This document shows, one piece after another, positions 1 to 64,000 of a stretch of 64,000 bases of DNA. The position numbers were made by a program, and so were the translations under genes. This DNA comes from Candidatus Electrothrix aestuarii (lineage in GTDB: Bacteria > Desulfobacterota > Desulfobulbia > Desulfobulbales > Desulfobulbaceae). The stretch lies in assembly GCA_032595685.2 (NCBI GenBank), contig CP159373.1, forward strand, positions 889,001 through 953,000, in the 5' to 3' direction. Numbering within the stretch: the stretch's first letter is position 1; every line of letters begins with the position of its first letter. Below the pieces are notes generated by a model. It was not told the origin of the DNA and did not search any database. It saw only the letters and a list, made by a program, of their open reading frames with translations.

Positions 1-3000
1 ATCATCAATAGGGTCTGAGCCAAGAGTTAGCTCAATACTGCTGTCCAAGGCTCCACTGTCGTGGCCGTTATAAGACGGGGTCAATGTACCGTATTCCGTC
101 GGAAAATCATTAGAATCGACTGTTATGGTATAACTTCCACTGTTCAATACAATCTCATTACCGTTCAGATCCGTTGCTCCCTTGACAAAGTAATAATTGC
201 CGTTCTCATCGGTCTCAACAATATAGGTATTTGTACCATCTGAGAGCGTGACCGTCACATTGGCCAGCGGCAAATCACCTTCTTCCATCGGGCTGCCGTC
301 GCCGTCCATGTCAATAAAAAGCTGGTCGCCGATGAACAGAGGCGGTTCATAACCGAAATCCGCGCCCATGTAGCTGTTGCCGTTGACAGCCACACCATGC
401 TGATTGTCGCAAATATCGCCAGCAGCGGGGCATACATCACCGTCCGCGTCAGGGTCAGCAGTTATCTGAGGATCACCCGGAATTGTGCCAACTTTAACAA
501 CATAATTGCCATCTGGCAGGCCGGGGAATAAATAACTGCCATCTGTGCCGGTTGCAGTTGAAGCGTAAGGAGTTGCAGAAACTGGCTCGCCAATGTCCCA
601 GCGGCCATCACCGTCAGTATCCGTGAAGGTGAACAGTTCAACCATCACATTTTCTATTCCCGGCTCATTGCTGCCCTGCGTACCGTCACCATTAACATCC
701 CAATAGACAGAATCACCGATCGCGCCAGTGGGGGTGAAGCCGAAGTCGTTTCCTGTACTTGCCGTGGAGCCGGTAAGGGCTTGTTCAAAATACCGATATG
801 TACCTGCATCCTCTCCGGTTGTCGGTGCATAAATATCACCGCCAAGCCCTTGAGGCAAATTCGTATCTGTTTCACTGACCGCCACCCGGTACGTACCGTT
901 AGGCAGCTCACCGAAGTAATACGACCCCACCGGATCAGCAGTTCCGTCGCCGTCTACATCAACTGTACCGTCCGATGCCGTCTGACTGTCTACGTCAAGC
1001 CATGTTATTCCGTTGTCCGGAGTCCACTGCAAGGTCACTGTGACATCGCCAATGCCTGCTTCAGCACTGCTGTTCTTGGTTGTATCGCCATCAAGATCAG
1101 TCCAGACCAAGCCGCTGATAGAATTTTCTGCCTGCGGAGGCTGAAAGCCGAAATCAAGGTTATTGACATTACCGGAGGTAACATCGGCCTTGCCGTCGCT
1201 GTCGCATTGCGTGCCGACACATACGCCGCCGCCCGGAGCAACATCAGGATCTTCTATCTGCTGATACGTGGTTATCGGGGTGTCGTCGACCACGACGATG
1301 AAATTCTGCGAAGGCAGATTAGGGAAGGAATACGAACCGTCCGGATTAGTGGTCACGCTGGTGTACAGTGCATCCGTGCCCTCGTCAACCACGCCGTCGC
1401 CGTCTTCATCCTGATACAGATAGACCGTCAGACCTGCTACACCCAGCTCATTCGCGCTTTGAGTGCCGTCGCCATCCAGGTCGTAGTAGACCTTGCCGTC
1501 AATCTGACGACCCTCATTGGGAGCCTCATAGCCGAAGTCACGATCAACGAGAAATTGACCGTTATAGGCAGTGAAACGGATATACTCATCAGGTGTGTCA
1601 CTGCCGGGCGGGTTAACTTCTCCGTTTGCAGCTTCATAAACAGCCGTCCAGGAACCGGAAGACAAGGCCCCTGTAGCACCTGTGTCTCCTTCAGCAGGAA
1701 TATTGGTCAGCACATTAATTGCGTAGCATTGTCCATCGGTCAGTTCAGTGAACTGGTAAAAACCATCAGCATCAGTTACGACAGTTGCGGCTATTGAATC
1801 AGCACCTTGTCCGTTGCCTCCAAAGTCACAATCATTACCGAGATCAATAAGCTCTACTGTGATACCGCTCAGGTATTCACCGGATAGATCAGCAGAAAGA
1901 GAGCTGTTGATGTCTTCCCAGATATGCCCTGACACTGAGCCGGGCACACCTCCGTAGCCGAAATCTATATTGGAAGCATCATCGTAGGTTCCTGTCCCTC
2001 CTACTTTAAGAAGAGTAGCAACATCTACACCGTTTAAACTATCAGAATTTCCTGGATTAGACCACCACTGATCGCCTGCAACTCCCGAACCTGAAGTCGG
2101 TGTCCGAGAAGCATCTGAAGGTGCTGCTGTAATGGTTCCACCATAAGATGAAGTGTCCGGTGCTTTTACATAGTAATATCCTTCCGTGACTCCCTCGAAT
2201 ATATAATTACCATCTTCGTCAGTAGTGCTTGTTGCCACAACAGCCCAGCTTAACGAGTTGGTGTCACATTCACTGCCGTCCATATCTGTTTGAATTATAC
2301 CGGTAGCCGTTTCAGTACAAGCCCACAACTCCACGGTCTGGCCGGAAAGATAGATGTCTTCTGAAGAATTATCACCCGTAGTGCCGAACCAGCCTGGCGT
2401 TGTATCTGAAAACAAAGTCCCGCTGATATCGATTGCCGGAATAATATCCACCTCTGCTGTTGCTTCACCGGAGTTGGCTATCCGCCCGTTTTCCATGACA
2501 GCATCGCCGTCCGCCACTCTGGCGGTATTCAAAGCGTTCACAATATCTGTATCAACTGTACTGTTGTTAATACCTTTCATAGTCACGGTGACAACCTTTG
2601 ACTCCCCAGGAGCAAGAGGGCCGAGATTGTCCCATACTTGGGTAGTTGTAGTACCACTGTCGGTCCAGCTGTCTCTTTCAGGAGAAGAACTTTGATAACT
2701 CAATTCTGTATTATTGTATTCATCCTGAAGTCTGATTTCGGAGATGATGTCACTGCTGCCTGAACCACATGGTTCAGAGGAGGTAACCTGAAGAGCTACA
2801 GCATCAAGACGGAAATTATCTGTTGGATTACCGCTCTTATTAGTTGTAAGGTTAACGGTAAGTGTACTGATATCTGACCATTGCCAACCTGCTGGCCGAT
2901 CTTCATAGAGTCCTATGTATTCGTAAGTTGAACTGCTAATAATGGTTGTCAGCGGGACAACATCGGATGTGACAGTATCGGTAAACGCTGAACTGGTGAT

Positions 3001-5571
3001 AGTTGCAGTCATTGATTCGCCATCATCCCAGTCGTTGGCGGCTCCTACCCTTTGCGGTTCGTATACTATTATTCTTACATCATCAATTGTCCCCGATACA
3101 GAGGCAGGCATATTGAATTCATTCCAGCCTGCTGTATCCGAGTTACTTCCCACATCCACGTCTGCATAACCGCCATCAATTGCATATATATTATCAGGAT
3201 TTGTCCAAGCAGTTGAAGCATCAACATTCTGCGACGGAAACAAAGTATATACACATTTTCCGCCGACATTGCTGCCTGTTGCAGGTAGCTGATTTCTCAA
3301 TGTTAGCTGGTATATAATATCCTCACCGTCCCCATAAGGCCCAACACCATCTACCGCAACTTTCGTCACCTCCAAGGGCGGGATAAAACCGAAATCAATA
3401 CCTTCGAGAAGATCAGGAATGCCGTCGCTGTCAGTATCTATGAGGAGAGATGGATCTGTCAGATCCGCCGGAATCTCTGTATCCGTCGTCGGCGCAGACC
3501 CGGCAGTTATATCATCGTCACTATCATTAACAACAACAATAAACTTGGCATCGGGTAAATTCGTAAACTCGTAATCACCCGTTGTTCCGACACCAGTACT
3601 GGTCTCTATCGGGTCGCCCCACTGTATATCACCATCATCAAGCTCACCGTCCCCGTTGGTATCATAATACAACGTAACTGTTACAGAACCTTCTCCTGGT
3701 TCAGTACCGTCCAGAACACCGTTCGCCGCTGTCCCGCTCCCGGTGCCGTCATCAAGAAACACCGTACCACTGATCGTCTTGTCACCCTCAATCAAAGTAA
3801 CCGCATCATCCTCATCAAAACACGGCCCGGAACCGATAGCTGCGCAGCCGGTATTGGTTACTAAATCTTCAGCATAATCACCTGGCACCCCTGCTTTAAA
3901 CTCGACCTTCATTGACTTCCCGCCACCATCGTGACCTAGACCAACCTCTGCCCGCCACTCAAGCGCGACTACATCGTCCGCCGTATCAAAAGTTGCAGGG
4001 TCAGCATCAGATTGCACTGTGGGGGCTTCAGTGGTTGTCCAGGTTGTTATGCCGTCACTGTACGTATAGAGTATAGTTACATCGGCTGCCGCGATATCGC
4101 TATCAGGCTCAACAACTTTAGCACTATTAAGAAGAAAATTCGTATCAGGTGGTATTGTATCCCGAATGACCAGAGGATTGCCGGAGTCCGGGTCACCAAT
4201 CGTGACAGTCAACGGCTCTCCTTCGCTATCTAGGCCGTAATCATCAGGGTTTGTGACTTCAAGTGTATAGGTAAGCTCAGAACCGAGACCTGCGGTTTCC
4301 GGAGAAACGCCTTTTGCAATGGAAGCCAGTGGCTCCTGGGTCGTAATCTGAAAAGCCGTGCCGTAATCCCCACTGAACTTCTCATTATAGAAACCAGACG
4401 CAACTTCCTGATACGGAGTCAGGGTGCCTGTGCATTTTCCGTTGAGTGCGGCGTACTCATAAAAAACCAGACCGACCACGCCGGTGTTATCCGGTATATT
4501 TTCAAAGTACATCTGATCTTTAAAGGGAATAAGTGTCTCGCCCCCGTCAGTACCCTTGACAATCAAGAGGCCGTAGGTGCCGACCAGACGGAAACAGCCA
4601 GGATCGTATACATCCGGGATACCCACCGGTTGCAGCCAAGCATTCTGATCCGGTACCCCGTCGCCGTTGTTGTCAAAACCCGCAACCACATTCCCCAAGT
4701 CATACCAGATCCCCTGGGTTTCAAAAACCTGACCGGGAAAAGGATTCGAGCCGGTCGGGGTCCAGGTATCCCAACCAAGGGACTCTTCAATAGCGGCCTT
4801 ATACTCTTCCGGCACTTTATTGTCACCGTTGGGCCAGATTTTATTGGCTGAGGCGGAAATCTCGCTGCGCAGAGTCAGGTCGCGGGAATCCTCAGCTTCC
4901 AGAGCGGTTCCGGCTGCACCGTAAGAACCAGTGGCCCAGATGTCATAGGACAGGGCAATATCATCCGCAGTTGTGCTGCCGCCGGTGATGGCTGTGTCGC
5001 AGGGAGGTTCCTGACTGATATATGTTCCGGTGCCATCATCAACATTGACACATCGCGGGTAGGAAACTACCCAATACTCCACCCGACACTCACCGGGTTG
5101 TAAAGTGCCCACCCAGGCTCGGCTGGCATCCTCGGCACTGGCGAATGAGCCGGATTCATGGGTTAAGGAATATTCTCCCGTATCCTGCAACCAAGTACGG
5201 GAATCACCGGCACTGTCAAAAACAGGATAGGTGCCTGGATGATCCTTATTTGTATAATCACCGATGTAGACCTGTACCTCATTCATCACCTCTGTGCCAT
5301 CATTGCAGACCTTGGCCCCAAGGGTTGCCGCTTCCGGCGCATAGGTTGCAGGCGTGGTGACATTAGAATCCACCACCAAATTATAGGCGGAGATGATTTC
5401 AATACGTAGCTGGCCGTCGGGATTACCAGCCGCCTGGGCCGCCGCAAGCGGCAGCAACATCGCCAGAAAGACCGCAACAAGCATCCGCCATAAAAAATTA
5501 CCCGTTAAACCCGCCCCGGAACTTTTGTCCGGCATCCGCTTCTTTATATATTTTTTACTCTGTGCATTCAT
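1..5571 (-). CDS. Giant secreted SdrD-B/DUF11 repeat protein, C-terminus beyond window
   Basis: The minus strand is open without a stop for 1857 codons and leaves the window at base 1, so the C-terminal end is missing. The ATG is at 5569-5571, preceded by a G-rich Shine-Dalgarno (AGGGGG). Residues 1 to about 45 form a signal peptide: a basic start, then a hydrophobic stretch ending AAAQAA. A DUF11-like domain (SIAKGVSPETAGLGSELTYT) lies near residue 410. Cna-B/SdrD-B type beta-sandwich repeats start near residues 597, 1048, 1210, 1355, 1483, 1617 and 1747, with openings such as ISGTVFLDDG, IDGKVYYDLDGDG and IGDQLFIDMDGDG, many DxDGDG calcium-type loops, and GSYxFxNLP closings. Such proteins are extracellular or surface adhesins in known families. 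The function here is inferred; anchor and secretion route are not visible. Confidence 0.88.
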   Translation of the reverse strand, partial: MNAQSKKYIKKRMPDKSSGAGLTGNFLWRMLVAVFLAMLLPLAAAQAAGNPDGQLRIEIISAYNLVVDSNVTTPATYAPEAATLGAKVCNDGTEVMNEVQVYIGDYTNKDHPGTYPVFDSAGDSRTWLQDTGEYSLTHESGSFASAEDASRAWVGTLQPGECRVEYWVVSYPRCVNVDDGTGTYISQEPPCDTAITGGSTTADDIALSYDIWATGSYGAAGTALEAEDSRDLTLRSEISASANKIWPNGDNKVPEEYKAAIEESLGWDTWTPTGSNPFPGQVFETQGIWYDLGNVVAGFDNNGDGVPDQNAWLQPVGIPDVYDPGCFRLVGTYGLLIVKGTDGGETLIPFKDQMYFENIPDNTGVVGLVFYEYAALNGKCTGTLTPYQEVASGFYNEKFSGDYGTAFQITTQEPLASIAKGVSPETAGLGSELTYTLEVTNPDDYGLDSEGEPLTVTIGDPDSGNPLVIRDTIPPDTNFLLNSAKVVEPDSDIAAADVTILYTYSDGITTWTTTEAPTVQSDADPATFDTADDVVALEWRAEVGLGHDGGGKSMKVEFKAGVPGDYAEDLVTNTGCAAIGSGPCFDEDDAVTLIEGDKTISGTVFLDDGTGSGTAANGVLDGTEPGEGSVTVTLYYDTNGDGELDDGDIQWGDPIETSTGVGTTGDYEFTNLPDAKFIVVVNDSDDDITAGSAPTTDTEIPADLTDPSLLIDTDSDGIPDLLEGIDFGFIPPLEVTKVAVDGVGPYGDGEDIIYQLTLRNQLPATGSNVGGKCVYTLFPSQNVDASTAWTNPDNIYAIDGGYADVDVGSNSDTAGWNEFNMPASVSGTIDDVRIIVYEPQRVGAANDWDDGESMTATITSSAFTDTVTSDVVPLTTIISSSTYEYIGLYEDRPAGWQWSDISTLTVNLTTNKSGNPTDNFRLDAVALQVTSSEPCGSGSSDIISEIRLQDEYNNTELSYQSSSPERDSWTDSGTTTTQVWDNLGPLAPGESKVVTVTMKGINNSTVDTDIVNALNTARVADGDAVMENGRIANSGEATAEVDIIPAIDISGTLFSDTTPGWFGTTGDNSSEDIYLSGQTVELWACTETATGIIQTDMDGSECDTNSLSWAVVATSTTDEDGNYIFEGVTEGYYYVKAPDTSSYGGTITAAPSDASRTPTSGSGVAGDQWWSNPGNSDSLNGVDVATLLKVGGTGTYDDASNIDFGYGGVPGSVSGHIWEDINSSLSADLSGEYLSGITVELIDLGNDCDFGGNGQGADSIAATVVTDADGFYQFTELTDGQCYAINVLTNIPAEGDTGATGALSSGSWTAVYEAANGEVNPPGSDTPDEYIRFTAYNGQFLVDRDFGYEAPNEGRQIDGKVYYDLDGDGTQSANELGVAGLTVYLYQDEDGDGVVDEGTDALYTSVTTNPDGSYSFPNLPSQNFIVVVDDTPITTYQQIEDPDVAPGGGVCVGTQCDSDGKADVTSGNVNNLDFGFQPPQAENSISGLVWTDLDGDTTKNSSAEAGIGDVTVTLQWTPDNGITWLDVDSQTASDGTVDVDGDGTADPVGSYYFGELPNGTYRVAVSETDTNLPQGLGGDIYAPTTGEDAGTYRYFEQALTGSTASTGNDFGFTPTGAIGDSVYWDVNGDGTQGSNEPGIENVMVELFTFTDTDGDGRWDIGEPVSATPYASTATGTDGSYLFPGLPDGNYVVKVGTIPGDPQITADPDADGDVCPAAGDICDNQHGVAVNGNSYMGADFGYEPPLFIGDQLFIDMDGDGSPMEEGDLPLANVTVTLSDGTNTYIVETDENGNYYFVKGATDLNGNEIVLNSGSYTITVDSNDFPTEYGTLTPSYNGHDSGALDSSIELTLGSDPIDD

Positions 5572-5627
5572 AATGCATCCCCCTATTCCCTCTATTTACC
5601 ATCTCACGATGCATATATTCTTTATTT

Positions 5628-6994
5628 TCAATGGTTCGGTAATTTTTTTTCAGCAGCGAGGCAAATGATACTTAGAGCCTCTTAGGGCTAAAAAAGCTTG
5701 AATAAAAACAACCTTATCTTTATCTTGTCTCTCTGTTGTCCAGAGACTTTCTTGAAATTATTACTGGACATACAGAGTGTTGAAACAAAAAATAAGAAGT
5801 ATTTTAAGCGAAATAGAGGGAATCAAAGCTGTCAGAAAAAATGCCCTGATCCATATTTTTATTCTCTTCATCGCTCTGCCGGGCCGTATCAATTTTCTTG
5901 CGATGGCCCGACATGGTCGCTTCTCCGAGAAAACATACCGGAGTCATTTTGAGAAAGAATTTGATTTTTTCAATTTTAACAAGCAACTTGTGGAGAGGTT
6001 CTGTTCTCCTCACAGAATTCTTGCCGGAGACTGCTCCTTCATCCCGAAGGCAGGAATAAAAACTCCACATGTTGCCAAGTTCTGGAGTGGATGCGCTTCC
6101 AAGTCGTTGCCTGGACTTGAAATAAGCTCTCTTGCGGTTATCGACCTTAAAGCGAATACAGCCTTTCATCTTGAATGTGAGCAAACTCCGGGAACTCTCC
6201 CAGATAATGAAAGCCGAATTGATTTTTATGTTAATCAAGTGATCAACCGTGCCCCAGAACTTGATAAAATCGCTGACTATTTTGTTTACGACGGTGCTGC
6301 GGCAAAGAAAAAGTTTGTCGATGGCATAACTGAAAATACCGGGTTGCATCTTGTCAGTAAATTTCCCAAAAATGCGAATATGCGCTATTTGTATACAGGG
6401 CCAAGAATGCCGGACCGGGGCGACCGAGGCAATATGACGGAAAAATCCGATGGAAAAAACTCGAGACGTACCGTTTCGACACCTGTTATGAAGATGATGA
6501 AATCATTATATATACTGCTGTCGTCAATAGCGTGCTGCTGAAGTGCAATGTTCGTATCGCCTATATCTACAAGAAATGCTCCGACAGTTATGCTATTCTT
6601 TTCTCTACCGATTTGAATCTGGACGGATTCTTGATTTACAAGTATTACAAGGCTCGATTTCAGATAGAGTTTCTCTTTCGGGATGCGAAACAATATACCG
6701 GCCTCACGCATTGTCAGGCAAGAAGTGAAAACAAACTGTATTTTCACTTCAACTCTTCACTAACCGCCGTTTCAATCGCTAAAGCCAATTTTTATGACAG
6801 TGTTGAAAACCAGGGAACTCCTTTCTCAATGAGAGATATAACTGACTATTATTCCGCAAAATTATTTCTTGACCGAATTTTATCCAAACTGGATATTGAG
6901 CTGGTTTCAGATAAATTCGACTTCGATTATGAAGATCTGTTGAATACAGCGGCAGCACTTGCATAATCTGAAGCAAAATTTACCGAACCATTGA
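5628..6994 (+). mobile_element. IS4-like insertion sequence with 15-bp terminal inverted repeats
   Basis: The left end TCAATGGTTCGGTAA (5628-5642) is matched by its exact reverse complement at 6980-6994, with a few more T-rich matching bases inward. Both outer flanks contain TTTATTTT (5621-5628 and about 6996-7003). That could be a target duplication but is low-complexity, so I do not rely on it. The element is about 1.37 kb and carries one broken DDE transposase gene. Its left end is 57 bp upstream of the start codon of the giant repeat protein, so it may have replaced that gene's original promoter. Confidence 0.8.
5777..6966 (+). pseudogene. IS4-like DDE transposase, split by a -1 frameshift
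   Basis: The first frame opens at GTG 5777 and runs to 6541; the second continues to the stop at 6966. In the second frame, the conserved stretch GPGRPRQYDGKIRWKK can be read well upstream of its first start codon, from about 6408. The break is therefore a missing base near 6404-6407, just after LYTGPR. DDE landmarks are visible: GDCSFIPKAG (first Asp), FVYDGAAAKKK (second Asp) and the YKARFQIEFLFRDAKQ region with the catalytic Glu, followed by CQARSENKLYFHFN. Length and motif order match the IS4-type family common in Bacteroidetes and cyanobacteria. It is probably inactive unless the base loss is an assembly error. Confidence 0.8.
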
Positions 6995-7128
6995 TTTTAT
7001 TTTTCATATTTTTCTATCCAGCATAATAATCCCAAAACGTTATGCCTCTATTAGTATTTATTCTTTTTATCGACAAAAAACAACAGTGGAAAAAGAGGTA
7101 GAAAAAGGGTACAAAACATACCCATTCA

Positions 7129-7158
7129 TTGGCATTCATCTCCCTGAATTAGTATAAT
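7129..7158 (+). promoter_or_regulatory. Sigma-70-type promoter for the response regulator
   Basis: TTGGCA (7129-7134) is separated by 18 bp from a perfect TATAAT (7153-7158). It lies 70 bp upstream of the response-regulator start. A second TATAAT in a similar context (7183-7188) lacks a good -35 box. The rest of the interval 6995-7207 is A+T-rich without other recognisable structure. Confidence 0.55.
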
Positions 7159-7228
7159 TTCTTAAACAAGACAATATTTACGTATAATTTTTTCAACACA
7201 AATCATATTGGAGCAAAAAAAGAAAGAG

Positions 7229-8107
7229 ATGAATACACTCAAGCAATACGTTAAGAACCCTGCCGAGGTACTTATTATTGACGATGACGAGGCTTTGCTC
7301 CTCACAACGAAACTCGTTATCGAAGCGGAAGGTCATAAAGCCAGGACAGCTGGCAACGGAATTGCTGGTCTACGCATGGTGCAGGAGCACATTCCAGACA
7401 TCATCATCCTTGATCTTGTCCTACCTGAATTAAATGGCCACGAGGTCTGCAAACAACTCAAAGCCCACCCTGCTTCGCAAAACATCCCTATTATCTTTCT
7501 CAGCAGCCATAATTCAGTGGAGGAAAAAGTAAAAGCCTTTGAAGCAGGAGGAGTGGACTACCTAGTGAAACCGTACAGCAAAATTGAGCTGTTGGTCCGC
7601 CTGCACACGCACCTCGCCCTCCAGAATATTCAAAATTCTTTAACTTCAGAAGTAAAAACAAGGACCGAAGAATTAGAAGAAAAAAACAGAGAACTTCAAG
7701 AAACAAATGTCGTTCTGAAACGTTTGCTCCATGAAATTGAGGAGGAAAAACTAGAGATAGCCCGGATTGTTCAAACCAATATTGAACGGCTGATTCTCCC
7801 TGATCTCGACCGACTAACGGAAGCACCAGCTAAGCAACGCTACCAAATCAGAGATACAATTCAAACCAACCTAAAGGATATCTCCTGCCCTGTTACAGGA
7901 GAGAATACGACAATGTACACCCTGCTTACTCCAAGTGAACTCCGCATACTGAATCTCATTCGCCAGGGACGCTCGACCAAGGAAATCGCTGAGACGCTCA
8001 ACATATCACCTCAAACTGTGGCAACGCATCGAAAAAATATCCGAAAAAAACTCAAAATTTCAGGAAAGAAAATCAATCTGACCTCTTTTATCAGCACATC
8101 AGAATAA
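7229..8107 (+). CDS. Response regulator with coiled coil and LuxR-type HTH
   Basis: This is a two-component output protein. The N-terminal receiver domain has the acidic pair in LIIDDDEA, the phosphoacceptor Asp in DIIILDLVLPELNG (residue 62 from this start) and the conserved Lys in YLVKPYSK (114). A long charged coiled coil follows (about 140-205), then a C-terminal LuxR/FixJ helix-turn-helix (LTPSELRILNLIRQGRSTKE, then IAETLNISPQTVATHRKN). I chose ATG 7229. A TTG at 7208 would add seven residues, but the only Shine-Dalgarno-like GGAG lies between the two. No histidine kinase is adjacent. The gene ends 16 bp from the convergent ExeA-like gene. Confidence 0.85.
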   Translation: MNTLKQYVKNPAEVLIIDDDEALLLTTKLVIEAEGHKARTAGNGIAGLRMVQEHIPDIIILDLVLPELNGHEVCKQLKAHPASQNIPIIFLSSHNSVEEKVKAFEAGGVDYLVKPYSKIELLVRLHTHLALQNIQNSLTSEVKTRTEELEEKNRELQETNVVLKRLLHEIEEEKLEIARIVQTNIERLILPDLDRLTEAPAKQRYQIRDTIQTNLKDISCPVTGENTTMYTLLTPSELRILNLIRQGRSTKEIAETLNISPQTVATHRKNIRKKLKISGKKINLTSFISTSE

Positions 8108-8122
8108 TCCCCTCCCCTACGC

Positions 8123-10345
8123 CTAATCCCTGGCCTTTGCCAAGACATCACTAATAGATAAAGCATAAGGGTGATGTTTCCGGAGAAAAAGCGGCATGGT
8201 ATTTCTGGCATTTCTTGCCTCATCCATACTGCTGTACACTCCGTAACAAACAAAGAGCGTTGGAGGCTGCGTATCTCTCCGCAAAATATGGAGTTTCATG
8301 CTGTGCTCCTGATACTCATCCCGGGCTACAATCTCTTTAATATTCTCGGCTGCATCATCAGAGGAGAGGACCAGGAGCTGGACGGTGAATTTATTTCCGT
8401 AGTCTTTTCTGTTCCATCGGTTCCCCGCTGCGAGGTATCGGGCATAAAGCTGATCTGCCTGCGCTGAAGGAGAGGCAGGGGGCACTGACGTCAGTTCGAT
8501 TTTAGGAACAGGAATAGTTTTCTCTTTCTTTTTCTCACTTGCCGGAGGCGGAGAAGAAGCTTGCGGAGACGATACCGCAGGTGTTGTCACCCGGGCTGAA
8601 GCAACTGGAACCAATGTTTTTTGTTTTGGTGGAGCACTTGTCGCTTCCTTTTCTTTTTCCTCTTCATCAGGTTGGGCCACAGGTGCAGCAACTTCAACAG
8701 GCTTATCAGGATCGCCAATCTCTTCAGATTTTTCAGATTTTTCAGATTCTTCCGCTTGAGGCACAGTTGCACTTTCCTCGGAAGCGGGTGGGCGGATCTT
8801 TTTCATCCCCGGTGTTAACTCAATAATCGAGGTTGGCTTAATAACCGGGAGTTTCTTGGCTGTGGACAAGGTCTCACTTTCTTCCCCATGCTCGTTTTCA
8901 GCCGAAGCTTCTTCCTGGGCAGCATGCTTGAGTTCATCAGGTGCAAGCACCGGCACCTCCACTGGAGATTCTGTATACTCTGCAACAGGTTGTTCTGGCT
9001 CTTCCACCTTTTGTTCTTCCACCTTTTGCTCTGCCTGCACTTCAACAGGCGTATCCTGCTCAAGAGCAGGCACCTCAGAAGAAGCCTCCTGCTGCGCTTC
9101 TGCCTTTTGCTCTTCAGCCAGAGAAGATGACTCTGCTACTATTGCTTGCTCCACGCGCTCTTTGCCTTCCTCCTGCTGTTCCTGGATATCATCCTCATCA
9201 TCTTTTTTCTTAAAATCGGGTCGTTCCGGCACAGGTAGGGCAAGAAAAGAGGGTCCTCCCGTAGATTCTGCTGAATCTACGGCTTCTTCAGGAGCATCAT
9301 CTCCCTCTTCCTCGACAAAGGGCAAGGGTTCTTCCCCTTGTGTACCAATGGAAATCTCGGTATTTTCAGGTTGGACGCCAATATCTCCCTGATTGGCCTG
9401 CTCCGGGGTATCTTTTTCCCCGGTAAAAAAAGAAGTGCTCCCCCAAAAAAGAAAGGCTATCAGACTGAGAACAAGAAGAAAAAGAAGGATACCCTTGTGT
9501 CCTTTTCTTTCTTCTTCCTCATCCTCTGCAAGAGGGAGAGGAGCGGCTTCATCAGGAGCAACGACGTGGACAGGTCGAACCGTCTGTTCTCCGGCAGCAG
9601 CAGCCTTTTCCAGTGAGGACTCTGCAATTCCATCTATGAGCCCAGGGAGCCCCTGGCCGAGACGAAAAATCGCCTGCACAGCGCCCTTAGAAAAAACAGG
9701 ATCGCTGGTTCCACGTGTGTCTCCTGCGGCCTTTAATCGATAGGCCAAATAGGTTGCAGTCTCCTCAACCGAAAAAGCGGCTAAAGAATAGGTAGAGCTT
9801 ATCCTGACATACTCACAATATCCGCTGAGCTGCTCCAGCGAGGTGTTCACATCAGGCTGCCCAACCAGAAGAGCCTGCGTTCCATAGGCCTCATGCAGCT
9901 CATCAAGCAAACGAAACAGGCGTTCCAGGGCGGCAAGAAACATCCTTTCCGCCTCATCAATCAGGAAAAGAACCCGCCTGCCCTGTTCTTTTTGATCCTG
10001 AACCAAGGCTTGCAGGACAGAAAGAATATCTTCCTCTCCATCCTTGACAGAAGGTACACCCAATTTTTGACAAACCTGGGTCAGCAGATCATCAAAGGAG
10101 CCCACAGGGTTTTCCAGGTAAACAACCTTGCAGGAACTGCCATCCAACCGGTGCCGAATCAAGCGGCAACTCATGGTCTTACCTGCACCCTCAGGACCGG
10201 TAAGCAGCATAGCCATCTCGCCTTCCCGAAGGTCATCCCGTAAATTTTTAAGAATATTTTTTCGCCCGGCCTGAACAAAAAAGACATCAGGGCTTGGTTG
10301 GCGCGTAAAGGGAGGGTGTTCGAGACCAAAGTGTTGGAGATACAT
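8123..10345 (-). CDS. ExeA/MshM-like AAA ATPase fused to a periplasmic SPOR domain
   Basis: The N-terminal 270 residues are an ExeA/GspA-type ATPase. They open MYLQHFGLEHPPFTRQPSPD and carry a Walker A GPEGAGKT (residues 50-57) and a Walker B VLFLIDEAERM (about 120). One membrane segment follows near residues 284-304. After it comes a roughly 330-residue Glu/Pro/Ala-rich linker, then a SPOR-like domain over the last 85 residues (FTVQLLVLSSDDAAENIKEI). In known families ExeA-type ATPases remodel peptidoglycan for secretin or pilus assembly, and SPOR domains bind denuded glycan strands. The fusion suggests a cytoplasmic motor tethered to septal or remodelled peptidoglycan. It stands alone, convergent with the response regulator. 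Confidence 0.85.
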   Translation of the reverse strand: MYLQHFGLEHPPFTRQPSPDVFFVQAGRKNILKNLRDDLREGEMAMLLTGPEGAGKTMSCRLIRHRLDGSSCKVVYLENPVGSFDDLLTQVCQKLGVPSVKDGEEDILSVLQALVQDQKEQGRRVLFLIDEAERMFLAALERLFRLLDELHEAYGTQALLVGQPDVNTSLEQLSGYCEYVRISSTYSLAAFSVEETATYLAYRLKAAGDTRGTSDPVFSKGAVQAIFRLGQGLPGLIDGIAESSLEKAAAAGEQTVRPVHVVAPDEAAPLPLAEDEEEERKGHKGILLFLLVLSLIAFLFWGSTSFFTGEKDTPEQANQGDIGVQPENTEISIGTQGEEPLPFVEEEGDDAPEEAVDSAESTGGPSFLALPVPERPDFKKKDDEDDIQEQQEEGKERVEQAIVAESSSLAEEQKAEAQQEASSEVPALEQDTPVEVQAEQKVEEQKVEEPEQPVAEYTESPVEVPVLAPDELKHAAQEEASAENEHGEESETLSTAKKLPVIKPTSIIELTPGMKKIRPPASEESATVPQAEESEKSEKSEEIGDPDKPVEVAAPVAQPDEEEKEKEATSAPPKQKTLVPVASARVTTPAVSSPQASSPPPASEKKKEKTIPVPKIELTSVPPASPSAQADQLYARYLAAGNRWNRKDYGNKFTVQLLVLSSDDAAENIKEIVARDEYQEHSMKLHILRRDTQPPTLFVCYGVYSSMDEARNARNTMPLFLRKHHPYALSISDVLAKARD

Positions 10346-10435
10346 TTCTCTACGTTATAAAAAAAATTATGCCAGGACAGTTCCCGTGCTGAGGTGACTG
10401 CTGTCGTAACTGATCAGTACCCTTGAACTGTTCGA

Positions 10436-10464
10436 TTGACACCGGTGTAGTTTCAGCGTAATCT
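10436..10464 (+). promoter_or_regulatory. Sigma-70-type promoter in the 10346-10754 interval
   Basis: TTGACA (10436-10441), a 17-bp spacer and TAATCT (10459-10464) read toward the DUF4139 gene. This would leave a leader of roughly 280 nt. I see no riboswitch, terminator or coding sequence in that leader. The ORFs running through it lack ribosome-binding sites and recognisable homology. Confidence 0.5.
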
Positions 10465-10754
10465 ATGATTCAGTACTCTGCTTAGAGTGGTGTCCACACC
10501 TGATAGCGGTGCAAATCCCATTATTCGCCAAGCGATTCTTTCTGTAAACAGATTTTCACAAATATCTGCTTTTTGGAAAAACAGCAGGATGACAAACAGA
10601 ACAGGGACTATGCCCGGTCTTTTGCTCTGTGCTGCCGGAACGTCCTGTACAGCTCATCCAACAACACAGCAAAAAGGAGAAGAAATACTTTTACAGTATC
10701 AGCCCCCCGGTTTCAAGTTCCTTTTCAATTAACCGTTCTCACCAGGAGATACCC

Positions 10755-12191
10755 ATGACCAATGCATTATGCCTGTGTTTGCTTGCTCTCTTTCCCTTTT
10801 CCCTCGCTTTTGCCATGCCTGAAAACAACGCCGAAGAAATTATTTCCTCCCTTGACGACCAGACCTCTGTTGCCGTAACCATCTATAATCAGGACCTTGC
10901 CCTGATCCGAGATTCGCGAAAATTAACTCTGCAACCTGGTCAACAGACCTTGGCCTTTCGCGAGGTCAGCGCCAAGATTCGTCCCCAGACAGCACTGCTG
11001 GCAGCGCCAGGGCTCCAGGTGCTGGAACAAAATTTTGAGTATGACCTGCTCTCCCCGCAATCGCTGCTGGAAAAATATGTGGGCCAACAAGTGACACTCG
11101 TCACAACCCATCCCACCACCGGTGAAGAAAGCCAGCAGGAGGCCACAGTCCTCAGTAACGGTAGCGGCACTGTCCTTCGGGTTGGCGATCATATTGAATC
11201 CGGCGTTCCGGGCCGCCTGATCTTCCCCTCTGTCCCGGAGAACCTGCGGGACCGCCCTACCCTGACCATGTTGGTGGACAATAAAACCACGGAAGCACAA
11301 CCGGTGGTTCTCAGCTACCTGACCAGCGGCCTCTCCTGGCAGGCCGATTACGTTGCCGAATTGGGGGAAGACGACACCACCCTTGACCTCAACGGCTGGG
11401 TGACCCTGAAAAACGAAAGTGGGGCCACCTATGAAAATGCTCAACTCAAACTGGTGGCCGGTGATGTCAACAGGGTTCGGGAACGAGTGCAGCCCCTTGC
11501 TATGATGAGGAGTGCACCACGTGCAGAGGCGGACATGGCCGCTGGCATGGCAGAGGAGTCCATGTTTGAGTATCATCTCTACACCCTGGGCCGCCCCACG
11601 ACCATCAAGGAGAAACAGTCGAAGCAGGTGGCCCTGATGCAGGCCAACAACGTGCAGGTGAAAAAAGAGTTCATCCTGGATGGTCAGAATTATTACTACA
11701 GCAGCCAAGTCGGAGACCTGGGCAAAAAGCTCAAGGTCGGAGTCTTTGTTGAGATGAAGAACAGCAAGGAGGCAGGCATCGGCCAGCCGTTACCTGCCGG
11801 TATTATGCGGGTCTACAAAAAAGACAGCTCCGGCAGCCTCCAGTTTGTTGGTGAGGATAGAATTGACCACACCCCGGAGAACGAGACGATCCGCCTGAAA
11901 TTGGGTGATGCCTTTGATGTCACCGCAGACAAGAAACAGACAGATTTTAAAAAGCTGGCCGGATTCAGCCGCTTCAACTATGTCTATGAAACAGCCTTTG
12001 AAATTGTCCTGAAGAATGCCAAGGAAGAGGCTGTGACCGTGCGGGTGCAGGAGCCTGTACCCGGCGATTGGGAGATTATTGAGGAATCAGCCCCGCACGA
12101 CAAGGAGAGTGCCAGCGCTGCGGTTTGGCATATCACAGTGGAACCAAAATCCAATACCACGCTGACTTGGCGAGTAAAGGTGAAATATTAG
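10755..12191 (+). CDS. Secreted DUF4139 domain protein
   Basis: This is a 478-residue protein of the DUF4139/DUF4140 (mucoidy-inhibitor A-like) group, whose function is not established. The start at ATG 10755 is supported by AGGAG at 10744-10748 and gives a normal signal peptide (MTNALCLCLLALFPFSLAFA). The N-terminus has VAVTIYNQDLALIRDSRKL. The central part contains LSYLTSGLSWQADYVAEL and LNGWVTLKNESGATYENAQL, which are hallmarks of the family. The C-terminus ends in a beta-rich segment (NTTLTWRVKVKY). The protein is probably periplasmic or outer-membrane associated. The GT2 gene starts 6 bp after its stop, so the two are likely co-transcribed. Confidence 0.85.
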   Translation: MTNALCLCLLALFPFSLAFAMPENNAEEIISSLDDQTSVAVTIYNQDLALIRDSRKLTLQPGQQTLAFREVSAKIRPQTALLAAPGLQVLEQNFEYDLLSPQSLLEKYVGQQVTLVTTHPTTGEESQQEATVLSNGSGTVLRVGDHIESGVPGRLIFPSVPENLRDRPTLTMLVDNKTTEAQPVVLSYLTSGLSWQADYVAELGEDDTTLDLNGWVTLKNESGATYENAQLKLVAGDVNRVRERVQPLAMMRSAPRAEADMAAGMAEESMFEYHLYTLGRPTTIKEKQSKQVALMQANNVQVKKEFILDGQNYYYSSQVGDLGKKLKVGVFVEMKNSKEAGIGQPLPAGIMRVYKKDSSGSLQFVGEDRIDHTPENETIRLKLGDAFDVTADKKQTDFKKLAGFSRFNYVYETAFEIVLKNAKEEAVTVRVQEPVPGDWEIIEESAPHDKESASAAVWHITVEPKSNTTLTWRVKVKY

Positions 12192-12197
12192 TTGTTC

Positions 12198-12872
12198 ATG
12201 AATACAGTTATTGTCATTCCGGTCTATAACGAGGCCAAGGTGGTGGGCCAGGTCATTGAAGATGTCCGGGCCCACGGTTTTCCCCATATCATCGTCGTTG
12301 ATGACGGCAGTGCGGACGAGAGCTGGCATGTGGCCTCGGCCCACGATGCGCTGGCCATCCGCCTCAAGGTAAATCGCGGTAAGGGGGCTGCGGTCAAAAC
12401 CGGTATCATGGCGGCCAACCTGCTCAATGCAGATGTGGTGGTGACCATGGACGGGGATGGCCAGCACGATCCGGCAGATATCAAGCCGTTGATCACCCCG
12501 ATCCTTGAAGGAAAAGGTGATGTAGTGCTCGGCTCCCGCCTCCTCCATCGGGAGGAGATGCCCAAGATCAAAGTCCTTGCCAACAGCATCGGTAACTTCT
12601 TTACCTGGCTCTTCTACGGCCTGCTGGTTTCAGACAGCCAGTCCGGCTTTCGCGCCTATTCCCGCTATGCGGCTCTGATTATTGATACCAAGGCGGATAA
12701 GTATGAGTACGACAGCAAGGTGATCCGGGAGATAAAAAATAATCGCCTCCGCTTCACCGAGGTTCCGGTGCATACCCGCTATACGGAGTATTCCAAGGGG
12801 AAGAAAACCAAGCAGGGCTTTCTCAATGGCCTTATCACCCTGTACAGGATGGTCTGGAAGATGATTGCGTGA
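12198..12872 (+). CDS. Family 2 glycosyltransferase, polyprenyl-phosphate type
   Basis: This is a 224-residue GT-A fold transferase resembling dolichol/polyprenyl-phosphate mannosyl- or glucosyltransferases. It has an N-terminal nucleotide-sugar binding strand (VIVIPVYNEAKVVGQVIED), then HIIVVDDGSADES, then the metal-binding motif VTMDGDGQHDPAD. The acceptor side has a QSGFRAYSR segment. There is no long C-terminal membrane domain, so it is a soluble or peripheral form. I chose ATG 12198; a TTG two codons earlier is also possible. It follows the DUF4139 gene by 6 bp and precedes the MaoC gene by 34 bp. Confidence 0.82.
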   Translation: MNTVIVIPVYNEAKVVGQVIEDVRAHGFPHIIVVDDGSADESWHVASAHDALAIRLKVNRGKGAAVKTGIMAANLLNADVVVTMDGDGQHDPADIKPLITPILEGKGDVVLGSRLLHREEMPKIKVLANSIGNFFTWLFYGLLVSDSQSGFRAYSRYAALIIDTKADKYEYDSKVIREIKNNRLRFTEVPVHTRYTEYSKGKKTKQGFLNGLITLYRMVWKMIA

Positions 12873-12906
12873 GGGGAGCGCTCCTCAACAACTTCTCGGA
12901 GTTGAT

Positions 12907-13308
12907 ATGAAACACACATTGCAGGTCGGCGACAAAGCGACCTTGCGCAAAGCATTCACAGCAAGTGAGGTTGAGCTTTTTGCACAAATCTCAGGCGATG
13001 ATAATCCCTTGCACATGAATCAGGAATTCGCCGAGAAGACACCCTTTGGTCAGCCCATTGTTCATGGCCTGCTGGTTGCGAGTTTATTTTCCGGCTTGCT
13101 TGGTGGGAAATTCCCTGGTCATGGGACCATTTACCTTGGGCAAAATATATCGTTCAAAGCCCCTGTCTTTCTGAACGAAACAGTTGAGGCTTCGGTGGAG
13201 ATCATTAAAATCAGGGAGGACAAGCCTATTATTACCCTGAGGACTTTATGTGTGAAAGATGACGGGACTATAGCGATTGAGGGGGAGGCGGTGGTAAAGG
13301 TAACCTAA
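12907..13308 (+). CDS. MaoC-like (R)-specific enoyl-CoA/ACP hydratase
   Basis: This is a 133-residue single hot-dog-fold hydratase. The catalytic segment ISGDDNPLHMNQEFA carries the conserved Asp and His of (R)-hydratases, and FGQPIVHGLLVASLFSGLLG is the typical following helix. Family members hydrate trans-2-enoyl thioesters to (R)-3-hydroxyacyl thioesters, linking beta-oxidation or fatty acid synthesis to other lipid products. The start at ATG 12907 follows a CGGAG ribosome-binding site; an in-frame ATG 14 codons upstream has none. Its position just before the oxidoreductase/ketosynthase cluster suggests, without proving, a shared acyl pathway. Confidence 0.85.
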   Translation: MKHTLQVGDKATLRKAFTASEVELFAQISGDDNPLHMNQEFAEKTPFGQPIVHGLLVASLFSGLLGGKFPGHGTIYLGQNISFKAPVFLNETVEASVEIIKIREDKPIITLRTLCVKDDGTIAIEGEAVVKVT

Positions 13309-13399
13309 AGAGCAAGAGCCTCCCTTCAATTTGAACAGCTCATCCACCACCAAGCAACAGCACGTTGCCTAGCAAACAAACAACCTACCCCACAACCCC

Positions 13400-14548
13400 A
13401 TGACCGCCCAAAACATCCTCTTCACCGAAACCACCATCAACGGCCTCTCCCTCAAAAACAGATTCATCAGAGCAGCCACCTGGGAAGGGCTTGCCACGCC
13501 GGAAGGCGCGGTCACCCCACAGCTTATCGACAGGATGGTCACGCTTGCACAAGGTGGTGTCGGCCTGATCATAAGCAGCCACGGCTATGTCTCCAAAGAA
13601 GGCCAGGGAACGCCCTGGCAACTGGGAATTCACGAGGACTACCTTGTCAACGGCCTCGAAGAACTTACCACGGCTGTCCATGACAACGGTGGCAAGATCA
13701 TCCTGCAGCTCGCCCATGCTGGTCAGTACGCAGCAACGGAGCTCACCGGTCTTCCAGCCTTAGCGGTCTCCCCCCTTCCCGCTTCAACGGACATCCAGTA
13801 CAAGGTAATCACCCAGGAAGATATCGAAGCCCTTATCATTGCCTATACCCAGGCCGCCCAACGCGCAAAGGAAGCAGGATTTGACGGCGTGCAGCTCCAC
13901 GCTGCCCACGGCTACCTACTCAGTCAGTTCCTCTCCCCGGCCTTTAACCAGCGCCCCGATGCATACGGTGGTGATATCAAGAATCGAACAAGAATACATC
14001 GCGAAATCTTACAGGCAATCAGGGAGGCGGTTGGCAGAGATTATCCTGTCTTCATCAAGATGAACTGTGCTGATTTCATCGAAAACGGCCTGGAAGCAGA
14101 GGACTCCCTGCAAGCGGCAAAGATCTTCACAGAGGCTGGGGCAGATGCTATAGAAATCAGTGGCGGCATTATCCGCACCGGAAAACTCTCCCCCAGCAGG
14201 CCCGGCATAACCACTCAGGAGAAAGAGGCCTATTTCAAAGAATATGCGCAACGCGTGAGAGCAGAGCTCTCAATTCCCCTTATCCTGGTTGGCGGCATCA
14301 AATCCTTTGAGGTTGCTTCAGAAATTGTCTCGCAAGGGACTGTCGATTATATCTCCATGAGCAGGGCCTTAATCAGAGAACCGGATTTGATCCTTCGCTG
14401 GCAGAACGGTGACCTCCGGTCTGCGCAATGCCGATCAGACAACCTCTGTTTCACTCCCGGCTTTGAGGGCAAAGGCGTCTACTGTATTACCAAGGAACTG
14501 GAGGAGAAGAAACTCTCTGCATCCCAACTCAAAAGCGAGTACAGTTAG
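13400..14548 (+). CDS. NADH:flavin oxidoreductase, Old Yellow Enzyme family
   Basis: This 382-residue TIM-barrel FMN enzyme has the family segments LKNRFIRAATWEGLATPEG at the N-terminus, IILQLAHAGQYA, and the FMN/substrate motif QLHAAHGYLLSQFLSP followed by NQRPDAYGG. The C-terminal phosphate-binding strand is LILVGGIKSFE, with YISMSRALIREPDL after it. No 4Fe-4S Cys cluster or second domain is present, so it is the short ene-reductase type, not a 2,4-dienoyl-CoA reductase fusion. Such enzymes reduce activated C=C bonds. The start codon lacks an obvious Shine-Dalgarno. It sits 91 bp after the MaoC gene and 108 bp before the ketosynthase. Confidence 0.85.
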   Translation: MTAQNILFTETTINGLSLKNRFIRAATWEGLATPEGAVTPQLIDRMVTLAQGGVGLIISSHGYVSKEGQGTPWQLGIHEDYLVNGLEELTTAVHDNGGKIILQLAHAGQYAATELTGLPALAVSPLPASTDIQYKVITQEDIEALIIAYTQAAQRAKEAGFDGVQLHAAHGYLLSQFLSPAFNQRPDAYGGDIKNRTRIHREILQAIREAVGRDYPVFIKMNCADFIENGLEAEDSLQAAKIFTEAGADAIEISGGIIRTGKLSPSRPGITTQEKEAYFKEYAQRVRAELSIPLILVGGIKSFEVASEIVSQGTVDYISMSRALIREPDLILRWQNGDLRSAQCRSDNLCFTPGFEGKGVYCITKELEEKKLSASQLKSEYS

Positions 14549-14656
14549 AGAGCTACGGTTTACTGTGAGAGAGGAATGAATACGATGCAACTCCTCTTTC
14601 AATTCCTCTTTTAAGACCCGAAACAGGGACAACACAGGGGCACAGAGGTTTGACCA

Positions 14657-15658
14657 TTGATAAAGAGATTTGAAGTACTTGGCACCGGAGCCTCCTTACC
14701 TGCTTTACGCGTCTCTTCCCGCCAACTGGATCAGGAAAAGGGTCTTGCCCCAGGTGCTGTCGAAGAGAGAACCGGTGTCTCCTCCCGTTATTACGCGGTC
14801 GATGAATCAGCCTCTGACTTGGCCTTTGCAGCAATTCAGCAGGCCCTGAATAATGCCTCGCTCTCCCTCAAGGATATCGACTGCCTGATTGCGGCCTCCG
14901 GCACTATGGAACAGGCAATCCCCTGTAACGCCGCTAAGATTCTTGCCCGCCTTCAGCAAAATATGCCTCTCAACCCCTCCATTGTTGGCTTTGACATCAA
15001 CATGACCTGTCTCAGTGCCTTAATGGCAATTGATGTGGCAGCTTCCCTGCTCGCAGCTGGGCAGTACCAACGCATCCTTATCGTTTCCAGCGAGATCGCA
15101 TCCGTGGGATTGGATTGGCAGCATATTGAAATAGGCGGGCTATTCGGTGATGGGGCAGCAGCACTGGTTGTTGCACAATCGACTGAGGAAACATGCGGTA
15201 TTCACGAGGCACTCTTCAGGACATATTCGGAAGGTGTGGACTTATGCCAAATACAGGGCGGTGGCAGCCTCTATCATCCCTCCAAAATCAAGAGAGATTA
15301 CAGCCCATACGGCATGTTTCAGATGCAGGGGAAAGAACTCTACCGCCTCACCAGAAAGGTGATTAAAGCGTTCTGCAAGGAGCTGCTGCACAACAAGACC
15401 GCATCAACGGAAGCCATTGATTGGGTTATCCTCCATCAAGCAAGCGGCTTAGCCTTAAAGCATTTTGATAAACTGTTACAGCTTGATCCCAACAAGACCA
15501 TTCATTTACTGCAAGATCACGGCAATCAAGTCGCTGTGTCGCTCCCTTTTGGTCTGCACACCCTCCTGACCACCAAACCGGTCAAGCTGGGGGATCGGGT
15601 CTTACTGCTGGGAACCTCAGCCGGGTTAAGTATTGGGGGGCTGGTCTTGCAATTATGA
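14657..15658 (+). CDS. Ketosynthase III (FabH/OleA-like) of a tight six-gene operon
   Basis: This thiolase-fold condensing enzyme is 333 residues long. It has the KAS III catalytic triad: Cys118 in INMTCLSALMA, His260 in VILHQASG and Asn290 in HGNQVAVSLP. It also has the typical GASLPALRVSS opening and EERTGVSSRYY. It should condense an acyl thioester with malonyl-ACP/CoA or a second acyl-CoA; the substrate cannot be told from sequence. It is unlikely to be housekeeping FabH because no fab genes are adjacent. Translation starts at TTG 14657 after an AGAGG site. Its stop overlaps the next ATG (ATGA), showing translational coupling. Confidence 0.85.
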   Translation: MIKRFEVLGTGASLPALRVSSRQLDQEKGLAPGAVEERTGVSSRYYAVDESASDLAFAAIQQALNNASLSLKDIDCLIAASGTMEQAIPCNAAKILARLQQNMPLNPSIVGFDINMTCLSALMAIDVAASLLAAGQYQRILIVSSEIASVGLDWQHIEIGGLFGDGAAALVVAQSTEETCGIHEALFRTYSEGVDLCQIQGGGSLYHPSKIKRDYSPYGMFQMQGKELYRLTRKVIKAFCKELLHNKTASTEAIDWVILHQASGLALKHFDKLLQLDPNKTIHLLQDHGNQVAVSLPFGLHTLLTTKPVKLGDRVLLLGTSAGLSIGGLVLQL

Positions 15659-16491
15659 GACTGGAACTCCTCAAAGTGGGCCATTGCTCTCATCCTGAGG
15701 CCGTGGTTGTTCGTGGCGGAACTTGGCGTGCCCGCTCCTTCCCTGCAATCGTCGGGATCCTGCACCATCCGCAACAGGGCTACATCCTTTTTGATACAGG
15801 GTATGCAAGGCGTTTTCATGAGGCAACCCATGCCTTTCCCGAACGCCTCTATCGCTGGCTGACCCCTATGCATCTCCCGCAAACAGAGGAACTCCCGTAC
15901 CTGCTGGCCCAGCGAGGTCTTACCACAGAAGATATTCAATATATCTTCATATCGCATTTCCATGCAGATCATATTGCAGGCCTCCTTGATTTCCCCAAGG
16001 CCCGGTTCATCTGCTCAGAGTCGGCCCTGTATGCAGCAACTCACCAGCAGCGCGTTCATGGACTGATCAAAGGGAACCTCCCGGCTCTTCTCCCGCCAGA
16101 TCTCTTGCAGCGAACCACCTTTATCGAGGAATGCCCGACAACAGCCTCCGGGTTAGCGCAGCATGCCTTTGCCAAGGGCTATGATATCTTTGCTGATGGT
16201 TCCTGTCTTGCCATTGCCTTACCGGGCCATGCACAGGGACAGTTTGGCTTACTCTGCTCCCAGGATGATTCGCGATATTTCCTGGTGGCTGATGCCTGCT
16301 GGACCAGGGCATCGTTCAAAGATGGCAGCAAACCCCTTGCCGTGGCCAATATCATCATGAGCAGCACGGCGCAGTATCACAGGACCATAGAGGCCCTGGC
16401 CCAACTGCACGCCATGCAGCCCGACCTTTTCATCATTCCGTCCCATTGTCAGGAGACCTATGACGAGTTTTCCCATGCCCAAAAAATATAA
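15655..16491 (+). CDS. MBL-fold metallo-hydrolase
   Basis: This 278-residue metallo-beta-lactamase-fold hydrolase carries the dinuclear metal motif HFHADHIAG. Further ligands are in the LPGHAQGQFGLL strand, and later VADACWTR and IIPSHCQETYD. The closest characterised relatives by motif are AiiA/AttM-type lactonases and similar esterases. In this operon it could hydrolyse a thioester, lactone or beta-lactone product of the ketosynthase, which is inference. It overlaps the ketosynthase by 4 bp and the epimerase by 32 bp. Confidence 0.82.
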   Translation: MRLELLKVGHCSHPEAVVVRGGTWRARSFPAIVGILHHPQQGYILFDTGYARRFHEATHAFPERLYRWLTPMHLPQTEELPYLLAQRGLTTEDIQYIFISHFHADHIAGLLDFPKARFICSESALYAATHQQRVHGLIKGNLPALLPPDLLQRTTFIEECPTTASGLAQHAFAKGYDIFADGSCLAIALPGHAQGQFGLLCSQDDSRYFLVADACWTRASFKDGSKPLAVANIIMSSTAQYHRTIEALAQLHAMQPDLFIIPSHCQETYDEFSHAQKI

Positions 16492-17443
16492 AATCTTAGT
16501 CACCGGTGCATCCGGCTTTGTGGGACGCTCCTTTATGCAGCAATTCGCTGCTCGTAAGGATGTGCAGCTCCTGGGCATAGCGCGTCGCCCCTTATCCATG
16601 CCCAACTACCTCTCTGTGGATCTCACTCAGGGCCTTGATATCCCCTTTCAGCCGGATGTGGTTATCCACGCCGCAGCCCATGTCTCGCCCTGGGGAAGGA
16701 AAAAGGCTTTCTCGGCCCATAATGTCTTTGCCACAGAGCAGGTCATCCACTTCTGCAAACGCAATAACTTGCCCCGCCTCGTCTATCTCTCGTCCAGTTC
16801 GGTCTTTTATCAGGATAAACCCCAGTTTGATCTTACCGAGGAGAGCCAAATCGGGCCGGAGTTTATCAATGAGTACGCTGCAAGCAAGTACGAGGGAGAG
16901 AAACGGGTCAGGCAATACAGGGGAGAATCCGTGATACTACGGCCACGGGCGGTGTTCGGGCCTGGGGATACCGTGCTCTTACCGAGAATACTGGCAGCAG
17001 CAGAAAAGGGCCGCCTGCCCATCCTGGATAGTCAGGCAGGTGCGGTCATCGGTGACCTCATCTATATTGATTCGCTCTGCGAGTACATGCTCAAAGCAGC
17101 CCTGGACAACAACATCAGCGGCGAGTACAACCTCACTAATGCAGAACCAGTGGAAATGCATAGCCTGCTCCTGGATGTCCTCTCCCGCTTAGGTCTGCCT
17201 GCCCCCAAGCGCCATATCAAGGTCTCAACCGCCATGACCCTTGCTACCGTGCTGGAGAATATCTACAAGTTCCTGGGCATAGCCAAGGAACCACCCATTA
17301 CTCGCTACGGCATCAGCGTCCTGGCCCATTCAAAGACCTTTAATGTAGAAAAGATGCTTCGGGATTTCGGCCCGCCATCTGTTTCGATGCGCGAAGGGGT
17401 TGAACGCTATATTCAATGGAAGATGCAAGATGCTGCTTGCTGA
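16460..17443 (+). CDS. NAD-dependent epimerase/dehydratase (extended SDR)
   Basis: This 327-residue extended short-chain dehydrogenase has the NAD-binding motif LVTGASGFVGRSF at its N-terminus, DVVIHAAAHVS, the Ser before VFYQD, and the active-site pair NEYAASKYEGE. The 3-beta-hydroxysteroid-dehydrogenase/OleD subgroup is plausible because it sits beside a thiolase-like condensing enzyme, where OleD reduces a 2-alkyl-3-ketoacid. A sugar epimerase role is the alternative. ATG 16475 (MPKKYK) is an equally possible start. It overlaps the genes on both sides. Confidence 0.82.
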   Translation: MTSFPMPKKYKILVTGASGFVGRSFMQQFAARKDVQLLGIARRPLSMPNYLSVDLTQGLDIPFQPDVVIHAAAHVSPWGRKKAFSAHNVFATEQVIHFCKRNNLPRLVYLSSSSVFYQDKPQFDLTEESQIGPEFINEYAASKYEGEKRVRQYRGESVILRPRAVFGPGDTVLLPRILAAAEKGRLPILDSQAGAVIGDLIYIDSLCEYMLKAALDNNISGEYNLTNAEPVEMHSLLLDVLSRLGLPAPKRHIKVSTAMTLATVLENIYKFLGIAKEPPITRYGISVLAHSKTFNVEKMLRDFGPPSVSMREGVERYIQWKMQDAAC

Positions 17444-18581
17444 GCTTGCCTTTCTCTATCTGCTCGTCCTGTTCTGCAAGTCACAGGCTGCACTCCGCTT
17501 TCTCAGGACCTATCCTCAGCCAAAAACAGCCGTTCCTCTTGAGCAGGTAGCCATCTTCCAGCCCATCCTCAGCGGTGACCCCACGCTGGAACAGACCCTT
17601 GCCGCCAATATAGTTCCCCTGCACGGCGCAACCTTTTACTGGCTTGTTGATGACGATGACCTGGAGGCCCATATCATCGTTAATAACATCGTTGATGCCC
17701 TCAGAGAACAATCCCCAGAGGCAACTATTATCAAGCAGAGCTTTCCTGCCGCACCAGAAGGAATAAACCCCAAGCTCTTTAAAATCAATCAGGCCCTTTC
17801 CTCCTGCCAGCAGCAATACTGCGTTATCCTGGATGATGACACCAGGCTTCCCTATCCCACCCTACAAGGTCTTATCGTAGCCCTCCAGGATTGCAGCCTG
17901 GCAACAGGCTTGCCCCAATACAGATCGAACGGTAACTTCCCTTCCGCCTTACTCGCCGCCTTTGTCAACAACAACGCCTCTATGACCTATCTCTCCACGC
18001 TCCTGTTCATGGAACCCATCACCATCAACGGGATGTGCTATGCCTTTCAGCGGGAGAAGTTTGCTGCCTGGGGCGGCTTCCAATCGGTTCTCCATCATCT
18101 CACAGATGACCTTGCTGTGGCCGGGATGGTGCTGGCACAGGGAGGAACAATTCGCCAAATCCCTGCTCGACAAATCATCCAGACTCATCTACCCGGCATG
18201 CGCGCCTATTTCCGCCAGATGCACCGCTGGTATGTCTTTGCCAATATTCTTTTTGCCCAGCAGCCGTTACGAATCAAAGCCCTGTTAACCGTCTTGCACG
18301 GGATACCGCCACTGCTGCTTGCAGCCCTTTTCGTGGGTTCTCTCTTTGCTCCGTCACTGCTCCATAGCGGGATTATTCTCTGCACCCTGGCCCTGCGGCA
18401 TTGCATCATCATGCAGCATAACGAGCAGCAAAAGGCTGGTGACCTCAGATCGTTCCTTCTCTCCCTCCTCTCAGAACTGCTCCAAAGCCTGCATTACCTC
18501 CATGCCCTCTTGTCCCGGCGCATACGCTGGCGGAGCCGCATCTATACAGTCCTTGCCAGCGACAAATTTAAGAGCGTGTAG
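17430..18581 (+). CDS. Membrane glycosyltransferase, ceramide-glucosyltransferase/HpnI type (GT21-like)
   Basis: This 383-residue GT2/GT21-type enzyme has an N-terminal hydrophobic segment (LAELAFLYLLVLF) and a C-terminal pair of membrane segments (about residues 290-335). Its catalytic motifs are WLVDDDD, YCVILDDDTRLPYPTL, LTDDLAVAG and the acceptor motif QMHRWYVF, corresponding to the D, DxD, D and (Q/R)xxRW pattern. Known relatives glucosylate ceramide or modify hopanoids, so a lipid acceptor is likely. I chose ATG 17430, which follows GGAAG; a TTG at 17400 is longer but lacks a site. It overlaps the epimerase gene by 14 bp. Confidence 0.82.
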   Translation: MLLAELAFLYLLVLFCKSQAALRFLRTYPQPKTAVPLEQVAIFQPILSGDPTLEQTLAANIVPLHGATFYWLVDDDDLEAHIIVNNIVDALREQSPEATIIKQSFPAAPEGINPKLFKINQALSSCQQQYCVILDDDTRLPYPTLQGLIVALQDCSLATGLPQYRSNGNFPSALLAAFVNNNASMTYLSTLLFMEPITINGMCYAFQREKFAAWGGFQSVLHHLTDDLAVAGMVLAQGGTIRQIPARQIIQTHLPGMRAYFRQMHRWYVFANILFAQQPLRIKALLTVLHGIPPLLLAALFVGSLFAPSLLHSGIILCTLALRHCIIMQHNEQQKAGDLRSFLLSLLSELLQSLHYLHALLSRRIRWRSRIYTVLASDKFKSV

Positions 18582-19247
18582 ATGGAAAGGGTGATGGGAA
18601 CGGCAGGTCTTGGGGCGATCTTTTTGACAGGCCAAAGCGATAAACGCAGTTGCAGTCTCATCCCTGCCCAAGAGCAGACCGCCGAGGCCTTACGCAAGCT
18701 GGGTCTTGATGTTTACCCGCTGAACTTTCCCTATCAGGAACAGATGGCTCCTTATCAAAAGGTTCCTATCATTCGAGCAAGCATAGCGAATCTGCATATG
18801 TACTTGCAGTCACGACAAGAGGAGTTTGCCTCCAAACATCGCCCCCAATTTTGCGAAAGGATCTCGCAACACACCTTCACTCTGGTGCTTGCAGGCAGTT
18901 GTGGACTGGAGATAATCAATAATCTATGTTTATCTGATGAGATAAAGAAGAAACTCCATATCTTCGCCTATGGACCCGTTGCCCGTAAGCAGCCTGATAT
19001 CAGCTGCACCCTAGTGCAGGGCAGACGTGATTGGCTCTCAAAATACTTCTTTTCCCAGGTGGATCTTATTGTGGACTGCGGACATATGGATTATCTCCAA
19101 TCACCGGAGGTTCTCAGGGTTCTTAAAGAAACGGCTCTGCACTTACAGGAGGAAATAAACACCCCCGCCCCAAAGGGCGGGGTATCCACTCAAAATGCCC
19201 TGCTGTTACCTCGCAGTCAGCAGAATATCAGAGTTAACCAGGAGTAA
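18582..19247 (+). CDS. Uncharacterised operon protein, possibly alpha/beta-hydrolase-like
   Basis: I do not recognise the family of this 221-residue protein. The start codon is immediately after the previous stop; ATG 18594 is an alternative with a better AAAGGGTG site. It shows alternating beta-strand and helix character (LGAIFLTGQSDKRS, TLVLAGSCGLEIINNL, LHIFAYGPVARKQPD, VDLIVDCGHMDYLQ). The LAGSCGLE stretch faintly resembles a nucleophile elbow, but no full catalytic triad can be assigned. The last 30 residues are read through a GC-rich palindrome and look like a late addition. Tight packing suggests it works with the adjacent transferases. Confidence 0.7.
   Translation: MERVMGTAGLGAIFLTGQSDKRSCSLIPAQEQTAEALRKLGLDVYPLNFPYQEQMAPYQKVPIIRASIANLHMYLQSRQEEFASKHRPQFCERISQHTFTLVLAGSCGLEIINNLCLSDEIKKKLHIFAYGPVARKQPDISCTLVQGRRDWLSKYFFSQVDLIVDCGHMDYLQSPEVLRVLKETALHLQEEINTPAPKGGVSTQNALLLPRSQQNIRVNQE
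19163..19182. repeat. REP-like GC palindrome inside a coding tail
   Basis: CCCCGCCC (19163-19170) and GGGCGGGG (19175-19182) form an 8-bp perfect stem with a 4-nt loop, flanked by ACAC and TATCC. This form is typical of REP and IS200/IS605-associated palindromes. It lies in frame inside the 3' end of the uncharacterised operon gene, about 65 bp before its stop. Confidence 0.6.
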
Positions 19248-19256
19248 GACCTCACC

Positions 19257-20552
19257 ATGAAACGTGGTCAAATAGATCTCCTCGCTCCCCCCTTTAAGGG
19301 CCATCTCCATCCCATCCTGGCAATGGGCAGGCTTTTGGCGCCATACTATGATGTCTGCGTGCTTTCCTCCGCAGCAACGCAAGCCGATATAGAAGCGGCC
19401 GGACTCAAGGCCATCATCCTGGAATCTATTGATGACAAGGTGCTGATGGACATCGTCAGCCCGCCCTATGTGGTCGGCAACTCGCCCTTGGCCTTACGCA
19501 AGCAGTTCAGCGGCGTCCTGCCTTTTCTCCAGGGGCTCTCTCAAGAGCTTGAGCAGATATATTCCACCCGTCGGCCTGATCTCATGATAGCAGATTTCGT
19601 CATTCCGGTAGCAGGCCTGGTTGCTGATAGATTTAATATCCCTTGGTGGACAAGCATTCCGCCTACCTGTGTCCTGGAAGGCCCGGATGGACCTCCGGCC
19701 TATCTTGGCGGCTTGCAACCCGCAACATCGCCGCTCGGCGAACTGAGAAATTTCCTGGGGAGAAAACTGGTCCGAGTGTTCAAGCGGGTCATCTTTCGCT
19801 GCTATGCCAAAGAGATCAAAGGGCTTGGTTTGCAACAGGTCTATCGCAAGGATGGCAGCGAGGCCATCTATTCATCCCGGCGTATTCTCTGCCTAAGTCA
19901 TCAGGGGCTGGAGTTCACCCACAACTGGCCGCCTCAGGTATCACTCATCGGCCCCATGCTCTACAGTCCGCCGATCAGCTCTTTGCGGCCGGATTTCCTT
20001 GCAGGCAAGAAGTATATTCTGGTGACTCTGGGAACTCATGTTGATACACAAAAAGATCGGGTCTGCGCGGCAGTTGAGCAGGTCGTGGAGAAATTCCCTG
20101 ATTATGTGTTCCATTTTACTGATGGGCATAGCGAAACCCAATCCATGCGCAAGATTAACGAGCAACTTTACCGTTTTTCCTATATTAATTATCAGGAGCA
20201 TATCGCGTCATACGATCTGGTAGTGCATCATGCGGGAACAGGAATTTTATATCATTGCCTGCTCAATGGAATTCCGTCTCTTGCCTATCCTGTTGATTAT
20301 GATCAGTTTGATTATGCTGCACGACTGGAGTATCATGGCTTCAGTATTTGGTTGAAAGATATCAACAAGCTGGACAAGGCATTAGCCACGGGATTGGCGT
20401 CTGAGGAGATGAAATCCAGGGTTAAAGAGTTTGCTGGGATCTTGCGAGATACGGTCGATGCTGGTGAGCTATTAGATTTGGTGAGGGAGCATATGTCTTC
20501 CAGTGCTGTGGAAACGCATGATCTTTCCGGGAGCCCAAGAGGGAAGATATAA
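19257..20552 (+). CDS. GT1 (UGT/MGT-like) glycosyltransferase
   Basis: This 431-residue GT-B fold transferase opens with the family pattern IDLLAPPFKGHLHPILAMGR. It contains the donor-side segments ILVTLGTHVDT and the HHAGTG motif (DLVVHHAGTGILYHCLLNG followed by IPSLAYPVDYDQFDYAARLE). UGT/MGT enzymes glycosylate lipids, carotenoids, flavonoids or polyketides. As the last gene of the coupled cluster (10 bp after the unknown gene) it is a good candidate for the final sugar transfer. The C-terminal ~20 residues are polar and variable. Confidence 0.85.
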   Translation: MKRGQIDLLAPPFKGHLHPILAMGRLLAPYYDVCVLSSAATQADIEAAGLKAIILESIDDKVLMDIVSPPYVVGNSPLALRKQFSGVLPFLQGLSQELEQIYSTRRPDLMIADFVIPVAGLVADRFNIPWWTSIPPTCVLEGPDGPPAYLGGLQPATSPLGELRNFLGRKLVRVFKRVIFRCYAKEIKGLGLQQVYRKDGSEAIYSSRRILCLSHQGLEFTHNWPPQVSLIGPMLYSPPISSLRPDFLAGKKYILVTLGTHVDTQKDRVCAAVEQVVEKFPDYVFHFTDGHSETQSMRKINEQLYRFSYINYQEHIASYDLVVHHAGTGILYHCLLNGIPSLAYPVDYDQFDYAARLEYHGFSIWLKDINKLDKALATGLASEEMKSRVKEFAGILRDTVDAGELLDLVREHMSSSAVETHDLSGSPRGKI

Positions 20553-20574
20553 CTTGTTTATAATGATGCTAACA

Positions 20575-20870
20575 GGTTATACAAGAGTTGTTAGCTATCA
20601 ACAGAAGGTTGTTTATTACAAACAAAAGGTTCGTAGCTATCAAGAGAAGGCTGTTAAGAGCTAACAAGAGGTTATTTGCTCTAAACAAGGAGCTGTTTGT
20701 TATAAACAAAGAGTTCTTGGTTAATAAGAGAAGGTTGTTTGTTCTAAACAAAAGGTTCGTGGTTATCAAGAGAAGGTTATTGGTAGCTAACAAGGAATTG
20801 TTTGCTCTTAACAGAAGGTCGTTGGTTACGAACAAAAGGTTGTCGGCTATCAAGAGAAGATGATTTATTC
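20575..20870. repeat. 21-bp periodic tandem array, about 14 degenerate units
   Basis: A motif of the form AACAAAAGGTTGTTNGNTATC recurs exactly every 21 bp. The AGG anchor ends at 20587, 20608, 20629, 20650, 20671, 20692, 20713, 20734, 20755, 20776, 20797, 20818, 20839 and 20860, with no insertions or deletions. Units alternate between AACAAAAGG and AAGAGAAGG forms. Because the period is divisible by three, both strands stay open. The + strand reads basic heptads like NKRLFVL and RRLLVAN; the - strand reads NNLLLIT-like heptads. Neither frame has an ATG or a convincing ribosome-binding site, so I do not call a gene. The rest of 20553-20987 shows nothing else. Confidence 0.8.
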
Positions 20871-20987
20871 GTAATAAAGAACCATTGATGAAATTAAGTC
20901 CGCTCTAACTTTTTTTATAGGCATCCATTTCGAAAAAATGAATAAAATTTTAATAAGTGCTGCTCTTGGAGCTATTATGAGGAAGTT

Positions 20988-21974
20988 ATGAAAATAATAT
21001 TTGATTCAGAAATTGCGGAAGCAATTGAGAAATGTTCGCCCGAATATATTGCTGTTGCATATATTGGCAAGGACTGGAGGCAGTTTATCCCTAAACCTTC
21101 AAGGTTAAAAAGCGTTATCATCTCGCCGACTCTAGGTACTAATCCAAGAGCAGTGACTGATATGGTCAATGAGTTAGGATGGGACAAAATTGAGTTTCTG
21201 GATGAATTGCACGCAAAACTATACTTAGGTAAAAGCAGCGCTGTAACGGGCAGCTCAAACTTAACGAAAAATGGTTTGTCTGGTGAAGGCTTGCAGGAAC
21301 TCTGCATTGCCACCAATAACGATAGCCATTTAAAAAAATTTAAAATTTTTTTCGATAAGATGAAAGTTGAAGCCTCATCTTCTTATCCAGACATCAAAAA
21401 AAAGAAACAGAAATTGAATGAACTGTACAGCGTTTGGAATAAAGCTGTCTCGCATGGGTTAGCTGTACAGGATCAACCTGTTGCTAAGTTTGAAGATTTT
21501 GATTTGTTATCTAATGACCAATTCTACATAACTTGGTATCAAAATGCAGATTGTAAACATTCTGATGAGTTGCAAGCAATTAAAGAGTTTATCGATGATG
21601 AAATACACTTCTTACCTGAAGATAATATCCAAAAAAATAAATGGGTATTAATGTGGAGAATAACTAACACTGACACAGCTGACAAGCGAACCAACCCTCG
21701 ATGGCTGTATATACATGAATTATTCAAAGGTGGTATCACCGAATCAAACTATAAATACACGACAGCAGCTATTCAGCGTAATGATCTTGAGAAACCATCA
21801 GAGCCATTTGAGTTGACTAAGGATGTCATTAACGCGCTAAAAGAAGCAGTAGAAAAAAAATCAAATAGAGATTACTTCGTGCAAGGTGATCTATACGAGA
21901 CAAAAAAGGCACAAGAAAAACTAGGTCAGCTCGTTACAGACATGAAGAACATTATTGGCAAACAAACCCTTTAA
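20988..21974 (+). CDS. Phospholipase D-like domain protein, probable nuclease
   Basis: This 328-residue protein has a single HKD-type half site in its N-terminal third: His75 and Lys77 in LDELHAKLYLG, followed by VTGSSNLTKNGLSG with the Ser and Asn of the motif. One HKD copy usually means the active enzyme is a dimer, as in the BfiI-type restriction endonuclease and Nuc. The C-terminal two thirds (YSVWNKAVSHG onward) are unrecognised. No lipoprotein or signal sequence is present, so a cytoplasmic nuclease is more likely than a lipase. It stands in an A+T-richer island between the 21-bp array and a helical/macro-domain pair. Confidence 0.75.
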   Translation: MKIIFDSEIAEAIEKCSPEYIAVAYIGKDWRQFIPKPSRLKSVIISPTLGTNPRAVTDMVNELGWDKIEFLDELHAKLYLGKSSAVTGSSNLTKNGLSGEGLQELCIATNNDSHLKKFKIFFDKMKVEASSSYPDIKKKKQKLNELYSVWNKAVSHGLAVQDQPVAKFEDFDLLSNDQFYITWYQNADCKHSDELQAIKEFIDDEIHFLPEDNIQKNKWVLMWRITNTDTADKRTNPRWLYIHELFKGGITESNYKYTTAAIQRNDLEKPSEPFELTKDVINALKEAVEKKSNRDYFVQGDLYETKKAQEKLGQLVTDMKNIIGKQTL

Positions 21975-22262
21975 GAATGATTAGCAATGTGTGGCACGTT
22001 TACCATGCGCTACTCATACCTTACTTAATAGGACGTTCGGCGCCAAACACATGCGTCGCCTTGCATGATCAGTAAGGTGATAAGTTCAATTTAATCCTTA
22101 GCTTTCTATAAGCGTATTCCCTTTTCGCACAGTGGTGTTTTCAATTATCTAGCGCGTGCTAGGCCGAACCATCGTACATGCAATTGACAAAATATGGCAT
22201 GAATACTATCTGAAATCGCCAGCTCTTATAAGAAGCAAGATAGCAACGAAGAAGACAATCAT

Positions 22263-22844
22263 ATGAGCACTAACCAATCATTATCACGAGAAAACATTCG
22301 CAGAGTCCGCAAACTCGAAGACGCCTTGCATGCTCTTCAAGAGAAAAAACAAACGTCTTTTTCTATCACCAAGCTAACGAGCATCAAAAGCCTGTGTCAG
22401 GAAGAATTCTTCAGAAAAGAATACTGCCGTTATCTGGCATCAGTCGTCATAGAAGATGCAAAGATGTCAGATAATAATAAAAACGATCTAAGCAAGTTGT
22501 TTCATGACGCGCAGCATGCGATTACGGACCTTACAACGCATACCGATGAAGGCGACGAAGCTGCTGCTGAAAGAACACTCTCCCAGCTTATAAATTTTCA
22601 AAACGAGCACAAAAGAGTTAAATCGTATACCATCAGAATCATAAAGAATAGCAGGCTCATAATCATGGAGGACATTCTTCGTTGCCTCCTTGCATACAGA
22701 ACAGATACCGCGACAGCGTACGCTTATGATGCCACAAGAAGTTATGTTGAAAAATATAATCCTCGTTATGGCACAGGCCTGAATGTAGACTCAATCCCAA
22801 TGCTGGAAAAAGTCATCCAGTTTTGGAAAAGATATGAGAAGTAG
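22263..22844 (+). CDS. Uncharacterised all-helical protein paired with macro-domain gene
   Basis: This 193-residue protein of no family I recognise is predicted to be almost entirely helical and charged. It has repeated heptad-like stretches (RRVRKLEDALHALQEKK) and no membrane segment or signal peptide. Its stop is 8 bp before the macro-domain gene, so the two are very probably one transcript. The preceding 288 bp (21975-22262) contain an imperfect inverted repeat (GTTCGGCGCC near 22036, GGCCGAAC near 22162) but no gene. Possible roles include partner, toxin or scaffold of the macro-domain protein; none can be assigned from sequence. Confidence 0.65.
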   Translation: MSTNQSLSRENIRRVRKLEDALHALQEKKQTSFSITKLTSIKSLCQEEFFRKEYCRYLASVVIEDAKMSDNNKNDLSKLFHDAQHAITDLTTHTDEGDEAAAERTLSQLINFQNEHKRVKSYTIRIIKNSRLIIMEDILRCLLAYRTDTATAYAYDATRSYVEKYNPRYGTGLNVDSIPMLEKVIQFWKRYEK

Positions 22845-22852
22845 CATAGCTC

Positions 22853-23323
22853 ATGACCCCAGAAATAGTCTACGGAGATATCCTCAAACAAGACGTAGAG
22901 GTCATCGTCAATGCCTGGAACAGGAATATCATTCCCTGGTGGTTACTCCTGCCTCAGGGCGTCTCAGGAGCAATAAAAAAGAAGGGCGGTTACGCCCCCT
23001 TCAAAGAACTCGCCAAGTTTGGCCCGATCCCTTTAGGCGAAGCAAGACGAACATCAGCAGGTACCCTGCCCTTTCAGGCTATTATCCATGTGGCAGGAAT
23101 CAACATATTCTGGGTGGCAACACAATATTCGGTTAGCAACGCCGTCAAGAATGCAATGAATATCGTGAAGAAAGAAGGCTACCGAAGCGTCGCCTTTCCT
23201 CTTATTGGAGCTGGGTCAGGGAATAGAAACCAAGAGTGGTCATTGGGTTTAATGCTTGAAACGTTCAAGCAGATTGAGACACCGGCCAGGGTAGCAATAG
23301 TACGATACAGAAAAAACACCTGA
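22853..23323 (+). CDS. Macro-domain (ADP-ribose binding) protein
   Basis: This 156-residue stand-alone macro domain begins with the ADP-ribose pocket motif IVYGDILKQDVEVIVNAWN, where Asp9 and Asn20 match the conserved GDIT...VNAAN pattern. The phosphate loop FPLIGAGSGN lies in the second half. Macro domains bind or hydrolyse ADP-ribose on proteins, nucleic acids or small metabolites and often act as antitoxins to ADP-ribosyltransferases (DarG type). No ART-fold toxin is recognisable in the neighbouring helical protein. The AWN variant in place of the usual AAN is unusual. Confidence 0.82.
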   Translation: MTPEIVYGDILKQDVEVIVNAWNRNIIPWWLLLPQGVSGAIKKKGGYAPFKELAKFGPIPLGEARRTSAGTLPFQAIIHVAGINIFWVATQYSVSNAVKNAMNIVKKEGYRSVAFPLIGAGSGNRNQEWSLGLMLETFKQIETPARVAIVRYRKNT

Positions 23324-23386
23324 TAACAATTGGCTGAACCGATACGCCATCACTAATAGTTGCACAACAAAATAAGGAAGTTATTT

Positions 23387-23989
23387 ATGTCTGTTGTATG
23401 TGGAGTCATAAAAGATAATCAAGTAGCAATATCATGCGATACACAAGCAAATTGCGGATCGTTAATTCTATCAGCAGCGCATCGTATCAATTCAACAAAA
23501 TTATTGAAAGTAAACGGGAGTATTATTGGTATAGTTGGTTGGAGTGCAGTGTCAGATATGATTGAACATTTAATCATTAGCAATGAAAAATTATTTCAGT
23601 TTGCTGATCGTATGGAAATTTTTTCTTCTCTTCTACGCCTTCACCAGGAAATGAAAGAAAATTATTATTTAGAGACAAATGAAGAAGATGACCAACCCGT
23701 AGAATCAAACCAACTGAGCGCGATAATAATCAATAAAAATGGACTATTTAGCACCGCAAGCTATAGAGAGGTCAACCAATATAGGACATATTGGGCAATT
23801 GGCGCCGGAAATCAGCTCGCTTTAGGAGCAATGCATGCGTTATATGATAAACCGTTTACAGCCAAAGAAATTGCTGAGGCAGGCGTTCTGGCAGCTGTCG
23901 AGTTTGAAGAATCATGTGGCCTGCCGCTCCAAACTGAAGTACTCAACCTGACCAACAACTCTATGAAATTAACCTGGGGACACAAATGA
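23387..23989 (+). CDS. Proteasome/HslV-like Ntn hydrolase with N-terminal Ser
   Basis: This 200-residue protein resembles the HslV/Anbu/proteasome beta fold. After removal of the initiator Met the sequence starts SVVCGVIKDNQVAISCDTQ, which aligns with HslV so that Ser1 is the nucleophile and Asp17 (in SCDTQ) the conserved acidic residue. A Lys near position 37 (STKLLKV) probably matches Lys33. Ser as nucleophile is known in Bacillus CodW. The later segments IVGWSAV and YWAIGAGNQLALGAM match the fold. ATG 23387 has AAGGAAG upstream. No HslU or other unfoldase is nearby. It overlaps the M50 protease gene by 4 bp. Confidence 0.78.
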   Translation: MSVVCGVIKDNQVAISCDTQANCGSLILSAAHRINSTKLLKVNGSIIGIVGWSAVSDMIEHLIISNEKLFQFADRMEIFSSLLRLHQEMKENYYLETNEEDDQPVESNQLSAIIINKNGLFSTASYREVNQYRTYWAIGAGNQLALGAMHALYDKPFTAKEIAEAGVLAAVEFEESCGLPLQTEVLNLTNNSMKLTWGHK

Positions 23990-24678
23990 ACTTTGTCGAA
24001 CCATTAGTGTGGTATATAGCCTTTCTCTTCTCCGCAACAGTACACGAGGCTGCGCATGCCTGGACAGCAAAAATGGGTGGTGACTTAACGGCCTATGAAG
24101 GCGGACAGGTTTCTCTTGATCCGATACCACATATTAAAAGAGAGCCAATAGGCATGACAGTACTCCCTATTATCACCTCAATTATCACAGGTTGGCCCTT
24201 TGGCTATGCCAGTGCGCCATATAATCCATATTGGGCCTCTCGCTATCCACATAAAGCCGCATGGATGGCTTTAGCTGGTCCAGCTTCAAACCTCGCGATT
24301 GTCCTCCTCTGCATGGCTACGGCATGGATCGGCATCCTGCTCGGTTTCTTTCAAGTACCAATGCATGTGCGCTATACCAGCATTGTTGCTGCTGGCTCAA
24401 CAGACCTCTCCGGCTCAGTGGCATTTATTCTCAGCATCTTATTCACACTCAATTTGGTCATGACAATTTTAAACCTGATCCCACTCCCACCACTAGATGG
24501 CAGCGCGGCTATTACGCTTTTTATGAGCGAAGAACAGGCAAGAAATGTTCAGGAAATGCTCAACAACTCACCTTTTCGCTTTCTCGGTTTATTCATAGCT
24601 TGGAAAATTTTCGATCCAGTTTTTAATGCTCTTTTCGTTCTCATAATGAACATAATGTACCCAGGTTCGTATTCATAA
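23986..24678 (+). CDS. Site-2-type (M50) intramembrane zinc protease
   Basis: This 230-residue polytopic membrane protein has the zinc motif HEAAHAW (His20, Glu21, His24) within its first membrane segment. The second family motif is NLIPLPPLDGS (Asp171), preceded by another hydrophobic segment, with LAGPASNLAI between them. This arrangement defines the S2P/FtsH-linked M50B group. No PDZ or CBS domain is present. It is translationally coupled (ATGA) to the Ntn hydrolase, so one membrane-embedded and one compartment-type protease are co-produced. Confidence 0.85.
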   Translation: MNFVEPLVWYIAFLFSATVHEAAHAWTAKMGGDLTAYEGGQVSLDPIPHIKREPIGMTVLPIITSIITGWPFGYASAPYNPYWASRYPHKAAWMALAGPASNLAIVLLCMATAWIGILLGFFQVPMHVRYTSIVAAGSTDLSGSVAFILSILFTLNLVMTILNLIPLPPLDGSAAITLFMSEEQARNVQEMLNNSPFRFLGLFIAWKIFDPVFNALFVLIMNIMYPGSYS

Positions 24679-24848
24679 AGACATAATCACCGAACGTCCT
24701 TCGTGCCCCCTCAGGCTGAGGAAACAAAACATGAAAATTCGTTTGACCCATTCCCCGGTCACGTTCATAATGGAACGAGCAACCCAAGCAAGACCTGCTC
24801 ACCTGCGCTTTACGTAAAAACACAAAGGACTTTTCCGAGGATAACAAT

Positions 24849-25724
24849 ATGCCAAGCGGTATTTTTGCAATTTTAGACGACATAGCCATGCTGCTGGACG
24901 ATGCCTCTGCCATGAGCAAGATAGCAGCAAAGAAGACAGCTGGCATCCTGGGCGATGATTTGGCCGTTAATGCGGAAAAAGCAACCGGCTTTCATGCCTC
25001 ACGGGAACTCCCGGTCATCTGGGCCATCACCAAGGGCTCCCTACTCAATAAAGTCATCATCCTGCCCATAGCTCTTGTCCTGAGCACCTATATGGATTGG
25101 CTCATCGTCCCTATCCTCCTGCTGGGTGGCGCTTATCTCTGCTTTGAGGGAGCGGAAAAAATTTACGAGTGGCTGGTTCATCGTTTTTTTCACAAAGCGC
25201 ATGAAGAAGGGGGACACCCGAGTGGCTCTAAAAAACTCACGGAAAAAGAAAAAATACGCTCCGCCATCAGGACCGACTTCATTCTTTCCATAGAAATCAT
25301 CGTTATCACCCTGGAATCAGTCATTGATCAAAAAATGCTCATACAGCTTCTGGTCGTCAGTTTTGTGGCATTATTAGCCACAGTGGGGGTCTATGGTCTT
25401 GTTGCTTTGTTGGTTAAGCTTGACGACATGGGCTTTTATCTGGTTCAGTATGCTCAGTCAATGACTGGATCAATGGCCAGGATACTGGCCAAGACTGGTA
25501 AGATCCTCATTGCCTCATTGCCTAAAATCATCAGGTTCCTCGAATTTGTGGGCACGGTTGCTATGCTCCTTGTCGGCGGAGGCATGTATGTACATAATAT
25601 TCATGTGGTTCATGACGGACTCCATTTCATGCCTGAAATGCTTGCCAGCTTTCTTGCAGGCCTGATCGTTGGCTTTCTTGTCCTGTTCGTCCTCCACTTT
25701 GCTCCAAAAATAATGAAAAAATGA
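24849..25724 (+). CDS. DUF808 (YedI-like) inner-membrane protein
   Basis: This 291-residue protein of the DUF808 family is identified by the strongly conserved opening (MPSGIFAILDDIAMLLDDAS, then KIAAKKTAGILGDDLAVNAE). About six membrane segments follow, the first around residues 70-95. The family's function is unknown. A GAGG site lies 8 bp upstream of the start. The stop overlaps the next gene (ATGA). The 170 bp before it (24679-24848) contain no feature I can name. Confidence 0.85.
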   Translation: MPSGIFAILDDIAMLLDDASAMSKIAAKKTAGILGDDLAVNAEKATGFHASRELPVIWAITKGSLLNKVIILPIALVLSTYMDWLIVPILLLGGAYLCFEGAEKIYEWLVHRFFHKAHEEGGHPSGSKKLTEKEKIRSAIRTDFILSIEIIVITLESVIDQKMLIQLLVVSFVALLATVGVYGLVALLVKLDDMGFYLVQYAQSMTGSMARILAKTGKILIASLPKIIRFLEFVGTVAMLLVGGGMYVHNIHVVHDGLHFMPEMLASFLAGLIVGFLVLFVLHFAPKIMKK

Positions 25725-26119
25725 AAATACACCTTTATCAGGTTATTGTTGTTGCTATTTCCTCAGTCATGCTCTATCTGGGCATCAAGGAATTTATAAA
25801 TAGGGAAACTGGCCAGACCCTTCTCAAACTTTTCGTTCGCCTGGCTGTTTGGGGAGGCATGGGATTAATTGCTATCTATCCTGACTTCACCCTGATTATC
25901 GCCAGAGTTATGGGGGTGGTTGATAATTTTAATGCAGTTGTTCTCATGGGTTTCCTGATGGTTTTTCTGATGCTGTTTAAGCTCTTATCAGCCATTGAAA
26001 AAATAGAGCAGAATGTCTCTGAAATTACGCGCAAAGAGGCCCTGCACGCAGCGCATAATCGTATAGAAGAACTCCGCAAGGAGATTAAGGCGCAGAAAAA
26101 AAACGAGGAGAATGAATGA
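25721..26119 (+). CDS. Small membrane protein coupled to DUF808
   Basis: This 132-residue protein has three hydrophobic segments (around residues 3-20, 32-50 and 65-88) and a charged cytoplasmic coiled-coil tail (IEELRKEIKAQKKNEENE). I do not recognise a family. The 4-bp overlap with the DUF808 gene suggests the two proteins act together in the inner membrane. The tail begins after KIEQNVSEITRKEAL and is lysine/glutamate-rich. Confidence 0.7.
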   Translation: MKIHLYQVIVVAISSVMLYLGIKEFINRETGQTLLKLFVRLAVWGGMGLIAIYPDFTLIIARVMGVVDNFNAVVLMGFLMVFLMLFKLLSAIEKIEQNVSEITRKEALHAAHNRIEELRKEIKAQKKNEENE

Positions 26120-26227
26120 CAAAAAAAACGCAATCTCATAGATCTTAACCAGGTTTACCCGTAGTATTTGTGCTAAACAGTAAGAGACTGTACCACTTCA
26201 CTTAACCCACAAACCGGAGAACACAAG

Positions 26228-26641
26228 ATGATTGATCGAAGAGAGTTCCTGAAAACCAGTGCTGTTGCAGCTTCTGCCCTTGCTATTACCTCAGGCTCCA
26301 AAGTATTTGCCGCCGAGGCAGGCGGGTCCTGCCATGCGGGCATCGTGTACACAAAAGACAGCCAGGGGCAATGGGAAGGCAAGGCAGGTAGCCATGCCCC
26401 GGAGGTCACAGTGGAAAAAGGCAAGGTCTCCATCGTCACTGTGCATCCCATGACCGAGCCCCATTTCATTGTCCGGCACACGCTCGTCCTTGCAGATGGC
26501 AAGGTTATCGGCATGAAGACCTTCACTGCTGCGGACAAGCCGGAGTCAAGCTTTACCCTGCCGGAAGGCTACACAGGGAAAGCTTACGCTACCAGCTTCT
26601 GTAACCTGCATGACTTATGGGTAACCGAATTCACGGTCTGA
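26228..26641 (+). CDS. Tat-exported superoxide reductase (neelaredoxin/desulfoferrodoxin-like)
   Basis: This 137-residue protein has a twin-arginine signal (DRREFLKTSAV, residues 3-13) ending near AAEAGG, so it should fold in the cytoplasm and act in the periplasm. The mature part is a class II superoxide reductase domain. Center II ligands can be aligned as His56 (GSHAP), His73 and His79 (VHPMTEPH, the typical six-residue spacing), and Cys125 with His128 (CNLH, the typical three-residue spacing). It would reduce superoxide to hydrogen peroxide using a nonhaem iron. The N-terminal rubredoxin-like center I is absent. A Glu/Lys opposite the iron could not be placed with certainty. Confidence 0.88.
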   Translation: MIDRREFLKTSAVAASALAITSGSKVFAAEAGGSCHAGIVYTKDSQGQWEGKAGSHAPEVTVEKGKVSIVTVHPMTEPHFIVRHTLVLADGKVIGMKTFTAADKPESSFTLPEGYTGKAYATSFCNLHDLWVTEFTV

Positions 26642-26671
26642 CCCTGAATGTTCGACAATAACTCGCTCTAC

Positions 26672-26704
26672 CGGCAGGAGAACATGGCGTTGTCCTGCCG
26701 TTGA
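26672..26704 (+). promoter_or_regulatory. Hairpin and six-codon leader ORF at the DUF3352 start
   Basis: CGGCAGGA (26672-26679) pairs with TCCTGCCG (26693-26700) around a 13-nt loop. A mini-ORF (M-A-L-S-C-R) starts at ATG 26684 behind AGGAG and stops at TGA 26702-26704. Its last base is the first base of the downstream ATG. The arrangement could couple or gate translation of the lipoprotein gene. There is no T-run, so it is not a terminator. Confidence 0.4.
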
Positions 26705-28632
26705 TGTCCATGAAAGGTTCTGCCCCTGTTCTTTTCTTCTGTGCCGTCCTGTGCCTGACGGGATGTCTGTTTATTTTCCCTCTGCAAAAGGACAAGATGG
26801 TTCTTGCCAAGGCAAGTCAGGAGCCTATCCAGCCCATCCATAAAACCAGCCTGAGCCTGTACTCTGCCGGAGCGGATTTTCTTGATACCCCCTTTATCCG
26901 TGCCTTCACCAGCCTTGATTGCAGCAAAATATCGACTTTCTTTACCAAAGGCATAGGCCAGCAACTCCAAACCCATGCCCAGTCACTGGCGCCCCAGGAA
27001 TTGATTTCTCATCATGCGATGGCAGTCCTGGAGCTACCCAATGCGGCAGCAGTAGGTCAAAGCTTTCTCGATTCTCGTTTTGGAAAGACACTGAATGATA
27101 TAAAATGGCATACTATTCTTCAACGACTCAAAATAAAGCGCAGTTTGAGCCAACCCTTGGCACGGAGTTCCTCCAGCCTGATGCATCTACTGACGCATGC
27201 CTCCTTTTCCCAGGTCTTTTCCCGACGCCTCTTTCTTGCCCAACTCCCGGCTCTGCCCTCTCTCTTTGGCGAGGAACAGCGTCATCCCCTCATGGAAAAC
27301 CAGCTCTTCATCCTGGACCCCGGCCAGGATGATCCAGAAAAACTTCTTTCTACCCTGCTGACTATTCCCCAAGGAAGACAAAATAGTCTCAAATACTTAG
27401 GACTTACGATTCATACTTTCAGGTCCAAGAGAAAACCAACCCTCTATATAGCGAAAGTAGGGGATAAAATTATTCTTTCCTTTGCCCCTAAGTCAATGAA
27501 GGAAAGCATCAGCCTTTATCTTAACCATCTTTTTCAGCGACCGAACAACCTTCTGCTCAACCAGGAATACAGGGGACTTGCAGAGCAAAAAACGAAAGAA
27601 ACTGATTTCTTTTTCTATGCAGATCTTTTTCGCCTGAAATTGCATTTCAGCCTGCTCTTTGCTCAGTTGGGCTCACAAAAGAGCAGTCAAAAGACTCTCA
27701 ATCGCCCCTGGGCAGCAGGTGTACGGAGCCTCGGCATGTATCATCAGAGAAACAATAAGACTGATGAACTGAAAACTCTCGTCCGTTTTTCCCAGGAGCA
27801 ACTCGACCCTTTCCAGCGCCACATTTACTCCACCCCACCCTCTCTCAGCCAAAGTTTCCAAGAAGTCCCTGCTGACCTGGTCCTCGCCTTTTGGTTTAAC
27901 TGGCTGGAACCCAGACTTTGGTGGAAAACCACGGCTGCGCACGGTGAAAAAGAAGAGAGAGCATCTGCTGACAGAATTGCAGCCTGGATCAAACAAAAGA
28001 CTGACATGAGTATGGAACAGTTCCTGGGACTGTTTGGAAAAAATTTCAGTGTCTATGTGGCCGAGGTCAGCACCGCTGGATTCTTTCCAGTACCACGCCT
28101 TTGCCTCAGCATTGAGATTCATGATAGGCATAAAGTAGAGGCATTTCTTCAGGAGATTATCGCAAACCTACCAACCAGGCGGACCATGATAGGGGGTGTC
28201 CCTGTAGTTTCTCTGCTTGCAGCCCAGGGCATGTTGCAGCCTTCCTATACCTTTTTTAACGGCAAGCTCCTGATCGCGGACAGCCGAGAACAGGTTGAAG
28301 ATATTCTACTCAGGAAAAAGAAACCGCTGGCCGCAGGCAAAGAGTTCCAGGGCGTGGATACCAATCTTGCCAAGCCTGCCAACCTGCATCTCTTTGCCCG
28401 GATTCCAGAGCTTGTCAATGCCTTACAGGAGCTGGCCTCCTGGGCAGGGACCATGATTGCAGTCCGGGATCACCGAAGCGGATCTACAAGTAAGGTCCTG
28501 GTGGATCAAGTTCTTACACCTATCCTGGAAAGCTTCAACACCTACAGAGCTATAGGTATACGCAGTGCCACGGCCCCCAACGAGCTTATTATTGATACCA
28601 AGATACTGCGCACCCAAGCAACTACCCCCTAA
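26704..28632 (+). CDS. DUF3352-like lipoprotein
   Basis: This 642-residue protein has an N-terminal lipoprotein signal with lipobox LTGC (residues 18-21), so it should be membrane-anchored in the periplasm. The body resembles DUF3352-type proteins: repeated alpha/beta units such as LYIAKVGDKIILSFAPKSM, VYVAEVSTAGFFPVPRLCLS and FFNGKLLIADSREQVEDILL. These alternate helices with display-type strands. The function is unknown. It begins right after the leader hairpin and is followed 24 bp later by the radical SAM gene. The 62 bp before it separate it from the superoxide reductase. Confidence 0.7.
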   Translation: MSMKGSAPVLFFCAVLCLTGCLFIFPLQKDKMVLAKASQEPIQPIHKTSLSLYSAGADFLDTPFIRAFTSLDCSKISTFFTKGIGQQLQTHAQSLAPQELISHHAMAVLELPNAAAVGQSFLDSRFGKTLNDIKWHTILQRLKIKRSLSQPLARSSSSLMHLLTHASFSQVFSRRLFLAQLPALPSLFGEEQRHPLMENQLFILDPGQDDPEKLLSTLLTIPQGRQNSLKYLGLTIHTFRSKRKPTLYIAKVGDKIILSFAPKSMKESISLYLNHLFQRPNNLLLNQEYRGLAEQKTKETDFFFYADLFRLKLHFSLLFAQLGSQKSSQKTLNRPWAAGVRSLGMYHQRNNKTDELKTLVRFSQEQLDPFQRHIYSTPPSLSQSFQEVPADLVLAFWFNWLEPRLWWKTTAAHGEKEERASADRIAAWIKQKTDMSMEQFLGLFGKNFSVYVAEVSTAGFFPVPRLCLSIEIHDRHKVEAFLQEIIANLPTRRTMIGGVPVVSLLAAQGMLQPSYTFFNGKLLIADSREQVEDILLRKKKPLAAGKEFQGVDTNLAKPANLHLFARIPELVNALQELASWAGTMIAVRDHRSGSTSKVLVDQVLTPILESFNTYRAIGIRSATAPNELIIDTKILRTQATTP

Positions 28633-28655
28633 AGGATAAAGGACCCCATAACTCT

Positions 28656-30323
28656 ATGTTTCACCTCGTCAGTATAAACTGCCGCTATTCCCATTCCTGC
28701 CTGGCTCTTTTCTACGTCCGCAATGCCCTGGAGCAACATCTGCCGGAGCAGCCCCAGCTCTTCAGCCAGCTCACCATTAATGACCCCTATTATGCGACCC
28801 TGTTGCGCATCAGCAGGACAGAGGCAAAGGCGGTCTTCTTCTCGGTTTATATCTGGAACCACGCCGTTATTCGCCGCCTGATTCATGATCTGGCTCGCCT
28901 GCTACCGGAGCTCCCCATAATCCTTGGAGGCCCTGAGGCCCCGGCTTTGGGTACGCTTCCTGAACAATGCAGCCTTTTCCTTGGTGAAATTGAGGGAGCA
29001 CCCCAGGCATTTTATCAGGACCTGGAACAAGGAGGTTTACAAGCTATGTACCGGGCAAAAAAAGCACAAGCTTTCCCTTCGCCTTACCGGCAGGAGGATT
29101 TTACAGAAGCCCTGCAACACCGCCAGCTCTATTATGAGTCCTCCCGAGGCTGTCCCTTCTCCTGTTCCTACTGCCTCTCTTCCGGCTCCAAAGGAGTACG
29201 CCATAAGCCTGTTGAGTTAGTTAAGGAAGAGCTGACCGCCCTGATTGCTGCAAACCCCATGATCATTAAGCTGGTGGATCGTACCTTTAATGACCATCCT
29301 GAGCGGGCCCTGGTGATCTGGCAATTCCTTATCGAATCGGCGCAACAGGTCCGTTTCCATTTTGAGATAGCCCCGGACCGTTTTACCGAGCCCATGTTTG
29401 ATCTGCTTGCCACAGTTCCCTGCGACCAATTTCAGTTTGAAATCGGCATCCAGAGTTGTCACGAGCCCACCTTGTCAGCGGTTCAACGCAGAATGGACCT
29501 AGCAGCAGCCTGCCAGAACATTCAACGCCTCCTGGCCCTGGACAGCATTCATCTCCATGTTGACCTTATCCTGGGACTGCCCTTTGAGACCGAGGCCAGC
29601 TTCCGGGATTCCTTTAATCAGGTGTTCCGGCTAGCACCTCATTACATCCAACTGGGTCTGCTCAAGGTCCTGCCGGAGACCGAGATTGCTCGACGGGCTG
29701 AGGAATTTGGCCTGATCTTTTGCAATCAGCCGCCTTATGAGATGCTGGCTACCCGGTGGCTTGATCATAAACAATTAAGCGACCTCTACGAACTCTGCGA
29801 ATGCACCGAATCCTTTTATAACAACCGCTTCTTCCGTTCTCTCTGGCAATATCTTGTCCAGACCGGAGAGGAACCCTTTGCCTTCTTTTCCGAGCTCCTG
29901 CATCTTTGCCGGGAATATAATTTTTTCCAGCTCTCGCATACCCATAAATTGATGATCCAGGTTCTCACGGCTCTGGTGCAACAGCGAGAGGATAGAGAAC
30001 TTCTGCTTGATCTCCTGCGCTATGATTGGCTCCGTTGCGGCCATCGAACCCTGCCTGAGGACCTCGCCCAAACTTCACAAACAGAGCTGCGTAATACTTT
30101 ACGCACGACTCTGCCCCAGAACCTGGAGGGGCTCTTCACCTATCAAACACGGGTTGAATTCCTCAAGCAGTCCAGCTTTGTCGAACTTTCCCCGAAAGCT
30201 ATGCACTTCCTTGGTTTCACCGCTGAAAATAAGCATAAAAATGGCCTCATAGCCCTGCTACCAGAGCAAACCGACGGGGTGATGAAGTTTAATCGGGCTG
30301 TGGCGCTGCCTTCATATCAGTAA
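28656..30323 (+). CDS. B12-binding radical SAM protein with DUF4080
   Basis: This 555-residue enzyme begins with a cobalamin-binding-like Rossmann domain (residues 1-150; AVFFSVYIWN, LPIILGGPEAPALG). The radical SAM core follows, with its cluster motif CPFSCSYC near residue 168. The TIM-barrel segments are QFEIGIQS and LDLAAACQNIQRL. The C-terminal part matches DUF4080, seen in this class of uncharacterised cobalamin-dependent methyltransferase-like proteins. The substrate is unknown. It follows the lipoprotein gene closely, without functional evidence for a link. Confidence 0.85.
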   Translation: MFHLVSINCRYSHSCLALFYVRNALEQHLPEQPQLFSQLTINDPYYATLLRISRTEAKAVFFSVYIWNHAVIRRLIHDLARLLPELPIILGGPEAPALGTLPEQCSLFLGEIEGAPQAFYQDLEQGGLQAMYRAKKAQAFPSPYRQEDFTEALQHRQLYYESSRGCPFSCSYCLSSGSKGVRHKPVELVKEELTALIAANPMIIKLVDRTFNDHPERALVIWQFLIESAQQVRFHFEIAPDRFTEPMFDLLATVPCDQFQFEIGIQSCHEPTLSAVQRRMDLAAACQNIQRLLALDSIHLHVDLILGLPFETEASFRDSFNQVFRLAPHYIQLGLLKVLPETEIARRAEEFGLIFCNQPPYEMLATRWLDHKQLSDLYELCECTESFYNNRFFRSLWQYLVQTGEEPFAFFSELLHLCREYNFFQLSHTHKLMIQVLTALVQQREDRELLLDLLRYDWLRCGHRTLPEDLAQTSQTELRNTLRTTLPQNLEGLFTYQTRVEFLKQSSFVELSPKAMHFLGFTAENKHKNGLIALLPEQTDGVMKFNRAVALPSYQ

Positions 30324-30420
30324 TAATCAATATTTTCAAATCGGTAGAAAATTTCGATTTACTTTCTTGCCACCGCGTTGTCTACTATTCCTGTATTTCT
30401 CTTTTCGTTCTGGAGACATT

Positions 30421-30948
30421 ATGAGGTATAAAAAAGCATACCCAAATGCTGGAGCGAAATATTTTTCCCCTCTTTTTCCAGAGGGCGCTCTGCATGAAAA
30501 CGAACAGAACCAGAATGTTATGACAGACATAAAAATGGATAAGCTGACTAAGGCGTACCTTGATCACGGTATGATTTCCGAAGAAATGACCTTCTTCGAA
30601 AAATTCGTTGAGGGAATTGATGCGGATGAGGTGGAAGACTATCTCGTTAGGATTCGAAAATTCTCAGATGAATATATTGTTAATCATTTCCGCTTTGAAG
30701 AGGAAGAAATTTTTCCCTTAATTCTCAAGTATGGTAATGAAAAAGAAAAAAAGATGGTCCAGATGCTGAAAAATGACCATGTCAAGATACTGCAAAAGCT
30801 GGATGATTTTTTAAAAAAGGTTACTTCCTATGGAACCCATCCAAGCGAGGAAGAAATCGAAGAGATTATGCACTCAAGCAGAGAACTGCTGGAAATGGTT
30901 TTGCTGCATGCACGTAAGGAGGATGCCCACCTTTTTCCAAATCTTTAG
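30421..30948 (+). CDS. Hemerythrin-domain protein
   Basis: This 175-residue protein has a four-helix hemerythrin-like domain from about residue 40. The di-iron ligands are recognisable in YLDHGMISEE, NHFRFEEEEIFPL, KNDHVKIL and LLHARKEDAHLFPNL. Such domains bind oxygen or sense oxygen/NO through a diiron site. A GGAG site seven bases before ATG 30421 supports this start; the first ~35 residues are poorly conserved, so the internal ATG at 30520 is an alternative. It is monocistronic. Confidence 0.82.
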   Translation: MRYKKAYPNAGAKYFSPLFPEGALHENEQNQNVMTDIKMDKLTKAYLDHGMISEEMTFFEKFVEGIDADEVEDYLVRIRKFSDEYIVNHFRFEEEEIFPLILKYGNEKEKKMVQMLKNDHVKILQKLDDFLKKVTSYGTHPSEEEIEEIMHSSRELLEMVLLHARKEDAHLFPNL

Positions 30949-31013
30949 AGCTTCTCCCTTGTACTCAGGCGAGGAAGGATTAGAACTCTGCAAATAAGCA
31001 ACCAGGGAAAGTA

Positions 31014-31202
31014 TTATAGAGGCACGTCATCAACAGCCTCTGCTGCTTCATCGATTGCCTCATGAACTGTGTTCCCGACAACTGGGACAACAGAAATCAC
31101 GGCACCTCCTACCCGCATGGGGACAGTGACGACCTTTGTGAAAAAACAGCCGCTGAGGAGGGGGAGTAAAATAGTCAGTAATAATAGACCGGACAGCTTC
31201 AT
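31014..31202 (-). CDS. Small DUF6726-like lipoprotein
   Basis: This 62-residue protein has a strong lipoprotein signal (LLLLTILLPLLSGC, lipobox LSGC). A short mature part follows (FFTKVVTVPMRVGGAVISVV, then VGNTVHEAIDEAAEAVDDVP). It resembles the DUF6726 family of small envelope proteins of unknown function. It lies 21 bp downstream of the cytochrome b gene on the same strand and may belong to that transcript. Confidence 0.75.
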   Translation of the reverse strand: MKLSGLLLLTILLPLLSGCFFTKVVTVPMRVGGAVISVVPVVGNTVHEAIDEAAEAVDDVPL

Positions 31203-31223
31203 TTTGTTATCCCTCCAGCATTT

Positions 31224-32123
31224 TCATGCACAGCATCCCCGCCAAAACCCCATAACGCTCAGCACGGTATACACAAGCAACCACGCCCCCATAAACCAAA
31301 AAGCCACCCGCCGGAAGCGCCCTTCCTGTGGCAAGAAAAGCAAGGCCCCCACAAAAACCGATGGAACAAAAATCCCGGCCCAGAACACCGGAATATAGCG
31401 CAGTAACTCCTGCAAGCCGAGAAAAAACCACGGCCCATTAATATGTAACAGGCCAAAATGATCACGCTCCAAAGGTGTTTTAAAGATGGGAGAAAGCAGG
31501 ATGAGTCCCAAGATCAGAGGGAGATGATTGCTCCAAGAGGCTGTATAGCGGCGCAGATGTGGCCAAACAACGAAACCACCCAGGACCATCAACCCGATCA
31601 CATGGTTCAGATAGACCTTTTGCACGCCTGCAACATGACCATCAAACAGGAGTTTATTCAGATACACCCCCAGAACAGGAAGCGAGCGTGTGATATTCTC
31701 TGCAATAGCACCAGCGGCATCGCCCGTCGCATCTCCCCGCAGGATATAGCCGGTAAAGAGCAAGGTCAGAGCAACCGGTACTGAGGCGCTCAGCCGCAAC
31801 CACGCTCCTCGGGTAAAGCGATACGCAGGAGTGGGCACCTTCTGCCAGAGGATAACAAGGAGATGAGCCAGCAAGAGGAGCATAAAGGCCTGGCTGGAGA
31901 AGTAATGCAACGAGCGCCAAAAGGAACCAAAGGGCACGATGAGCTCTATGGTTGCAGTGGAATAGAAGGGCTCTGCGGCATTATACTGAAGCCCCAAGGC
32001 CAGACCAGACAAGACCGAGAGATAGAGGCTGATCAGGGTGTGGCCTCCCCAGCGAATGGAGAACAAAAAAACTCTGATTCGTTCCCCCCAGCGCAGTGCG
32101 TTCTCTTCCGTAAGTGCTGCCAT
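31224..32123 (-). CDS. Cytochrome b N-terminal domain protein of a bc-type complex
   Basis: This 299-residue polytopic membrane protein has a cytochrome b/b6 architecture. The haem-ligand regions are SLHYFSSQAFMLLLLAHLL (first His pair) and LNHVIGLMVLGGFVVWPHLRR (second pair). The Qo-site-like stretch TGYILRGDATGD lies between them. The ATG at 32123 overlaps the Rieske stop by one base; a TTG one codon upstream is less likely. With the Rieske protein it should oxidise quinol and pass electrons to an unidentified periplasmic acceptor. No cytochrome c1 gene is adjacent. Confidence 0.85.
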   Translation of the reverse strand: MAALTEENALRWGERIRVFLFSIRWGGHTLISLYLSVLSGLALGLQYNAAEPFYSTATIELIVPFGSFWRSLHYFSSQAFMLLLLAHLLVILWQKVPTPAYRFTRGAWLRLSASVPVALTLLFTGYILRGDATGDAAGAIAENITRSLPVLGVYLNKLLFDGHVAGVQKVYLNHVIGLMVLGGFVVWPHLRRYTASWSNHLPLILGLILLSPIFKTPLERDHFGLLHINGPWFFLGLQELLRYIPVFWAGIFVPSVFVGALLFLPQEGRFRRVAFWFMGAWLLVYTVLSVMGFWRGCCA

Positions 32124-32560
32124 CAAATCGTCACCACATAGCCGATTACATCCCCATCTCTCCCCTTTTGCACAGCCACTTCATAGACAGGTAAATCCCG
32201 CTCAGCGGGTCCTCTCAATCGCTTTCCCTGCTCAGTAAACCTGCTCTGATGGCAAGGGCATTCTATGAGCTGCTTATCTTCCAGAAAATTGACTCGGCAG
32301 CCGAGATGGGTACAGGTCCGGGATACGGCCCAGGCCTGCTCGTCCCGCGCAAAGAGGATGAACTCCCGCTCCGCGTGGAAACCGCTTCGAGGGAGGGGGG
32401 CTGCTACCTTGATATGCCTTGGCTTGGGCTTGACAGCATACCCAGCAAAGCGGAACAGGGGATAAAGCAGACCAACGCCGATAAAGGACGCTGTCCAGCT
32501 CAGCATATTACGCAGAAAACTCCGGCGCTCATTCGCTGTGTTGCTCTTCTTGTCCTCCAT
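32123..32560 (-). CDS. Rieske [2Fe-2S] protein
   Basis: This 145-residue protein has a cytoplasmic N-terminus and an uncleaved membrane/Tat-like segment (RRSFLRNMLSWTASFIGVGL). The Rieske cluster motifs are CTHLGC (with His) and CPCH, spaced by VNFLEDKQLIE. It delivers electrons from the quinol-oxidising cytochrome b encoded next, with stop and start sharing one base. The fold is minimal and lacks an extra domain, as in bacterial b6f/bc variants. It precedes the cytochrome b gene in the same transcript. Confidence 0.88.
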   Translation of the reverse strand: MEDKKSNTANERRSFLRNMLSWTASFIGVGLLYPLFRFAGYAVKPKPRHIKVAAPLPRSGFHAEREFILFARDEQAWAVSRTCTHLGCRVNFLEDKQLIECPCHQSRFTEQGKRLRGPAERDLPVYEVAVQKGRDGDVIGYVVTI

Positions 32561-32580
32561 ATCAGCGCTACTCGGGATTC

Positions 32581-33108
32581 TCAGTTATTAAACTTTTCTT
32601 TCAGTGCGGCGAGCACATGGGCTGGGACCATACCGCTGACATCTCCACCGTGTCGGGCCGCATCCTTGATAATAGAGGAACTGATATATATCCAGCGAAA
32701 CCCGGTCATGAGAAAGACGGTCTGCACCCTGCGTTCCAGCTTTCGGTTCATAAGGGCCAGCTGAAACTCATAATCAAAATCTGAAACAGCCCGCAGGCCA
32801 CGGACAATGGCGCAGGCCTTTTTCTTGACCGCATAATCAACCGTGAGACCACTTGTGGTATCGACCGTCACATTGCTGTTCGCGGTAAAACACTGCTCAG
32901 CCAGGGCCACCCGTTCTTGTAAAGTGAAGAGAGGTTTTTTCCCGGTATTAACAGCCAGGGCAACAATCACATGGTCAAACATGCTTAAGGATCGTTTAAC
33001 GATATCCACATGTCCGTTGGTAATAGGATCAAAGGTGCCGGGATAGATCGCAATGCCCGAGGGACGTCCCGCTTGAAAATCAGCATCAGGAACAACTTGA
33101 TAAGACAT
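32581..33108 (-). CDS. coaD: Phosphopantetheine adenylyltransferase
   Basis: This enzyme forms dephospho-CoA from phosphopantetheine and ATP in coenzyme A synthesis. The nucleotidyltransferase motif is IYPGTFDPITNGHVDIV (TNGH). The second motif is WIYISSSIIKDAARHGGDV, corresponding to the ISSTxxR loop. Typical segments ARATRGLRAVSDF-like (here IVRGLRAVSDFDYEFQLALM) lie between. The 175-residue length is slightly longer than usual because of a ~15-residue N-terminal extension before GIAIYPG. It lies 68 bp downstream of rsmD on the same strand, a common gene neighbourhood. Confidence 0.95.
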   Translation of the reverse strand: MSYQVVPDADFQAGRPSGIAIYPGTFDPITNGHVDIVKRSLSMFDHVIVALAVNTGKKPLFTLQERVALAEQCFTANSNVTVDTTSGLTVDYAVKKKACAIVRGLRAVSDFDYEFQLALMNRKLERRVQTVFLMTGFRWIYISSSIIKDAARHGGDVSGMVPAHVLAALKEKFNN

Positions 33109-33176
33109 AAAAGGTACTTCGTACTACGGATCTGGAACGCAAAACGCTCGTTCTTGGTGGAATTGGCTCTGCCGTA

Positions 33177-33758
33177 TCAGGAAGGGACAGTATTGCGGTA
33201 TAACCACAGTCCGGTTTCCCCGTAGCTTCGGTGACTCTCCAGGCTCAGGGTTCCGTATTGTTCCGCAAGCTGCTCGCTTGCCCGTTCCTCTGCCACGACA
33301 AGGCCATTATCTTTCAGTAAATCCTCCCTTTCTACCATTGCTACTGTCTTTTCCGCCAGTTTTTTTTCATAGGGAGGATCGAGAAAAACGATATCAAAGA
33401 GCAGCTGAGCGGGCATCTTCCTTTTCAACCGCCCCAAACTTCCCTCTTGCGAGAGGTTGAGCACCTGCAACGAGGCCTTTGCTGCGGGGAAACAATTTGT
33501 TAAATTCCCGTGGATCAACTCAAGGGCCTGCCGGGATTGATCCACAAAGACTACTGTCTCCGCCCCCCGGCTCAAGGCCTCAAGGCCAAGAGCACCAGTT
33601 CCGGCATAGAGATCAAGAATGGTGCTGCCAAGCACTTCCTCTCCCAGGATACTGAACAGGGCCTCACGTACCCGGTCGCCTGTTGGCCGTATAAAGGTCC
33701 ACCCTGCCTTGGGCTTGATCAGATGACGCCCTCGTGCTGAACCACCGGTAATCCGCAT
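33177..33758 (-). CDS. rsmD: 16S rRNA (guanine966-N2)-methyltransferase RsmD
   Basis: This 193-residue class I SAM methyltransferase modifies G966 in 16S rRNA of the 30S subunit. It has the RsmD opening MRITGGSARGRHLIKPK, the conserved RPTGDRVREALFSIL, motif I DLYAGTGALGLEALSRGA and the catalytic motif IV DIVFLDPPYEK. Length and order match the family. It is arranged rsmD-coaD with pssA directly upstream (8 bp), so the three may be co-transcribed. Confidence 0.95.
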   Translation of the reverse strand: MRITGGSARGRHLIKPKAGWTFIRPTGDRVREALFSILGEEVLGSTILDLYAGTGALGLEALSRGAETVVFVDQSRQALELIHGNLTNCFPAAKASLQVLNLSQEGSLGRLKRKMPAQLLFDIVFLDPPYEKKLAEKTVAMVEREDLLKDNGLVVAEERASEQLAEQYGTLSLESHRSYGETGLWLYRNTVPS

Positions 33759-33766
33759 AAGTCAGA

Positions 33767-34510
33767 TCAATCTTCTGATTCAGGAACTTTCTTCTTTTTT
33801 TGCAAAAAAGTATATAATTCCAGAAGAAGCCCGGATGCTGCGTACAGGAGCGCAGTTGCAAACAAAATAATTTCATGCTCAGCAGTCAGAAGAGCCAGCA
33901 CTAAAATCATACCAACAACAGCCTGAAAACGTTTTTCCCGGGGAATTCTCGTCTTTTTGAAACTGAGGTAGCGATGACTTGAAATCATCAGATAGGAAAG
34001 CAGATAGACCAGCAAGAGGATGGAAAGATGCTTTACTGTTTCAGTTGCGCCTAAGTAATGGAAAAACATAACCATCGTCGCAATAGCACCAGCTGCTGCC
34101 GGACAAGGCAGCCCAACAAAATCGTGGTTCTTATTCTCTGGATCCTCGGCCATAGAGTTAAAACGCGCCAGACGCAGGGCGGTGGTAGCGACATAGAGAA
34201 AAGCAGCCACCCAACCATAGCGCCCATAGGGAATAAGGGCCCAGAGATAGGCCAGCAGAGCCGGAGCAACTCCAAAGGAAACCAGATCGCACAGGGAATC
34301 CAGCTGCATACCAAATCGGGAGGTTGAGTCGGTTAAGCGGGCAACCCGGCCATCTAGGCCGTCAAAAATCCCTGCCACCAGGATAGCTACAGCAGCAGGC
34401 TTGAACTCTCCATTAATTGAGGCAACAATGGAATAAAAGCCGCAGAACAGGCTGGTGCAGGTCAGCATACTAGGAAGGGCATAAAATCGATTTGATCGCA
34501 TTCTTTCCAT
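33767..34510 (-). CDS. pssA: CDP-diacylglycerol-serine O-phosphatidyltransferase
   Basis: This 247-residue inner-membrane enzyme makes phosphatidylserine, the precursor of phosphatidylethanolamine. The CDP-alcohol phosphotransferase signature D-G-x2-A-R-x8-G-x3-D-x3-D is complete in DGLDGRVARLTDSTSRFG followed by MQLDSLCD. About seven membrane segments follow. It belongs to the Gram-positive/archaeal-like type II PssA group common in Desulfobacterota. It is the first gene of the run pssA-rsmD-coaD. No psd gene is in the window. Confidence 0.92.
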   Translation of the reverse strand: MERMRSNRFYALPSMLTCTSLFCGFYSIVASINGEFKPAAVAILVAGIFDGLDGRVARLTDSTSRFGMQLDSLCDLVSFGVAPALLAYLWALIPYGRYGWVAAFLYVATTALRLARFNSMAEDPENKNHDFVGLPCPAAAGAIATMVMFFHYLGATETVKHLSILLLVYLLSYLMISSHRYLSFKKTRIPREKRFQAVVGMILVLALLTAEHEIILFATALLYAASGLLLELYTFLQKKKKVPESED

Positions 34511-34581
34511 AATAAGAGGAGTTATCGATAGGGAAGCAGAGCAGAGAATTGCTCCCTGATAAGCGCAACTGTTACAACGGC

Positions 34582-35628
34582 CTATTTTTCCTTAAACAGC
34601 TCTGCCAGTTCACTGACAGCCATGCCATAAAAAAGAGAATGATTATATTCTGTAATCGTGTGAAAATTGGGATAACCGGCGAGATAACGATATCCGTCTT
34701 TGGAGGTTTTCGGATCAAGTTCCAATCCAATAATGGACAAGGGTAAGCGGCCCGGTGAAGGAGGTAGATCCTTTTTCTGCACTGCCCGGACAAGCTCCCA
34801 AGCAACCCGTCCCTTTCTGCCCTCTTCCATTGCAGCCCGCAAACGTTTGTCCTTTAAGGTACTCCCCAACTCAACATATATTGGTGCTCCATAGAACCAA
34901 CCATGTATTTTCAGATAATTGGCAATAGAGGCTAAGGCATCAGGTACAGAATTCCAAAGATCACACTGCGCATTCCCGTCAAAGCTGACTGCAAAACGAC
35001 GAAAGGAAGAGGGCATGAACTGGGCCTGACCAAAGGCACCAGCATAAGAGCCCTTGGCTGTTTTCGGGTCAACACCTTGCTCCCGGCAGAGCAGCAGGAA
35101 CTGAATCAGCTCTTTACGAAAAAATTCTGAGCGCCGAGGATAGGCATCAAACAGGGTATTCAGAGTCTGGAGAATATTGAATCCCCCCTGATTAGTGCCA
35201 AAGCGTGTCTCTATCCCCCAAATGGCCACGATGACCTCACGCTCCACACCGAACTTCTTTTCAATTCGATCCAGCAAGGCCTTATGCTTTTTGAGTTTTC
35301 CCTTGCCCGTCTTAATAGTTTTCGGGGTAAGAAAAAGAGGAAAATATTCGTAATAAGGGCGCCGTTTCCATTGCTTATCCATCAGCTCCAGGACTCGTTT
35401 GGAAAGCTTCTGTCCCTGGAAAATCTGTTGCAGATCCTCAGACTTGAACTGATATTTTTGTTCAAGCTCCAGAAATAAGTCTTTGTATTTTTGTTGTTGC
35501 AGATTAACAGGCTGACCGTCTTTAATTGCAAGAGAAGAAGCAGATTGTGCGTTCCCTGTTGTTGTGAAGAAAAGCAGAAAGCAGAAGAGAATAAGGGAAG
35601 AGGCCGAAAAACCGCAACAAAATCTCAT
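34582..35628 (-). CDS. mltB: Membrane-bound lytic murein transglycosylase B-like
   Basis: This 348-residue secreted lytic transglycosylase (family GH103) cleaves peptidoglycan glycan strands to 1,6-anhydro products. The start at 35628 gives a signal peptide (MRFCCGFSASSLILFCFLLF) and avoids overlap with the upstream gene; the frame is open further upstream. The catalytic Glu is in VAIWGIETRFGTNQGG. Other family segments are GSYAGAFGQAQFMPSSF and IANYLKIHGW. No lipobox is evident, so it may be soluble in the periplasm. Confidence 0.88.
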   Translation of the reverse strand: MRFCCGFSASSLILFCFLLFFTTTGNAQSASSLAIKDGQPVNLQQQKYKDLFLELEQKYQFKSEDLQQIFQGQKLSKRVLELMDKQWKRRPYYEYFPLFLTPKTIKTGKGKLKKHKALLDRIEKKFGVEREVIVAIWGIETRFGTNQGGFNILQTLNTLFDAYPRRSEFFRKELIQFLLLCREQGVDPKTAKGSYAGAFGQAQFMPSSFRRFAVSFDGNAQCDLWNSVPDALASIANYLKIHGWFYGAPIYVELGSTLKDKRLRAAMEEGRKGRVAWELVRAVQKKDLPPSPGRLPLSIIGLELDPKTSKDGYRYLAGYPNFHTITEYNHSLFYGMAVSELAELFKEK

Positions 35629-35665
35629 AAGACTATGAATAAATATTGAAAGAAAGGGTCTGGAT

Positions 35666-36640
35666 TTAAACAGTATCAAACGAGCTGAACTGCGCACTGA
35701 ATGCCCTGATAAAAGGGTCCAGCTGGTCCGCAGGCAGGGCATTGATACCAGCTGCCGCAGCCCGACCGCCACCAGTAGGGAACTGACGACAAAGCAGGTC
35801 TGCCCCGTTACGATTGTTCAGAGGGGCGCGAATGCTGATTCGCAGAGATTTATCAGCGTTCTCTGTTAAAAGAGCATGCGCAAGTTCAGGCTCTTGCCGG
35901 GCCAAGGTATTGGAATAAACACCAGCCACCCTGCGGGCCCAAGCCTCAGCTGGTAGCTGATAGATCCGGCCCGCGCTATCCTGATGCACAGGTTCAAAGG
36001 ACAGGGCCTGCTCCATATCACTCTGATAGCCCTCTTTCAGGGTTTGCAGGGCAGGAGCATCGGCATAAAAATCTAAAGGGTTGGCATAGGGCTGCACCTG
36101 ACGAAAAAGATCCACCGGATGAAAGAAGAGATCCTCCAGGCTTGCTCCATAGCCGTTATAGTTCAGGAGGATTCCTGTCTCCTTGAGCTGAGCAAGAGCG
36201 ACCTGATCAAGCCCTTGTTCTTGCGCGAGCTGTTCAGCAGATTCATCAAGATTATCACCAAAGGCCCCGGCAATAGCCCAAAGGGTGTACTTCCCCTCAA
36301 GGAGCCGGTTCACGATCAGGGAGGTACAAATCAGAGGGTCGGGATCAATATGGGCTGAAAGGCGCTCTGAAGCGGGAATCTCTCCGGCATAATGATGATC
36401 TGCATAGAAGACTGTATTACCGGCTGCCAGAATTTCCTCCAGACTCTCCCGATTTTTATCAAGGGATATATCTAAAACCGTGACTGCTGTCTCACGCACC
36501 TCACGGACCTGTTCAAGCAGGGAAATATCACGCTTCACCCCACTCAGTAAACGGGCATCCGGGCGCGGCTCTTGCAAACGCAACTGGTGTAGAGCACAGA
36601 TACCATCGGCATCGCCATTAAAGACATCAAGAAAATTCAT
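35666..36640 (-). CDS. DHH-family phosphoesterase
   Basis: This 324-residue protein has the DHH superfamily metal motifs: VFNGDADGICALHQL (motif I), VTVLDISLDKN (motif II) and the eponymous YADHHYAGE (motif III). The C-terminal DHHA1-like glycine motif is QFPTGGGRAAAAGI. Family members are oligoribonucleases, exopolyphosphatases or c-di-nucleotide phosphodiesterases; the substrate is not resolved here. It lies between lptD and mltB on the same strand, 17 bp after lptD, so co-transcription is likely. Confidence 0.85.
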   Translation of the reverse strand: MNFLDVFNGDADGICALHQLRLQEPRPDARLLSGVKRDISLLEQVREVRETAVTVLDISLDKNRESLEEILAAGNTVFYADHHYAGEIPASERLSAHIDPDPLICTSLIVNRLLEGKYTLWAIAGAFGDNLDESAEQLAQEQGLDQVALAQLKETGILLNYNGYGASLEDLFFHPVDLFRQVQPYANPLDFYADAPALQTLKEGYQSDMEQALSFEPVHQDSAGRIYQLPAEAWARRVAGVYSNTLARQEPELAHALLTENADKSLRISIRAPLNNRNGADLLCRQFPTGGGRAAAAGINALPADQLDPFIRAFSAQFSSFDTV

Positions 36641-36657
36641 TCTATCGCCTGCGCCCC

Positions 36658-39135
36658 TTACTCGTCACTGCTGGTCATCAGGTCAAACCCAAAAGGTGCC
36701 CCGATATTTGCCAGCTTAAAGAGAACCATAACCTGCTCATTATCCGGGGTAACATCAGCAACCAATTCCACAGACCAGCAGGAGGGGTTGTAACTCAGGC
36801 TGACTTTTTCCGCGATGGTCACAGAATCCTCAATCGAGCGCTCTAAGGCATAACCCACAGCAAAATCGTAGATCAGGCCAACCCGGGAAATCAATCTGAT
36901 TGAGCTGGTATCCTCGGCCTCATCTGTGGCTCCAGCATAAAAGAGATAGTCAAAGGAAACCAGATCGCCCCGATCATTGCGGTAATCGCTCTCAACATTA
37001 TGCATAGTGAAGCCATCATCATAGGCATCAATATTGGTAGAGTACTTAAAATTCAAATTCTGCCACGGGTACCAAGCAAGGCGGAACTGTACATCAGAAA
37101 GCGGTTCATCCGAGGCCTCATCGCGCAGATCATAACTCTGCTGCAACTTGATATATCCATAGTCCCGCTCATACTCCCCACCATCCCGCATATCTGTGAC
37201 ATAGAAAAAATTATTCACTCCGTATGTCACATTATTCTGATCACCAACCGTATCAACAGCATCGAATACGGGGAGATTATCCTCGCTGGGCTCTGTTACA
37301 TAGGTATAACGGACAAAGGGTCGCAAGGTATGACTCCATGCTGACAAGCTGCCGTTGCCTGCAAAATCTTTACGCAAGGTCGTTGCGATTTCTCCGTTCA
37401 CATCTGCGAGGAAACGGTTCTCGCTGTCACTGTCCTGCCAGTCTTCATCCCCGTTATCATCTATCATATACATAGTATCCCTAATCCCGGCACCAACCGT
37501 GGTCTCCAGATACTCACTCAGCATAGGCAAGGCCGTTTTGACGCGGGGATACAAATCAACCCGCTGGGCCTGCACACCTCCATCACGCTTATAATAGACA
37601 TAATTAGCATCCCAGGAGAAATCCACATCTGTTTCAGCCAAGGGAACCAGACCACTATATTTAACTTCGGGAAACTTCCACAACGCTCTGGAATCCGCAA
37701 CACTTTCCTGAACATCATCAATCCCCTTCAAGGTTGCCTCCAGGGAGGTTCCGTTAGACCAGGACCGAAGGGTGGTCAGCTTGTTTTCCCGCTGATAGGT
37801 GTTTCTATCCTGTAATCCGCGTCCGAACTGATCAGAGAGACGCTTGTCACTGACAGAATACCCTGTATAGCCATTACTAAATTCATCAAGATAATCCTGG
37901 TCAGAGACCAAATCGACATCAACGCGGGTAGTCCAACCGCCGATCTTCTGATCCGCCTTACCGCGAATCCAATAGCGATTTTGATTGGTATGGGTATATC
38001 CGCCATCGGCGTAGTACTCTGCGTTATCTGGATTTTCGATATCGCTAAGATCATCGTTCAGGAAATTGGCCATAAAGGTTCCCTTTGAGTCTTCACCCAG
38101 CACGTAACGCCCCTCAGCTCCCATCATGAAGCCTCGTTCCGCTAAGTAATGGGGAAACAGGGTGATATCAGTACTTGGAGAAAGATTGAGGAATAAGGGC
38201 CATTCGAGACTGAATCCATCCCTATCTGACATGGAGAAAGAGGGAAAGAGTAAACCTGACTGACGATTTCGCTTGGCAGGTAAGACCATATAGGGCGTGT
38301 ACAGAATAGGCACATCCTTGACCCGAAACGTCGCATGTTTCAACACAGCATAGCCACCATCTGTGATCTTGGCATCAGCAGCATTAAAACTCCAAGGCGG
38401 GGTTTCTCCATCCTTGAGCTTACAGGTAATCAACCAACCATCTTGAACATGATAGGTCAACTCTCCGGTCTTCTCCACAACCCGACCTTCAACACGCATA
38501 TCTTTATACTGACGGATAATAGTCGCATCGGTAAAAGAGGCTGTTTCTCTGGTCAGGTGAATAACACCTTCGCTGGCCTGCAATTTGTCGGGGCCAATGT
38601 CAACAAAAACATTTCCACGCAGTTTTACTGTGCCAAGGTCCATATCATAGACCACCCAATCGGCTTTGATCGTACTAATAACAGCGGAACGAACGACCTC
38701 TCCGTCTTCGTTCTCGAATTCGGACGCAGTACCTTCTTCCAGGCCCTCTTCTTCAAGCTCAGCATCCAGCAGCGCTGGTGCCTGTTTAGGGGCGATCAAG
38801 GCCGCCTCACCGCCTCCTTCCGAAGAAGTGTTCCCAGTCTGTGCCTCGTCGCCTTCAGCAGCTGAAGGAGCCTCTTCCCCAAGAAGATCACTCCAGTCCT
38901 TTGTGTCCTTCTCTTTCTCGGCAGATCCAGTTATATTTTCTTTTTTCTGGAGGATGACATTCCCTTCCGCGATAATACTGGCAGGATCTTCATAGCGCGT
39001 CAATTTATCCGCAGTGATTTCCCACTGCAAAGCACTGACGGCCTCTGCTCGGACATCTGACGGCACAAATACGCAGAAGGCGCCCAGAAAACAAGCAACC
39101 GTTATAAAGGGAAAAAAGGGGGTTCGGTAATGCAC
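36658..39135 (-). CDS. lptD: LPS-assembly protein LptD
   Basis: This 825-residue outer-membrane protein inserts lipopolysaccharide into the outer leaflet with LptE. It has a signal peptide (residues 1-30, ending VRAEA). The OstA/LptD N-terminal beta-jellyroll begins with ALQWEITADKLTRYEDPASI, interrupted by a Glu/Ala-rich insert (about 65-140). The OstA region resumes at GTVKLRGNVFVDIGPDKLQA, and the large C-terminal barrel contains PILYTPYMVLPAKRNRQSG. The acidic insert is unusual relative to E. coli LptD. It is the first gene of the lptD-DHH-mltB run. Confidence 0.92.
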   Translation of the reverse strand: MHYRTPFFPFITVACFLGAFCVFVPSDVRAEAVSALQWEITADKLTRYEDPASIIAEGNVILQKKENITGSAEKEKDTKDWSDLLGEEAPSAAEGDEAQTGNTSSEGGGEAALIAPKQAPALLDAELEEEGLEEGTASEFENEDGEVVRSAVISTIKADWVVYDMDLGTVKLRGNVFVDIGPDKLQASEGVIHLTRETASFTDATIIRQYKDMRVEGRVVEKTGELTYHVQDGWLITCKLKDGETPPWSFNAADAKITDGGYAVLKHATFRVKDVPILYTPYMVLPAKRNRQSGLLFPSFSMSDRDGFSLEWPLFLNLSPSTDITLFPHYLAERGFMMGAEGRYVLGEDSKGTFMANFLNDDLSDIENPDNAEYYADGGYTHTNQNRYWIRGKADQKIGGWTTRVDVDLVSDQDYLDEFSNGYTGYSVSDKRLSDQFGRGLQDRNTYQRENKLTTLRSWSNGTSLEATLKGIDDVQESVADSRALWKFPEVKYSGLVPLAETDVDFSWDANYVYYKRDGGVQAQRVDLYPRVKTALPMLSEYLETTVGAGIRDTMYMIDDNGDEDWQDSDSENRFLADVNGEIATTLRKDFAGNGSLSAWSHTLRPFVRYTYVTEPSEDNLPVFDAVDTVGDQNNVTYGVNNFFYVTDMRDGGEYERDYGYIKLQQSYDLRDEASDEPLSDVQFRLAWYPWQNLNFKYSTNIDAYDDGFTMHNVESDYRNDRGDLVSFDYLFYAGATDEAEDTSSIRLISRVGLIYDFAVGYALERSIEDSVTIAEKVSLSYNPSCWSVELVADVTPDNEQVMVLFKLANIGAPFGFDLMTSSDE

Positions 39136-39396
39136 CTCGATACACTCCTGTAAATTTACTCAAAAGGGAAAGAAATAATTATGAAAATTCAAGGCTGTCA
39201 TCTTACACGAATTTACGCGCCCCTCCTGTTTGTGTCAAGGAAAAAGGCAAAAGGGCACAGAGGTACACCTGAAACTTTCCAGGCGAGGTAAATAAAAATT
39301 AGATAAATTGGTCTTGCGGAAATCAATAAATTGTTTTATGACGAATGCTTATATTATACAGAGCTCAGAATAATATCTAGGCACTGTATTCCTATC

Positions 39397-39426
39397 TTGT
39401 CTTTTCCGTTCTTTCAGTAGTATAAT
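39397..39426 (+). promoter_or_regulatory. Promoter upstream of the radical SAM gene, in 39136-39478
   Basis: TTGTCT (39397-39402), an 18-bp spacer and TATAAT (39421-39426) lie 52 bp before the ATG. An imperfect dyad (TTACATTAATGTGA, about 39431-39444) just downstream could be an operator. The other half of this interval (39136-39396) is A+T-rich and must hold the lptD promoter, but I cannot point to one. Confidence 0.5.
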
Positions 39427-39478
39427 GTGTTACATTAATGTGATACCCAACGGTATCTGATGCGCTCATATTTTTTCT

Positions 39479-40462
39479 ATGAATCACATCTTTGGCCCGG
39501 TAAATTCCCGGCGACTCGGACGTTCTCTCGGAGTAGATCTTTTTCAGGATAAAATCTGCACCCTTAACTGCATATATTGTGAAGTCGGCGCTACAGTTCA
39601 CCTGACCTGTAAACGAGCTGAGTACGCTTCGACCCAGGATATTAAGGCAGAAATTGATGCTTACTGCCTGGATCAGGAGCGAATTGCTGAGCTGGATTTC
39701 ATCACGGTGACAGCCAGCGGCGAGCCCTCATTGCATGCACATTTTGGGGAGATTCTCACCCATCTGAAAAAGACTACTGCAAAACCGATTGCGGTGCTGA
39801 CTAACGGGACAACCCTCACGGATCCCCAGGTCCGCCAGGAGATGTCCCTGGCCGATGTGGTCATTCCCTCACTGGACTCTGCCTTGCCAACAGGGTTCAG
39901 AAAAATTGATCGTCCGGCAGCCTGCATCAATCTTGATCAGGTCATTGATGGCCTAGTCACCTTCTCGCATCAGTACAAGGGTAAAATATGGCTGGAGATC
40001 CTCCTTGCCCAGGGTATCAATGACTCGAACGAGGAAGTAGAGGCTCTCCGCCAGGCAATACAGCGAATGCGGCTTGATCGTATCCAGCTGAATACTGTGG
40101 CCCGTCCGCCCTTGGAGTCCTTTGCCCGTCCGCTGGACAAAAAAAGCATGGAGGCCATTGCCTACCGATTCCGGGAAGACGCCCCCTTACGCCCTGTTGA
40201 TTTACTGGCCTTCCAGGCCAATCAGGACGATGAATCGGAAAAGCCCCCAAAATTTTATTTCAATCTTGATCGTGAAGCAGACAAACAGTCTTTCATGATT
40301 GAGCTTGTTGAAATGTTAAAACGGCGGCCCTGTACGGCTGCTGATATCAACCGTACCTTTCATCTGGGAGGTGCGGAAAAGGTTGAGTTACTGCTCGACA
40401 CCCTTGTGCAAGACGGTCGTATACAAAAACGAAGACACGGAGACAGTGTTTATTATCAATAA
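39479..40462 (+). CDS. Radical SAM protein, SPASM-less small family
   Basis: This 327-residue radical SAM enzyme opens with FGPVNSRRLGRSLGVDL. Its cluster motif is KICTLNCIYCEVGA (CxxxCxxC). The core continues with TVTASGEPSLH and PIAVLTNGTTLTDPQ. The C-terminal ~70 residues (FMIELVEMLKRRPCTAADIN, then LDTLVQDGRIQKRRHG) look like a winged-helix domain, so a nucleic-acid or protein substrate is possible. The GPVNSRR family has no established reaction. It precedes the RNase E/G gene by 87 bp. Confidence 0.82.
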   Translation: MNHIFGPVNSRRLGRSLGVDLFQDKICTLNCIYCEVGATVHLTCKRAEYASTQDIKAEIDAYCLDQERIAELDFITVTASGEPSLHAHFGEILTHLKKTTAKPIAVLTNGTTLTDPQVRQEMSLADVVIPSLDSALPTGFRKIDRPAACINLDQVIDGLVTFSHQYKGKIWLEILLAQGINDSNEEVEALRQAIQRMRLDRIQLNTVARPPLESFARPLDKKSMEAIAYRFREDAPLRPVDLLAFQANQDDESEKPPKFYFNLDREADKQSFMIELVEMLKRRPCTAADINRTFHLGGAEKVELLLDTLVQDGRIQKRRHGDSVYYQ

Positions 40463-40549
40463 ACCTCTCTCACGTCCGTTCCAAACCCGAGGTGCAGTGT
40501 CTGAAAGCGGGAGCTTAGAGTATTTATTTTAGCGTAGGAATATCGCACT

Positions 40550-42781
40550 ATGACCAATGAAACGGAAAAAGAAAAAAACGAACAACAACCAAGCCAAACA
40601 ATCCGCAAGGTAACAACCGGCGCCTGGTGGAAGAGCTTCAAAAAGAAAAGAGTTGAAAAATCTACTCAGGTCAATGGGAAGGCAAAAGAAGAGGCCAAGG
40701 GCGTAACATCTAGGAAATCGCAACAGGCAAAACCGGCAAAGAAAAAGCAAGTCGCGCAGACTCCACAGCCCTCCCAGGATACCCAAGCACCAAAAGATGC
40801 TCAAACAGCACTCCCGGAGAAAGAGGAAATCCGCGTAGAAGCTGCTCCAGCAAGCAAGCAGGTCGATTCTCCCCCTTCACTTGAAATCGCTGAGGCAGAG
40901 AAGATATCTCCTGAGGAGACCACCGCCCCTGCGCAGCAGGAAGCAGCACCTGCTTCCCCTGAGCAAATTGAGCGCCCCGAGCCCAAGGAAGAAAAGAAAA
41001 GACCTTCCCGCAGGCCGCGAAGAAAGGGGAAAAAGCCCAGCCCTCCTCAAGAGGCCGCAACAGAAGCGACTGAGGAAAAAACCGCGCAAAAGAGCGAGCC
41101 TACCCAAGAGGCAAAAGGAGAATCCCAGGAGGCTCCTGCAAAAAGTACCCCTCAAAAAACAAATCGGAAAAAACGGAACAGGAAACCAAGCTCCACAGCT
41201 ACTCAGGCGCAAAAAGATGAGCAGGCCAAGCAGGAGGAATCCGCAGTCACTGGCGAAACAACTCCACAGCAGAAGAAACAAAAGGTCCGCCTGCTCATCA
41301 ATGCTGAAGAGCCTGAAGAATGTCGAATTGCTCTGGTGGAAGACGGACGCCTGGAATCCTTCCACGTCAGTACGGTCGTGCGAGAGCGGACCAAGAATAA
41401 TATCTATAAGGGCCGCATTGTCTCTATTGAGGCCAATCTCCAGGCAGCCTTTGTGGAAATAGGTACCGGTCGTAACGGCTTCCTGCCCTTTAACGACATC
41501 CACCCGGAATATTATCGCCAGGATGTAAGTGAGCAGACCCGCGCCTTAATCAACCAGCAGCAATGGAAAAAGCTCAAGATCGAAGATGTGATCAAGCGAG
41601 GCCAGGAGGTTCTGGTCCAGGTGGTCAAGGAGGTGACTGGCAATAAAGGTGCCAATATGACCACCTACCTTTCTCTGCCCGGACGTTGCCTAGTGCTCAT
41701 GCCTGGCAGTGACAGCGCTGGCATCTCCCGGAAAATATCCGGGGAGAAACGCCGAAGTGAGCTACGGAAAATGATGTCTGACTTCGATATTCCTGAGGGC
41801 GTGGGCTATATCGTGCGCACCGCCTGTGCAGAGATCACCAAGACAGGTCTCCAGCAGGACCTCCGCTACCTTATCGGACTCTGGAGAGATATCAAAAAAC
41901 GGGGCCAAAGCTCTCCTTCCCCGACCCTGCTCTATGAGGATCAAGACACGGTGCAGCGTTTTCTCCGGGATCACTTCACTCAGGACATCCAGGAAATCAT
42001 CGTTGATACTGAGGACTGTTATAATCAGGTTTCTAGCTTTGTCGAGCTCCTTCCATCTCGTCAGCAAGAGGTTCAGGTCAGGCTGCATCGTGGGGCCAAG
42101 CCCATCTTCAACCAGAATAACATTGAAGAACAGATTGAATCCATCTACCAGCCCCAGGTACAGTTGCTCTCAGGTGGTTCTATTGTCATTGATCCCACGG
42201 AGGCCCTTGTCGCCATTGATGTCAACTCAGGCCGCACCTCGCAGAAAGATGATTTTGAGCAATCCATCTTCCTGGCCAATATGGAGGCAGCAGAAGAGCT
42301 GGCGCGCCAACTCCGTCTGCGGGATCTGGGCGGCCTGATTGTAGTGGACTTCATTGATATGCGGAGCAAGAACAACATCAAGGAGGTGGAGAAGAAGGTC
42401 AAGAATGCCATGAAACGGGATAAGGCCAAGGTGGATATCAGCCGCATCTCCCGCTTCGGCCTGATGCAGATCTCCCGCCAGAAGATGGGCGCCCCCATTG
42501 AGAAAGGCAGCTATCGCCGTTGTGAGCATTGTGAAGGTCGCGGGGTGGTCCGCTCTGTGGAGACCCTGGCACTCTACTATCTCCGTCGCATCCAGACTGG
42601 AGTAACCCGCAAGAAGGTAAAAATTGTGGAAGCCGAGCTCCCCCTGGAGGTTGGGCAATATCTGCTTAATAAGAAACGGGCTGAGATCATGGAGCTGGAG
42701 AATAAGCATCAGGCCCGCATTATTATCCTACCAAACCCTGGGATGAAACCGAGCGAGAATAACATCCGCTTTCTGGCTTAA
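40550..42781 (+). CDS. rne: RNase E/G family endoribonuclease
   Basis: This 743-residue ribonuclease has a low-complexity Lys/Glu/Pro/Ala N-terminal extension (about residues 1-240), unlike E. coli RNase E, whose disordered part is C-terminal. The catalytic half follows: S1 domain NNIYKGRIVSIEANLQAAF and IGTGRNGFLPFNDI (near 280). Catalytic Asp residues are in LVAIDVNSGRTS (near 552) and IVVDFIDM (near 599). The zinc-link is CEHCEGRG (near 657). It should process and degrade RNA with a 5'-monophosphate preference. The symbol could equally be rng, since the degradosome scaffold region is absent. It ends just before a strong terminator. Confidence 0.9.
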   Translation: MTNETEKEKNEQQPSQTIRKVTTGAWWKSFKKKRVEKSTQVNGKAKEEAKGVTSRKSQQAKPAKKKQVAQTPQPSQDTQAPKDAQTALPEKEEIRVEAAPASKQVDSPPSLEIAEAEKISPEETTAPAQQEAAPASPEQIERPEPKEEKKRPSRRPRRKGKKPSPPQEAATEATEEKTAQKSEPTQEAKGESQEAPAKSTPQKTNRKKRNRKPSSTATQAQKDEQAKQEESAVTGETTPQQKKQKVRLLINAEEPEECRIALVEDGRLESFHVSTVVRERTKNNIYKGRIVSIEANLQAAFVEIGTGRNGFLPFNDIHPEYYRQDVSEQTRALINQQQWKKLKIEDVIKRGQEVLVQVVKEVTGNKGANMTTYLSLPGRCLVLMPGSDSAGISRKISGEKRRSELRKMMSDFDIPEGVGYIVRTACAEITKTGLQQDLRYLIGLWRDIKKRGQSSPSPTLLYEDQDTVQRFLRDHFTQDIQEIIVDTEDCYNQVSSFVELLPSRQQEVQVRLHRGAKPIFNQNNIEEQIESIYQPQVQLLSGGSIVIDPTEALVAIDVNSGRTSQKDDFEQSIFLANMEAAEELARQLRLRDLGGLIVVDFIDMRSKNNIKEVEKKVKNAMKRDKAKVDISRISRFGLMQISRQKMGAPIEKGSYRRCEHCEGRGVVRSVETLALYYLRRIQTGVTRKKVKIVEAELPLEVGQYLLNKKRAEIMELENKHQARIIILPNPGMKPSENNIRFLA

Positions 42782-42813
42782 GCAAGTTTAAGAGACTTTT
42801 TCAGATGTCGTTG

Positions 42814-42840
42814 AGAGCCGGGGTTTTCCCGGCTCTTTTT
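42814..42840 (+). terminator. Rho-independent terminator of the RNase E/G gene
   Basis: AGAGCCGGG (42814-42822) and CCCGGCTCT (42828-42836) form a 9-bp stem with a 5-nt loop, followed by T5 (42836-42840). It lies 33 bp after the RNase E/G stop. The hairpin also faces the convergent gene at 42905 but lacks a T-run on that strand. Confidence 0.9.
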
Positions 42841-42904
42841 ATTTCTGCACTATCTGCTACGACTCTACAGCACTTTACTGACAGCCAGCTTGTTTCTCCA
42901 GCAA

Positions 42905-43495
42905 TCAAACCGTCTCGTTGTATGCCTTCCAAAGAAGATACCCGCCCCAAACAAGGGCAAGAAGCATAAGCATACTCCCAAATCCGTGGGACAGACGGGC
43001 AAGAGTCTGATCATAGCGCAGGAGCCCTGTTTCCGTGAGCAGAAACTCCCAGTCATGGAAGCCATAAGGTGAGGAATGGCCCCTATTGCCGCCCAGCAAA
43101 GGGAGAACTCCAGCCCTGGCATCCCCGATATAGGGGGCTATATCAAGGAAATTTTCACCAAACCACCACAGCCCCACGGCTGCGGCAAAGGTATCCCGCG
43201 TTTGCAAGAGAAACACAATCGTGCAGATCAGCGGCATGAGGAGTTGCCCCAGAGTACCACCCAGCGAGGTGAGGAATTGGCCAAAAGGACGGAAAAAAAT
43301 ATGACCAGCCTCGTGAAAAGGAGTATTAACGAGATGGAGAAAGCTTTTTCCGACAGCATTGGAGGCTATAGAGGCAAAGATGAGCTTCCATCCCCAGATC
43401 AACAAGACAGCCAGGATAATCAGCCTACCGACAATGCTCGCGAACCCCATATCAAAGGGTACATAGAAAAAGAGATCTTTCAGCTTGGATCGCAT
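42905..43495 (-). CDS. Membrane protein with HEAGH zinc-protease motif
   Basis: This 196-residue protein has four or five hydrophobic segments and the zinc motif NTPFHEAGHIFFRP (His61, Glu62, His65) inside the second. It resembles M50-like metallopeptidases, but the second NPxPxxDG motif is not visible, so catalytic activity is uncertain. The N-terminal FDMGFASIVGRLIILAVLL and the C-terminal GFGSMLMLLALVWGGYLLW are membrane segments. It is monocistronic and convergent with the RNase E/G gene. Confidence 0.7.
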   Translation of the reverse strand: MRSKLKDLFFYVPFDMGFASIVGRLIILAVLLIWGWKLIFASIASNAVGKSFLHLVNTPFHEAGHIFFRPFGQFLTSLGGTLGQLLMPLICTIVFLLQTRDTFAAAVGLWWFGENFLDIAPYIGDARAGVLPLLGGNRGHSSPYGFHDWEFLLTETGLLRYDQTLARLSHGFGSMLMLLALVWGGYLLWKAYNETV

Positions 43496-43584
43496 GATGT
43501 TTTTTGATGGGCGGAGGTTGTGCTTGGTTTGGGTGAATGTACGAGATTATAACGGTAAAAGAGAGAAGGCAAGAAGTTAATCTC

Positions 43585-44280
43585 TTAATCCTCACCCTTC
43601 TTCCTTGGACGCCCAGCCTTACCCGGCGTCACCCAGCGGCCAAGCATTGCGCTGACCTCAGCATGAAACCGATCATTCCCAAGGGAAAATCCACCATTGG
43701 TGGCCTTGCGGATCTTGTCGATTTCCACCATGTCCAATTCGTGACGAAATAACGCTTGGTAGGCATCTTGTCTTTCTTTGCACGTTTCCCCTAATTCTTG
43801 ATACAGGAAATGGGGCTTAATCAACTTCGATTTCTCACCACAGGCATTCCTGCTGTAGCTTGACCATCGGTATTCGCCCGGATACCCCACCATTCCGGCC
43901 CGGACCGGGTTCATCTCAATGTATTTCTGACAGGTGAAGAGATAGGTTTCTTCCTGGATGATGCAGGAACGAAATCGGCCTTCCCAGAGAGTGCCGCTGC
44001 GTTGATAGGTACGATTAACATATTGGACATAGCGTTGCCCGAGGCGTTTCATCAGGCTGCCTGCGCTGTCCGCTTTTTTCGGGGTGAGCAAGAGGTGGAC
44101 ATGGTTGGTCATAAGGACATAGGCATGCACTGCGCATTTTGCGCTTTTCGCATATTCCTTCAGCCAATCAAGGTAAAAGAGATAGTCTTCATCGGCAAAG
44201 AAGCAGGCCTGGCGGTTATTGCCGCGTTGGACGATGTGGAGCGGGGTTCCCGGCACAATGATTCGTGGGCGTCGTGGCAT
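43585..44280 (-). CDS. REP-associated tyrosine transposase (RAYT, Y1/HUH)
   Basis: This 231-residue single-strand transposase/nuclease of the Y1_Tnp/TnpA-REP group starts PRRPRIIVPGTPLHIVQRGN. Its HUH metal motif is YVLMTNHVHLLLTP, and the catalytic Tyr region is GQRYVQYVNRTYQRSGTLWE. The family pattern continues in YIEMNPVRAGMV. The C-terminal zinc/dna-binding part ends PGKAGRPRKK. RAYTs move or maintain REP palindromes. Possible substrates include the GGGGACAG-type repeats near 45300 and 49363 and the palindrome at 19163, which is inference. Confidence 0.9.
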   Translation of the reverse strand: MPRRPRIIVPGTPLHIVQRGNNRQACFFADEDYLFYLDWLKEYAKSAKCAVHAYVLMTNHVHLLLTPKKADSAGSLMKRLGQRYVQYVNRTYQRSGTLWEGRFRSCIIQEETYLFTCQKYIEMNPVRAGMVGYPGEYRWSSYSRNACGEKSKLIKPHFLYQELGETCKERQDAYQALFRHELDMVEIDKIRKATNGGFSLGNDRFHAEVSAMLGRWVTPGKAGRPRKKGED

Positions 44281-44356
44281 GGGTTATCTGTCCCGAAAAC
44301 AAAAATCGGCAGGCAAATGATTCATCAAGGTATGTTACTGAATGAATTGAGACCGA

Positions 44357-45205
44357 TTAATCCAGTAATTCCTGAATTTGTTCACTCGTCAAATCCGAAA
44401 TAGCCACAATATCAGATACTGACATTCCTTGTGTCAGTAAACCCTTGGCCATTTTTAATTGCCCGGAAACCCACCCTTCTTCTTTGGCTGTTTCCAATGT
44501 ATTTTGCATATCCCGGTAAAATTTCAGACTCTTCTCATATGAGCGTACCTGATCCGGGGTAAAGCGGGCAATCTCGGCGCTCTCAAAAAGCTGCTCAAAT
44601 ACCTGTTCCCGTAAAGCGTCCGGTATTCGTTCCAGCCGGTTAAGATTTCTGATAACATACAGCCATTTCTCGAATCGGGTTTCCAGTTCACCCAGGCTTT
44701 TTGTGAACTTGGGCATTTCCAGATAGATAAAAGTCAGCTTGTCATAAAAGACCTTATTGGTATCAATATCTGTCAGTTTGACATCATAGCGATATTTCTC
44801 CGGCTGATCCTTATCCTCGTCAAAGACAAAATCCAGGATAGCCACAGTATACACGGCCTTGAGCTTGAAATTCCAATCGCCTCGTTCCGCCTGTTCGCGG
44901 ATGGGAAAGGTGGAGTAATAGAGGGCGCGATCCTTGAAAAAATTCTGTTTGCTCTTCTGGAGTTCGACAATGAATTTCTCGCCTCGTTCGTTCTCGCAAT
45001 AGAGATCGAAGATGGACTTACGGTCGATATCGGAGTCACCGAGCTGTTCGGTCTTTAGATAAGTGAGATCGCGGATCTCGCCCTGCTCCTCTTTGAGCAG
45101 CTCGTTAAGGAAATCGAGGAGCAGGTTTTTATTCGGTTCTCCGCCGAAGATCTTTTTGAAGCCGTAATCGGTGAACAGGTTGATGTAGCGTTCTTGGGTG
45201 GGCAT
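44357..45205 (-). CDS. Rpn-family recombination-promoting nuclease (PD-(D/E)XK)
   Basis: This 282-residue protein is of the Rpn/PD-(D/E)XK transposase-like family. It begins TQERYINLFTDYGFKKIFGG with the LLLDFLNELL segment. The nuclease core is KSIFDLYCENERGEKFIVEL with Gln (Asp and Glu-x-Gln) followed by RALYYSTFPIREQAERGDW. The C-terminal part contains GQLKMAKGLLTQGMSVSDI, a repeated degradation-like tail typical of these genes. Rpn proteins increase recombination and are multicopy in such genomes. It is separated by 76 bp from the RAYT gene. Confidence 0.88.
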   Translation of the reverse strand: MPTQERYINLFTDYGFKKIFGGEPNKNLLLDFLNELLKEEQGEIRDLTYLKTEQLGDSDIDRKSIFDLYCENERGEKFIVELQKSKQNFFKDRALYYSTFPIREQAERGDWNFKLKAVYTVAILDFVFDEDKDQPEKYRYDVKLTDIDTNKVFYDKLTFIYLEMPKFTKSLGELETRFEKWLYVIRNLNRLERIPDALREQVFEQLFESAEIARFTPDQVRSYEKSLKFYRDMQNTLETAKEEGWVSGQLKMAKGLLTQGMSVSDIVAISDLTSEQIQELLD

Positions 45206-45297
45206 AGATTTGGTGACAGGCAGTTTTTTGCAATCAAGGTTACCGTAAGTCTTTGACGCAAGTAACTATACTCTTTTCCGTTAAAGCTGCAAGCAAG

Positions 45298-45318
45298 AAA
45301 AAGGTGGCCTGTCCCCTA
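45298..45318 (-). repeat. Dispersed REP-like repeat, AGGGGACAGGCCACC
   Basis: On the minus strand this reads AGGGGACAGGCCACCTTTTT. It matches the tandem copies at 49363-49415 (AGGGGACAGACCACTTT) except for two or three substitutions. The RAYT gene lies about 1 kb away. The copy abuts the left target duplication of the outer MITE-like element. Confidence 0.55.
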
Positions 45319-45320
45319 TT

Positions 45321-45791
45321 CAATACCTTCGCCATTCATCGATCAAATCCACAGTAGTTCTTCCCACAACTTGCTTGCTAATTGGCCTGGGTGCGGCTCT
45401 TCTAAATCAAAGCTAGGGTATTGAAAAAGTGCCAATACTTCATTTCACTTTAAGTGCTATTTGTCTAAACTGCTCCTGTTAATGTGGTGGTAATTATGGG
45501 GTCTATTTTTACCGGATTAAAAGTAGAGCAGTTCGAGCGAATAACACTCAATTTGAAATCTACAATTGATATATTATAAATATGTTAACATCAAAACAGA
45601 AGAGCCGCACCCAATTGGCCTGTAATACATGTTTGTACGTTGTCACTGTAACTCACTGAGTATAGATGCAAATAATTAAAACTCTGTCCGCCAAATGCCG
45701 AACCGTGTTTTAATGTACAGGCCAATTATTAACTCGTTGAAACACTGTAACCTCTGCTGAAAGTTCGCCATTCAGAATGGCGAAGGTATTG
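45321..45791. mobile_element. Outer MITE-like element with 17-bp TIRs and 5-bp TSD
   Basis: CAATACCTTCGCCATTC (45321-45337) recurs as its exact reverse complement at 45775-45791. CTATT occurs directly outside both ends (45316-45320 and 45792-45796) as a putative target duplication. The right end also contains a 21-bp palindrome (45764-45784). The element is 471 bp because another element has inserted in it; without the insert it would be about 238 bp. No ORF of any credibility is present. It occupies most of the gene-free stretch 45206-45826. Confidence 0.75.
45389..45612. mobile_element. Inner MITE-like element with 15-bp TIRs and 9-bp TSD
   Basis: GGGTGCGGCTCTTCT (45389-45403) recurs as an exact reverse complement (45598-45612). 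The 9 bp AATTGGCCT is duplicated directly outside each end (45380-45388 and 45613-45621). The 224-bp interior is A+T-rich with no ORF, so the element depends on a transposase elsewhere. It lies entirely within the outer element at 45321-45791 and therefore arrived later. Confidence 0.85.
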
Positions 45792-45826
45792 CTATTATTC
45801 ACCTATTGTTTGTCATTACGCCCGCG

Positions 45827-46612
45827 TTAGATTATATCTTTTGCCAACTTTTTAATAAAAGTTATGATAAAAAAAAATGCAAGACTAGCCACCACCGCTC
45901 CAGTAGTAAAAAAAAATGCAGATTGCAAAAAATTTTCACCATATTGAGATCCAAAGTAGCCACCAATCGTTCCCGACAGGATTCCTAACAGGAGAGAAGT
46001 AGTACCGTTAGGTCCATCCTCGGACAAGGAGCAAGCGGAGCAAAAAATACCCACGAAAAAAGCTCCCCCTCCTCCTATTACAGCTAAGAGTACAGGCGGA
46101 AAAAAGCCATCAGAATATTGCAACCCAAAATACCCACCGGTAATGCATAAAAAGAGCCCACAAAAAAGGACTATTAGATCATCTACTCTAGCCCTGATGA
46201 ACACTGTGACGACATTGACAAGAATTTTACCAAGGCCAACACATAGAGCTATAAGCAGGATACACGGAAAACTCATCCAGCTACCCACTACCACTCCTAA
46301 CACTGTGTCGAATACCAATTCTCCGCTGTTAGCATCTTGAAATAATAAATAACCACCTGTACTACCTGAGATGACTCCGCAAATATAAATAATTAACTTG
46401 CTAAATCCCAAATCGACAAAAAATTCAACGGTTACAAAATACGCGCTGACACCAATAACACCAATAATACCAGCAGCATTACCTAATATCCCCCCTACAG
46501 GAACAAAACGCCCTACGGGCGGATTAAAACGGAAGCAATTGCGGTATCCACTTAACCTGCCGACCCGAAGAGTTTCTCTTGTTGCATTCTTGTTTACTCT
46601 TGCTTTCCACAA
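45827..46612 (-). CDS. Glycine-zipper-type multi-pass membrane protein, 5' end probably disrupted by IS91
   Basis: The reading frame encodes repeated hydrophobic units with GG(Y)FG-like starts: GGYLLFQDANSGELVFDTV, then GGYFGLQYSDGFFPPVLLAV, then GGYFGSQYGENFLQSAFFF. The first ~36 residues are read through the 3' end of the IS91-family transposase. A plausible IS boundary lies near GAAC at about 46500-46504, beside a CGCCCTACGGGCG hairpin. No native start codon is visible downstream of it, so this is likely the 3' part of a broken gene. The neighbouring gene at 47820 has the same unit in its C-terminus. The function is unknown. Confidence 0.5.
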   Translation of the reverse strand: MWKARVNKNATRETLRVGRLSGYRNCFRFNPPVGRFVPVGGILGNAAGIIGVIGVSAYFVTVEFFVDLGFSKLIIYICGVISGSTGGYLLFQDANSGELVFDTVLGVVVGSWMSFPCILLIALCVGLGKILVNVVTVFIRARVDDLIVLFCGLFLCITGGYFGLQYSDGFFPPVLLAVIGGGGAFFVGIFCSACSLSEDGPNGTTSLLLGILSGTIGGYFGSQYGENFLQSAFFFTTGAVVASLAFFFIITFIKKLAKDII

Positions 46613-47773
46613 AAGGTCCGTCTCTGCTCAGATCAAAGATATCTCCATAGTCAGGATGCCAAATCCGCCATAAAAACATTTTTTCTTTACAGTTTGGACA
46701 TGTTAACGGATCTTTCCCGAAACTCTGTACTAGACGCTCTCTCCAGCTCAATGACCTTGAATCACTTTTCATGAATTCAAAAGTCTTCTGGATAAAACGT
46801 TTACAGTCCATCAAAATCTCTATCGCGATTGTTTTTGTACGTCGAGAATATAACCCATAATGGCGGACCATCTTGAATCCCTTTAGCGGGATATGGTCAA
46901 TTAATCGTTGTATGAACTCTTTGGCTGGAATCGCTTCGGTAACTTTAACTTCTGTTTTATGATCAATATACCAAAATGTTACTTCCTCACCATCGTAATT
47001 CGTTATCTTGTGCTCTGCCAATGCTGGACGAGCCATATAGCGACCAATATATCGAGCTGCATGTCTTGCTGATGTCATCTTGCTTTTACCATTTACATAA
47101 AAACCATTACGTTGGCTTTTAAACAGGTAATCTATGAATCTTACATTTTCTTTTGTTTGCGGCAAGCTAGCCTTTATTTCAGTCAGCAAATAATATTGCC
47201 ATTTTTTTCTAAGCAGACCATATGGCAAAAATGGAATATCAACCCACTGATTGGAAGATGTTAATCCTCCTTCTGTCATTAACATATGGACATGCGGATT
47301 AAACTTAAGATCTCTTCCAAACGTATGGACAACTAATAGAATTCCCGGAACAGCATCAACTCCTTTACTTTGAAGTACTTCCACAGCCGCTTTTGAAGCA
47401 CAATCCATCATAATCTTGATCAGCATACGATCACTAAAAATTATCTTTCGGAGTTCTTGTGGAATGGTAAACACTAAATGTCGATGAACTACGTCGAATA
47501 TACTTTTCACTGTCTTTTCAACCCATTCATCGACGTATCGCTTACCGCAAGACGTACAGAATCGACACTTACAGGTGAACCCTACTCTCTTTTTTCAAAA
47601 CAATTCGGACAAATATACTCGACATAGCCATTGGTAGACTCTCCACAGTTGATCATTTTTTCTACATTTTCAACGATTGACTCCCAGTGAAGGCTTGAGT
47701 ACCTGCTTGCCAATTCAACGCAGACTACATACCAAAAATCACGAAAGATTAATTTTATCAGCTTATTTTTCAT
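46524..47773 (-). pseudogene. IS91-family Y2 transposase split at an A-run
   Basis: The N-terminal zinc domain reads ICPNCFEKRE and stops at 47582. The adjacent frame immediately encodes GFTCKCRFCTSCGKRYVDEW, the second zinc part, and continues into the Y2 transposase (KFNPHVHMLMTEGG; ARYIGRYMARPAL) ending at 46524. The junction is a run of six A (GAAAAAAGAG, minus strand). One more A would restore FEKKRVGFTC. It is therefore a homopolymer loss or a site of slippage. The catalytic HVH and Tyr-containing GRYM segments are intact, so slippage could yield active enzyme. Confidence 0.8.
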
Positions 47774-47819
47774 TAAGCTAATACTCTATTCGCAATTACA
47801 ACATGTTGAAAGGAAAATT

Positions 47820-48263
47820 TTATAATTTCCTATACAATAAATCTTCGAAAAATTCATCGTATAAAAAAAATGTTGCTCCTCCTCCCGCTCCCCCTATTAA
47901 AATAAAAAATACGGACTGAAAAAAACCGTCAGCACATTGAAATCCAAAACAGCCGCCAATAAATAGAAAAATTCCCAGGCACCAAAATTCGCCTTCTGTC
48001 AGGGGGGCTTCTTCTGTTTCCTTAATACCACCTTGTTCCGACGCTTCAGCGGCACTCTCACCACTCTGAACCTGGCCGCCACTTTCTTGTTGGCTAGCGT
48101 CTTGTTTTTCCTCCTCAATAGCCTTTCTTTGAGAAAGCTTTTCTTCATTTACATAAGTAACTGAAACATTACCACCGGCAATTATGTTCGGCGATTGATT
48201 CCCATTTACTGACTGGCTAATTTGAGCCGCCGTTTCGGCAGGCTCTCCTCCCTTATTCGCCAT
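47820..48263 (-). CDS. Membrane protein with SPNI-GGN motif and one glycine-zipper unit
   Basis: This 147-residue protein has an N-terminal segment with the motif NGNQSPNIIAGGNVSVTYVN, a Gln/Glu-rich linker (about 45-95) and a C-terminal membrane hairpin GGCFGFQCADGFFQSVFFIL. The C-terminal unit matches those in the gene at 45827. The SPNxxxxGDV-type motif also occurs in the short gene just upstream, which it overlaps by 11 bp. Similar motifs are seen in uncharacterised bacterial membrane proteins. ATG 48278 is an alternative start with a G-run at unworkably short distance. The function is unknown. Confidence 0.55.
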   Translation of the reverse strand: MANKGGEPAETAAQISQSVNGNQSPNIIAGGNVSVTYVNEEKLSQRKAIEEEKQDASQQESGGQVQSGESAAEASEQGGIKETEEAPLTEGEFWCLGIFLFIGGCFGFQCADGFFQSVFFILIGGAGGGATFFLYDEFFEDLLYRKL

Positions 48264-48438
48264 AGCGGATATCCACATCCCCCTTGGTATTTACATTTGG
48301 GCTTTTCTCCCCGTGAGCATGCTGCTCTATATTTCCACCATTTTTTCTTGAAAGAAGCCATCCGGCGAGCGCGATGGGAACTGATACAGCGACTCCGCTG
48401 AAAAGCCATGTTTTATTGTGCATAATCCAGTCAAACAT
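48253..48438 (-). CDS. Short single-pass membrane protein with SPNV-GDV motif
   Basis: The 61-residue product has one membrane helix (LFSGVAVSVPIALAGWLL) followed by a charged tail containing HGEKSPNVNTKGDVDIRYGE. AGGAGG sits eight bases before ATG 48438, an excellent ribosome-binding site; a GTG at 48447 is inside that site. The stop overlaps the next gene by 11 bp. The SPN..GDV tail matches the N-terminal motif of the downstream protein, suggesting interacting partners. No family with known function is recognised. Confidence 0.6.
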   Translation of the reverse strand: MFDWIMHNKTWLFSGVAVSVPIALAGWLLSRKNGGNIEQHAHGEKSPNVNTKGDVDIRYGE

Positions 48439-48794
48439 TTCGTTCACCTCCTCCCGAAGATACCGCCTATAAAAAGTCGCTCATTTCCTTTACTTCTCAT
48501 AAAACTACAGGAACAAAACAATGCCGTAAACAGAAATTACAAAATTCCCCAAAAGGTCCCCACAGTCAGCAGTTCGATCATTTTCAAGCCACGCATTGAC
48601 AAAAGATATAGAACGGAATTCATCCGTCCTGTAGCTTCATGCCTCTCCCCAAAAAAACACCCCTTCCCCCTTTTTTCTTTCTTGAACTTCCCGCGAACAT
48701 GCTATAATCGTCCGCACTTCGCCTGAACAGCGTCCCACCAGGGACAGCATAAAAATAGACCGGCGCTTCAACACCGGAAAAAAATAACGATTCC

Positions 48795-49330
48795 ATGAAA
48801 CTCAACATCCCCCAAAACATCGCCGACATCATCCCCTACCCCCAGGCAAACCCCTGGAGGAACTGGAACGGGAATACGGCATCACCGACTCCATCAAACT
48901 GGCCTCCAACGAAAACGCCTGGGGACCATCCCCCAAGGCCGTGGCAGCAGCCCAGGAAACCCTGAATGGCCTGCACCGCTACCCGGACGGATCCAGCTAT
49001 CACCTCACCAATGCCGTGGCCGAGTGGACCGGCGCAGCCCCGGAGGAAATTATCCTCGGCAACGGCTCCAACGAGGTGATTGAATTCCTGGTCAAGGCCT
49101 TTGTCCGCTCCGGCGACGAGGTCATCACCAGCCACCCTTCCTTCCTCATGTACCAGAAATTCGTCCAGGTCCGGGGCGGCACCAACGTGGTGATCCCGCT
49201 CAAGGACATGGTCCATGACCTGGAGGCCATTGCCGCCGCAGTGACTGACCCCACCAAACTCATCTTCCTGGACAATCCCAATAACCCCTGCGCCACCCTG
49301 GTTAGCAAGGAGGACTTTGCCGCCTTCCTC
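48795..49330 (+). pseudogene. hisC: Partial, frameshifted copy of hisC
   Basis: The first 536 bp are near-identical to the intact hisC at 50735-51271. One C is missing from a C-run near 48840 (CCCTACCCCCAGG versus CCCTATCCCCCAGG), which shifts the frame. Homology ends abruptly at 49330 after CGCCTTCCTC, in the middle of the gene. The upstream ~110 bp are also partly similar, including TTGAAC (48682-48687) and TATAAT (48703-48708), while the intact gene has GATAGT at that position. This is a duplicated remnant without the PLP-lysine region. Confidence 0.9.
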
Positions 49331-49362
49331 TGCATAATTAGGCACAATTATGGCAGAATTAG

Positions 49363-49415
49363 GGCAGAATTAGGGGACAGACCACTTTGGCAGAATTAGG
49401 GGACAGACCACTTTT
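49363..49415 (+). repeat. 26-bp tandem repeat, two full copies plus fragments
   Basis: The unit GGCAGAATTAGGGGACAG followed by ACCACTTT occurs at 49363-49388 and 49389-49414. Preceding partial copies (GGCAGAATTA at about 49352, GGCACAATTAT at about 49341) start exactly where hisC homology ends. The core AGGGGACAGACCAC matches a dispersed repeat near 45300, in a RAYT-containing region. Confidence 0.65.
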
Positions 49416-49435
49416 ACCTCCCGCCCCTTATTTCG

Positions 49436-49681
49436 TCAAAGCGAATGATGAGGGCTTCCTTGTCCGCACAACAAAAATCTCACCTCCCACCCCTCCACAA
49501 CCTCAACCCCACTCCGCACCCAACGCCGCCACCGCTCCACATACCGACCAATGTCCCTTTCAAAAACACCGTACTCATAAAGCTGGTTCAGCTTGTCCCG
49601 ATGGTTAGCCCAGGTCATCCAGGCAATCGCCAATCCATTGATCAACCGATTACCAATCCGATAGCCGAGGAAGTCAAAGCT
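49436..49681 (-). pseudogene. Reverse transcriptase C-terminal remnant
   Basis: Minus-strand translation reads FDFLGYRIGNRLINGLAIAW followed by RDKLNQLYEYGVFERDIGRY and VERWRRWVRSGVE. The FDFLGYR start and the charged ERW/RRW repeat resemble the thumb/domain X end of bacterial reverse transcriptases (group II intron or related). No catalytic YADD or upstream RT domain is present. It is therefore a short remnant; a stop ends it at 49436. The remainder of 49691-49989 shows no gene. Confidence 0.5.
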
Positions 49682-49989
49682 GTTAAAATATTTTTTATGC
49701 CATCTTATGGTGCTTTTGCAAATGATTTTCTGATAATAGTTACTTCATGATATAAAACAAAGCAAAAAACAACACGAGCATCCTTGATTTTTTCCTGTGG
49801 CACAGGCATATTCACCACAAAGCCAGTACCAATAAATTTTTACAAAAAAATCATCCACCCACCGCCTGCCAGCAAAAAAAACAACCGTCCACGCTTCTTT
49901 TCAACAGCGTCCCTTCAGCTTCTTTTTCGTTCCTCTTGAGCTTGCACCCCGTTTGGGCTACAATACAGAAAAACACAAGGAGAATCGCC

Positions 49990-50250
49990 ATGAGTAAAAC
50001 AGCAAGCGTACGTGCTCGCATTGAGCCTGATTTAAAAAACCGTGCGGAACAGATCTTCCGTCAGCTCGGCCTGACCACCACCCAGGCCATCACCATGTTT
50101 TACAAACAGGTGGAACAGAGAAAGGGACTGCCTTTCTCTGTAGCATTACCTAATGAAGCCACCCTCCGTACCTTCGACGACACAGATGCCGGGCGTGATC
50201 TGGTCGTCTGCGAAGATGCTGAAGATATGTTCAACAAGCTCGGTATCTGA
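49990..50250 (+). CDS. dinJ: DinJ/RelB-family antitoxin
   Basis: This 86-residue antitoxin starts at ATG 49990 behind AAGGAG. The N-terminal ribbon-helix-helix includes ASVRARIEPDLKNRAEQIF, followed by LGLTTTQAITMFYKQVEQ. The C-terminal part, rich in Asp and Glu (DDTDAGRDLVVCEDAEDM), would wrap the toxin. It binds DNA and neutralises the adjacent YafQ-type toxin. Its stop (TGA) shares one base with the toxin's ATG, so the pair is translationally coupled and probably autoregulated. Confidence 0.9.
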   Translation: MSKTASVRARIEPDLKNRAEQIFRQLGLTTTQAITMFYKQVEQRKGLPFSVALPNEATLRTFDDTDAGRDLVVCEDAEDMFNKLGI

Positions 50251-50522
50251 TGCTGACTCCCGTATATACCCGGCAATTCGAGCGGGACATCAAACGTATG
50301 CGGAAGCGCGGAAAGAATCCTGATAAAATCAAAATGATTATTCGTTCGCTGGTTGCGGAAGAACCTCTTGATCCTATCCATCGGGATCATAGACTCATCG
50401 GCAACTGGAAAGGAAGACGGGAATGCCATATTGAATCCGATTGGCTGCTGATCTATCAATACAAGTCAGACAGTATTATCTTTGAGCGGACAGGTACCCA
50501 TTCTGATTTGTTTCGCAAATAG
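50250..50522 (+). CDS. yafQ: YafQ-family mRNA-interferase toxin
   Basis: This 90-residue RelE/YafQ-type ribosome-dependent endoribonuclease starts TPVYTRQFERDIKRMRKRGK. Conserved residues include the HRDHRLIGNWKGRRECHIE core and the C-terminal TGTHSDLFRK, with the catalytic His of YafQ in the final helix segment. It is one base-overlapping with its antitoxin. The module sits between the truncated and intact hisC copies, so recombination between them would delete it. Confidence 0.9.
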   Translation: MLTPVYTRQFERDIKRMRKRGKNPDKIKMIIRSLVAEEPLDPIHRDHRLIGNWKGRRECHIESDWLLIYQYKSDSIIFERTGTHSDLFRK

Positions 50523-50734
50523 AACAGAGAGATCGACTCAGGAGTCGAGCCGCAAGGCCCCTGGTAAAGAGAGACGCCTGACCTGCCGTTTCATATCACA
50601 CCAAAAAAAAACCCCGCACGCTTTCCCCTTGAACTTTCTGAGCACATACGATAGTTGTCTATACTTCTCTCGACTCTTTCTTCCGCCAATTCCGGCCGGA
50701 AGCAAACAATAAAACGCCTCTTGCTTACGCTATA

Positions 50735-51847
50735 ATGAAACTCAACATCCCCAAAAACATCGCCGACATCATCCCCTATCCCCCAGGCAAACCCTTGGAG
50801 GAACTGGAACGGGAATACGGCATCACAGACTCCATCAAACTGGCCTCCAACGAAAACGCCTGGGGACCATCCCCCAAGGCCGTGGCAGCCGCCCAGGAAA
50901 CCCTGAACGGCCTGCACCGCTACCCGGATGGTTCCAGCTACCACCTCACCAATGCCGTGGCCCAGTGGACCGGCGCAACCCCGGAGGAAATCATCCTCGG
51001 CAACGGCTCCAACGAGGTGATTGAATTCCTGGTCAAGGCCTTTGTCCGCTCCGGCGACGAAGTCATCACCAGCCACCCCTCCTTTCTCATGTATCAGAAA
51101 TTCGTGCAGGTCCGGGGCGGCACCAACGTGGTGATCCCGCTCAAGGACATGGTTCACGATCTGGAGGCCATTGCCGCCGCCGTGACCGAGCACACCCGGC
51201 TCATTTTTCTGGACAACCCCAATAACCCCTGCGCCACCCTGGTCAGCAAGGAGGCCTTTGCCGCCTTCCTCGCCAAGCTGCCCGAAGAGGTGGTGGTGGT
51301 CCTGGACGAGGCCTATATCGACTTTGTCGAGCCGGAAAAACGGATTGATGTCCTCTCCCTGATCCGGGAACCCGAGGCGATCCCGGCCGTGGTGGCCCTG
51401 CGCACCTTTTCCAAGGCCTTTGGCCTGTCCGGGCTGCGGGTGGGCTTCGGCATCATGCACAGGGAGATCGCCTCCCTGCTCCATCGGGTCCGCCAGCCCT
51501 TTAACATCAACCTGCCTGCCCAGGCAGGAGCCCTGGCTGCTCTCAGCGATACCGAGCATTACGCGAAGACCATGACCGGGACTGCGGCAGGCCGGGAATG
51601 GCTCTCCGAGCAGGTTCGGGATCTGGGCTGCGTACCCTATCCCTCCTGCACCAATTTCTTTCTCATTGATGTGCAGGGCGATGCCACGGCCCTCTACGAT
51701 GCCATGCTCTATAAGGGTGTAATTGTCCGCTCCATGAAGACCTACGGCTATCCTTATTTTATCCGCATCACCATCGGCACTGAGCAGGAGAACCAACGTT
51801 TTGTTGCGGCCCTGAAGGATTGCCTCAAGGAGCTGGGTTATGTCTGA
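50735..51847 (+). CDS. hisC: Histidinol-phosphate aminotransferase
   Basis: This 370-residue PLP aminotransferase makes histidinol phosphate in histidine synthesis. Its family segments are IKLASNENAWGPSPKAVAAA, LGNGSNEVIEFL, DNPNNPCATLV and VLDEAYIDF. The PLP-binding Lys is in RTFSKAFGLSGLRVG (about 226), and the C-terminal Arg region is YFIRITIGTEQENQ. Length is normal. Its stop overlaps the next gene by 8 bp. The other his genes are not in the window. A truncated copy lies 1.9 kb upstream. Confidence 0.94.
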   Translation: MKLNIPKNIADIIPYPPGKPLEELEREYGITDSIKLASNENAWGPSPKAVAAAQETLNGLHRYPDGSSYHLTNAVAQWTGATPEEIILGNGSNEVIEFLVKAFVRSGDEVITSHPSFLMYQKFVQVRGGTNVVIPLKDMVHDLEAIAAAVTEHTRLIFLDNPNNPCATLVSKEAFAAFLAKLPEEVVVVLDEAYIDFVEPEKRIDVLSLIREPEAIPAVVALRTFSKAFGLSGLRVGFGIMHREIASLLHRVRQPFNINLPAQAGALAALSDTEHYAKTMTGTAAGREWLSEQVRDLGCVPYPSCTNFFLIDVQGDATALYDAMLYKGVIVRSMKTYGYPYFIRITIGTEQENQRFVAALKDCLKELGYV

Positions 51848-52556
51848 GCAGGGGAGTAAGCCGGAAAAACTGCGGGTCGTCACCATTGACGGCCCCTCTG
51901 GGGTAGGTAAATCCACAGTAAGCCGCCGGGTGGCCGCCAAACTAGGCTTTACCTATCTGGACACCGGAGCCATGTACCGGGCTGTGGGCTATGCCTGCGC
52001 CCAGGCCAGCATTGATGTGGATAATCCCGCCCACCAGGAGGCATTGAACACGTTGCTAGCTGAGCTGGATCTTCGCCTCCTTCCACCAGAAAAGGAGGGT
52101 GATGATGTGCGGGTATTTCTCGGGGACGAAGATGTTAGTGCGGCCATCCGTCTACCGGAGATGAGCATGGCCGCCTCTAAGGTTTCTGCGATTCCGGCGG
52201 TACGAAAGCGACTGACCGTGATGCAGCAGGAGATGGGACAAGCCGGGGGGCTGGTGGCTGATGGCCGCGATACCGGCACCGTGGTCTTTCCCCAGGCGGC
52301 CTGGAAATTCTATCTGGATGCCTCGCCGGAAGAGCGTTGCCGCCGCCGGGTGGCCCAGCTCCGGGAACGAGGCCAGGAGGTGGATGAGCAGGAAACCCTG
52401 GCTCAGATCATTGAACGCGACCGCAACGATCAGGAGCGGACCATTGCCCCGCTGACTATGGCGGAAGATGCGGTATTAGTTGATTCTTCCCGCATCAATG
52501 CTGATGAGGTGGTCGCGCGAATCCTGAAGGTTGTTAAAGCTACGGGTAGGGAATGA
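51840..52556 (+). CDS. cmk: Cytidylate kinase
   Basis: This 238-residue P-loop kinase phosphorylates CMP and dCMP. The Walker A is TIDGPSGVGKSTVSRR, followed by LDTGAMYRAVGYACAQ. The NMP-binding motif is GLVADGRDTGTVVFP, and the lid is ERCRRRVAQLRERGQEV. The late segment IERDRNDQERTIAPL is a family hallmark. It overlaps hisC by 8 bp, a common gene pairing in Desulfobacterota. It is slightly longer than E. coli Cmk because of the N-terminal extension and a lengthened lid. Confidence 0.93.
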   Translation: MSEQGSKPEKLRVVTIDGPSGVGKSTVSRRVAAKLGFTYLDTGAMYRAVGYACAQASIDVDNPAHQEALNTLLAELDLRLLPPEKEGDDVRVFLGDEDVSAAIRLPEMSMAASKVSAIPAVRKRLTVMQQEMGQAGGLVADGRDTGTVVFPQAAWKFYLDASPEERCRRRVAQLRERGQEVDEQETLAQIIERDRNDQERTIAPLTMAEDAVLVDSSRINADEVVARILKVVKATGRE

Positions 52557-52632
52557 GCAAGCAGAAGGGGAGACTATTTGACCCGTCCTGAATATAGTTG
52601 ACACATTAATGACCATTCAGGAGGGGAATAAT

Positions 52633-53031
52633 ATGAAAAAAGAACCTGTCAAACGTTACAGCCAGGCACTTAAACAACAGGTTGTCAGAGAGTACGAAGA
52701 GGGCGTCAGCATATACAGCTTGCGTCAGAAATATGGCATTGGCGCTCACGGCACCGTAGAGCGATGGATTAAGAAGTTTGGCCGTTCCGGTTACCGCGCC
52801 GAGGTTGTGCATATCCAAACGGTTGAAGATCAGCTTGAATTTAAAGCAATGAAAAGCCGGATCAAGGAGCTGGAATCGGCATTGGCACAAAGCGTCCTTG
52901 AAAACCGGATGCTGGAAACCACGATAGAAGTAGCCGATCAATCATTGGGCACTGATATTAAAAAAATTTCGGGAGGAAATTATAACCAGGGCAGCAGCTG
53001 TAAGGCAGATCAGCAGGCAGGCGGCCTGTAA
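52633..53031 (+). CDS. IS3 OrfA (helix-turn-helix/leucine zipper part)
   Basis: This 132-residue DNA-binding half of the transposase starts at ATG 52633 with AGGAGG upstream. The helix-turn-helix contains RYSQALKQQVVREYEEGVS and RQKYGIGAHGTVERWIKKFG. A leucine-zipper-like coiled coil follows (MKSRIKELESALAQSVLENR). The conserved frame joins OrfB near the A7 run at 52960-52966; OrfA reads past it to a stop at 53031. By itself it can act as an inhibitor of transposition. Confidence 0.85.
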   Translation: MKKEPVKRYSQALKQQVVREYEEGVSIYSLRQKYGIGAHGTVERWIKKFGRSGYRAEVVHIQTVEDQLEFKAMKSRIKELESALAQSVLENRMLETTIEVADQSLGTDIKKISGGNYNQGSSCKADQQAGGL

Positions 53032-53839
53032 CTGGTACGGTATCAGTCGGCAGGCATATTACCAGGCATTGCAGCGACAGATGCTCCAGGCAGCCGAAAA
53101 CCAACTCATCGTGGAACTGGTCAGGGCCATCCGCCAGCGTCACCCACGTATGGGCGGACGAAAACTGCATTACGAACTACAGGATTCGATGGCCGCCTTG
53201 GGAATTTCCAGGGGCAGAGACGCATTTTTCAAGCTGTTATCAGCACATAACCTGCTGGTCCCAACCAGACTCAGCCATCGCAAAACCACACATGCTGGCC
53301 TGTGGCGATGCCCCAATCTGTTGATTGATTTAACCATTACCCACGTCCATCAGGCCTGGGTTGGTGACATCACCTATATCACGACCGAGACGGGATTTGT
53401 TTATCTGGCTTTACTGACCGATGTTTTTTCTCGCTTTATTGTCGGCTTCGATCTCTCGTCGTCGCTTGCGGTCGAAGGGTGTGACCGGGCGCTGAAACAG
53501 GCGATAGCACAGGCTGACGGTGCTGATTTGCGTGGCCTGATCCATCATTCGGATCATGGGGTGCAATACACCGCCTGGCTGTACCGGGAGCGATTGCAAA
53601 AGATGGAGATACGTTCCAGCATGGGAGAAGTGGGCAACTGTTACGAAAACGCCTTAGCTGAACGAGTGAATGGAATCTTAAAAGGCGAATATGGCCTTGA
53701 CGACCTTTTCATTGATAAGGAACATGCTCAGAAAGCTGTCCGGGAAGCTGTATGGCTATACAATTATGAACGGCCTCACCTGGCACTCAACTATGGAAAG
53801 CCTGCAGAGATTTATTTTGAGAAAATTGATGTGAAGTAG
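52964..53839 (+). CDS. IS3 OrfB (DDE catalytic part), reached by frameshift at A7
   Basis: The catalytic half is read in the frame one base ahead of OrfA. It begins after TTAAAAAAATTTC and includes ISRQAACNWYGISRQAYYQA upstream of any start codon, so it is made as an OrfAB fusion. The rve core has WVGDITYITTETGFVYLAL (first Asp), HHSDHGVQYTAWLYRERL (second Asp) and GNCYENALAERVNG (Glu). A +1 shift or loss of one A (transcript slippage) would fuse GTDIKK to FREEIIT. The more usual -1 shift in IS3 elements would hit a stop, so this is atypical or a mutation. Confidence 0.75.
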   Translation, partial: KFREEIITRAAAVRQISRQAACNWYGISRQAYYQALQRQMLQAAENQLIVELVRAIRQRHPRMGGRKLHYELQDSMAALGISRGRDAFFKLLSAHNLLVPTRLSHRKTTHAGLWRCPNLLIDLTITHVHQAWVGDITYITTETGFVYLALLTDVFSRFIVGFDLSSSLAVEGCDRALKQAIAQADGADLRGLIHHSDHGVQYTAWLYRERLQKMEIRSSMGEVGNCYENALAERVNGILKGEYGLDDLFIDKEHAQKAVREAVWLYNYERPHLALNYGKPAEIYFEKIDVK

Positions 53840-54005
53840 TTACTATTTTGGTGTCAACATATTTCAGGACTTGACAATTGCGGCATCGCAAAAAAAGACA
53901 CCTACGAATACGCTGAAAAGAAAAAAAATTTATTCATCAGACAGTTGCAGTCTTTTCTGATTCTCCAGAAAAAAGGGCAGCTAAAGAGGAGATAGAGAGA
54001 AAGGT

Positions 54006-54596
54006 TCAAGGTAATTCGGGCTGCATATTATCATAGGCAAGGCATGATGCCACATCAGCAAAGCTCTCATTATGGCCTCTGCAACATTTTCTTTCAGGAC
54101 AATTCACCCCACCAAATACCGCAAAAGGATAGGCCAAATACCCCTGTGAGGAGGGGCCAGCAAGGGCCGGAGAGGGCAACAAACTGCGCATGGGCAAAAT
54201 TTGCAAAACAAACTGTCGCCAATCTTCAGAATAACGAGTTATATTAAAACCGATTCGTGTTACATCGTCCGTCTTTGCCTTCCAACGTGGACGGGCAGCT
54301 AAGGCATAGCTACTACTATTATGAGCTTTATGCCAATCCGTTGACGCAGCAGGCGCTCCGTCCGGCTTGGTTGAAAAGACGAGCCTGTACTCAGGAGCTC
54401 TATGCTCAAAAGGTTTCCGCTCCCATGAAACAGAATTTTTTACCATCAGTTTCGTATTACGACGACAAAATTTCACTCGTAATCCTGTCAGGGAGACATT
54501 CTCAACAACACCGGTATAGAGCAGGTCATTATCGTTGAACTGAACTAAATAGCCGTCCACCCGTAACCGTTTATTTTTTCGTTTTTCGTCTTCCAT
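54006..54596 (-). CDS. PilZ-like c-di-GMP-type regulator
   Basis: The first ~110 residues resemble a PilZ domain: KRKNKRLRVDGYLVQFNDND, GVVENVSLTGLRVKFCRRN, and a following beta-barrel core (PEYRLVFSTK). The RxxxR motif here is KNKRLR and the [D/N]xSxxG motif is ENVSLTG, both usable for c-di-GMP binding. The C-terminal ~55 residues (from SLLPSPALAGPSSQG) look like read-through of low-complexity sequence and share no known domain. The start ATG is followed by a highly charged segment. Monocistronic; convergent with nothing nearby. Confidence 0.7.
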   Translation of the reverse strand: MEDEKRKNKRLRVDGYLVQFNDNDLLYTGVVENVSLTGLRVKFCRRNTKLMVKNSVSWERKPFEHRAPEYRLVFSTKPDGAPAASTDWHKAHNSSSYALAARPRWKAKTDDVTRIGFNITRYSEDWRQFVLQILPMRSLLPSPALAGPSSQGYLAYPFAVFGGVNCPERKCCRGHNESFADVASCLAYDNMQPELP

Positions 54597-54722
54597 GATA
54601 CACCGCCTCCACGTCCTTTCTTCATGTGCTCTTTGTTATACCACCCTTCTTTAAAGAGTGCAATTTATTGAACCGTGTTGTATCATTTTTTACACCACTA
54701 AAATTATCATTCCCAAAAAGCT

Positions 54723-55577
54723 ATGACAGAAGACAAACAATACAGCTGGGACGCTGAAGACTACGAGCAACACTCCTCTGCTCAACAGAGCTGGGCCAGG
54801 GAGCTGATGAAGAAACTGGATCTCCAGGGGCATGAGTCTGTTTTGGATATTGGTTGCGGCGATGGTAAGGTAACAGCAGAAATCGCTGCTCTCCTACCTG
54901 AGGGTGAGGTCCTTGGTATAGACAGTTCCCCAGATATGTTGTATCTGGCCCGGGAAAAATTTTCCTGGTCAACCCATCCCAATCTTTCTTTCCAGGAACG
55001 AGACGCCAAGGACCTGACCTGTGAGGCAGAATTCGATGTTGTTTTCTCCAGCGCAGCCCTTCATTGGGTGCTGGACCATCGTCCGGTCTTAACAGGCATA
55101 AGCAGGGCTCTGAAGCTGGGAGGACGCATACTTTTACAGATGGCTGGCAAAGGAAATGCTGCCTCTGTCATTGCAGTTCTTGATGAACTCCTCCAGTCAG
55201 AAAAATGGCAACCTTATTTTACTGACTTCACCTTCCCCTATGGTTTCTACGGACCTGAACTGTATAAAGCCTGGCTCAGTCAGGCGGGACTGCATCCTAT
55301 CCGGGTTGAACTTATTCCCAAGGATATGTCTTATCCTGATCGGACCGGATTAGAAGGATGGGTACGGACAACCTGGCTGCCCTATACAGAACGAGTCCCG
55401 GTTGAACAAAGAGATGCCTTTATCACTGCGATCGTTGACAAATACCTTGAGGAACATCCCGCAGATAATGAGGGACAGATACATGTAGAGATGGTACGTC
55501 TTGAAGTGGAAGCCTGTCCGGGAAAATACCGGGAAATGAATCTTATTGATCTGCCCAGTCCAACAGACGCTCCATAG
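54723..55577 (+). CDS. Class I SAM-dependent methyltransferase, trans-aconitate-methyltransferase-like
   Basis: This 284-residue protein has the SAM-binding motif VLDIGCGDGKVTAEIA, motif II GEVLGIDSSPDMLYLARE and motif IV FDVVFSSAALHWVLDH. The HWVLDH and RALKLGGRILLQMAGKGN segments are close to trans-aconitate 2-methyltransferase. The substrate cannot be assigned. Its 3' end overlaps the convergent small gene by 35 bp. No obvious operon partner is present. Confidence 0.8.
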   Translation: MTEDKQYSWDAEDYEQHSSAQQSWARELMKKLDLQGHESVLDIGCGDGKVTAEIAALLPEGEVLGIDSSPDMLYLAREKFSWSTHPNLSFQERDAKDLTCEAEFDVVFSSAALHWVLDHRPVLTGISRALKLGGRILLQMAGKGNAASVIAVLDELLQSEKWQPYFTDFTFPYGFYGPELYKAWLSQAGLHPIRVELIPKDMSYPDRTGLEGWVRTTWLPYTERVPVEQRDAFITAIVDKYLEEHPADNEGQIHVEMVRLEVEACPGKYREMNLIDLPSPTDAP

Positions 55578-55908
55578 AGACTCTGGTGAACCAACGGAAA
55601 AAAATAAGGGAATAGGTTGCACCGGAGAGGTACATCCCGAGCATGAAAACAAGATGAGAAAGGCCGTAGACCAGCGGTCCGCCTACTGCGGCGATCCACG
55701 GGTTATGGAGCTTAAGGGCGAGCAGAGCGAAGAGAGCAACCGCAGGCCAACCCAGGACAAAGCTAAAGGCGATGGCAAAGACACCGGCAAGGATGGTCGG
55801 AGTTGGCTTTTCCTTAAAAGCGGAGAGATCTGCCTCTTCCGCAATAGCGGAGCGTACATACGCTGTTGCCCCGATTTTTTTGATCCCCTGCCTGATCATT
55901 TGCCTCAT
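55543..55908 (-). CDS. Small membrane protein, unknown function
   Basis: This 121-residue protein has a short charged N-terminus followed by hydrophobic segments (TILAGVFAIAFSFVLGWPAV, LFALLALKLHNPWIAAVGGP, HLVFMLGMYLSGATYSLIFF). The family is not recognised. It converges on the methyltransferase gene with a 35-bp overlap and is divergent from the GT25 gene. The gene-free 135 bp upstream (55909-56043) may hold promoters for both. Confidence 0.6.
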   Translation of the reverse strand: MRQMIRQGIKKIGATAYVRSAIAEEADLSAFKEKPTPTILAGVFAIAFSFVLGWPAVALFALLALKLHNPWIAAVGGPLVYGLSHLVFMLGMYLSGATYSLIFFRWFTRVSMERLLDWADQ

Positions 55909-56043
55909 ATCGGTTTCAAAAAGTCACGAACTGTGTTCAATTGCGGTATGGTGTTAATTCATTCTGCCGCGCCTTTTCCCCTGCCTTGTTCATCAAGCAT
56001 ACCCTGAAAACAGCCCGGTATTCAACAGAGAATCGTTAAAAAC

Positions 56044-56784
56044 GTGAAACAGACTGTTCCATTGGATTGTTGGGCCTTTTTTGACAAAATTTACTGCATC
56101 TCCTTGCTGGAACGGGAAGACCGAAGGGCCGCAGCCCGCAAGGCCTTTATTACGGTAGGCCTGCTGGAACGAGTTGAGTTTGTTTTGGTGAAAAAGCACC
56201 CTGTCTCCCCGGAGCAGGGCATTTTTGAATCGCACCTGATCTGCCTCCGCAAGGGTCTCCAGGAAAAGGCCAGGACGATGCTCCTCTTTGAGGACGATGT
56301 CTTTTTTCAACGTTTTGATCCCTCAGCCTTGCACAAGGCCTGCACCTCTCTGAAAAAAAAAGACAGGTGGCAAGCCCTGTTTCTTGGCTGTATCAGCAAT
56401 GGCAGCTGGCGAACCAAAGACCGGCATCTTGCCCAAATCCGTTACCGTTGCCTTTCCCATGCCTATGCTGTGCATCATTCCTTTGCAAAACAGCTTATTC
56501 AGGAAGAATGGCAAGGCATCCCCTATGATATGCTCCTGCAGCAATATAATCGCGAGCAACACACGGAAAATTTTTATGCCCTCTATCCGCTCTGCGCCTT
56601 TCAGGGGCTGGAGAGCACGGATAACCAAACCCTGCGCATAGACCAGGCCCGGCGACTCTTGGGCGGCCTGCCCTTTATCCAAAAGATGAACGAGCTGTAC
56701 CAGAATCATAAAGTGCCGCTCCTGCTCTCTCATGCGCTCACGCTCCTCCTGCTTGCTTTGCTTATTTTTTCCCGGAACAAATGA
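56044..56784 (+). CDS. GT25-like glycosyltransferase
   Basis: This 246-residue protein of the LOS/procollagen GT25 group starts at GTG 56044. The N-terminus has YCISLLEREDRRAAARKAF, matching the family's opening. The acidic motif MLLFEDDVFFQRFDP and the SHAYAVHHSFAKQLI segment are typical. A C-terminal hydrophobic helix (LLSHALTLLLLALLIF) could anchor it to the membrane. It overlaps the MMPL gene by 4 bp (ATGA). Sugar and acceptor are unknown. Confidence 0.75.
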   Translation: MKQTVPLDCWAFFDKIYCISLLEREDRRAAARKAFITVGLLERVEFVLVKKHPVSPEQGIFESHLICLRKGLQEKARTMLLFEDDVFFQRFDPSALHKACTSLKKKDRWQALFLGCISNGSWRTKDRHLAQIRYRCLSHAYAVHHSFAKQLIQEEWQGIPYDMLLQQYNREQHTENFYALYPLCAFQGLESTDNQTLRIDQARRLLGGLPFIQKMNELYQNHKVPLLLSHALTLLLLALLIFSRNK

Positions 56785-59700
56785 TCAATTATAAAAATCT
56801 TTTTGTCGTTTCCTGTGTGCTTATCGCCTTGACCATCTTCGGTTTATTGCGTTTACAGATTGATACCGACGTGGTGCGTTCTTTGCCCACCCAGGAAAAA
56901 AGCATTGCCGATGGAATCCAGATCTTTGAACAACATCCCATTCATGACCAGATAGCTATCGACATAAGCTTGATCAAGGCCAATCCAGATCGTCTGGTGA
57001 AAATCGGCAAGGCCCTGGAAGAAAAATTTGAGCAAAGCGGTTTCTTTGCACAAGTGGGTACTGATAGCCTTGGCTCCCTTATTCCTGAGTTGGCCCTCTA
57101 TGCGGCTAAGCACCTTCCCCTGCTTTTTACCGAGAAGGAGCTGAAGGACAAAGTCACGCCCCTCCTGGAACCAGAGCAGATAAATCAACGTCTCCAGAAA
57201 CTGTATCAAGAACTTAGTGGCATGGAGGGGATTGGACAGGCAGAGTTTATGGGACTGGATCCCCTCGGACTTAAAGATCTTATCCTGGCCCGGATGGCTC
57301 CCCTTGCACCCTCGCTCAATTCCCAGTTCTATCAAGGGAGTTTGCTTTCCAAGGATGGGCACCATCTCTTGGTTACAGCTCGCCCCAAGGCTTCCGGCAC
57401 TGACACGGCTTCGGCCCGGCAAATTTCCCAGTTCCTTGGCCAAGTAGAGCAGGAGCTTACCCGGCAATATCCTGAGGAGAAAATACAGCTCACCCCGGTG
57501 GGAGCCTATCGGGCGGCCCTGGATAACGAGGAGATCATTCGCCATGATGTGAATCTTGCTCTCGTGCTCGCCACCCTGGGCATTGCCTTGCTCCTCTATT
57601 TTGCCTTTCCCCGGCCTCTGACCGGACTCCTGGCCTTTGTCCCGGCTCTTGCCGGCACCGGAGTATCGCTCTTTATTTACTCCCTGCTCCATTCCTCCAT
57701 CTCCATCATGGTCTTAGGGTTTGGAGGAGCGTTGATTTCTATTACTGTGGATCACGGCATTGCCTACCTTCTTTTTCTGGACCGCCCCCAGAAAACCAGG
57801 GGCCAAGAGGCCTCCCGAGAGGTACGAGCCATCGCCCTGATGGCGGTTGTCACCTCAGTCTGTGCCTTTCTCATCCTCAGCAGCAGTGGTTTTCCGGTCT
57901 TTGTCCAACTCGGCCAATTTACAGCCCTGGGGATTTTATTTTCCTATCTTTTTGTCCACACTATTTTCCCCCGGCTCTTCCCGAGCATGCCACCTGCGGA
58001 ACATACCCGCTCGCTGCCGCTCCGCCGTTTTGTCGACCGACTCTATGGTACAGGTAAGCCTGGCGCTATTGCGGCCTTGCTGCTCTTTATCTGCTTAGCC
58101 TTTTTTGCCAAGCCCCAGTTTCATGTAGACCTGACCAGCATGAATACCATGTCTACCGAAACCCAGGCTGCGGATGCCCTTTTTACCGAGGTCTGGGGTA
58201 ATATCAATGAACGGGTCATCCTGATGCGTTCTGTTGATTCCCTGACAGAACTTCAAAACGGTAATGACCAGCTCCTTGCCAAGGTGGAAGAGGATACCGC
58301 TCAGGATGTCTTGGCCGGGGCCTTTGTCCCCTCCATGCTTTTTCCAGGACAAGAGCGAGCAAAAGAGAATTTCAGGGCTTGGCATACCTTCTGGAATGAT
58401 GAGCGCGTACAACAGGTCCAGGAGAAGTTTACTCGAATGGGAGAAGAACTCGGTTTTGCTCCCGCAGCCTTTGCGCCTTTTTTTACCCAACTTCAGCAGA
58501 CTGAGATCGTAACTATAAATCCCATAACCATTCCGGAAAAATTTTACGAACTCCTGGGGATCAGGCACAACAGTGAGCGAACAGGCTTACTTCAGTTTCT
58601 CACCCTCATCCCCGGAAAAAACTACACGGCTCAGGAGGCGGTGCAACGCTATGGACAGGATGCCAGCTTCTTTGATGCAAAGTATTTTACAGCGCGCCTG
58701 GCAGAGATTCTTTTTTCCACCTTTCGCAAGATGCTGGTGATCATTGCCCTCAGTATCGTGCTCCTCCTGGCCTTGTTCTATCTTGATCTGCGCCAGACCC
58801 TGTTTACCCTCTTACCGCCCTTTTTCGCCTATATCTGCACCCTAGGAACCTTGCACCTGATTGGACACCCTCTGGACATTCCCGCACTCATGCTCTCCAT
58901 CGTGATCCTGGGTATGGGAGTAGATTATTCTGTCTTCTGCGTTCGGGCTCATCAACGTTACCAGGATATCGCCCATCCTTCCTATGCCTTGGTACGAACT
59001 GCTGTGTTTATGGCAGGAGCATCTACCCTGATCGGCTTCGGGGTGCTTTGCTTTGCCGAGCACGCTGTCCTGCGCAGCATTGGTATTGCCTCCTTTCTCG
59101 GCATCGGATATTCGTTGCTCGGTACCTTCCTGCTCTTACCGCCCTTGCTGGATCGCTTTCTTTTTTCTCAGCAACAGGAAGGAACTGAGGAGAGAAAAAA
59201 CATGGACGTAGAAGCCCGTGTTCGCCACAGATACAGAACGCTGGAGGCCTACACCAGGATGTTTGCCCGATTTAAACTACGCTACGACCCGATGTTTGCC
59301 GACCTGCCTACCATGCTGGCCTATAAACAAGGAGAGATCAAAACCGTTATTGATATTGGCTGCGGCTACGGGGTACCAGCCTGCTGGTGCCTTGAAAAAT
59401 ACCCCGGAGCTGTGATCTATGGTATTGATCCTGATTCTGAACGGGTACGCTCTGCCACCATCGCCTTTGCCGGACAAGGCAAGGCTATTTGCGGTTACGC
59501 CCCTGAACTCCCTCCCACGCCTTCTCCTGCCGATCTGGTTCTTTTACTGGATATGTTCCATTACCTGGATGATGAAACCGCAGCCGCAGTACTCCACAAC
59601 AGCTTTGAGGCCCTTGATAAAAACGGCTTACTGGTAACTCGTTTTGTTATCCGGCCCGTGGGTAAACTTTCGTGGAATTGGTATCTGGAAGACTGGCGAA

Positions 59701-59861
59701 TCAAATCATCAGGAGGTCGGGCCTATTATCGCCCCGCCAACAGAATGGCTGAGTTTATGCGCCAAGCTGGTTTTACGGTGGTTTATAATGAAGTATCAGC
59801 AGTGAATCGAGAACTGATCTGGCTGACAGGGAAAAAGGAAGAAGGTGGCGTTAAGGAATGA
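56781..59861 (+). CDS. MMPL/RND exporter fused to a SAM methyltransferase
   Basis: This 1026-residue protein has two parts. Residues 1-800 form an MMPL/RND-type transporter: an N-terminal helix (FVVSCVLIALTIFGLLRL), a large periplasmic loop, a membrane cluster containing LGFGGALISITVDHGIAYLL, a second periplasmic loop, and a second cluster with LSIVILGMGVDYSVFCVRAH. From about residue 808 a class I methyltransferase follows, with motif I TVIDIGCGYGVPACWCL (near 856), then GIDPDSERVRSA and VLLLDMFHYLDDE. An internal ATG at 59202 (codon 808) has GAGGAG nine bases upstream and could make the methyltransferase alone. It is coupled to the GT25 gene, suggesting lipid or glycolipid modification and export. 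Confidence 0.85.
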   Translation: MINYKNLFVVSCVLIALTIFGLLRLQIDTDVVRSLPTQEKSIADGIQIFEQHPIHDQIAIDISLIKANPDRLVKIGKALEEKFEQSGFFAQVGTDSLGSLIPELALYAAKHLPLLFTEKELKDKVTPLLEPEQINQRLQKLYQELSGMEGIGQAEFMGLDPLGLKDLILARMAPLAPSLNSQFYQGSLLSKDGHHLLVTARPKASGTDTASARQISQFLGQVEQELTRQYPEEKIQLTPVGAYRAALDNEEIIRHDVNLALVLATLGIALLLYFAFPRPLTGLLAFVPALAGTGVSLFIYSLLHSSISIMVLGFGGALISITVDHGIAYLLFLDRPQKTRGQEASREVRAIALMAVVTSVCAFLILSSSGFPVFVQLGQFTALGILFSYLFVHTIFPRLFPSMPPAEHTRSLPLRRFVDRLYGTGKPGAIAALLLFICLAFFAKPQFHVDLTSMNTMSTETQAADALFTEVWGNINERVILMRSVDSLTELQNGNDQLLAKVEEDTAQDVLAGAFVPSMLFPGQERAKENFRAWHTFWNDERVQQVQEKFTRMGEELGFAPAAFAPFFTQLQQTEIVTINPITIPEKFYELLGIRHNSERTGLLQFLTLIPGKNYTAQEAVQRYGQDASFFDAKYFTARLAEILFSTFRKMLVIIALSIVLLLALFYLDLRQTLFTLLPPFFAYICTLGTLHLIGHPLDIPALMLSIVILGMGVDYSVFCVRAHQRYQDIAHPSYALVRTAVFMAGASTLIGFGVLCFAEHAVLRSIGIASFLGIGYSLLGTFLLLPPLLDRFLFSQQQEGTEERKNMDVEARVRHRYRTLEAYTRMFARFKLRYDPMFADLPTMLAYKQGEIKTVIDIGCGYGVPACWCLEKYPGAVIYGIDPDSERVRSATIAFAGQGKAICGYAPELPPTPSPADLVLLLDMFHYLDDETAAAVLHNSFEALDKNGLLVTRFVIRPVGKLSWNWYLEDWRIKSSGGRAYYRPANRMAEFMRQAGFTVVYNEVSAVNRELIWLTGKKEEGGVKE

Positions 59862-60599
59862 TCAGTCCCCTTTCCTGATATTTTTTTTTCTAAGCAGCCC
59901 TATCAGCTTCTTTGCCAGCAAGGGAAAAACACCAAGCAGGGCAAAGGAAAACAGTAGTCCTGGGGATAAAATCCCGCTTGCTGACTCTATCTTACCGAGT
60001 TGGGTACCCGCATTCACATAGACTAACGTTCCCGGAATCATACCGATTTGACTGACCAGAAAAAAGACTGCTGTACGGATAGAAGTTAAGCCCATAACCA
60101 GATTAATAATAAAAAAGGGAAAAACGGGCACGAGACGCAGGGAAAAGAGATAGAAGGCCCCATCCTGCTCAATGCCCTTATTGATGGCTGTGAGCTTTTC
60201 CCCGAAGCGACGCTTGATAGCATCCCGCAGAAGAAAGCGTGACGCGAGAAAGGCAAGGGTTGCCCCGATAGTACTGGCAAAAGAAACCAGCAAAAAACCA
60301 AGCCACAGCCCGAACAGAGCACCACCGCCCAAGCTCATGATAACAGCTCCTGGTAAAGACAGGGCCGTGACCAAAATATAGAGTAGCATATACGCTGCAA
60401 TGGTGAACAATTGATGTTCGTTGTAGAAATCCTGCAAAATTTGACGACTGGACTTGAGGGAGGCTAAACTCAGATATTGTTGTCCGTCAAAAACAAGAAA
60501 AAGAAACACAAGAACTACTACGATCAGCAGAAGGGTAAGTTTCGCGTAGACTTTCTTCTTCGAAGAAGGGGGTTGTGCTGTCGCGGGGGAATCAGTCAT
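59862..60599 (-). CDS. TVP38/TMEM64 (VTT/DedA-like) membrane protein
   Basis: This 245-residue inner-membrane protein has an N-terminal helix (LTLLLIVVVLVFLFLVF). The VTT core includes LSLPGAVIMSLGGGALFGLW and the signature FLASRFLLRDAIKRRFGEKL, then LVPVFPFFIINLVMGLT. The family is related to SNARE-associated/DedA proteins and includes phospholipid scramblases. The stop codon abuts the end of the convergent MMPL fusion gene. A 19-bp gap separates it from the AraC gene upstream, so it may be in the same transcript. Confidence 0.85.
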   Translation of the reverse strand: MTDSPATAQPPSSKKKVYAKLTLLLIVVVLVFLFLVFDGQQYLSLASLKSSRQILQDFYNEHQLFTIAAYMLLYILVTALSLPGAVIMSLGGGALFGLWLGFLLVSFASTIGATLAFLASRFLLRDAIKRRFGEKLTAINKGIEQDGAFYLFSLRLVPVFPFFIINLVMGLTSIRTAVFFLVSQIGMIPGTLVYVNAGTQLGKIESASGILSPGLLFSFALLGVFPLLAKKLIGLLRKKNIRKGD

Positions 60600-60618
60600 A
60601 TATCCTCTTGGTTTCTTC

Positions 60619-61644
60619 CTACATCATCTCTTTCCTCGCTTCGGCAGGAGTCCTTCCTGACCAGCGCTTAAAAGCCTTTCTAAAGCCCCGGTCGCTCTCA
60701 AATCCCAACCGGAAAGCCACTTCATCCACACTGAGGCGTTGATCAGCCAGCATGCCCATCGCATTCACATACCGCACTTCCTCCAGTAGTTTACGCACCT
60801 TGATATCAGGGGGCACGCGACGTTGCAAGGTACTGAGGCTCATCCCCATACTGCGGGCAAGCCCGGAGACTGAATAGTCACCTTTGATGGCATTTTTCAT
60901 AATAGCCTTGCGGACATCGGCAGCTTCATCAGCCTTTTCCAAACCGAGTTCCTGACGGAGCCGGAGCAGGCGTTGCTCCAGAGAACTGCGGCTTTCAGGG
61001 GTCCCGCGCCTGTTGAGCACATCTAGCTTTTTAGCATTTAACACCAGGGCATTGCAATCAGATTGAAAGCGAACCGGCACATTAAAAGTCTCTTCATAGG
61101 CTTTAGCTTTTCCTCGGGCCTTATGGCGAAATTCCACGCGAGAAAGGAGCCCCTCTCCAAAACAATCCCGCACGATCCTTGTTCCCAGTCCTAAACCAAT
61201 CTCCTGACTGATCCCCTTAACCACCTGATCAAGCGGTTGCTCCGTACAGAGAAAGATCTCCCTACTGCTGCTTTCAACAACCTCTATTTTCAGGCGATCC
61301 GCAAGCAGGTCGCTGTTGCCTGCAAACATTTCCACCATAGACTTAGCATCCGGCGCCCGGAGCAAGAGCCGACCAGGAGTGCCAAAATAGGAGAGCGGTG
61401 CGAGCTGGGCCAATTCCAGAGGAATATTTCTATCAGGAAATTCCTTGACCAGAAGATTAAAAAATTTCTCAAAAAAATCTTCTGGAAGGTATTGCTCTGG
61501 ATCCATGAGAAGAGCGGGATCAATACCGGTCTCCTTACTGATACGCTCTACAGAGAGCCCGACATAGGCAGCAAATAAAACCGCGACACTCCCCATACTG
61601 CCAAGAATACGACCTTTGGATGAGGACTGGGAGGAAGAAGACAT
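60619..61644 (-). CDS. AraC-family transcriptional regulator
   Basis: This 341-residue regulator has a C-terminal AraC helix-turn-helix pair: YSVSGLARSMGMSLSTLQRR and SVDEVAFRLGFESDRGFRKA, followed by FKRWSGRTPAEARK. The N-terminal ~220 residues match the Arabinose_bd/OruR-type ligand domain (LELAQLAPLSYFGTPGRLLL). GAGGTG lies seven bases before ATG 61644, better than the GTG upstream. It is followed on the same strand by the TVP38 gene. A plausible operator is the dyad at 61844-61863. Confidence 0.86.
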   Translation of the reverse strand: MSSSSQSSSKGRILGSMGSVAVLFAAYVGLSVERISKETGIDPALLMDPEQYLPEDFFEKFFNLLVKEFPDRNIPLELAQLAPLSYFGTPGRLLLRAPDAKSMVEMFAGNSDLLADRLKIEVVESSSREIFLCTEQPLDQVVKGISQEIGLGLGTRIVRDCFGEGLLSRVEFRHKARGKAKAYEETFNVPVRFQSDCNALVLNAKKLDVLNRRGTPESRSSLEQRLLRLRQELGLEKADEAADVRKAIMKNAIKGDYSVSGLARSMGMSLSTLQRRVPPDIKVRKLLEEVRYVNAMGMLADQRLSVDEVAFRLGFESDRGFRKAFKRWSGRTPAEARKEMM

Positions 61645-62115
61645 AGTAATCACCTCGCAACGAATAATGGTTCTTTATTGTCTAAACCTGACCACAGAGC
61701 TCTTCTTTTTAAAATGTATTTAACATAAAGGCTATATTAATTTTTACAAATACACACGTAGAGAAAAACTAGAAGGACTTTCTTATTATCCAAAAAAATA
61801 CTTATCATTGAAGATAAGCAGAGGATCAGGGGTTTTTATATAAAGTGTATATTATACAACACTATAAAGTCAATAATTATTCTCAATAATAACAAAACGA
61901 CTCCCCCGCAAGAAACTCTTCTAAAAACAAAACCACGGTCGACTTTTCACCCTTTTTATTCTTCAAGACAAAACGAATCAACAGCTCCTACAAGAAAATT
62001 TTACAAATCCCTTTGCTGCACACTTGACTTTATCCCCAAAAAGAAGAAGTAATAAAAATTACCCTTCCTGCCGGAATCCCGGTGAACATTCATCACTACA
62101 AGATGTTATAAAAAC
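61645..62115. other. A+T-rich divergent intergenic region with a dyad
   Basis: No gene is present. A 5-bp dyad, AGTGT (61844-61848) and ACACT (61859-61863), lies inside TATAAAGTGT...ACACTATAAAG, giving an extended palindrome suited to a dimeric regulator. The sequence is very A+T-rich. TTGACT (about 62026) without a good -10 is the only -35-like box I see before the gene at 62116. The AraC gene and that gene probably share this region. Confidence 0.4.
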
Positions 62116-62313
62116 ATGAGTTCATCAAATGAAGCCTGGGACCACCTGGGAGAACTATCTGAAGACGATGCTATACACGTACTCACCCGCTTATTCGCCC
62201 TATATGAGGAGCAGGAACAACGTAATCCCTATGATCCAGCAGCCCCTCTTTTTTTTAGAAACCTGATAACGGCCCTTGAGCAAACCTCCTCCTGTAACCT
62301 GAACCGACGATAA
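62116..62313 (+). CDS. Small acidic protein co-transcribed with plsY
   Basis: This 65-residue protein of no known family is helical (SEDDAIHVLTRLFALYEEQE) and ends near the plsY ATG, with the TAA/ATG shared region (CGATAATG). It has no membrane segment or signal peptide. It could be a tetratricopeptide-like accessory protein, but this is guesswork. The start lacks a strong Shine-Dalgarno. Confidence 0.6.
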   Translation: MSSSNEAWDHLGELSEDDAIHVLTRLFALYEEQEQRNPYDPAAPLFFRNLITALEQTSSCNLNRR

Positions 62314-62930
62314 TGCAATTTTCCTCTTTCTTTCTCATCATAGCGTCCTACCTGATTGGTGCTGTTCCCTTTGGACTCCTGCTCTCCCGTGGAAAAGGAA
62401 TAAATATCCGCGAACAGGGCAGTAAAAATATCGGGGCAACGAATGTCTCCCGCCTCTTGGGCAAAAAGCTGGGATTTCTGACCTTCCTTCTGGATTGTAC
62501 AAAGGGATTTCTCCCCATGTTTCTGGCAGGACGTTTACTCGGAGAGGGAGAAACGCAGAATGGAGTGATAGCCCTCTGCGGAGCTGCAGCAGTTATCGGG
62601 CATATGTTTCCAATCTATCTCCGCTTTAAAGGAGGAAAGGGAGTGGCCACAGGCCTTGGTGTTTTTCTCTACCTGGCCCCCTTGGCAGTCCTAATCAGTA
62701 TGGTCATTTTTATCGCCGTAGTGGCCGCCACGGGCTATGTCTCTCTTGGTTCCCTGCTCAGTTCCGCCGTGGTCTTGCCCTGTCTTTATTTTTTCGCTGA
62801 ACCATCCTGGAAACTCTCCGTTGCTGGTTTTATCATCATTATGATCTGGATCAAGCATCATGAAAATATAGGGCGCCTGCTGAAGGGGACGGAAAAAAGC
62901 TTTAAGAAGAAAAAAGAGCTAGCCCCCTAA
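62313..62930 (+). CDS. plsY: Acyl-phosphate:glycerol-3-phosphate acyltransferase
   Basis: This 205-residue inner-membrane enzyme acylates glycerol-3-phosphate from acyl-phosphate, the first committed step of phospholipid synthesis. Conserved loops are GAVPFGLLLSRGKGINIREQ, GSKNIGATNVSRLLG and the phosphate-binding FKGGKGVATGLGVFL. The C-terminal loop is IWIKHHENIGRLLKGTE, all PlsY signatures. Five or so membrane segments are present. Its stop overlaps the convergent recO stop by 4 bp. Confidence 0.95.
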   Translation: MQFSSFFLIIASYLIGAVPFGLLLSRGKGINIREQGSKNIGATNVSRLLGKKLGFLTFLLDCTKGFLPMFLAGRLLGEGETQNGVIALCGAAAVIGHMFPIYLRFKGGKGVATGLGVFLYLAPLAVLISMVIFIAVVAATGYVSLGSLLSSAVVLPCLYFFAEPSWKLSVAGFIIIMIWIKHHENIGRLLKGTEKSFKKKKELAP

Positions 62931-63760
62931 GGCTCCTCGGAAAGGGAAAAGGGAAGATTCAAGCCCTCTTTATTTCTTCCCCCACCCTGAGAGATGTTGC
63001 GCGCAAAAAAATTCCACGAGTGAAGATCAGCTTGTAGGAGGTACTTGGCGTAGCAGGACAAAACGAACAGGCACTCTATCGCAACGTGTTCCGGCATCTG
63101 GAGACGTTGCACCTGCTTTATTGTCATCTTCTGTGCTGTTTGAAGAAATTTAAGACTTTGCAGCGAAAGAGTGAAGCGAGAACGGCTCACATTACTCCTG
63201 CAACGACTGCAAACAAGGGCACCCTTGCCAGGCTGAAGGGTAAAATGACCTTGTCTGCTCTTTTCCGGGGGGCAAGAACAAGTTGCACAACCATCTAAAC
63301 TAGGATGATAACCGCAGACATCCAATAGATGCAGCAGGAAAAAGACAAGAACAGAGACAGGTAAGGAACCTCTATGAATAGATTCCAGAGCCCAATGAAG
63401 AAGAAAAAAAATCCGGCGATCAGGATCATGCTCGCCGGTGAAACGAAGAACCAGTTCACAAACGAGCATAGCAGCACTGTATCGCTGCCAATCCGTCCGC
63501 AAAAAAAGAAAGGCGTCTTTTAACTCTGCCTCACTCAAAAAGTGAAGGCGATTATCCTGTCGCGCCGGACGATACGTAACATCAAGCAAAGAGAAAGCTT
63601 CTAACTTATTAACAAAACGCTTTTTCGAACGCTTTGCCCCCTTAGCAATGACAGTCAACCGTCCAGCATCCAAACTGTACAGGGTAATAATTCTATCCGA
63701 TTCGCCAAAATCGACGTTTCTCAGAACAATCGCCTCGGTACGGCACAATTGATCGGGCAA
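62927..63760 (-). CDS. recO: DNA repair protein RecO
   Basis: This 277-residue recombination mediator has an N-terminal OB-fold (TEAIVLRNVDFGESDRIITL, then GRLTVIAKGAKRSKKRFVN) and a helical C-terminal domain. The zinc site is visible in DGCATCSCPPEK and GALVCSRC. RecO works with RecR to load RecA on gapped DNA. The ending (KEGLNLPFSLSEEP) is longer than in E. coli RecO. It lies directly downstream of the partial acidic gene (3 bp), so the two are co-transcribed. Confidence 0.93.
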   Translation of the reverse strand: MPDQLCRTEAIVLRNVDFGESDRIITLYSLDAGRLTVIAKGAKRSKKRFVNKLEAFSLLDVTYRPARQDNRLHFLSEAELKDAFLFLRTDWQRYSAAMLVCELVLRFTGEHDPDRRIFFLLHWALESIHRGSLPVSVLVFFLLHLLDVCGYHPSLDGCATCSCPPEKSRQGHFTLQPGKGALVCSRCRSNVSRSRFTLSLQSLKFLQTAQKMTIKQVQRLQMPEHVAIECLFVLSCYAKYLLQADLHSWNFFARNISQGGGRNKEGLNLPFSLSEEP

Positions 63761-63763
63761 TGG

Positions 63764-64000
63764 CTACTCAGAGGACGGCGCAGAACTCTGCTCAAGGGCA
63801 TCACTATTTCCTGTCCCTTCTTCAGCCCCTTGCTTTTGTGTTTCTTGCTGCCCGACCTCAGGAGTGGTCCCTTCCGAAGAGAGTACCTCTTCTTCATGAG
63901 CAGTTTCATCTGATGCTCCTGCTTCAGCATCAGACACGGATTCCGGCAAAGAAGGGAGAGGAACCACGGTTGCGGTATTCACCTGGGCTGGCTCCTGTTC
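63764..64000 (-). CDS. C-terminal end of an acidic protein, N-terminus beyond window
   Basis: The reading frame is open from the right edge to a stop at 63764. The visible 78 residues are Glu/Ser/Thr/Gln-rich and disordered (PLPSLPESVSDAEAGASDET, then EVGQQETQKQGAEEGTGNSD). No domain is recognisable. A RodZ-like or other envelope protein with a disordered tail would fit the position before recO, but nothing in the visible sequence proves it. Confidence 0.55.
   Translation of the reverse strand, partial: EQEPAQVNTATVVPLPSLPESVSDAEAGASDETAHEEEVLSSEGTTPEVGQQETQKQGAEEGTGNSDALEQSSAPSSE

Follow-up and report, generated by a model that had tools for sequence, protein, structure and literature searches.

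Six open reading frames, all on the same strand and all confirmed as open, follow one another at positions 14657-20552 of the window, the whole 64,000-nucleotide stretch of Candidatus Electrothrix aestuarii DNA that was analysed (Table 1). In gene order the spacings are -4, -32, -44, 0, and +9 bases, that is, overlaps of 4-44 bases and gaps of 0-9; a GT21 start at the alternative ATG would bring the SDR/GT21 spacing to -14 instead of -44. The tight packing claimed in an earlier note on this DNA, which gave overlaps of 4-32, is thus borne out with a slightly wider range, and Pfam and NCBIfam agree with its family calls: ketosynthase III, metallo-beta-lactamase-fold hydrolase, OleD-type epimerase, GT21, a fifth gene without a family, and GT1. 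Promoter-like sites (7, vs. 5.5 with an sd of 2.5 in shuffled sequence) and terminator-like sites (11 vs. 6.3, sd 3.0, or 1.6 sd above) were not used as evidence.

Table 1. The six genes of the operon, with their positions in the window and the evidence for each assignment.
Gene and assignment	Position	Strand	Evidence
KS, ketosynthase III, MxnB/CorB-like	14657..15658	+	ACP_syn_III (Pfam/NCBIfam), phmmer, model, VIA, 21-row alignment
MBL, metallo-beta-lactamase-fold hydrolase, AHL-lactonase-like	15655..16491	+	Lactamase_B (Pfam/NCBIfam), aligned metal-ligand positions
SDR, NAD(P)-dependent reductase, OleD/3-beta-HSD type, GT21-linked subclade	16460..17443	+	Epimerase/3Beta_HSD, motifs, tree
GT21, ceramide-glucosyltransferase/HpnI-like	17400..18581 (alternative start ATG 17430)	+	Glyco_transf_21 PF13506, motifs, hydropathy
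UNK, unnamed alpha/beta-hydrolase	18582..19247	+	alignment, AlphaFold2, Foldseek, VIA
GT1, GT1/MGT-like (UGT superfamily) glycosyltransferase	19257..20552	+	Glyco_tran_28_C PF04101, MGT

The KS triad Cys118-His260-Asn290 is present in all 21 aligned ketosynthases. In phmmer searches the protein scores 162.5 bits against CorB and 154.3 against MxnB, vs. 127.8 for the best FabH. Its model (pLDDT 85.6, pTM 0.87) matches MxnB with a VIA Z of 42.5 (rmsd 2.2, 326 aligned) and CorB with a Z of 41.0 (rmsd 2.8, 327 aligned); other structures reach 39.9 at most, with the FabH type close behind at about 39. In a tree that has no row for locus L004, the cluster ketosynthases group with CorB/MxnB and apart from two paralogues in the window's own genome, with an SH-aLRT of only 88. 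By sequence and modelled fold, KS is closest to MxnB/CorB among the solved structures. Three stretches of the model close to the sites that would reveal the chain pockets (residues 85-88, 200-211, 215-219) have a pLDDT below 50, and since FabH-type structures are also close behind, KS could instead be an ordinary malonyl-using KSIII.

MxnB is reported to couple a pair of acyl chains in vitro (PMC5724707). The glutamate base of the head-to-head ketosynthases is OleA E117 or PpyS E105 (PMC4578411). In our reading, the position can be placed on the KS alignment by means of the proline that follows it. The window's KS then has Ile88 there, and Ile, Leu, or Met replaces the glutamate in 21 of 21 aligned sequences. 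MxnB and CorB, the enzymes of myxopyronin and corallopyronin synthesis, have the same Cys-His-Asn triad and likewise a hydrophobic residue at this position, and KS is best described from its sequence and model as MxnB/CorB-like, not OleA-like. The setting differs: MxnB and CorB make a pyrone out of chains that large PKS lines supply, whereas KS sits amid a reductase, hydrolases, and two glycosyltransferases in an operon with no PKS.

There are two hydrolases. MBL is closest to lactonases, and its alignment contains HxHxDH and the later His and Asp positions, which we take to be the metal ligands of the fold. UNK matches no Pfam or NCBIfam family at E 0.001, yet Ser106, Asp150, and His168 are invariant in all 17 alignment rows, and the AlphaFold2 model (pLDDT 87.3, pTM 0.85) matches lipases and the thioesterase TesA, with a Foldseek E of 5.1e-05 and a VIA Z that reaches 13.0 (rmsd 3.1, 156 aligned). 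Judging by this triad, the predicted fold, and the structural matches, what the earlier note had left as an unknown protein is an alpha/beta-hydrolase with Ser, Asp, and His in order. A weak UNK match in one genome (G133, E 2.4e-4) has four internal stops and was set aside as probable chance.

SDR carries TGxxGxxG and YxxxK, presumably the SDR motifs, and its best NCBIfam matches are OleD-type 2-alkyl-3-oxoalkanoate reductases, although neither score (157 and 150 bits) reaches the cut-off. In a tree made with 27 of 28 rows (the GT21-linked SDR of L046 was left out), it falls within a GT21-linked subclade. Because the superfamily is broad, the substrate might also be a sugar nucleotide or sterol-like. 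GT21 matches PF13506 with 112.3 bits (cut-off 21.7) and has hydrophobic stretches at residues 7-30 and 292-328. It shows DDD (145-147) and DD (236-237) in 18 of 18 rows and QMHRW in 16, with LMKRW in both fusobacterial rows; we assume that the Asp motifs and QxxRW are those of the GT21 family. A sequence search of the PDB returned nothing at E 0.1. In a sample of the phylum, 35 of 297 genomes have GT21 matches, the best other one at E 1.7e-16 and 30% identity; these were taken to be general GT21/HpnI kin, their neighbourhoods having been compared, over short loci, with the ten query proteins from the window. GT1 matches PF04101 (30.2 bits, cut-off 22), and among NCBIfam models it comes closest to the macrolide type MGT (TIGR01426), at 46 bits against a cut-off of 260, which places it within the wider UGT superfamily rather than in MGT itself. 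Its relatives outside the genus are 30-57% identical.

The same six genes in identical order are found in the sister loci L059 and L060 and in 12 Lysobacterales loci: L048, L049, and L051-L054 in the first scan (L051 stops inside GT1), and L085-L090 via UNK. Enterobacterales and Fusobacteriota have the unit in reordered or expanded forms, and a short planctomycete contig carries SDR-GT21-UNK directly preceded by an RmlD-family gene. This family is the dTDP-4-dehydrorhamnose reductase type; such a gene is expected of a sugar-adding cassette and counts in favour of the explanation we prefer below. With UNK as the sole bait, 15 further loci were found, having KS, SDR, and GT21 in all 15 (those of L091 in pieces), MBL in 14, and GT1 in 13. 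Wherever UNK occurs it is coded beside GT21. GT1 is absent from some loci that otherwise keep the unit, and Ewingella L043 has GT21 with neither UNK nor GT1, which counts against the preferred explanation. Overall, the unit turns up again in three named phyla outside the lineage of the window, and its distribution in the genome scans is patchy, the counts being lower bounds where at most 10-11 candidates were scored per genome. All gene-content counts rest on tblastn placements, and GC3-guided ORF calls are imperfect in high-GC loci. Pairwise dN/dS values (NG86) against two sister genomes are 0.10-0.22 for all six genes, indicating that each is under purifying selection. Cross-phylum conservation and these ratios together argue that the six-gene unit is real and not a product of chance. 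The genes are not scattered in relatives, an outcome the earlier note had named as one that would speak against it; its proposed unit of condensation, reduction or hydrolysis, and two glycosyltransferases holds together from locus to locus.

The flanking genes behave otherwise. The earlier note rightly placed genes for GT2 (12192), MaoC (12865), and an Old Yellow Enzyme (13400) just upstream, but they drop out as members of the conserved unit. A tblastn search (E up to 1e-5) detected none of the three in L041-L055, and sister locus L060 yielded no MaoC and just short fragments of the Old Yellow Enzyme, at the opposite end of the cluster. Among four sister loci lacking the cluster, one of which (L106) was compared by tblastn matches only, two (L105 and L107) have an Old Yellow Enzyme. 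In Paenibacillus (L010), the KS of another type of cluster, described next, has a homologue (29%) of this enzyme about 6.7 kb downstream. On these comparisons, the three genes neither belong to the conserved unit nor travel with it outside the genus.

A related core, KS-SDR-MBL-"F390 synthetase-related", is present in 672 of 5,426 complete E. coli genomes. The clusters of this type in E. coli, Rhizobium, Paraburkholderia, and Paenibacillus are tight operons with homologous KS (about 40%), MBL (30-42%), and SDR (27-34%). In Enterobacterales and Fusobacteriota the core is merged with GT21-UNK in one cluster, while other versions have different neighbours (PAP2/desaturases, ATP-grasp/GNAT, or DUF3419). 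The window's operon differs both in the subclade of its SDR and in that TIGR02304, the F390-synthetase-related family, has no match in its genome; of 16 other cassette genomes, seven have matches over the cut-off (six Enterobacterales and Leptotrichia) and five more have sub-cut-off matches only. Blastn of window positions 14657-18581 against E. coli gave no match, DNA searches being weak at such protein distances, nor did the Citrobacter glycosyltransferase cassette against the E. coli collection, which excludes only copies of at least roughly 65-70% DNA identity. Within this sensitivity, E. coli was set aside as a carrier of the six-gene cluster. Among the literature matches listed, neither the six-gene unit nor the KS-SDR-MBL-F390 core is described, and the earlier note's view that the set matches no known pathway still stands on that footing.

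On balance, we lean toward a biosynthetic operon that is self-contained, has spread horizontally, and makes a lipid or polyketide that is both hydroxylated and glycosylated. In its favour are the conserved gene set and order, the purifying selection, the likeness of KS to MxnB/CorB, the SDR and GT21 matches, and the alpha/beta-hydrolase triad of UNK. We infer its substrates, order of steps, sugars, and product as follows. KS would join a pair of acyl thioesters, or an acyl to a beta-ketoacyl thioester, MBL and/or UNK would trim the ester or thioester or set it free, and SDR would reduce the ketone so formed, giving a secondary alcohol. The membrane-bound GT21 could then put a first sugar on this alcohol, as ceramide glucosyltransferase does on ceramide. 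UNK may hydrolyse or transfer an acyl group on the sugar-lipid, and GT1, where present, would add a second sugar. The product would be a glycolipid, probably with two chains. Counting against this reading, none of the six genes reaches an NCBIfam equivalog cut-off, and there is no carrier protein among them.

The product might instead be a small glycosylated molecule that serves as a signal or antibiotic, such as a pyrone- or butenolide-like one, made by MxnB/CorB-type condensation and then glycosylated by a macrolide-type GT1. This seems doubtful but deserves real weight: the nearest relatives of KS form pyrones, those of MBL are lactonases, the best GT1 match, though below cut-off, is of the macrolide type, and the distribution is patchy. 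In addition, some Lysobacterales loci are followed by a sensor kinase/response-regulator pair, and the Leclercia cluster has a transporter-like neighbour (90 bits, below cut-off). However, GT21 is of the type that glycosylates ceramides and hopanoids, none of the six genes codes for a PKS or carrier protein, and no flanking gene recurs across the lineages in the neighbourhoods compared, a minority of the flanking genes having been identified. Improbable, in our view, is that the six genes are the decayed descendant of a KS-SDR-MBL-F390 cluster plus a glycosyltransferase cassette, its full product lost. The missing F390-related protein would fit, as would the loci L091 (a Lysobacterales copy in pieces), L092 (F390 and GT1 split), and L055 (a UNK frame with a stop near its start), but all six genes are under purifying selection here, and the F390-less six-gene form is itself conserved in Lysobacterales and three genomes of the window's genus.

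Two known pathways share parts with the operon. OleB is an alpha/beta-hydrolase, and OleABCD has in common with the operon such a hydrolase, a ketosynthase of the OleA superfamily, and a reductase whose OleD models are the closest to SDR. An Ole-type pathway to long-chain olefins (or beta-lactones), extended by glycosyltransferases, is nevertheless very improbable, and was set aside because KS lacks the OleA glutamate and because no OleC-like, AMP-forming ligase is found among the ten window proteins scanned. Hopanoid side-chain glycosylation of the HpnA/HpnI type, in which a GT21-type glycosyltransferase likewise lies beside an epimerase-fold gene, hardly seems credible. GT21 does match HpnI and SDR does match HpnA, but this reading was rejected for scores far below the cut-offs (76.2 vs. 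310 bits and 86 vs. 367.65 bits, respectively); the operon also has KS, MBL, and GT1. To our knowledge, that route has no place for a ketosynthase, and we know of no hopanoid makers among enterobacteria or fusobacteria.

Returning to the glycosylated lipid or polyketide, the operon offers a compact, testable pathway with a hydrolase family that matches no Pfam or NCBIfam entry. If the proposal is true, cable bacteria (probably) and fusobacteria make an unrecorded glycosylated lipid or signal, and it would help in working out what the related, unexplained cluster does in E. coli Nissle and in many other E. coli. A bolder and rather unlikely extension is that the common KS-MBL-reductase core makes a two-tailed, ceramide-like carbon lipid of a new class, with interchangeable, lineage-specific heads. 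The head modules would be two sugars and an alpha/beta-hydrolase here and in Lysobacterales, Enterobacterales, and Fusobacteriota, and ATP-grasp/GNAT, DUF3419, or PAP2/desaturase elsewhere. Provided that its genes always accompany the core, the PAP2/desaturase version would then occur in about one-eighth of complete E. coli genomes.

The six-gene unit is real, conserved and horizontally spread. It falls among the KSIII-based lipid or polyketide clusters and is not a wholly new type of system; no description of this particular unit was found among the papers listed. The ORF and spacing check bore out the six tightly packed reading frames proposed in the earlier note for this part of the contig (bases 889001-953000 of a single 5,110,699-base sequence), and the families it had named agree with the Pfam/NCBIfam matches. 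The fifth protein, UNK, has no match in either collection at E 0.001. Two sister genomes retain the order of all six genes. In one of them (L059), MaoC and the Old Yellow Enzyme (OYE) gene still adjoin the cluster; in the other (L060), MaoC was not found and OYE is reduced to short pieces on the opposite side. Compared pairwise with these two loci, each of the six genes has a dN/dS of 0.10-0.22 (NG86). Of the 73 genomes covered by a family search, 4 gave GT21 matches, including a marginal one (E 4e-4), and within the genus GT21 is present in 3 of 8 genomes, including the source genome, some of the others being incomplete.

The stretch between GT2 and the OYE/DUF808 genes differs among genus genomes. 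The flanking DUF4139 gene was found in all five sister genomes lacking a GT21 match, and the locus was retrieved from four of these (L105 to L108), the site contents being read in three. By eye, L105 carries DNA-methyltransferase-like and other genes, and L107 has other genes in the cluster's place, while L108 is nearly empty apart from a MaoC remnant. Such variation is consistent with horizontal gain and loss. Depending on the genome, the site is occupied by the six-gene cluster, by methyltransferase-like genes or by what look by eye like HDAC/ATP-grasp-like genes, or it is nearly empty. The repeats that follow GT1 seem to mark this site, since similar sequence is present in L059 and L106, and L105 has an ORF of 7-residue periodicity after GT2. 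The GT2 itself resembles polyprenyl-phosphate sugar synthases, with a score below the cut-off.

Positions of the features in the window and in loci of other genomes
Sequence	Positions	Feature
Window	10629-12872	Adjacent DUF4139 protein and GT2 genes; same pair in 4/4 cluster-less sister loci
Window	12872-24849	Variable stretch
Window	14657-20552	KS, MBL, SDR, GT21, UNK, GT1
Window	20586-20859	Tandem repeats, 21-nt (126-nt), immediately 3' of GT1
Window	22853-24678	Macrodomain protein, proteasome-like protein and M50 peptidase in a row
L007 (E. coli)	8965-15846	KS-SDR-MBL-F390-PAP2-sterol desaturase-desaturase, adjoining narGHJI
L049 (Lysobacterales)	12121-14432	ATP-grasp-like and GNAT-like genes downstream of the cluster, opposite strand
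L055 (Leptotrichia)	10106-10690	UNK frame with a stop close to its start
L091	7706-11121	Degraded cluster copy; KS, SDR and GT21 fragmented, MBL not found

Scanning genome contigs with a two-row GT21 alignment yielded 14 loci, whose gene content was read by tblastn (SDR in 14, UNK, KS and MBL in 13 each, GT1 in 12). Six Lysobacterales loci have the order KS-MBL-SDR-GT21-UNK-GT1, the L051 contig ending within GT1. Acyl-CoA-dehydrogenase-like and amino-acid-dehydrogenase-like genes lie immediately upstream in all six, a downstream sensor kinase is common to five, and a response regulator appears in two of the ORF lists; these neighbors may reflect local synteny, or pathway supply and control. 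The ATP-grasp-like and GNAT-like genes near the L049 cluster are related to those adjoining a Paraburkholderia F390 cluster. Six Enterobacterales loci read KS-SDR1-MBL-F390, then SDR2-GT21, with PAP2 and two desaturase-type genes inserted in between in Leclercia; UNK-GT1 follows in five, and Ewingella lacks both. Leptotrichia has fSDR-GT21-UNK-GT1-SDR-MBL-F390-KS, Fusobacterium vincentii the fusobacterial set minus GT1, and a planctomycete contig of 4.7 kb an RmlD-family gene followed by SDR-GT21-UNK.

Used alone as bait, the UNK profile matched at least 8 of 299 genomes in the order of a Lysobacter genome, at least 2 of 295 in that of a Citrobacter genome, 8 of 98 Fusobacteriota and at least 1 of 294 Planctomycetota, each count including the already known genome at the search center. 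A single-sequence search of the window's own phylum matched 2 of 297 genomes, the source genome and a probable chance match. The 15 new loci all carry KS, SDR and GT21, with MBL in 14, GT1 in 13 and F390 in 8; the fragmented L091 is the one without MBL, and F390 and GT1 are both split in L092. Wherever UNK was found, these 15 loci included, GT21 accompanies it; the reverse fails once, in Ewingella. GT1 is missing from L041, L043, L096 and L099. In the Leptotrichia locus, the longest UNK ORF with a usual start is at most 93 aa, against 208-213 aa in the near relatives L093-L095 (n=3).

The KS residues Cys118-His260-Asn290 are present in 21/21 aligned rows, each of which has Ile, Leu or Met at the position matching OleA E117/PpyS E105. 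MxnB and CorB are the PDB entries closest to this KS, by sequence and by model. PMC4578411 gives valine at that position in both, and PMC5724707 describes two tunnels in MxnB and the joining of two beta-ketoacyl chains by it in vitro. The KS tree weakly supports a group with CorB/MxnB (SH-aLRT 88, two outside rows). In UNK, Ser106, Asp150 and His168 are invariant in 17 sequences. Its model (pLDDT 87.3, pTM 0.85) resembles small lipases in Foldseek (best E 5.1e-05, TM about 0.5), A. fulgidus lipase (VIA; Z 13.0, rmsd 3.1, 156 aligned) and M. tuberculosis thioesterase TesA (VIA; Z 12.0, rmsd 3.1, 153 aligned). In alignments, MBL, SDR, GT21 and GT1 retain their family motifs.

In the proposed pathway, KS would join the chains, a hydrolase would free the product and SDR would make the alcohol. 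GT21 would then add a first sugar at the membrane, UNK would cut or move an acyl group, and GT1 would add a second sugar. We infer the substrates and the order of steps; the enzyme types and their intact positions are observed.

Of 16 cassette genomes, 7 have a match to the F390-synthetase-related family above its cut-off: those of the six Enterobacterales and of Leptotrichia. Among the remaining nine (six Lysobacterales, the planctomycete, G353 of the window's genus, and G349), five show only weak sub-cut-off matches and four show none. In the lineages that have it, the F390 enzyme might activate a carboxylate; no match was found in the source genome, which implies that the route is shorter there or that the end group differs. 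A quick SDR tree of 27 rows, for which the program warned of long branches, splits 15 GT21-linked SDRs, the window's among them, from the KS/F390-linked ones (SH-aLRT 100), and both fusobacterial SDRs group with the latter. The KS-SDR-MBL-F390 core adjoins ATP-grasp/GNAT or DUF3419 genes in other bacteria. Counted as near DNA matches of 90% identity or more, it is present in 672 of 5,426 complete E. coli genomes, strain EcN included; this count covers the first four genes of the L007 cluster.
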